Below, one piece after another: positions 1 through 21,968 of a stretch of DNA of 21,968 nt. Below the pieces are notes generated by a model. That model was not told where the DNA came from and did not search any database. It saw only the letters and a program-made list of their open reading frames with translations. Position numbers and translations under genes: made by a program. Origin of the DNA: a virus. The first letter of the stretch is position 1, and the number at the start of each line of letters is the position of its first letter. The DNA is taken from IMG/VR virus record IMGVR_UViG_3300017743_000157, positions 1 through 21,968 of that record, one strand, 5' to 3'.

Positions 1-89
1 ATATTTAGATTATTATAATAAGAATATGTTGCTGAGTATTAAGTAGTAAGGTATTTTTTTTATTCAAAATAATTTATATCTTAGAGGGC

Positions 90-281
90 ATGAATGGATT
101 ACCTCCAATTGAGCACAAGCGTATACAGAATATAAACTTTGTAATGGCTGATCTTCATGCATCACTGAACTCAATTTACGAACACCTTATGGATAAAGAA
201 TATACCCCTCTAAAGGGAGAGGTTAGTTCATTAACTAAAAAGCTTCGTAGCGTTGGCGAGTCAGTAACCGATGAAGTTTAG
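90..281 (+). CDS. Small hypothetical phage protein (63 aa)
   Basis: I do not recognise this 63-residue protein. It is soluble-looking, with no signal peptide or membrane segment. Its middle is probably helical (NINFVMADLHASLNSIYEHL, about residues 14-33) and the C-terminal third is charged, so a short helical bundle or coiled-coil partner is possible. The ATG follows TTAGAGGGC; the AGAGG sits very close to the start, so it is at best a weak ribosome site. The stop TAG at 279-281 lies inside the next small gene, an 11-base overlap that suggests translational coupling. It reads opposite to the structural block and so belongs to a different transcription unit. It is short, but it has a clear start, normal codon use and a coupled neighbour. 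Confidence 0.55.
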   Translation: MNGLPPIEHKRIQNINFVMADLHASLNSIYEHLMDKEYTPLKGEVSSLTKKLRSVGESVTDEV

Positions 282-357
282 TCCAGACTATGATTTTATA
301 GGCGCAGTTTGCATCACTCTTTTAGTGATGTACTTACTTTCTATTGTTATATTTTAA
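271..357 (+). CDS. 28-residue single-pass membrane peptide
   Basis: This short frame starts at ATG 271 inside the end of the preceding gene (ATGAAGTTTAG overlap) and stops at TAA 355-357. It encodes a short polar N-terminus (MKFSPDYD) followed by an unbroken hydrophobic stretch (IGAVCITLLVMYLLSIVIF) running to the last residue, long enough to cross the inner membrane once. Overlapping start and stop codons support coupled translation with the 63-aa gene. The last 24 bases overlap antisense with the end of the converging 62-aa gene. Function is unknown. A membrane effector, a holin-like peptide or a superinfection-exclusion peptide are all possible, but nothing in the sequence chooses between them. 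Confidence 0.4.
   Translation: MKFSPDYDFIGAVCITLLVMYLLSIVIF
312..330. other. Stem-loop at the convergent gene ends
   Basis: CATCACT (312-318) and AGTGATG (324-330) form a perfect 7-bp stem with loop CTTTT. It lies within the 28-aa gene and just beyond the stop of the minus-strand 62-aa gene. There is no U-tract right after it on either strand, so it is not a classical terminator. It sits where convergent transcripts meet and could weakly halt either one. Confidence 0.25.
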
Positions 358-522
358 TACACTACGTCTTCTTCTTCTTTGTGAAATTATTGAAGGCCCT
401 CTCTTTTTAGGATTTATTCGTTTAGGCAAAGTACCAGAGGTTGTTTCTTTCTCCCACTTCTCAGCTATCTCAGGTAAATTTTTATACATGTATGCTCGTT
501 GAGCTTGACTTCTAAATGGCAT
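334..522 (-). CDS. Small basic conserved phage protein (PFRSQAQRAYMY-type)
   Basis: This is a 62-aa, strongly basic protein. Its N-terminus, MPFRSQAQRAYMYKNLPEIA followed by EKWEKET, matches a short-protein pattern I know from many unrelated phages (P-F-x-S-x-A-Q-R-x-Y-M-Y ... PEIAxxWxxET). The C-terminal half is rich in Lys/Arg with an RRRRR run, which fits nucleic-acid or acidic-surface binding. Its role is not established as far as I know. The ATG is two bases beyond the stop of the 1770-aa gene, so it is the last gene of the ejection-protein run and probably translated by coupling. Its 3' end overlaps the convergent 28-aa gene by 24 bases. Confidence 0.7.
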   Translation of the reverse strand: MPFRSQAQRAYMYKNLPEIAEKWEKETTSGTLPKRINPKKRGPSIISQRRRRRSVLKYNNRK

Positions 523-524
523 GA

Positions 525-3500
525 TTAATTATTAAAACGAGTTGGTCTTTTACCGCTAAATCGAGAAGGATCTTTTTTACTAAACCTAGGTCTTAACTTA
601 CTTTTTTTAGTTTTTTTCTCCTTTTTTTCTTTAACTGTCGAAGTTTTAGTGTTTTGTTTTTTAACTTTTGTTTTTTTATAGGCTCTCATATTATAATCTA
701 TAATAGAACCTACTTCTAATGGTAACAGACCAAGTAAATAAAAAGTATAAATAGGTGCTTGGGCTAGTATATCTTCTTTATACTGAGGGTCAATCTCTTT
801 CTTATTTCCAAACCTGTCGGTATATTCGCCAGTGGTGCCTAAGGTTACCATCTCTAGTACAGCTCTTGCTTTTTGAAGACCTATTCCTAAAACTCCTAAA
901 CGATCCACCAATCCTTCAGGGTTGTTTACAAAAAACTGAAACGGTTCGTCTTCTTCAAAAGTTCTTACCAATGAGTTTACACCTTCAAGAGTCGTAGGAT
1001 TTAATAGAGGTATTGGACTAACGATGTCAGTAAAAGTTTGTCCTGATCGACCTTTTATTCTGCTTTTAAATTGTTTGTCTAATTGTTCATCATCTTCTTC
1101 AGTGCCCCTTAACTCACGAGCAATAGCTGCTAAACTTTGAGTGATAAATAAACCTAACGCATTAAATGCAGCTGTCTCTGCAACTAAACCTGTCAAGGAT
1201 TTACCTGCTTGTATTTTATCCTGAGAAGTATTAGACTTTGAAAAAACAGATCCTAAATCCGCATACATCCTAGTTTTTTGATTCAGTAAAAAGTTTGCAA
1301 AAGGAAAAAACACTTTCCTAGCCACTTGGGACACTGGGTCTTTACCAGAAAATAGCTTGCCTTGCAAATCTACATCAGAGGTATTTTGTTGTCTTGCAGT
1401 CTGTTGAGTAGCATAACTAAGGGCTTCTTGATTTGACTCGTGAGTAGACCAATCTATGTTTGCGCTATCAATTCCTTGTTTTTTAAGACTATCTAAATAA
1501 TAAGCCATAAAAGAAGAACGAGCAGCAAATCTATCAGGATTCACAAGAAAACCTTTAAGCCATGCGTTTTGTGCATTATTAATAACATCCGCTACTCTAC
1601 CGAGTTTCCCCTCTGAGTCGGTTTCTAAACGAGAGTCTGTCCCCTCTAAATTAGTTACCGATTGAACACCTCTATTTGCTATCTCCACACCACTATTATC
1701 GAGCCACTGAACAGCATCTTTGTTTGTGGTCATTAATTTAATACCCTCATAAACAGCCATAGGATTCCCAACAAGGTTTACAGCCGTGTTAACAAAAGGA
1801 ACTAACTGTTTTACATATTGAGTCGGTCCACCTAACACCCTTGAAACACCCAAACCAGCAAATTTATTTAAACTTTTAAGCCACTTTTCTTGACCTTTCT
1901 GTATTCCTCTTTTAGCCTCTACATAGAATTTAAATCTATCAATTAATAAATCTCTATCGCTTTTGTTGGGGACAATTTTTTCAAACGAAGGTGAAGTTAT
2001 AAAGCCTTGTAATTGTCTTATGCTAGCAGCGGTGTATATATCAGCATATGCAGATCTTAAATTATTTGAATTATTACTATCGAAACCTAGGTTTACATAT
2101 CTATTAGTTGTACCCTCTGGATTCATTGGAAGTTTATATGAAGGAGTCTTTGGTTTTAGTACTCCAGTCTCTTCATCATATATATATTCATTTTCTGGCT
2201 GGAATAACGGCTCACCTAAAGCAGGCTCGGTGGTTACATTTTCTAGCGTAATAAAAGAGTCGGGTGTATAGCTTATGTCTTTACCTAATGTTCTATTGTA
2301 TATAGATAAAGAAACATTCTCTAGTTCTGGCCGTGCCTTTGTCCACTCATTGGTCATCCATTCGACAGCCTCTTTATTTATGGGGTCAGTTTTACTGTCA
2401 ACTTCATCTATAGTATTAGAATCTTTTAAAAGTTTATCATATGCATTTTGATAATAATCTGCTTTTACCGATTGACCATCGTTTCTTAATTCAACAATAC
2501 TTTGTTCGACTAAACCTTTTCTTCTTTTGAATTCCTCAATTTGCTCAATTTCTGTTCCATCAACAGTTCGTCTCATAAAAGCAAAGAGTCCTCTTTCGGT
2601 ATCGTTTTCTACGTCAGTAAACCTTTTACCATTGGGCATTGTTTTTGTTGCACCTCTTCTTATTGATTTTATAAGATTACTAGGCTGTATAAATTTATCA
2701 TAATAAGCTTGAAATATGTCTCTACTAACCTTTTCTCCTTTAGCTACACCATTTCTTATTCCCAAAAAACCACTATCTCTTTCAAAATTTCTTGCAGTTT
2801 CTTGAGATTTAAACATGTTCTCAATCGTCAGAGGAATTGTTGCAATATATTTATTCCAGATATTTCCCAATGTTTTACCGCCTAGCAAAAACTTAAGTGG
2901 CTTTGCCTCTATTTTGCCTTCCATTTTTTTAGCCTCTTTTTTTCCCTTTGCTATACTAGCCACCTCTAGCATTCCACCTACACTTTGGTTAGTTGCAAAA
3001 TTAACCATTGAGTCTAAAGCCCTGATCGCTGTATCCTCAGATAAAAGGGAAATATCTACATCCAAAAACTCTTTTAATATTTTTTTATCGTTTTCAGATA
3101 AAGTTATTTTTTCTTTGTTTTTAGAAAAAGGGTCTACTCCTTTATTGACCATATCATCTACCACAGCTGCATATTTGTTAAAAGCGTTCTTTAACCCTTG
3201 AGCAATAATTGTTTTTTTAGTTTCTTTTAATTTTAGTTTTTCTTCTGGTGATAAATTATTTTCTTTTGATTCATAAAGTATTCTTCTCATTTGGTCAAGA
3301 GTAAACTCTTCTGGACTTAATCCAGTCAAATCTGCAAAAGCTTTTTCATCAATTTTTTTCTGTTCTGCCTCTTGAATGGTTTTTTCATTTGAGGTGTAAC
3401 TATCTGACTGAACAATGTCTAAGGCTTCAGTTGTATAAACCTCACCTTTGGGACCTGTTTTGGTAGGTGTTAATCCTTTAATTATAAGGTTGGCATTATC

Positions 3501-5837
3501 AACAAAGTTTTGTCGATTAGAAATTAAATTAGGTTTTAGTTTTAAAAATGCTTTTGCTGCTTGAACAACTTCATCTGGGGCATTAGTTTTTTCTACGAGT
3601 TGTTTAATTTTATTACGTACGTCATTAACTTCTTTAGTTTTAATTTCGGCCTCTTTGTTTTCCTCAGAAATAGTTTCTTGAGTACGTGTTATTATTGATT
3701 CACCTTCACCATAGTCCCATTCTTTTGGATTTTTTGCTAAAAATTCAGCTTCTTTTCGTGTTGTAGCTGTAACTAAACTTCCTGTTTTGTTATTTTCAAC
3801 ATAATAGTTCCCTTCGCCTTTTCTGGCAGCTATTCCATCAAATTCATATTCGAGTCCAGCTTTGCCTTTTCTGTTATCAATAACGTCAAAATCCTTTCTA
3901 GCTTCTTTAGGATCTTCAGGCAAGGTGTAAGTTATCTCCTCGGTCTCTGAAACTTCAGTAATATCTTCTTGATTGACGTTTAAACTTCTTTGTACGTCAG
4001 CTATAGCAGCAGCATTAAAAGGTGCCGTTGGCTCTTCCATTTTTCTTTTAGCCGCAATAAGAGTGGCTTCATCTGAATCTGGATTTGCTAAAGCTTTTTC
4101 AGCTGCTTCTGTTTCATTTATTCGAATACCTTCGACAGTTTTACTAGTTATGTTATTAACGAATTTATTCCTCTTAGTTTCGTCCTTGATTTTGTTTGCT
4201 AAAACCTTATCCTCGTCGCTTAATAATTCGAAGCGTTCAACATTATAATCTCTAACTGCATCACTTACTGGTGGTTTTTGATCTGAAACACTAACGTTTT
4301 CTATTTCAGACATTTGTTTCTTAATTTCAGCTTTTCTTATTTTAGCAGGCTCCGTCTTATTGTCTTTTAAGCCGTCTAATTCTACTTGAAGTTTAGTCAA
4401 AGCACTTACGGTTTCATTATTTAAATCAGGGCTTGCATCTCTTATTTGTTTTTCTGTTGAAAGTTTTACAATCCTATTTTGTAATTTGGTTGCCCTGCCC
4501 TCGTAATCGTTATTTATATCGATTTTAGTTTTTTGTAGTTGGTCGAGTGTCATTGTTTCTGTAAGCTCATCTATCTGATCAGCAGTAGCTTTCTTACCAT
4601 TTATCTTATATGATGGTGAACTAAACCTAGTGGATATAACATCTCTAAAACCCCCTGGTGTTTCTGCGAGACCCTCTAATATTACATCTGATATATCCAA
4701 TTCTTGATCAGCTGCCACAGATCCAGCAATCTCACCGACAGATCCACCTGCTCCTTCAATTCCAGCCGCTGCTGCAACCGCTTTGGTAGCCCCTTTTTTG
4801 GTCCCTGTTTTACTGAGTATTCTCCCTGCCACCTTACCACCAAGTCTTCCTGTAAAAGCATCCACTGCTCCTATAGCTAGTCCTCTAGCGACCGCTTTGT
4901 TTCTGATACTAGTAAACTTCTCAGGATCATTTAATATTTCTTTAATTTTTTGAGCATCTAATTTCTCACCCTCTGCCTCCTCAGTTAACAATTCAGCAAA
5001 TGTTGCCCCCATCTCTAGCGTTGTTCCAGCTGCTGCAAAAGCATAAGGCACAGCAGCTGCTGCCCCTGTGATGGCTCCTGCTGCCGCTCCTCCAACAGTC
5101 CCTATTACTGGTAAAGCTACTGTCCCTGCACTTGCGCCTGTAGCAGCACCTATTCCAGCTCCCGTTCCTAATGCAGTTGCTCCTGCGACAAGAGAGTCTG
5201 TATTTGTAGCCATAGAAGTTAATGAACTTAAAACTAATTCGGGTACTACCGTCAAGCCAGATTTTAGAAGACCAAGAACCACACCCATAAAAGATTTGTC
5301 ATTCTCTTCGTATATTTTCATATACTCTTGCATCTCTTTTGATGCGCCGTAGGTTTCTCTGTTTTTGTTAGACTCAATAAAACTAGCAATATCTTCTTCC
5401 GTTGATAACGATCCTCGTAAAAGTAAGTCAGATGCATCTTCAGAAGCAACACCTTGATAATATCCCGATGCTACACTTCGGGCCATGTCATCTATAAAAT
5501 CTCCTATTCCTGTTTGAGTTACATTGTCAAAACCTCTTAGTACATCTCCAAAGGTTCCTTCAAAGTAGTCTTGCTCAGTAGGTTCAGGTCTTTGTGAGGC
5601 CGAAGAACCAGCCCCAGAACTTGAATCCAAAACGGATCCGTCTTTTTTTTTTAACCCAGTGTTGTTTAGCCACGTAGATAAATCACTATCAGTGTATTTT
5701 TTTTCAATTAAGTAAGAGTGAATATTTTGTTGTACCTCTGGGCTTTGAGCGTTTACCTTCCATTCCTCAAAAGAACTTTTGGTCATTCCATCTGAGCTTA
5801 ACTGATCCCAAATATTTTTTAATATTTCGTCGTTCAT
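525..5837 (-). CDS. Giant internal/ejected virion protein (1770 aa)
   Basis: This is probably a very large internal virion protein that leaves the capsid with the DNA, comparable in size and position to T7 gp16 or the cargo proteins of crAss-like phages. Residues 1-80 form a small charged domain ending in GLKKKDG, then a Ser/Gly linker. Residues about 180-275 are a long Gly/Ala-rich hydrophobic stretch (LVAGATALGTGAGIGAATGA and onward) able to insert in membranes. A second Gly/Ala patch lies near 350-370. Residues about 430-850 are Lys/Glu-rich and probably helical or disordered. A folded C-terminal region (about 1250-1690) contains PTQYVKQLVPFVNTAVNLVG and VFFPFANFLLNQKTRMYADL. The last 50 residues are very basic, ending RPRFSKKDPSRFSGKRPTRF. 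I saw no lytic-transglycosylase signature. The start overlaps the 627-aa gene's stop as TAATG. The ejection role is inferred from context and composition. Confidence 0.65.
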   Translation of the reverse strand: MNDEILKNIWDQLSSDGMTKSSFEEWKVNAQSPEVQQNIHSYLIEKKYTDSDLSTWLNNTGLKKKDGSVLDSSSGAGSSASQRPEPTEQDYFEGTFGDVLRGFDNVTQTGIGDFIDDMARSVASGYYQGVASEDASDLLLRGSLSTEEDIASFIESNKNRETYGASKEMQEYMKIYEENDKSFMGVVLGLLKSGLTVVPELVLSSLTSMATNTDSLVAGATALGTGAGIGAATGASAGTVALPVIGTVGGAAAGAITGAAAAVPYAFAAAGTTLEMGATFAELLTEEAEGEKLDAQKIKEILNDPEKFTSIRNKAVARGLAIGAVDAFTGRLGGKVAGRILSKTGTKKGATKAVAAAAGIEGAGGSVGEIAGSVAADQELDISDVILEGLAETPGGFRDVISTRFSSPSYKINGKKATADQIDELTETMTLDQLQKTKIDINNDYEGRATKLQNRIVKLSTEKQIRDASPDLNNETVSALTKLQVELDGLKDNKTEPAKIRKAEIKKQMSEIENVSVSDQKPPVSDAVRDYNVERFELLSDEDKVLANKIKDETKRNKFVNNITSKTVEGIRINETEAAEKALANPDSDEATLIAAKRKMEEPTAPFNAAAIADVQRSLNVNQEDITEVSETEEITYTLPEDPKEARKDFDVIDNRKGKAGLEYEFDGIAARKGEGNYYVENNKTGSLVTATTRKEAEFLAKNPKEWDYGEGESIITRTQETISEENKEAEIKTKEVNDVRNKIKQLVEKTNAPDEVVQAAKAFLKLKPNLISNRQNFVDNANLIIKGLTPTKTGPKGEVYTTEALDIVQSDSYTSNEKTIQEAEQKKIDEKAFADLTGLSPEEFTLDQMRRILYESKENNLSPEEKLKLKETKKTIIAQGLKNAFNKYAAVVDDMVNKGVDPFSKNKEKITLSENDKKILKEFLDVDISLLSEDTAIRALDSMVNFATNQSVGGMLEVASIAKGKKEAKKMEGKIEAKPLKFLLGGKTLGNIWNKYIATIPLTIENMFKSQETARNFERDSGFLGIRNGVAKGEKVSRDIFQAYYDKFIQPSNLIKSIRRGATKTMPNGKRFTDVENDTERGLFAFMRRTVDGTEIEQIEEFKRRKGLVEQSIVELRNDGQSVKADYYQNAYDKLLKDSNTIDEVDSKTDPINKEAVEWMTNEWTKARPELENVSLSIYNRTLGKDISYTPDSFITLENVTTEPALGEPLFQPENEYIYDEETGVLKPKTPSYKLPMNPEGTTNRYVNLGFDSNNSNNLRSAYADIYTAASIRQLQGFITSPSFEKIVPNKSDRDLLIDRFKFYVEAKRGIQKGQEKWLKSLNKFAGLGVSRVLGGPTQYVKQLVPFVNTAVNLVGNPMAVYEGIKLMTTNKDAVQWLDNSGVEIANRGVQSVTNLEGTDSRLETDSEGKLGRVADVINNAQNAWLKGFLVNPDRFAARSSFMAYYLDSLKKQGIDSANIDWSTHESNQEALSYATQQTARQQNTSDVDLQGKLFSGKDPVSQVARKVFFPFANFLLNQKTRMYADLGSVFSKSNTSQDKIQAGKSLTGLVAETAAFNALGLFITQSLAAIARELRGTEEDDEQLDKQFKSRIKGRSGQTFTDIVSPIPLLNPTTLEGVNSLVRTFEEDEPFQFFVNNPEGLVDRLGVLGIGLQKARAVLEMVTLGTTGEYTDRFGNKKEIDPQYKEDILAQAPIYTFYLLGLLPLEVGSIIDYNMRAYKKTKVKKQNTKTSTVKEKKEKKTKKSKLRPRFSKKDPSRFSGKRPTRFNN

Positions 5838-7720
5838 TAGCCCATGTTTTTTGTTTGAACTTTACCTTTTTTTGATATCAAAAAGGTCCTTATGTATTTT
5901 CTTAATTTTTCTGTTTCATCTTGTGCATAGCTTCTAGTAAAAAAATCTGCATCTAACAACAATGGATCAGCATTATATCCGGGTATCCTAATTATCAAAC
6001 CGTCATTGCTAGGGTTTACGGTGCTAATAGCTTCTGCGTCAATATCTAAATCCTTAAATATAGTATTAATTTGTTCTGCAACTTCTGTATCTTCATCCTC
6101 TAAATCAATCCCTTTGTCCGATGGTGTTGGCCTTGTAGATTGTAAGTTATCAGTAGAGAACATTTCATTTAAATATTTATCAATCTCAACTATAAAGTCA
6201 CTATTGTCTTCTTCTCCTTCTGCTTTATCCACCTTCACTTCAGATACAATATCTTCAGTGCTAGTTAGATTTCTATTAAATTTCGGGGTGTCATCCTCAT
6301 TTTTGATGTTAGTACGGTCATTTACTCCTTGTCCAATTAAAAGTTGAGAAGCAGAATTTATAAACTGTGCTTCAGATTTTTGTCTTCCTTTTACACGTTT
6401 TGGATTAGCATCGGACTCCTCCTTGCTAGAATCAAAATTTGGATTAGGAACCAAAGTGTCCGAGGTTTCATCAGCCACATAGAAAGAAATTGGCCTAGTC
6501 TGTGTATCTCCGTTTTCATCTATAAAAGTAACCGATATACCACTGTTGTTTCTGGTTACTCTTTGGATATTAGTATTACCACCGATGTCTCGATAATAAT
6601 CTACTGCGGCATTTATATCTTCTTGAGTACCTCCATATAGTGAAGCAATGACTTCAATTTGGGTATCTAGCGCTTCTTGTTTATCTAAATCTCCTTTTAA
6701 AAATTCTTTTATGCGTTGATTAAGAGTTCCCCTCTGTATTCGTACTCTTTCTTTAGATAATTTTAAGTCAGATTTTTCTTTTTCTGTTAAATCTGGACGT
6801 TCTTTTTCCTCTAAAGGCAATGCATTTTTAAGAGCGTCTCTCATAAACACTTCTGCTTTCTCTTTATCTCCTTCAGCAAAAGCAAAAGTGCCATCTGGCT
6901 TTCTATATACATTCCCTGGTTTTAATTCATCTTCATTATAAACCACATCATACCCCATACCATCAACTAATATTGATACAGTCGGGGCTTGAGAACCAGC
7001 TAGTAAAGCTTTGGCTTCTTTTAGCATTAACTCATCTAATTTTCCAGGATCCATGTTTGCATATACACCTTTAATAGTGTTCCCTGCAGCATCTGTAATA
7101 CCTCTCTCTCCAAATTGTTTAGCTAATGTAGAAGCAATAGTACTATAGTCATACTTAGGTAAGTTTCCATTAGTAAGATTACTTAAATATGAGGGACTAA
7201 CCACATCGTTAGTTTCTTTATTAAAAAGCTTTAAACCGCCCCTGCCATCTGGCTCAACCTCCATAGCCCCTGGCTGAAACACTTTGTTGAAATGATTTAA
7301 GTCCGCAGTATTAACAGCACTAGACTTGCCGCTAGCTACATCGTCTGCTATTTGTTGTGCTCTCTCTTGGTATGAGGTTTGAGCAGCAATCATCTGCTCG
7401 TTGGTTTGGTTTAAGTTCCTCCATTGTGCAGAATAATCACTTGAATTAATTTGACCTGTTTCTAATTGTTTTTGTAATCTAATCGATTCATCCATTATGC
7501 CTTGGCTAAACTTACCGAAGAATTGATTAGCATTTTGATTTGCAGTAGGAGTAAGTTCATCTTGAGTTTTTCTTAATGTATCTTGTTCATCCCTCCATGC
7601 TTGTCTTTGTGTTTCCCTATCTTTTTCTTGATTTAAAAGTGTGTTAGATAAATCAATTAATGAAGAAGTATCCGCAATGACGGGCTTATCTTGTAACTTA
7701 AATCCTATTTTAGTTGCCAT
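5837..7720 (-). CDS. Putative internal virion (cargo) protein, 627 aa
   Basis: This is the middle member of the trio between the small Ala/Gln-rich protein and the giant protein, the position held by gp15 among T7 gp14-gp15-gp16. The N-terminal 150 residues are Gln/Asn/Glu-rich and probably helical (NTLLNQEKDRETQRQAWRDE). The centre (about 240-420) has mixed alpha/beta character. Residues about 430-560 are acidic and low-complexity (VDKAEGEEDNSDFIVEIDKY). The end is basic (KLRKYIRTFLISKKGKVQTK). There is no signal peptide or clear membrane helix. It starts three bases after the 267-aa gene and its TAA shares one base with the next ATG, so the three are probably made in fixed ratio. No enzyme motif was seen. 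Its family is inferred from order and composition rather than direct recognition. Confidence 0.6.
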   Translation of the reverse strand: MATKIGFKLQDKPVIADTSSLIDLSNTLLNQEKDRETQRQAWRDEQDTLRKTQDELTPTANQNANQFFGKFSQGIMDESIRLQKQLETGQINSSDYSAQWRNLNQTNEQMIAAQTSYQERAQQIADDVASGKSSAVNTADLNHFNKVFQPGAMEVEPDGRGGLKLFNKETNDVVSPSYLSNLTNGNLPKYDYSTIASTLAKQFGERGITDAAGNTIKGVYANMDPGKLDELMLKEAKALLAGSQAPTVSILVDGMGYDVVYNEDELKPGNVYRKPDGTFAFAEGDKEKAEVFMRDALKNALPLEEKERPDLTEKEKSDLKLSKERVRIQRGTLNQRIKEFLKGDLDKQEALDTQIEVIASLYGGTQEDINAAVDYYRDIGGNTNIQRVTRNNSGISVTFIDENGDTQTRPISFYVADETSDTLVPNPNFDSSKEESDANPKRVKGRQKSEAQFINSASQLLIGQGVNDRTNIKNEDDTPKFNRNLTSTEDIVSEVKVDKAEGEEDNSDFIVEIDKYLNEMFSTDNLQSTRPTPSDKGIDLEDEDTEVAEQINTIFKDLDIDAEAISTVNPSNDGLIIRIPGYNADPLLLDADFFTRSYAQDETEKLRKYIRTFLISKKGKVQTKNMG

Positions 7721-7723
7721 ATC

Positions 7724-8527
7724 TTAAGAAATTAATCTACCAGTTACTGCGTCATATTGTTGTTCCAACGGCGTGTTGTTAAATATTGGCATATTTACTG
7801 ATGCTGGAGAAAATATAGGATTTGTTACTCTAAATGTATCTGCTAAATTAACATTTTGACCAGCGTCATTTGTAAAAAAACGTGACACTTCTTGACCTTG
7901 AGGCATGCTAGGGGCATTGTTTGCAGATGGTAAATACTCTGGTATTTGTTGACCAGCTATGGCTCCCATCTGAGCTATTGACTTAAATGCTTGACCTTGA
8001 GCTGCTGCCCTATTAAGGGCCGCTTGCTGTGCAGCTGCTTGCTGACCTTCTACCTCCGCTACGTCTAAGCGTACTTTCATCCCCTGCAATCTCGCGTCTT
8101 CTGCTGCTGATGCTCGCTGCAAACCTTGTAATTCTTGACCCATAGCAGTTCTAGCTTGGGTTTGCTGTTGTTGGTTATAGATGGCTGCTCTGCCTGCTGT
8201 GGCTGCAGCTCCTCTTTGTTCCCCCTCTTGACCTGCTTGTACTATTTGCCCTAAGCCTGATAAGCCAGCTTCTCTAGCTAATTCATAAGGTTCTTTTTGA
8301 ATCGACAAACCTTTAAGATAATTTACTTCTAATTTTTTTCTTGCCGATTCTAAAGCTTTGTCAGCTGCATCTTCAGCCTCTGCTTGAGCCTTTTTTTGTT
8401 TTGATGCTTGTGATAAATTTATTGCGGTTCCAGCAGCTGATGCTGCAAAAGCTGCTCCTGACGCAATTGTACCAGCTGTTATTGCCGCTGTTCCTAATCC
8501 TATTGCTGTCCCTGTTATTATTGCCAT
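7724..8527 (-). CDS. Small internal virion protein, T7 gp14-like architecture
   Basis: Residues 1-35 are a hydrophobic Ala/Gly/Ile/Thr segment (ITGTAIGLGTAAITAGTIAS...) that can span or insert in a membrane. From about 40 to 195 follows a long Ala/Gln/Glu-rich helical region (KKAQAEAEDAADKALESARK, then many AAxQ units), and the last 70 residues are Pro/Asn-rich. A hydrophobic N-terminus followed by a long amphipathic helix is typical of small ejected proteins such as T7 gp14, which forms the outer-membrane part of the ejection channel. It starts one base after the GNAT gene's stop (TAA T ATG) and ends three bases before the 627-aa gene. Low sequence complexity limits certainty about homology. 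Confidence 0.6.
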   Translation of the reverse strand: MAIITGTAIGLGTAAITAGTIASGAAFAASAAGTAINLSQASKQKKAQAEAEDAADKALESARKKLEVNYLKGLSIQKEPYELAREAGLSGLGQIVQAGQEGEQRGAAATAGRAAIYNQQQQTQARTAMGQELQGLQRASAAEDARLQGMKVRLDVAEVEGQQAAAQQAALNRAAAQGQAFKSIAQMGAIAGQQIPEYLPSANNAPSMPQGQEVSRFFTNDAGQNVNLADTFRVTNPIFSPASVNMPIFNNTPLEQQYDAVTGRLIS

Positions 8528-8528
8528 A

Positions 8529-8939
8529 TTAAAATGCTTTAATCATTTCTTGTGTGTATGTATCGCCCTTTATATAACCTAGATTCTCGTATGTTTTTAC
8601 TAGACCGTCATGTTTTATAAGAGCATATGTATATTTATTTCCGTTGTTTTTACATGTATTTGTAAGTGATTCAACAAGCAGACCTACAGCTCTGTGCTTG
8701 GCTTTTTTATTGTCGTAATTCTTATTTGATATAATCCAGTCCACCCAGGCTACTTTTGAATTTGTTATATATATAAACCCTGCACATACAGGGATGTCAT
8801 CGTCTAATACTATTAAACCACCTTCACCGTCATCTGGCAAAAAATCTTTTGCCGGAGGCTCCCATCCCCAGTCTTTCCACCAACTAACAAGTATGTCTTC
8901 GTAGTCAGTAGAATTTAGTTTACGAATATTAAATTCCAT
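8529..8939 (-). CDS. GNAT-fold acetyltransferase-like protein
   Basis: The 136-aa length and layout fit a minimal GCN5-related N-acetyltransferase. It has an N-terminal strand and helix (EFNIRKLNSTDYEDILVSWW), a central pair of strands (GLIVLDD...IPVCAGFIYIT, residues 41-59), strand 4 (VAWVDWIISN, 63-72), then a helix, and a late strand and helix (YTYALIKHDGLVKTYENLGY, 103-122), where ENLGY is the usual GNAT end motif. The acetyl-CoA pyrophosphate loop (normally Q/R-x-x-G-x-G/A) is only loosely kept as KAKHRAVG (79-86), so activity is uncertain. I recall close relatives sitting among structural genes of environmental Bacteroidota phages. The substrate is unknown; a virion protein or a host target are possible. 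A TATCTTTG box lies seven bases upstream of the ATG. Confidence 0.65.
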   Translation of the reverse strand: MEFNIRKLNSTDYEDILVSWWKDWGWEPPAKDFLPDDGEGGLIVLDDDIPVCAGFIYITNSKVAWVDWIISNKNYDNKKAKHRAVGLLVESLTNTCKNNGNKYTYALIKHDGLVKTYENLGYIKGDTYTQEMIKAF

Positions 8940-8946
8940 ACTCTAA

Positions 8947-8954
8947 CAAAGATA
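8947..8954 (-). promoter_or_regulatory. Bacteroidota -7 element TATCTTTG before the GNAT gene
   Basis: The minus strand reads TATCTTTG, matching the Bacteroidota sigma-ABfr -7 consensus TAnnTTTG, in the 22-base gap before the GNAT gene. I see no TTG at the expected -33 distance. Only seven bases separate it from the ATG, so a transcript from here would be almost leaderless. The identical 8-mer lies before the 236-aa and 91-aa genes. Confidence 0.4.
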
Positions 8955-8961
8955 CTAATTT

Positions 8962-9783
8962 TTAAGGATCACTTTTCATTATCTGCGCTTGCACCGCAAA
9001 GAGCTCCGCTCTAGCAGGACCAATGTTTTCAAATGTCATCAAGGAATAATGTCCAAGTATTCCATGTGACTCTGCTATTAAGTTTTTTAACGCCATCATC
9101 AAAGGCGTATTTGTAGTTGGATTAGTAGCCCCAGGTATAGTACTGTCAACAGTTATCGACGTAGCGTTCTTAGAGGTAATTACACCCGCAAGAGATGGTG
9201 AGTTTGTGAACTCATTAAGATAATACAAATAGTCTCCTATACTTATAATTGAATCGATGGCAACCGTAAAAGTAAACACCCTTGGATTTGTCATTGTAAA
9301 CCCTGTGGTATTGCCTATACCATTAACAGACCTCAAATCAAACTCACTTAATGTCGCTGGTGTTTGAGTCGTGTTTTTAATAGCCGCATAATAAGCACCC
9401 TCCTTAAGTTCAAACCATGTGTTATTTATAAAAGCTTGGTTGTTCATGTCTGTGTTTAAACTGACACTCCAGGGTGAGTCAGACTCTAAGCTTACAGTTT
9501 TAAACAACTTATTATCTAAGGGCGCTTCATTAATAACAGTTGTTATTGAGCAGTTATATTGCACACCATAGAAATTATTTCTTGCGTTATTAGTGTTATG
9601 TCTAAATATATTACCACCTGAAAAAGTATAAAAGTAATTGTTCATACCTACCATATAATCAGGGTTGTATGAATAAAAAGAAGGCCACCCTTGCACTCCA
9701 TTGCTATATGTTAATGTAAACAATTCACCAGATGGTATTTGTGGCGTAGCTACGGGATTGGGTGATGAGGGTATTTGTGCCAA
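8962..9783 (-). CDS. Conserved phage virion/tail-appendage protein (GWPSFYSYNPDYMVGMNNYF type)
   Basis: This 273-aa protein has the recognisable stretch GWPSFYSYNPDYMVGMNNYF, then FRHNTNNARNNFYGVQY, and ends with ENIGPARAELFAVQAQIMKS. I recall this pattern from structural proteins of environmental and crAss-like Bacteroidota phages, where it is probably part of the tail or an appendage, but no enzymatic role is known. It looks all-beta, with no signal peptide. The start is TTG (9781-9783) followed by GCA. There is no in-frame ATG before Met44, which would delete the P/S-rich N-terminus (IPSSPNPVATPQIPSGE), and an in-frame stop lies a few codons upstream. A TATATTTG box is 21 bases before this TTG, which supports it. 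It follows the Pro/Thr-tailed 174-aa gene. Confidence 0.65.
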   Translation of the reverse strand: MAQIPSSPNPVATPQIPSGELFTLTYSNGVQGWPSFYSYNPDYMVGMNNYFYTFSGGNIFRHNTNNARNNFYGVQYNCSITTVINEAPLDNKLFKTVSLESDSPWSVSLNTDMNNQAFINNTWFELKEGAYYAAIKNTTQTPATLSEFDLRSVNGIGNTTGFTMTNPRVFTFTVAIDSIISIGDYLYYLNEFTNSPSLAGVITSKNATSITVDSTIPGATNPTTNTPLMMALKNLIAESHGILGHYSLMTFENIGPARAELFAVQAQIMKSDP

Positions 9784-9791
9784 GACAATTA

Positions 9792-9805
9792 GTTTTAATT
9801 AAAAC
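9792..9805. other. 14-bp perfect palindrome GTTTTAATTAAAAC
   Basis: This self-complementary 14-mer touches the downstream edge of the TATATTTG box and covers the expected transcription start of the 273-aa gene. It could be an operator or only an AT-rich coincidence. Confidence 0.3.
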
Positions 9806-9835
9806 AAATATACAATAATTTTGTTTTTGCTTTAA
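9805..9835 (-). promoter_or_regulatory. Putative Bacteroidota promoter for the 273-aa appendage gene
   Basis: The minus strand has TATATTTG (9805-9812, TAnnTTTG). At the ideal 19-base spacing upstream stands TTTA (9832-9835) instead of TTTG, one mismatch to the -33 element. The distance from the -7 box to the TTG start is 21 bases. The same TATATTTG 8-mer forms the -7 element of the glycosyltransferase promoter. Confidence 0.45.
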
Positions 9836-10356
9836 ACCACTGGTGTTGCAGTCGGAGTTGGTGTAGGTGGTATAGGTGTTGGCGTGGGCGTGAGGGTCGG
9901 TACAAACGTAGGTGTAGGCGTAGGTGTAATAGCCGTACCTCCAATACATATTTGACCAGCTCCTTTCGTTCTACCTTGAGTGTCCTCTATGTATAATTGA
10001 AATGTTAGTATGGTATACTCTCCGCTAACTAAAGGAGAAGTAGGATTGGGTGGGGAATAAGCAGTGGTTGGACTGACACTTGATGCAGGAGCTATCAAGC
10101 TCTGTGGATAAAATCGTACTATCTCATTACCTAAAGAATCTAAAATAGCACCTGTTGCCACAACTAACCCTGGGCCACTAAGCCAAATGCTTTGAATTGA
10201 TGGAGTCAAACCAGCGGTCAAGACTAAATTATTTGGCACATTTATAATCTCTTGATTGGCAATATCATAGGTTACGCCATCCATTCCCCGATAAGTATTT
10301 ACAGGTGGTGATGTAGTACCAGTTCTAACTTGGGCTGAACAACTTAAATAACTCAT
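9832..10356 (-). CDS. Putative appendage protein with C-terminal Pro/Thr stalk (174 aa)
   Basis: I do not recognise the family. Residues 1-140 look beta-rich and contain no signal peptide or catalytic motif (IVRFYPQSLIAPASSVSPTT; EYTILTFQLYIEDTQGRTKG). The last 31 residues (144-174) are almost pure Thr/Pro in TP steps (TPTPTPTFVPTLTPTPTPIP and on), a mucin-like extended stalk of the kind often heavily O-glycosylated. The gene lies between a glycosyltransferase upstream and the 273-aa appendage protein downstream. That, and its composition, suggest a surface-exposed virion protein, perhaps glycosylated by its neighbour; this is inference. It has its own TAnnTTTG box 17 bases before the ATG. 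Frames crossing the repeat on the same or opposite strand look like shadows. Confidence 0.6.
   Translation of the reverse strand: MSYLSCSAQVRTGTTSPPVNTYRGMDGVTYDIANQEIINVPNNLVLTAGLTPSIQSIWLSGPGLVVATGAILDSLGNEIVRFYPQSLIAPASSVSPTTAYSPPNPTSPLVSGEYTILTFQLYIEDTQGRTKGAGQICIGGTAITPTPTPTFVPTLTPTPTPIPPTPTPTATPVV
9835..9927 (-). repeat. Degenerate Pro/Thr-coding minisatellite
   Basis: This stretch is built from degenerate six-base units encoding Thr-Pro. On the plus strand they appear as ggtgta, ggtgtt and ggcgtg variants. It codes for the final 31 residues of the 174-aa protein. Such repeats can expand or contract by slippage, so stalk length may vary between related phages. Confidence 0.7.
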
Positions 10357-10373
10357 GCTTTTTAATTATAATA

Positions 10374-10405
10374 CAAATTTACAATTTTATTTTATGCACT
10401 TACAA
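10374..10405 (-). promoter_or_regulatory. Putative Bacteroidota promoter for the Pro/Thr-stalk gene
   Basis: The minus strand has TAAATTTG (10374-10381) as a -7 element, with TTG (10403-10405) 21 bases upstream, within the 17-23 range known for flavobacterial promoters (TTG-N17-23-TAnnTTTG). It overlaps the end of the glycosyltransferase gene and lies 17 bases before the ATG. Confidence 0.5.
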
Positions 10406-11623
10406 TATGATAGATTCTATTCTATCTACCCATCCCTTTGACTTACTGTAGGGCCATACAATATATTTGTGTGGCGTCTTACCTATAAACTCGCTGTCAA
10501 TTTCTATAGCGTCTTTATATTTCCAAGTGCTTGCTTCTTTTTCCTGCAAGTCTTTTCTGTTTATAAGCACTCCATTTTCATCCTCATATATTATAGCCAC
10601 AAATGAATAGTCATCACAAGACAACTGACTTTTGTTAAGCTGTATCTTATATCTAAATAAACTAAGAAAAGGATCTTGATTGTTACCTGGGTTTTTATTA
10701 TCTAAAGCTGACTGCTGAACTGTTCTGTTTTTGAATTTTATACCTGCGTAATTTTCATATTGTTCCAAAGTACGCACGGGTCCAAAGTCATATCCCTTCA
10801 GTGCCTTTTTAGCACATGATGTGCATTGCTGATTGTCCACTTGTAATAATGACCGAACTCTATTTTGAGAAGACTCATCTCTTTTGCTCCATTCTGTATG
10901 ATCATCCCAATGCTTGTCTCTGCCTTGCCTAGTGTATTCATGCCAAGCTATTATCTTATGTGGATGAAATAAATCATAACCCCAAGTATAGGCCCTTACA
11001 GCTATACTAATTTCTTCACCGTGAAAATATAAATAAGGATCGTGGGGAACTTCTCTACATATTTCACCAATGGTAAACGCAAAATGTCCTGAATAGAACC
11101 TCGCTGGTATAGGCTCAGTTGCGTTATCCTCCATATAGTGAGGCTTAAAAAACAACATACCTTTAGGGGTAAACCTGTCAAATACCATGCTCCATGGCAC
11201 ATCTTCTTTGTCCTCATTTTCTGTATCTGGTAGATAGGAGGGCAAGTAAGAAGTAATTAGCGGCCTTGTAACGCCTTTCTTTCTCAAAGAAAAAAACATG
11301 TCTATACAATCAGCGTCCCAGTCTTTTATAAACCGGTGGTGTGAATCTAAATGTAATGTAAACATTTGATTTGTGTAGTGCCTTTGTATTTGATGACGAG
11401 CCCAACAAGTTCCCTGAGCTTCTGTGTGGGGTATGTCTATTATTATAAACCTTGAATCATTTTTAAAGTCATTAAGGTTATCCCACTCATCCTCTGTGCT
11501 ATGCTGATGAGCTACGCATATGGTTAGCTGCTCAGGGTATTTAGCATTGTTTAATAGATTGTGTAGAGTTGGTACTAATTCAGGATCACGATAGCTAGCT
11601 ATCTGAACAAATATAGAATACAT
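10400..11623 (-). CDS. GT60-type (Skp1 GlcNAc-transferase-like) glycosyltransferase
   Basis: This 407-aa protein has the hallmarks of the GlcNAc-transferase family (CAZy GT60, Pfam GlcNAc). The start is IFVQIASYRDPELVPTL (4-20). GTCWARHQIQRHY (71-83) precedes the metal/donor motif LDSHHRFIKDWD (92-103), where D93-x-H95 takes the place of DxD. Later come HGEEISIAVRAYTWGYDLFH, HWDDHTEW (about 237), and a CTSC pair (about 266-269) before KGYDFGPVRTLEQYENYAGI, which matches the conserved family tail. Known members transfer GlcNAc from UDP-GlcNAc to hydroxyproline (Dictyostelium Skp1) or Thr (Trypanosoma cruzi mucins). It is intracellular with no membrane helix. The catalytic module looks complete. 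Located between two probable appendage genes and driven by its own promoter, it most likely modifies a virion protein; host-glycan or defence-related roles remain possible. Confidence 0.85.
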   Translation of the reverse strand: MYSIFVQIASYRDPELVPTLHNLLNNAKYPEQLTICVAHQHSTEDEWDNLNDFKNDSRFIIIDIPHTEAQGTCWARHQIQRHYTNQMFTLHLDSHHRFIKDWDADCIDMFFSLRKKGVTRPLITSYLPSYLPDTENEDKEDVPWSMVFDRFTPKGMLFFKPHYMEDNATEPIPARFYSGHFAFTIGEICREVPHDPYLYFHGEEISIAVRAYTWGYDLFHPHKIIAWHEYTRQGRDKHWDDHTEWSKRDESSQNRVRSLLQVDNQQCTSCAKKALKGYDFGPVRTLEQYENYAGIKFKNRTVQQSALDNKNPGNNQDPFLSLFRYKIQLNKSQLSCDDYSFVAIIYEDENGVLINRKDLQEKEASTWKYKDAIEIDSEFIGKTPHKYIVWPYSKSKGWVDRIESIIL

Positions 11624-11642
11624 TAGATTTGATTTTATATAT

Positions 11643-11673
11643 CAAATATAATAAATATTAACTCTTTCTCAAA
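11643..11673 (-). promoter_or_regulatory. Near-consensus Bacteroidota promoter for the GT60 gene
   Basis: The minus strand reads TTTG (11670-11673), 19 bases, then TATATTTG (11643-11650). This is an exact fit to the Bacteroidota consensus TTTG-N19-TAnnTTTG. The -33 element overlaps the TGA stop of the upstream 436-aa gene, and the ATG lies 19 bases after the -7 box. It is the best promoter in the window and direct support for a Bacteroidota host. Confidence 0.75.
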
Positions 11674-12979
11674 CGTAACCGCCACATGCTTGACAGTCAT
11701 TACCTTGATAAGCTATTAAAGTAACCGTAGCGGTTGAACTACTTGAATATGCAGCGATTGAAGATCCTGGCAAAGAGTCTTGAATTTGCCAACATGCTCC
11801 TTGATCATCAGTATATACGCTACCCGTTCCATTAATATTATACTGTAAACTACCAGCTGCAAATAAAGGATTGTTTGCAGGCAGACTAGAAATACCTTTT
11901 CTTCCTCCAAAAGTGCTTCCAAATTGAGGGTTACATTCTCTTAATTGAAAATAGGTGTCGCCAGGACATCCAACAACTCGTGATTGAAAACCTGGTTGTC
12001 CTTCCATAATACCAGTGGCATCTGGGTATTGTATAGTCGTAAATTCTGTTTTTCCTGACAATTGATTAGCTTGTAGTATACCTTCTTGAGTATAAAACGT
12101 AGATCCCCCGTCTGGCGTTACTCTAGTGGAGTTTCTCCATTGAGTATTATAAGGTATCTGCATATAGTAATCAGTGGATCCATCTAAACATTTTTTAAGT
12201 TGGACAATATCACCAGTTATTACATTAAATGTTGGACATCCTGTTTCTCCTTCTATTTTTGACAACACTAAGCCAGTGCCCCCTCTTTGTTCTAAGAAGT
12301 CAGCTTGTGAGGGGTTTGATTTTGCGGTTATTGCTGGGTCATAATAATAATACTGAGTTGGCTCCACATTGACAGCTGCAAATCTTTGATTTGGAGTGGG
12401 CTTGTTTGCCAATGTTCTACTTATAAGGCCAGAGGATGGCGATTCTCCATTGTTTCCTTGACAAGCGGTTAACACATAATTTAGAGTACCTGCTCCCGAA
12501 GGAATTATTTCTATCGTTCCTGTTAATGTATTTGTTACTGTAGTTCCGCCAACGGGTATTGATCCCGCTGGATTTGTTGCAGAAAAAGGAGAGGCTGAAC
12601 TAAACTGTTTGCCTTGAACTACAGATGGAACTATGTCAAACTGATATTCGTCATTTACTTCACCTGTTTGAGTTACAGGACCCGCTGGGTCATTCCCGTC
12701 ATATCCTGTGCCTGATAAAGTATAGTCAACATTTAATGTACCCACTATATTATTAGTCACATTTTGTGTTACGTTATAAGTAGTAGGCGCCGCAGGGGTA
12801 CTTCCAGAACAATCTGGACAAGTTATGGAAGCGCCTAATGCACCACTTAATTGTTGACGAGTAATGTTTTGATCAGAATAGTATCCGTCTACAGCTAAAA
12901 CAGTTAATGCACTATCAGTATAAACAGCAGTTGCTTCTGATAAAGTGGGTGCGTCGATAAATAAAGCTAATTGTGACAT
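11669..12979 (-). CDS. Putative tail fibre / appendage protein (436 aa)
   Basis: The N-terminus (LALFIDAPTLSEATAVYTDS ... LAVDGYYSDQNITRQQLSG, residues 4-45) is a small module I recall from Bacteroidota phage and host surface proteins (x-Y-T-D-x-x-L-x-x-x-A-x-D-G-Y-Y-S-D). It is followed by a CPDC pair (54, 57), a Thr/Gly/Asn-rich beta region (60-190), and a C-terminal half with scattered Cys, ending in NDCQACGGYV. Composition and position directly after the tail-hub gene suggest a fibre or other tail appendage. There is no signal peptide or enzyme motif. The ATG is 11 bases after the 1521-aa gene's stop with no promoter box between, so it is probably co-transcribed. This is one of few genes here ending in TGA. 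Receptor binding is possible but unproven. Confidence 0.6.
   Translation of the reverse strand: MSQLALFIDAPTLSEATAVYTDSALTVLAVDGYYSDQNITRQQLSGALGASITCPDCSGSTPAAPTTYNVTQNVTNNIVGTLNVDYTLSGTGYDGNDPAGPVTQTGEVNDEYQFDIVPSVVQGKQFSSASPFSATNPAGSIPVGGTTVTNTLTGTIEIIPSGAGTLNYVLTACQGNNGESPSSGLISRTLANKPTPNQRFAAVNVEPTQYYYYDPAITAKSNPSQADFLEQRGGTGLVLSKIEGETGCPTFNVITGDIVQLKKCLDGSTDYYMQIPYNTQWRNSTRVTPDGGSTFYTQEGILQANQLSGKTEFTTIQYPDATGIMEGQPGFQSRVVGCPGDTYFQLRECNPQFGSTFGGRKGISSLPANNPLFAAGSLQYNINGTGSVYTDDQGACWQIQDSLPGSSIAAYSSSSTATVTLIAYQGNDCQACGGYV
12700..12717. repeat. 18-bp exact repeat, copy 1
   Basis: CATATCCTGTGCCTGATA occurs here and at 20089-20106 in the same orientation. In both places the minus strand encodes Ser-Gly-Thr-Gly-Tyr inside otherwise unrelated proteins. 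It could be chance, codon convergence or a trace of recombination. Confidence 0.45.
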
Positions 12980-12990
12980 TTTTTAATATT

Positions 12991-15900
12991 TTATGTTGGG
13001 CATGTTACTTCTACTATGTAACCCGTGTCTTCTAACGGCCCATAAACCTCTATTTGACAAGATGTAGTAGCTGTATTTTTTGCAAAAGTATACTCAAGAA
13101 TCTTCATTCTAGATTTGTCTATAAAACCTCCATTGGCTACTGTCGGAAGTGGCGCTGTACCATTGGGCTCGTAAGCATTACCTGAGACTGGCTCTACATA
13201 AGGACTTCCCGTATTAGGGTCAGTGCCTGATAATTCAGCATGTAAGTTGGAAATCATCCCAGTGTCTCCTTGATATTGACTGTCTATAACAGTAACCCCA
13301 TCAAACTTCACAATCATTCTATCTGGCACATTTTCAGCATTAAACTTAACAGTAACAGTTCCAGTGCTACTGCCTAAATCAATATTACGTCTATCCGGAT
13401 AATTAACTCCTCCTGTATATCCAACATTTTCATTACATGGGGTAGTTGGCGCTGGAGGTGCACATGAACAGCAAGAGTTAAACTCTGCTAACGCTCCAAA
13501 GTCTGTAGTGTTTTGACAAAGAGTTATTGCTGTTATTGTTCTATAGTCCCAAATTAAATATAAATTATTATCTGCCGCGGTCATAGTTGGCATTGTAAAG
13601 TTGGCATAATTTGAACTAGCCGTAGTTACAATAGGTGTGGCTTCGCTAGATGCTGCAACTAATGCATTTATGTCTGCCGTCGTATTGCTATACACAGTAG
13701 AGCTTCTTAAAAACCTTAATTTATTACTGATAACATCAAAGTCAAAAGTGTCTGAACTAAACTTATTGCTTATAATTGAAACTAAAGCACCTTCATCAGG
13801 CACTGTATTAGATCCTAAAGCACCCTGCAAAGTGTAATACTGAGACACCACTGGGTTTGCTCCGCTAGCAAAGGTTACTAAATTAGACTCTAGCGGTGAA
13901 CTAGAAACATTATCAGTCCATCTATATTCATTGTGAATGGTTTTAAGGGCGTCTCCGTTATTTGTTAGGGCTATGTTATAAACCGTTATTAAATTTTGTT
14001 CTGGACAGCTTACAGTAACCTCTGCACTATCAGCAACACTAGCATTTGTAGTAGCCTCGATTGTGACCTCTGATTCGCTAATACTATTTTTAGCAACCGT
14101 AAAACTTCCACTCACAAAGACTAAGCCACTTGTATATTTAACACCATTATAATATGCGTTAAAGGTATACCCAACTCCTGTGTTGGTATCTTCAGTTACG
14201 ATTGGAGAGATTCCCGCTTCAGTTTCCATTATTTGCAAACCAGCTCCTGTAGGTGTGTTTACCTCTGTAATAATATCGTCATCTGATGCATCAGGTATAA
14301 TATAACTAACAGTAACTTGACCAACGTCTTGCCCTACATCAACACAATATATATTTCTTTTACCTGGTTCTAGAACTAAATTCTCTGCTATGCCACATGC
14401 TAAACATAATCTAAAGTCAAATGTGTTTTGAAGATTGCCCGCTAATACAAATTCGTTTGTATAAGGGTCATAACCTCCTAGCTTTTGAGTACCTAAAGAG
14501 TTAATAAAGAAGTCTCTAAACCAGCCCCTCATACCTCTTTCAGATATTACAGAAAGCTCTTCTTGACCACTTGATCCGCCTCTTAATCTAAGTACAGCTC
14601 CGCGTTTTGAGTCAACAAAATATTTATCATATCCCCATACGGCAAAACTTTCTGGATTATTACTTATACCATACTCTTCATCTCTTGCTATCTGAATACC
14701 TAGCACTTGAGGTACGCTTGTAAGAGCTCCGCCTCCACCTGCATCTGTTAAAAGATCTTTGCCAACGGGCACATAAGATATTCTATCTTCTTGTAAAGTA
14801 AGAATGTCGGTACGTCTTGAATATAGTTTTCTTATTGGACCAAATGAATCTTCTAAGGGACTAAAGTTAGCCAAGCCTAGGTTAAATTCATTTAGTTTAT
14901 TTATGTTACTTTCATCATTAAAAACACCACTGTATGTTAAATCTGAAAATCTGTGAGCCTCTTTGTATATCTGAGAGGATGTTGTAGTTGTTCTATTGCC
15001 AAAAGTTAACCCCTTGCCTGTGATAGAGTCTCTGATTTTATAGCTTTCTATACCATCTCCAAAGGCTATACAGTTTGAGAATCCTGTGTCTACAATAGCA
15101 TCTTGCGCAACTATTAGCCCTGAGTTATCAATATCTATAATTTGATTTTGAATACTACCTAAATGCTCCCCGAATGAATTAATTCCAAAAGATTTATCAT
15201 TTTCAAACCATACATCTGGCAATGCATCTAAAGGTTGTGTTTCAAATACCACTGATGATGATGCTCTAGTTACCTCAATTTCAACATCAAGCCTTGAATC
15301 TCCTCTTGAGGGACATTCTCGTCCACCTGATATTCCTAAAAACGTTTCGCCTGTTGCTGTGTTTTCAATAAATCTAAAGTAAAAGAACTCTTCTAACTGA
15401 GGTAAATCACTGTTAACAGGATTCCTAGTAAGCTGCAATGTGGTATTGTCATACTGAATATTAGTTCCAGTATCAAAATCTACAGCTTCTTGTGCTTCGC
15501 CTAGTCTGAAAACAGAATTTCTTTGTATAACACCTGTTGTAAGAACACCTAAAGCCTCGCCGTCAAAAAATGCTTTAAAGTTTGCAAACGTCGCGCTTGC
15601 TGTGATTTCTTGCTCATATATCCATACTTCCCTAGGACAATTTTTGTTTGATGTACCACCAGGTCTAACAGATTTAATAGATATTTTTACTGTACTGTTT
15701 TCTGGAATACTGTAATCCATGTTTGCAGTTGCACCCGTACCCGCTGGATTGGGGATAGTAACAGGATAAAATACCTTTGGATAGTCATTGTTCTTTACAT
15801 CTCCATCACCGATATTTCCATATGTAATATATGGATTTGTAAAAGTAGATACTACAAAGTTTGTAGGTATCATCTTCATATAAGTGCCTGGAGGCGCTTC

Positions 15901-17556
15901 AATAGTTTGTGTCGCATCTAATGGATTTTGATAAGATATAAATCCTTTTAACTGCGTTGTTTTTTCTAAGACCACCGCTGTTGCGCACTGTGATAATGCG
16001 CCTGATGTATCTTTTTTGACTATTAATCTATCGCCCTCTTCTACCTTATTAGCATTCTCACCTTCAAGCAAAAAGTATATGGGCGCAGTATTATCTTCTT
16101 TTACAAAATTAGATACGTAAATCGTGTCATATGTAGACTTACTTGACTTAATACAAAACTTATATCTTGTTGCCCAATATGGAGCGTGTTGCGCAGGAGC
16201 TCCTCCTGCTTGTCCACCCGGTATATTTACTGTAATGCTATTGGTAAAAACAGAATTTTTACAAGAAACATGAGTGGTATTAAATGGACCTACTAATGCT
16301 GTTGATGACCTATTAAAATCATCCATATAGATAATTCCAATTTCATAATCTCTGTTGCTGTGAAGACTGTAATTATTGTTAGTAGTTCTTAAAAAAGATT
16401 CAGCACTTAGGATTTGAAAGTATTCAAAAGACGTGTTAGCTCCATCTACCCACTTCATAGCAACTAATTGTAATCCAATACTAGTTGAATTTGGTGTAGA
16501 ATAAATGGTAAAACCTTGTGTAGCTCCAGTAATTCCGCTTTCGGTTTTTACAAATGCTCCTAATTGCGCAGGTATTGAACAATTAAACGCGTCTGTAAAT
16601 GTAAAGCCATTGCATGAATTAGGTACCGTCTGTATATTAGTCGATGTTCCAATGCTGTTAATAAAATGAGGGTCAGCAGCTAAATCAAAAGGTGTCGCAT
16701 AGTCTTCAAGTAAAGTGTAAGAAAACCCTATTTCTGTAACCGGAGTAAGAGAAGTTGGTGCTGTTCCACTAGAGGTGTAAAAAGATAAATGAGTAAAATT
16801 TACTAACCAAGATATAACAGAACCTTTTGTTAATGGTAAAGTGCTTAAGTCAATATAAAATATGGAATTGGTTATAGTCGCTGTTTGTCCGTATGTATAA
16901 TAACCATCTCCAATAGTTTCTATTAGACCTGTTTGGTTTATTTCATTAGATGAAAGATTTAAATTATAGGTAAAGTTTACTGCATTATTCTGTCTGTCTT
17001 TTAAATTATAACCCTCAAAATAATTACCATATACTAAGCGGTTGCCCATTAAAGTTTGCGCTTGTGCTTTTAAAGGAACATTGTCATATAGCCTAAGTAC
17101 CTCATACTCAGGTAAAACAGTAAATATTTTTTGGTCATCAAAAGTAAATGTAAAAGAATTATTATCTCCTAGTCCTTGCTCAGCCTTATTGATGGTCTCT
17201 ATAATTTTAATAGTAGGATCAGTCATGTCTTTAAACAACAACTGAATTGCAACCACTAAAGGACCACCAGTATCAAATGTAATTTGAACTACATTTGCTG
17301 TGTTTAACATTCCTTCGTTTAAGAAACTTGATTCACTAAACCGGTAAGCACCTGCTTCAAAAGCGGGCGGGCTAAACTGGGAGGTGGCTGAAAACTCTCC
17401 ATTTTGATATTCATAACGATAAGCAAAACAAATAAACCTGTCTTCTAAAAATACTGTGCCGTCAGCGACAGTTGAGGTTACAATTGTGGGCGCAGTTATT
17501 GGTGGTTTTTTTATAACTAATATACTCTCAGCACTAAATTGGTCTATATAAGCCAT
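12991..17556 (-). CDS. Tail-hub/muzzle-like protein, large C-terminal piece (1521 aa)
   Basis: The sequence resembles the main body of a large short-tail hub protein (P22 gp10 'stabilisation' / crAss 'muzzle'-like). Residues 1-24 (IDQFSAESILVIKKPPITAP) look like the middle of a longer family protein, followed by RFICFAYRYEYQNGEFSATS and PEYEVLRLYDNVPLKAQAQT (about 150-170). Near 980-1030 is a motif set I associate with these proteins: DSKRGAVLRLRGG, then MRGWFRDFF, then KLGGYDPYTNEFVLAG. The C-terminal 490 residues are Thr/Ser/Asn-rich beta domains with Cys clusters (CLAC, CCSC) and a PDRMIVKFDGVTVIDSQYQG module near the end. The ATG comes one base after the stop of the 361-aa gene in the +1 frame, so both pieces probably form one assembly. 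Family assignment is from memory of motif patterns. Confidence 0.7.
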   Translation of the reverse strand: MAYIDQFSAESILVIKKPPITAPTIVTSTVADGTVFLEDRFICFAYRYEYQNGEFSATSQFSPPAFEAGAYRFSESSFLNEGMLNTANVVQITFDTGGPLVVAIQLLFKDMTDPTIKIIETINKAEQGLGDNNSFTFTFDDQKIFTVLPEYEVLRLYDNVPLKAQAQTLMGNRLVYGNYFEGYNLKDRQNNAVNFTYNLNLSSNEINQTGLIETIGDGYYTYGQTATITNSIFYIDLSTLPLTKGSVISWLVNFTHLSFYTSSGTAPTSLTPVTEIGFSYTLLEDYATPFDLAADPHFINSIGTSTNIQTVPNSCNGFTFTDAFNCSIPAQLGAFVKTESGITGATQGFTIYSTPNSTSIGLQLVAMKWVDGANTSFEYFQILSAESFLRTTNNNYSLHSNRDYEIGIIYMDDFNRSSTALVGPFNTTHVSCKNSVFTNSITVNIPGGQAGGAPAQHAPYWATRYKFCIKSSKSTYDTIYVSNFVKEDNTAPIYFLLEGENANKVEEGDRLIVKKDTSGALSQCATAVVLEKTTQLKGFISYQNPLDATQTIEAPPGTYMKMIPTNFVVSTFTNPYITYGNIGDGDVKNNDYPKVFYPVTIPNPAGTGATANMDYSIPENSTVKISIKSVRPGGTSNKNCPREVWIYEQEITASATFANFKAFFDGEALGVLTTGVIQRNSVFRLGEAQEAVDFDTGTNIQYDNTTLQLTRNPVNSDLPQLEEFFYFRFIENTATGETFLGISGGRECPSRGDSRLDVEIEVTRASSSVVFETQPLDALPDVWFENDKSFGINSFGEHLGSIQNQIIDIDNSGLIVAQDAIVDTGFSNCIAFGDGIESYKIRDSITGKGLTFGNRTTTTSSQIYKEAHRFSDLTYSGVFNDESNINKLNEFNLGLANFSPLEDSFGPIRKLYSRRTDILTLQEDRISYVPVGKDLLTDAGGGGALTSVPQVLGIQIARDEEYGISNNPESFAVWGYDKYFVDSKRGAVLRLRGGSSGQEELSVISERGMRGWFRDFFINSLGTQKLGGYDPYTNEFVLAGNLQNTFDFRLCLACGIAENLVLEPGKRNIYCVDVGQDVGQVTVSYIIPDASDDDIITEVNTPTGAGLQIMETEAGISPIVTEDTNTGVGYTFNAYYNGVKYTSGLVFVSGSFTVAKNSISESEVTIEATTNASVADSAEVTVSCPEQNLITVYNIALTNNGDALKTIHNEYRWTDNVSSSPLESNLVTFASGANPVVSQYYTLQGALGSNTVPDEGALVSIISNKFSSDTFDFDVISNKLRFLRSSTVYSNTTADINALVAASSEATPIVTTASSNYANFTMPTMTAADNNLYLIWDYRTITAITLCQNTTDFGALAEFNSCCSCAPPAPTTPCNENVGYTGGVNYPDRRNIDLGSSTGTVTVKFNAENVPDRMIVKFDGVTVIDSQYQGDTGMISNLHAELSGTDPNTGSPYVEPVSGNAYEPNGTAPLPTVANGGFIDKSRMKILEYTFAKNTATTSCQIEVYGPLEDTGYIVEVTCPT

Positions 17557-17557
17557 A

Positions 17558-18643
17558 TTATATTTTTAAGGTATATGTAACGCCGTCCACTAATGTTATA
17601 CCTGTTAGAGATAATCCTCCTAATGATTCTGGATTTTGAGTAGCATTGCTTTCATCTACAAATTGAGCCGTTGGTGCATATTGACCAACAAACTTACCTG
17701 ATGACCCGTCGCTGCCTGTAATTTCACCTCTCATAATACCAGTGCCTGGATTACCGCCACCGCTTGACATTATCAGCGCAAAAGTTGCTGTTCCGTCGCT
17801 ATTAGTTACAAAATGTGTTAGTGCAAAACCAGAGGCAGTATTGGCACCTTGTATTCCAAAACCTTTGCTTGTAAGTGGAACATTAACTTGTGGGCCTGAT
17901 ACTCCAAAAACAACAACGGTTGGCGAATAGCAACCCGTCCCAGGCAAAGCTATTTGAGTTGTGGTTGGCGCTGCTCCTGCTCCTATAGCATTGGTGGGTG
18001 TAGGGCAACCCAATACAGTTCCTTGATGAAAACCTGTAGATATTATGCCTGCTTGAGTAACTGACCCCGCTGTAAATACAAATGCAGTTGTGGTACCAGT
18101 AGTTACAGTAGATACTATCGGCTCTCCATATGAATTTTTAATATTGATAAACCTAGGTGGATTTAAAAAATCTGTAAAAAACAGTAAGTCACTAACTTTA
18201 TTCGTGGCCGTAATTAAAAACTGTGGGTTAAAATTTAAGGTTGTATTTATTCCCGAACCATCATCAATACTAATTATGTGATACTTTAAAAAGCCCGTCA
18301 AGATATTTAGAGATACAATCATGTCTAGCTTACCAGTATCACCGATAGGACATTTCGGGTCATGCACAAACCAATATAATGTTTCGTTTGCTCCATCCTC
18401 ATACACACCTATTGTTCTAGCCTCACTACTAAGTGGCGTATTGGTTAGAGTTACGGGGTCTATAAAATATAATTGGGATAGCTGTGTGTTTCCTTTTGCA
18501 TTCTCTACTGATCCAACTTCTGACTCTTCGGTTGATCCTAATCTTAAGTTAACAGCATCGACATATTCTCCGTTAGGTAGCAGCCTTTCGTCAAGGCTTT
18601 TATTCATTCGCCCTAATACAAAATTTCTTTGTGTGTTTGCCAT
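17558..18643 (-). CDS. Tail-hub/stabilisation-like protein, N-terminal piece with extra domain (361 aa)
   Basis: Residues 1-176 match the N-terminus I recall for phage tail-hub/stabilisation proteins: RNFVLGRMNKSLDERLLPNG, EYVDAVNLRLGSTEESEVGS, a GKLDMIVSLN ... YHIISIDDG region, and FFTDFLNPPRFINIKNSYGE. Family members then normally continue directly into the IDQFxxExIxVI segment, which here begins the next gene. Instead, residues 177-361 are about 185 Gly/Thr/Ser-rich, beta-looking residues (APTTTQIALPGTGCYSPTVV; LGGLSLTGITLVDGVTYTLK). The stop is followed after one base by the ATG of the 1521-aa gene. It starts one base after the 304-aa gene's stop (TAA A ATG). No intein or nuclease motif was seen in the extra part. 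Homopolymer sequencing error is an alternative to a true split. Confidence 0.7.
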   Translation of the reverse strand: MANTQRNFVLGRMNKSLDERLLPNGEYVDAVNLRLGSTEESEVGSVENAKGNTQLSQLYFIDPVTLTNTPLSSEARTIGVYEDGANETLYWFVHDPKCPIGDTGKLDMIVSLNILTGFLKYHIISIDDGSGINTTLNFNPQFLITATNKVSDLLFFTDFLNPPRFINIKNSYGEPIVSTVTTGTTTAFVFTAGSVTQAGIISTGFHQGTVLGCPTPTNAIGAGAAPTTTQIALPGTGCYSPTVVVFGVSGPQVNVPLTSKGFGIQGANTASGFALTHFVTNSDGTATFALIMSSGGGNPGTGIMRGEITGSDGSSGKFVGQYAPTAQFVDESNATQNPESLGGLSLTGITLVDGVTYTLKI

Positions 18644-18644
18644 T

Positions 18645-19559
18645 TTATTTTAGCCACTTGTTTTCACCTCTCATGTTCATTAACAAACGCCCTGGGTGAA
18701 TATTACTTAACCGTATTTTTGCATTTCTTAATAATGCTGTCTTATCTTTTCGTGCCCTATTTATTATATATTCTTGTACGCCAAATTTATTATTCAATAC
18801 CGCATATTTTATATATGCATATATGTAATCCTCAAATAATTTATTCAGAGTAATTAATGTGTCATCACCACCCTCCATACCATCTGATATGTATTCAAGT
18901 ATACACTGCTCATTAGCCATGGTTGAGTCGAAATTAATCACCCCTGCTTTCTTGTCTATAGTAAATGTGGGGTTCATGTTAGCCGTCTCTGTATTAAGAC
19001 CGTAGCGAGCTCCTATGTAGGTATCGTAATAATCTTCGTTAAACGGTGGATTATTATCTTGATCTAGGTTGGCTTGGTTTAAGTAAATGCTATTTAAAGA
19101 ACCATCTTGTCTAGAGGAATCTAGTGTAGAAGTTTGTGTGTTTACATTGTCATCAGCATCGTAAGTGAAAGATGCTGTAGCCGACTGCACGTATGATAAA
19201 GCAGATTGAACTTGTATGTTTTCTAGCAAAGGACGAATGGTATTATTTTTAAATAAAGATATTCTTACCCAATTGACATAATCAGAAGGCAAAACAAATC
19301 TTAAATCAGAATAAACAGTAAGCTGCAAAGATTTTATCTCTTTAAAAGCATCGTAGTTTAACTCTTGTATACCACGTTTAGCGTGAAATAATATTTTGAA
19401 TCTGTCCTCATTGTTGACTAACGAATGGTTTCCGCTATACATTAACAAAAAATTAGTGACAATATCTGCTAAACTAACATACTGATATGATCCCCAATTT
19501 AAATCTGTTGGATTAGCGCCATCATTAGTATAATATTTTTTTTGATCTATATATGCCAT
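18645..19559 (-). CDS. Conserved head-tail connector / neck protein (304 aa)
   Basis: This protein is strongly patterned: MAYIDQKKYYTNDGANPTDL, FHAKRGIQELNYDAFKEIKS (58-77), then VLPSDYVNWVRISLFKNNTI (89-108). The C-terminal helical part (FEDYIYAYIKYAVLNNKFGV) ends basic. I recall this family from Bacteroidota environmental phages in the neck region, between the capsid and tail-hub genes. By position and alpha/beta layout it would correspond to a tail tubular / ring (adaptor) protein, though the exact ring is not determinable here. It starts two bases after the 236-aa gene's stop (TAA TT ATG) and ends one base before the 361-aa gene, so all are probably translated from one message. The Met-Ala-Tyr-Ile-Asp-Gln N-terminus is shared with the 1521-aa protein. 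Confidence 0.7.
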   Translation of the reverse strand: MAYIDQKKYYTNDGANPTDLNWGSYQYVSLADIVTNFLLMYSGNHSLVNNEDRFKILFHAKRGIQELNYDAFKEIKSLQLTVYSDLRFVLPSDYVNWVRISLFKNNTIRPLLENIQVQSALSYVQSATASFTYDADDNVNTQTSTLDSSRQDGSLNSIYLNQANLDQDNNPPFNEDYYDTYIGARYGLNTETANMNPTFTIDKKAGVINFDSTMANEQCILEYISDGMEGGDDTLITLNKLFEDYIYAYIKYAVLNNKFGVQEYIINRARKDKTALLRNAKIRLSNIHPGRLLMNMRGENKWLK

Positions 19560-19561
19560 AA

Positions 19562-20272
19562 TTATTGTTGTTGATTTTGCATTTGTTCTTCAACTTGTCC
19601 AAACTTAAATATGTCACCCTCTCTGATAGAGATACCTGCGTACTGTAATATTTTAGCGACTAAATCATTTGCATCATCTATCGGTAATTCAAAGTCTTGA
19701 AAGTCAGCTTGGCTTTGGTCAAATATAGGAGACCCTCCCGCTATTGTTGTAAAGGTCCATTTTGGATCCAAAGGGTATCGTATGTACTGTGAAGTTATAT
19801 CTGTTGCCCCGTTAAAAGAAACTGGTAGAACAGTTATTAAATTACCCTCTAGCGTATACGCAGGATAAGTAACTGATGGTGAGGTTAATAAAGAACTATT
19901 TAATAAAGTTATCTTACTTTGTGATACTCGTTCTGCTTCTCCTTTTAATTGTCCTCCAGAAAAACACAATACTTTATTAATAATATAGTAATCAGCAGGA
20001 AGCGTAAAAACATTGGCCGCATTTTGGGCTAGAGTAGCGGTAACTGAAAAAGAGTCTATAACTTCTTCGTAGCCTTTTTTAATATCAGCATATCCTGTGC
20101 CTGATACCCTAGCATTTTCCTCGTTTATTTGTTGGTTATAGTTAACAAAATATTCGTCAAACAAATCCAATTGTGCTTGTTTAGCAAATAAATTAAAATC
20201 ACTAGGAGAAATATACCCGTAATTATTCTTATTAATAATCGCTAAAACTGTATTACGTACAGAATTTATCAT
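19562..20272 (-). CDS. Neck / tail tubular A-like protein (236 aa)
   Basis: The N-terminus (INSVRNTVLAIINKNNYGYI, then SPSDFNLFAKQAQLDLFDEY) is a helical pattern I recall in structural proteins of Bacteroidota phages, located just before the 304-aa connector family. The central part is beta-rich (LPADYYIINKVLCFSGGQLK; EGNLITVLPVSFNGA). The C-terminus is helical, with FEL-PIDDANDLVAKILQYA and a Gln-rich end. A head-completion or tail tubular role is inferred. An upstream in-frame TTG at 20288-20290 would add six residues, but that triplet is part of the TATCTTTG promoter box, so it could not be in a transcript from this promoter; I take the ATG at 20270-20272. It is the first gene of the tightly coupled connector/tail-hub set. 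Confidence 0.7.
   Translation of the reverse strand: MINSVRNTVLAIINKNNYGYISPSDFNLFAKQAQLDLFDEYFVNYNQQINEENARVSGTGYADIKKGYEEVIDSFSVTATLAQNAANVFTLPADYYIINKVLCFSGGQLKGEAERVSQSKITLLNSSLLTSPSVTYPAYTLEGNLITVLPVSFNGATDITSQYIRYPLDPKWTFTTIAGGSPIFDQSQADFQDFELPIDDANDLVAKILQYAGISIREGDIFKFGQVEEQMQNQQQ
20089..20106. repeat. 18-bp exact repeat, copy 2
   Basis: This is the second copy of CATATCCTGTGCCTGATA (first copy 12700-12717), coding Ser-Gly-Thr-Gly-Tyr within the 236-aa neck protein. The flanking bases differ immediately on both sides. Confidence 0.45.
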
Positions 20273-20287
20273 TGTTATTCTTTTACA

Positions 20288-20315
20288 CAAAGATAAGTAA
20301 AAAAAAAGAGGTCAA
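20288..20315 (-). promoter_or_regulatory. Putative Bacteroidota promoter for the connector/tail operon
   Basis: The minus strand has TTG (20313-20315), 17 bases, then TATCTTTG (20288-20295), fitting TTG-N17-23-TAnnTTTG. The -33 element lies in the upstream terminator hairpin, so the head operon's end and the tail operon's start are physically overlapped. The -7 box ends 15 bases before the ATG. Confidence 0.55.
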
Positions 20316-20331
20316 TTTTTTATGACCTCTT
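20299..20331 (-). terminator. Rho-independent terminator after the head/decoration genes
   Basis: On the minus strand, AAGAGGTCA pairs with TGACCTCTT (20323-20331 with 20306-20314; 9 bp) around an 8-base loop, followed by a run of T (complement of the A-run at 20299-20307). It lies 24 bases after the 80-aa gene. On the plus strand the U-tract is missing, so it is oriented for minus-strand transcripts. Confidence 0.8.
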
Positions 20332-20355
20332 CTTAAATTATCGACTAAAACGAGT

Positions 20356-20598
20356 TTATGAAATCGTTGTTATCGCTTGACTTAGAGTCACGTCAATGGT
20401 TGCGTCGGTATAACTTTTTGTCCAAACAGTTACAAGAGCAGATTCGATAGCCGTTTTGTCTGCGGCAGTCATATTCCCTGAACCTGCTAAAGTTATTTGC
20501 TTGTCAAGATAGTTTAAAACAATATTGTTTGTAACTAATCCAACGTATAATACATCGCCACCAAAAACATAATTTCCGATTACTAAAAATTTATTCAT
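20356..20598 (-). CDS. Small head-associated protein, related to its neighbour (80 aa)
   Basis: This 80-aa protein is beta-rich with a helical centre. It contains NNIVLNYLDKQITLAG, then MTAADKTAIESALVTVWTKS and DVTLSQAITTI. The same order of elements (D-I-V-I-DYI ... A-D-A-D-I-V ... K-W-T-K ... TLSQAV) appears in the 91-aa protein just upstream, so the two are probably diverged tandem duplicates. The position after the capsid gene and before a terminator suggests a decoration or head-vertex protein, but I do not recognise a named family. It starts 12 bases after its partner's stop with no promoter box between, and a terminator follows 24 bases after its stop. Confidence 0.6.
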   Translation of the reverse strand: MNKFLVIGNYVFGGDVLYVGLVTNNIVLNYLDKQITLAGSGNMTAADKTAIESALVTVWTKSYTDATIDVTLSQAITTIS

Positions 20599-20610
20599 AA
20601 TTTCTAAGAT

Positions 20611-20886
20611 TTAAAAGGTGAATGTAAAGGCGTTTACCGCTTGGCTCAATGTCGGTATACTGTATAATACTTTAGTCCATTTCTGTTGTTGAGCACTTTT
20701 AATAACACCGAATACGATGTCTGCATCTGCTTGTACTAAGGCCGAGCTTGACGCAATTTTACTTTGAGAGCCACTAATGTAATCGATAACAATATCATCT
20801 GCACTATCTACATAGCAAGATGATACATCTTTTACAGAGAACTGCTCTACTCCACCGCCAACGGTGATACTTGCATACTTGTTCAT
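20611..20886 (-). CDS. Small head-associated protein (91 aa), likely paralogue of the 80-aa gene
   Basis: This 91-aa protein has an N-terminal strand region (KYASITVGGGVEQFSVKDVS), then DDIVIDYISGSQSKIASSSA and the end QQQKWTKVLYSIPTLSQAVN. It shares element order and the WTK / TLSQA signature with the downstream 80-aa protein. I recall similar small proteins between capsid and connector genes in Bacteroidota phages, with no established function. Decoration or minor head protein is the best guess from position. It has no signal peptide. A TATCTTTG box is found 26 bases before its ATG, so the pair can probably be transcribed separately from the capsid message. Confidence 0.6.
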   Translation of the reverse strand: MNKYASITVGGGVEQFSVKDVSSCYVDSADDIVIDYISGSQSKIASSSALVQADADIVFGVIKSAQQQKWTKVLYSIPTLSQAVNAFTFTF

Positions 20887-20912
20887 AATTAAAAATTTAT
20901 GGGTTAAAAAAA

Positions 20913-20920
20913 CAAAGATA
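20913..20920 (-). promoter_or_regulatory. Bacteroidota -7 element TATCTTTG before the small head genes
   Basis: TATCTTTG on the minus strand matches TAnnTTTG in the 55-base gap ahead of the 91-aa gene. A TTTG lies only nine bases upstream (20930-20933), too close for a -33 element, so only the -7 half is supported. The identical octamer recurs at 8947-8954 and 20288-20295. Confidence 0.4.
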
Positions 20921-20941
20921 CAGAAAATACAAACGCACTAT

Positions 20942-21694
20942 TTACATGTTCTTAACTAGTGCTGACAAATGCTTAAGAACCTCTATGCCCTCTTTAGTTT
21001 GAAAGTGTGAGGCTATAATATATATAGCGTCTTCTCCATAGGGAATATTTAACATTTTCTTTTTGTTAGACGGTGTGTTAAAGAAAACTTCTTTGTTTTG
21101 GTTTCTAAACTGTAAAAGTTTTTTATCAAAGAACAATTGAATATTTGCATTTAATTTTAACGCTGGGTCTTTAAGCAACATCAAAAAGTCTTTCGGTTGG
21201 CTTTTAGCAAAGACCAATATATCTCTTCTTAATTCAGCAGTTGTAATAGATGTGACATCCTCTTGAAATAAAACCCTACCTACATTTTCTACTTGATCAA
21301 CTGTTAGTTGACGTGCTTCGATTAAAGCATCTACCTCATCGTTAAGGTCTTTAACTATTTCAGCAGCGTCCTTAGCCTTGTCCACCTCTACATATACTCT
21401 ACCGTTTCCAGGGTGGTATGCTAGAAATTTTTGTAATACTTGATTTTCTTTCCGTACCGTTAAGAAACCATTTTCAAATACAATTGGTTCTAGAATAGCA
21501 TTATTATCTTGGTCCTCTTGAAAAGGGGAGTTTTGATTTCTTGCATATCGTAAAGCTTTGTTAGTTCCTGTCTCTTCATCAAACCACAAAAGAGGAAATC
21601 TTTGGGTATGTCTTGATGCTAAGATTAAGGATAATGGCGCAGTGTCGCGCGTGAGTTTGTAGATTTTATCTACGTATTTAGTATTAGTTTTCAT
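20942..21694 (-). CDS. Conserved capsid-adjacent protein of Bacteroidota phages (250 aa)
   Basis: The sequence is distinctive: KYVDKIYKLTRDTAPLSLIL, PLLWFDEETGTNKALRYARN, AILEPIVFENGFLTVRKENQ, QKFLAYHPGNGRVYVEVDKA, and a C-terminal GEDAIYIIASHFQTKEGIEV. I recall this pattern as a conserved companion of the major capsid gene in environmental Bacteroidota phages. The function is not known to me; a minor head, scaffold or vertex role is plausible. The centre (about 105-190) is helical and charged, the ends mixed alpha/beta. There is no signal peptide or catalytic motif. It is separated from the capsid gene by a strong terminator, and I see no TAnnTTTG box before it, so its expression may rely on readthrough or an unrecognised promoter. 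Confidence 0.6.
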   Translation of the reverse strand: MKTNTKYVDKIYKLTRDTAPLSLILASRHTQRFPLLWFDEETGTNKALRYARNQNSPFQEDQDNNAILEPIVFENGFLTVRKENQVLQKFLAYHPGNGRVYVEVDKAKDAAEIVKDLNDEVDALIEARQLTVDQVENVGRVLFQEDVTSITTAELRRDILVFAKSQPKDFLMLLKDPALKLNANIQLFFDKKLLQFRNQNKEVFFNTPSNKKKMLNIPYGEDAIYIIASHFQTKEGIEVLKHLSALVKNM

Positions 21695-21717
21695 TTGATT
21701 AGATTTAAATTTTATAT

Positions 21718-21745
21718 AAAAAAAAGGGGGCTTTTACACCCCCTT
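21718..21745 (-). terminator. Rho-independent terminator after the major capsid gene
   Basis: On the minus strand AAGGGGG (21739-21745) pairs with CCCCCTT (21724-21730) around an 8-base loop, followed by a run of T (complement of A 21718-21725). It lies ten bases after the capsid stop. A GC-rich stem and U-tract make it a textbook intrinsic terminator for the capsid transcript. Confidence 0.9.
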
Positions 21746-21755
21746 AAGTAGTGTA

Positions 21756-21968
21756 TTACTCTTGGAAGATAAAGAAGTTGTTAGCACCTAAAGTACAAAC
21801 AGCTCTCTCTGACAAGAAGTTTACTTGCATGTTATCAACATCACTTGTCATTGCACCACCAGCTGAACCAGTAATCCAAGTCTTGTAACGTCTGTCTTCT
21901 GTTTCAGAAGCTCTATATCTAACATGTAAGAAAGGTCTCTTAGCGTTTTTACCAAGGATTTGGTCATA
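21756..21968 (-). CDS. Major capsid protein, C-terminal 70 residues (truncated by window edge)
   Basis: Only the 3' end is present: an open minus-strand frame entering at the right edge and stopping at TAA 21756-21758. It reads YDQILGKNAKRPFLHVRYRA, then RRYKTWITGSAGGAMTSDVD, and ends SERAVCTLGANNFFIFQE. The ending (R-Y-x-T-W-I-T-G-S-A-G-G-A ... L-S-E-R-x-V-x-T-L-G-A-N-N-F-F) matches what I remember of major capsid (HK97-fold) proteins of marine Bacteroidota phages. The strong terminator directly behind it and its place at the head of the structural run agree with a highly expressed capsid gene. The fold itself cannot be judged from this fragment. Confidence 0.65.
   Translation of the reverse strand, partial: YDQILGKNAKRPFLHVRYRASETEDRRYKTWITGSAGGAMTSDVDNMQVNFLSERAVCTLGANNFFIFQE

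Follow-up and report, generated by a model that had tools for sequence, protein, structure and literature searches.

A GT60 glycosyltransferase beside a Pro/Thr-rich tail-tip stalk suggests virion O-glycosylation from an exchangeable enzyme slot in marine crassvirus-like phages

Mucin-type glycosylation in animals is initiated by the ppGalNAc-transferases (family GT27), whose acceptors are Thr/Pro-rich, and in plants and algae extensin-type hydroxyproline O-glycosylation combines a prolyl 4-hydroxylase (P4H) with a hydroxyproline arabinosyltransferase (HPAT). Many phage-encoded glycosyltransferases (GTs) modify host surface glycans or lipids, and mycobacteriophages use GTs of their own to glycosylate capsid and tail proteins; the likeness to the present case lies in phage GTs decorating the phage's own structural proteins. 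To our knowledge those systems involve other GT types and targets, and we know of none with a Pro/Thr stalk, a prolyl hydroxylase or a swappable slot. Few cases of phage virion glycosylation are known, and the substrate is rarely identifiable. Two eukaryotic enzymes, TcOGNT-2 and Skp1 Gnt1, are members of family GT60. TcOGNT-2 of T. cruzi, with Dictyostelium Gnt2, places alpha-GlcNAc on mucin Thr (PMC3769586), and Skp1 Gnt1 places GlcNAc on a hydroxyproline made by the prolyl hydroxylase PHYa (PMC11570480). Virions of the Xanthomonas jumbo phage XacN1 are reported to contain at least two glycoproteins, with phage GTs suggested as their source (PMC5852040). Finally, the muzzle of PhicrAss001 (gp44) is a tail-tip assembly thought to touch the cell (PMC10172136).

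The locus described here lies in an uncultured virus (IMG/VR record IMGVR_UViG_3300017743_000157, positions 1–21,968); the window, below, means this whole 21,968-bp stretch. Nearly all of its genes are on the minus strand, in the order 361-aa muzzle N-terminal part, 1521-aa main muzzle protein, 436-aa protein, 407-aa GT, and 174-aa, 273-aa and 136-aa proteins (Table 1). The module is identified as a muzzle because the crassvirus muzzle N- and C-terminal domains are both matched (PF25731 in the 361-aa and PF25729 in the 273-aa protein), because of gene order in relatives, and because of homology to phage structural proteins, namely those of Cellulophaga phage phi13:2 (including gp121, a 'structural protein' homologous to the 273-aa protein) and of Flavobacterium elemo phages. 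The same two domains link it to PhicrAss001 gp44, whereas the window muzzle is split over several genes, with adhesin-like proteins and the GT inserted before the C-terminal domain. We consider it probable (roughly 0.74) that the target of the GT60 enzyme is the phage's own tail-tip (muzzle-module) protein, whose Pro/Thr stalk it glycosylates. This is the best explanation of the homology, gene order, co-occurrence, tail selection and predicted fold, from which we infer catalysis, substrate, sugar and benefit. Two further features of the module layout were observed: the muzzle gene, two ORFs at 12991–18643 of the window, is a single 1600–1900-aa ORF in some relatives (e.g., L037, L041), and the 136-aa protein (8529–8939), a homologue of which in MW202828 is annotated as an N-terminal acetyltransferase, is encoded after muzzle-C in most relatives, stalked or stalkless.

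Table 1. Features of the muzzle module and enzyme slot in the window (positions are those of the window)
Feature	Position	Strand	Basis
Muzzle N-terminal part, 361 aa	17558..18643	-	PF25731 E=2.7e-7; PHROG 14478 1e-24
Muzzle (tail-tip) main part, 1521 aa	12991..17556	-	Gene order and homology in relatives
436-aa protein upstream of enzyme slot	11669..12979	-	
TATATTTG promoter-like box before GT60 gene	11643..11650	-	Position, recurrence in relatives
GT60/PF11397 putative polypeptide O-glycosyltransferase, 407 aa	10400..11623	-	Pfam, PHROG, AlphaFold, fold search
DSHHRF motif, GT residues 93–98	11330..11347	-	Alignment of 25 homologues
Beta-strand-rich C-terminal accessory domain of GT, residues 319–405	10409..10669	-	Predicted structure
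TAAATTTG promoter-like box before 174-aa gene	10374..10381	-	Position, recurrence in relatives
174-aa protein: beta-sandwich N-domain and Thr/Pro tail	9832..10356	-	PHROG 38031, predicted structure, fused homologues
31-residue Thr/Pro tail, candidate glycan acceptor	9835..9927	-	Composition, conservation
TATATTTG box in gap between 174-aa and 273-aa halves	9805..9812	-	Invariant in nine split genomes (alignment)
273-aa protein: short Pro/Ser-rich linker end and crassvirus muzzle C-terminal domain	8962..9783	-	PF25729 E=1.3e-16; PHROG 38031

The initial annotation had proposed a GT60 enzyme with recognizable motifs and, on the adjacent gene, a Thr/Pro tail; both were confirmed. The 407-aa protein falls within GT60 by profile (PF11397, E=9.4e-75; 252.7 bits, where 21 is the cut-off) and matches a glycosyltransferase family in PHROG (24687, 2e-160). 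It thus shares a Pfam family with the eukaryotic GT60 enzymes, whose acceptors are Pro/Thr-rich or hydroxyproline, as is proposed here for phage stalks. The motifs YRDPE (residues 11–15), LDSHHRF (92–98), CTSC (267–270) and RTLEQY (284–289) were all located; D93, H95, R97, F98 and also H228 are invariant among 25 aligned homologues, and the DSHHRF segment is probably the metal/UDP-sugar site. In the AlphaFold model (pLDDT 91.7), the DxH-type motif expected of GT60 (D93/H95, n=25) sits within a GT-A-like fold matching polypeptide GTs. The closest PDB folds are ppGalNAc-transferases, which account for all of the best 41 matches (E down to 2e-12), with a whole-chain TM of only about 0.5. This likeness to the animal GT27 enzymes is one of fold and DxH-type motif; sequence and profile searches of the PDB gave no GT27 match to the window enzyme. 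Relative to eukaryotic GT60, the window enzyme belongs to a virus of bacteria, is encoded beside its presumed substrate, carries an additional beta-strand-rich C-terminal domain, and has a sugar and acceptor site that are predicted. A close-relative scan of genome contigs, of low sensitivity, found no bacterial source of GT60.

The last 31 residues of the 174-aa protein (TPTPTPTFVPTLTPTPTPIPPTPTPTATPVV) comprise 12 T and 12 P, a composition equalled in 0 of 20,000 shuffles of that protein. Other window proteins never exceed 5 T and 5 P per 31 residues, leaving the tail as the sole P/T-rich stretch. Among nine relatives, amino acid identity is 96% in the tail versus 68% in the N-domain, and pairwise differences between tail codons number 705 synonymous versus 46 non-synonymous; by this codon pattern, the Thr/Pro tail is under strong purifying selection. 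Slippage of a DNA repeat was ruled out as the origin of the tail, synonymous change being saturated and non-synonymous change rare. The N-domain is a predicted beta-sandwich (pLDDT 86.5) with no PDB fold relative below 1e-3, and for this reason we make no receptor-binding claim for it.

The TP tail might be a mere flexible spacer, the real substrate being another virion protein (the muzzle or the 436-aa protein) or another residue. Homologues of the 436-aa protein do carry their own P/T stalk just after a conserved N-domain of ~60 aa in many GT60 relatives, and the muzzle is stalked in some, as in the L021 homologue of the 1521-aa protein; substrates may thus be plural. This alternative is nonetheless unlikely for the window, where the 436-aa protein has no such stalk and the only P/T-rich stretch is the 174-aa tail, which GT60 always accompanies.

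The 174-aa and 273-aa proteins align to a single family, PHROG 38031 (460 positions), the former covering positions 11–167 and the latter 181–460. Relatives L015–L031 encode a single chain of 450–481 aa, whose P/T stretch forms the stalk joining the N-domain to the muzzle C-domain, and in the window and L002–L014 the two halves are separate genes. On these alignments, one ancestral stalked muzzle-module (tail-tip) protein has been divided into an upstream (174-aa) and a downstream (273-aa) half. Sequencing error and readthrough were ruled out as sources of the split, since it is kept in nine genomes, frames differ among genomes, some have ATG starts, and the box in the gap is invariant; readthrough in particular is unlikely because the frames of the two halves do not consistently match. 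Copies of TANNTTTG, which we take to be the Bacteroidetes -7 element, lie 25–29 nt upstream of the GT60, 174-aa and 273-aa starts, and recur in split relatives before the 174-aa (8/8), 273-aa (8/8) and GT60 (7/8) genes. Seven minus-strand copies in the window fall no more than 60 nt before one of 16 starts, versus 0.85 expected; over the whole window the motif is not enriched. The promoter-like box noted earlier before each gene is confirmed. That reading had missed that the two proteins form one split muzzle-module protein next to a variable enzyme slot. Its second candidate target, the N-terminus of the 273-aa protein, is indeed Ser/Pro-rich and represents the other extremity of the linker to which the 174-aa tail belongs.

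Co-occurrence of GT60-type enzymes with P/T stalks, suggested at the outset as a check, was surveyed in 117 non-identical IMG/VR relatives, including a few named phage records, drawn from two scans and having both muzzle and muzzle-C in view. A stalk was scored where 25 consecutive residues held at least 7 P and at least 7 S/T, and an enzyme where a sugar- or proline-modifying gene lay between muzzle and muzzle-C. Stalk and enzyme occurred together in 48 relatives, both were missing from 69, and only one of the two was found in 0, counts that near-copies swell and that use a stalk criterion picked after the first examples were seen. With a Pro-only rule, 0 of the 69 enzyme-less loci were stalked, and the GT without a Thr/Pro-rich partner, named beforehand as evidence against the pairing, was seen in 0 of 27 close relatives. 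On the muzzle-C tree, stalk and enzyme presence change three times each and coincide, amounting to only 2–3 independent events; phylogenetic proof is therefore limited, with significance out of reach. One relative within the GT60 clade (L160) has no GT60 and no full stalk, only a 23-residue linker.

The content of the slot varies. In the type that includes the window it holds GT60 alone, with extras in some relatives: GT32 (L021, L024, L030), an FkbM methyltransferase (L030) or HtrL_YibB (L151, L154). In a second branch a P4H-like 2OG oxygenase is always present, accompanied by GT60 (L107, L113, L121); radical SAM and GT60 (L108, L112, L122); O-FucT, GT60 and an epimerase (L094–L099, L116); O-FucT and a carbamoyltransferase (L057, L065, L082); an HPAT-like protein (L085, L092, L100, L105, L114, L132); or a GT32-like protein (L120). 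Searches with two of the P4Hs retrieved solved P4Hs at E about 2e-25 and, with weaker E, human P4HA2 and the Chlamydomonas enzyme. The oxygenase of L082, a shorter protein with no Pfam match, was grouped by similarity; several other cluster members (e.g., L132 8487–9317, without a Pfam match) are named solely by similarity to a cluster-mate. Pairs of P4H-like and HPAT-like proteins beside P/S/T stalks (L085/L092, L100, L105) recall the extensin system of plants and algae, although HPAT is matched only weakly in the phages (PF23452, E=1.3e-5, just above the cut-off) and the window has no HPAT-like protein. Searches of cultured phages for this cassette type gave no match to the L122 GT60 or the L085 HPAT-like protein, and phage P4H-like matches were partial only. 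In L107 (5573–6988), L113 and L121, a 471-aa protein fuses a GT60 domain to a weak Gly_transf_sug (GT32-like) match, perhaps as a bifunctional chain-extending enzyme. In L108 (8214–9116), L112 and L122, a radical SAM/SPASM enzyme lies between P4H and GT60.

There are 18 cassette changes on the tree, with the stalk retained throughout. Direct evidence that cassettes swap comes from L122 and L132, which have near-identical muzzle-C domains yet carry P4H, radical SAM and GT60 (L122:6417–9356) and P4H and HPAT-like genes (L132:7321–9317), respectively, a natural cassette swap. This bears on whether stalk and enzyme are simply co-inherited passengers of one exchangeable adhesin module, with no enzyme–substrate relation. 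Adjacency favours joint transfer, and the 2–3 switches on the tree are compatible with it; however, the stalk persists when the enzyme beside it is exchanged, individual tail residues are strongly conserved, and the unrelated XacN1/RAS14 lineage described below shows the same association without adjacency. We therefore give co-inheritance as passengers little likelihood. A similarly small chance attaches to a GT that modifies host surface glycans or lipids, for superinfection exclusion or receptor masking, a common role for phage GTs and one in which the GT32, O-FucT and NDP-sugar enzymes of sister cassettes could also act. Against it, both the family and the predicted fold point to a polypeptide O-glycosyltransferase, the slot sits inside the late tail-tip module, enzyme presence matches stalk presence exactly, and the neighbouring prolyl hydroxylases make sense only with a protein substrate.

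Under the favoured reading, stalk glycosylation, GT60 would be a phage-encoded cytoplasmic polypeptide O-glycosyltransferase that modifies stalk threonines during virion assembly with a sugar, probably HexNAc donated by host UDP-HexNAc. The stalk would link the beta-sandwich N-domain to the muzzle C-terminal domain, divided in the window's clade between the stalk-tailed 174-aa protein and the 273-aa muzzle-C protein, and sugars on it would make this otherwise disordered segment stiffer and better protected and would alter the surface that faces the host. In sister phages, the prolyl-4-hydroxylase in the slot suggests a hydroxyproline acceptor. No P4H (PF13640) was detected in 26 contigs of the GT60-only type, all of them partial, and the Skp1-type combination of P4H then GT60 is thus not found in the window's type; it is found in sister phages (e.g., L107, L113, L121, L122), which match the Skp1 PHYa–Gnt1 pathway in both enzyme types. 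Thr makes up 0.42 of non-Pro stalk residues in GT60-only phages versus 0.22–0.27 in P4H phages. Because GT60-only phages show no P4H and have Thr-richer stalks, the window enzyme more likely acts on Thr, and a hydroxyproline acceptor is possible in the sister branch.

A broader scheme, which we put forward tentatively and at somewhat less than even odds, is that marine crassvirus-like phages use a swappable post-translational cassette to build different O-glycans on Pro-rich tail-tip stalks. In phages with GT60 only, the window included, sugar would be added straight to Thr; in others, prolines would first be hydroxylated and then glycosylated by GT60, an HPAT-like enzyme or O-FucT. Further elaboration would fall to GT32, FkbM methyltransferase, radical SAM or carbamoyltransferase, and recombination would exchange the glycan type while stalk and muzzle anchor are retained. 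Cassette swapping suggests selection for a changed sugar coat, perhaps to reach receptors, resist proteases or evade defences at the host surface. Phage virion glycosylation is already known; the stalk-coupled, exchangeable hydroxylase/glycosyltransferase cassette appears to be new, and no report of it was found among titles and abstracts of the open-licence literature on phage prolyl hydroxylase with glycosyltransferase or on crAss-like phage glycosylation. Enzyme and presumed substrate adjoin in dozens of marine phages, and since that substrate is the neighbouring tail-tip stalk, the function is directly testable. Hydroxyproline O-glycosylation is known mainly from eukaryotes, and cassettes of P4H with GT60 or HPAT-like enzymes would be its unexpected equivalent in viruses of bacteria; the swappable cassette, if the scheme is true, would be a counterpart there of mucin and extensin coats.

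The association recurs in GT60-bearing jumbo phages, where the GT60 gene is not adjacent to the stalk genes. TPTPTP coding motifs number 29 in XacN1 and 19 in RAS14, versus 0 in six DNA-polymerase relatives without GT60. In XacN1 (AP018399.1), more than 20 long T/S-P stalks occur in at least 12 proteins (ORFs 174, 180, 190, 232–236, 325, 350, 372 and 384). The XacN1 GT (ORF334) is a GT60 enzyme 39% identical to that of the window, in a genome likewise rich in TP stalks and with reported virion glycoproteins; in contrast to the window, XacN1 is a myovirus whose GT stands apart from any stalk gene and has a carbamoyltransferase neighbour. The accessible part of the XacN1 paper does not mention the stalks or link them to a GT (PMC5852040). 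Together with the 48/69/0 co-occurrence and a fold near polypeptide O-glycosyltransferases, the XacN1/RAS14 pairing supports the enzyme family, neighbour and substrate class first proposed for the locus. The XacN1 GT60 gene is near DNA polymerase and RNase H genes, as might suit a GT acting on phage DNA bases (hypermodification), but fold and family indicate a protein acceptor and glycoproteins have been seen in XacN1 virions (PMC5852040), making a DNA substrate very improbable.

In a reverse test, GT60 was found in 6 of 50 viral contigs coding TPTPTPTPTP (and P4H in 5 of 50), versus 0 of 50 with an unrelated control repeat (Fisher p=0.027 for GT60). The other 44 TP-repeat contigs, many of them fragments, have no GT60, and most of the 50 have neither GT60 nor P4H; TP stalks can exist without GT60, and the pairing is not universal. 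In L005, a distant fragment of 26 kb, GT60 is present but TPTPTP motifs are absent; its region 866–10379 is dense in glycosyltransferase-like and sugar genes and encodes, besides GT60, a pilin-like protein with a DUF1559-type N-terminus.
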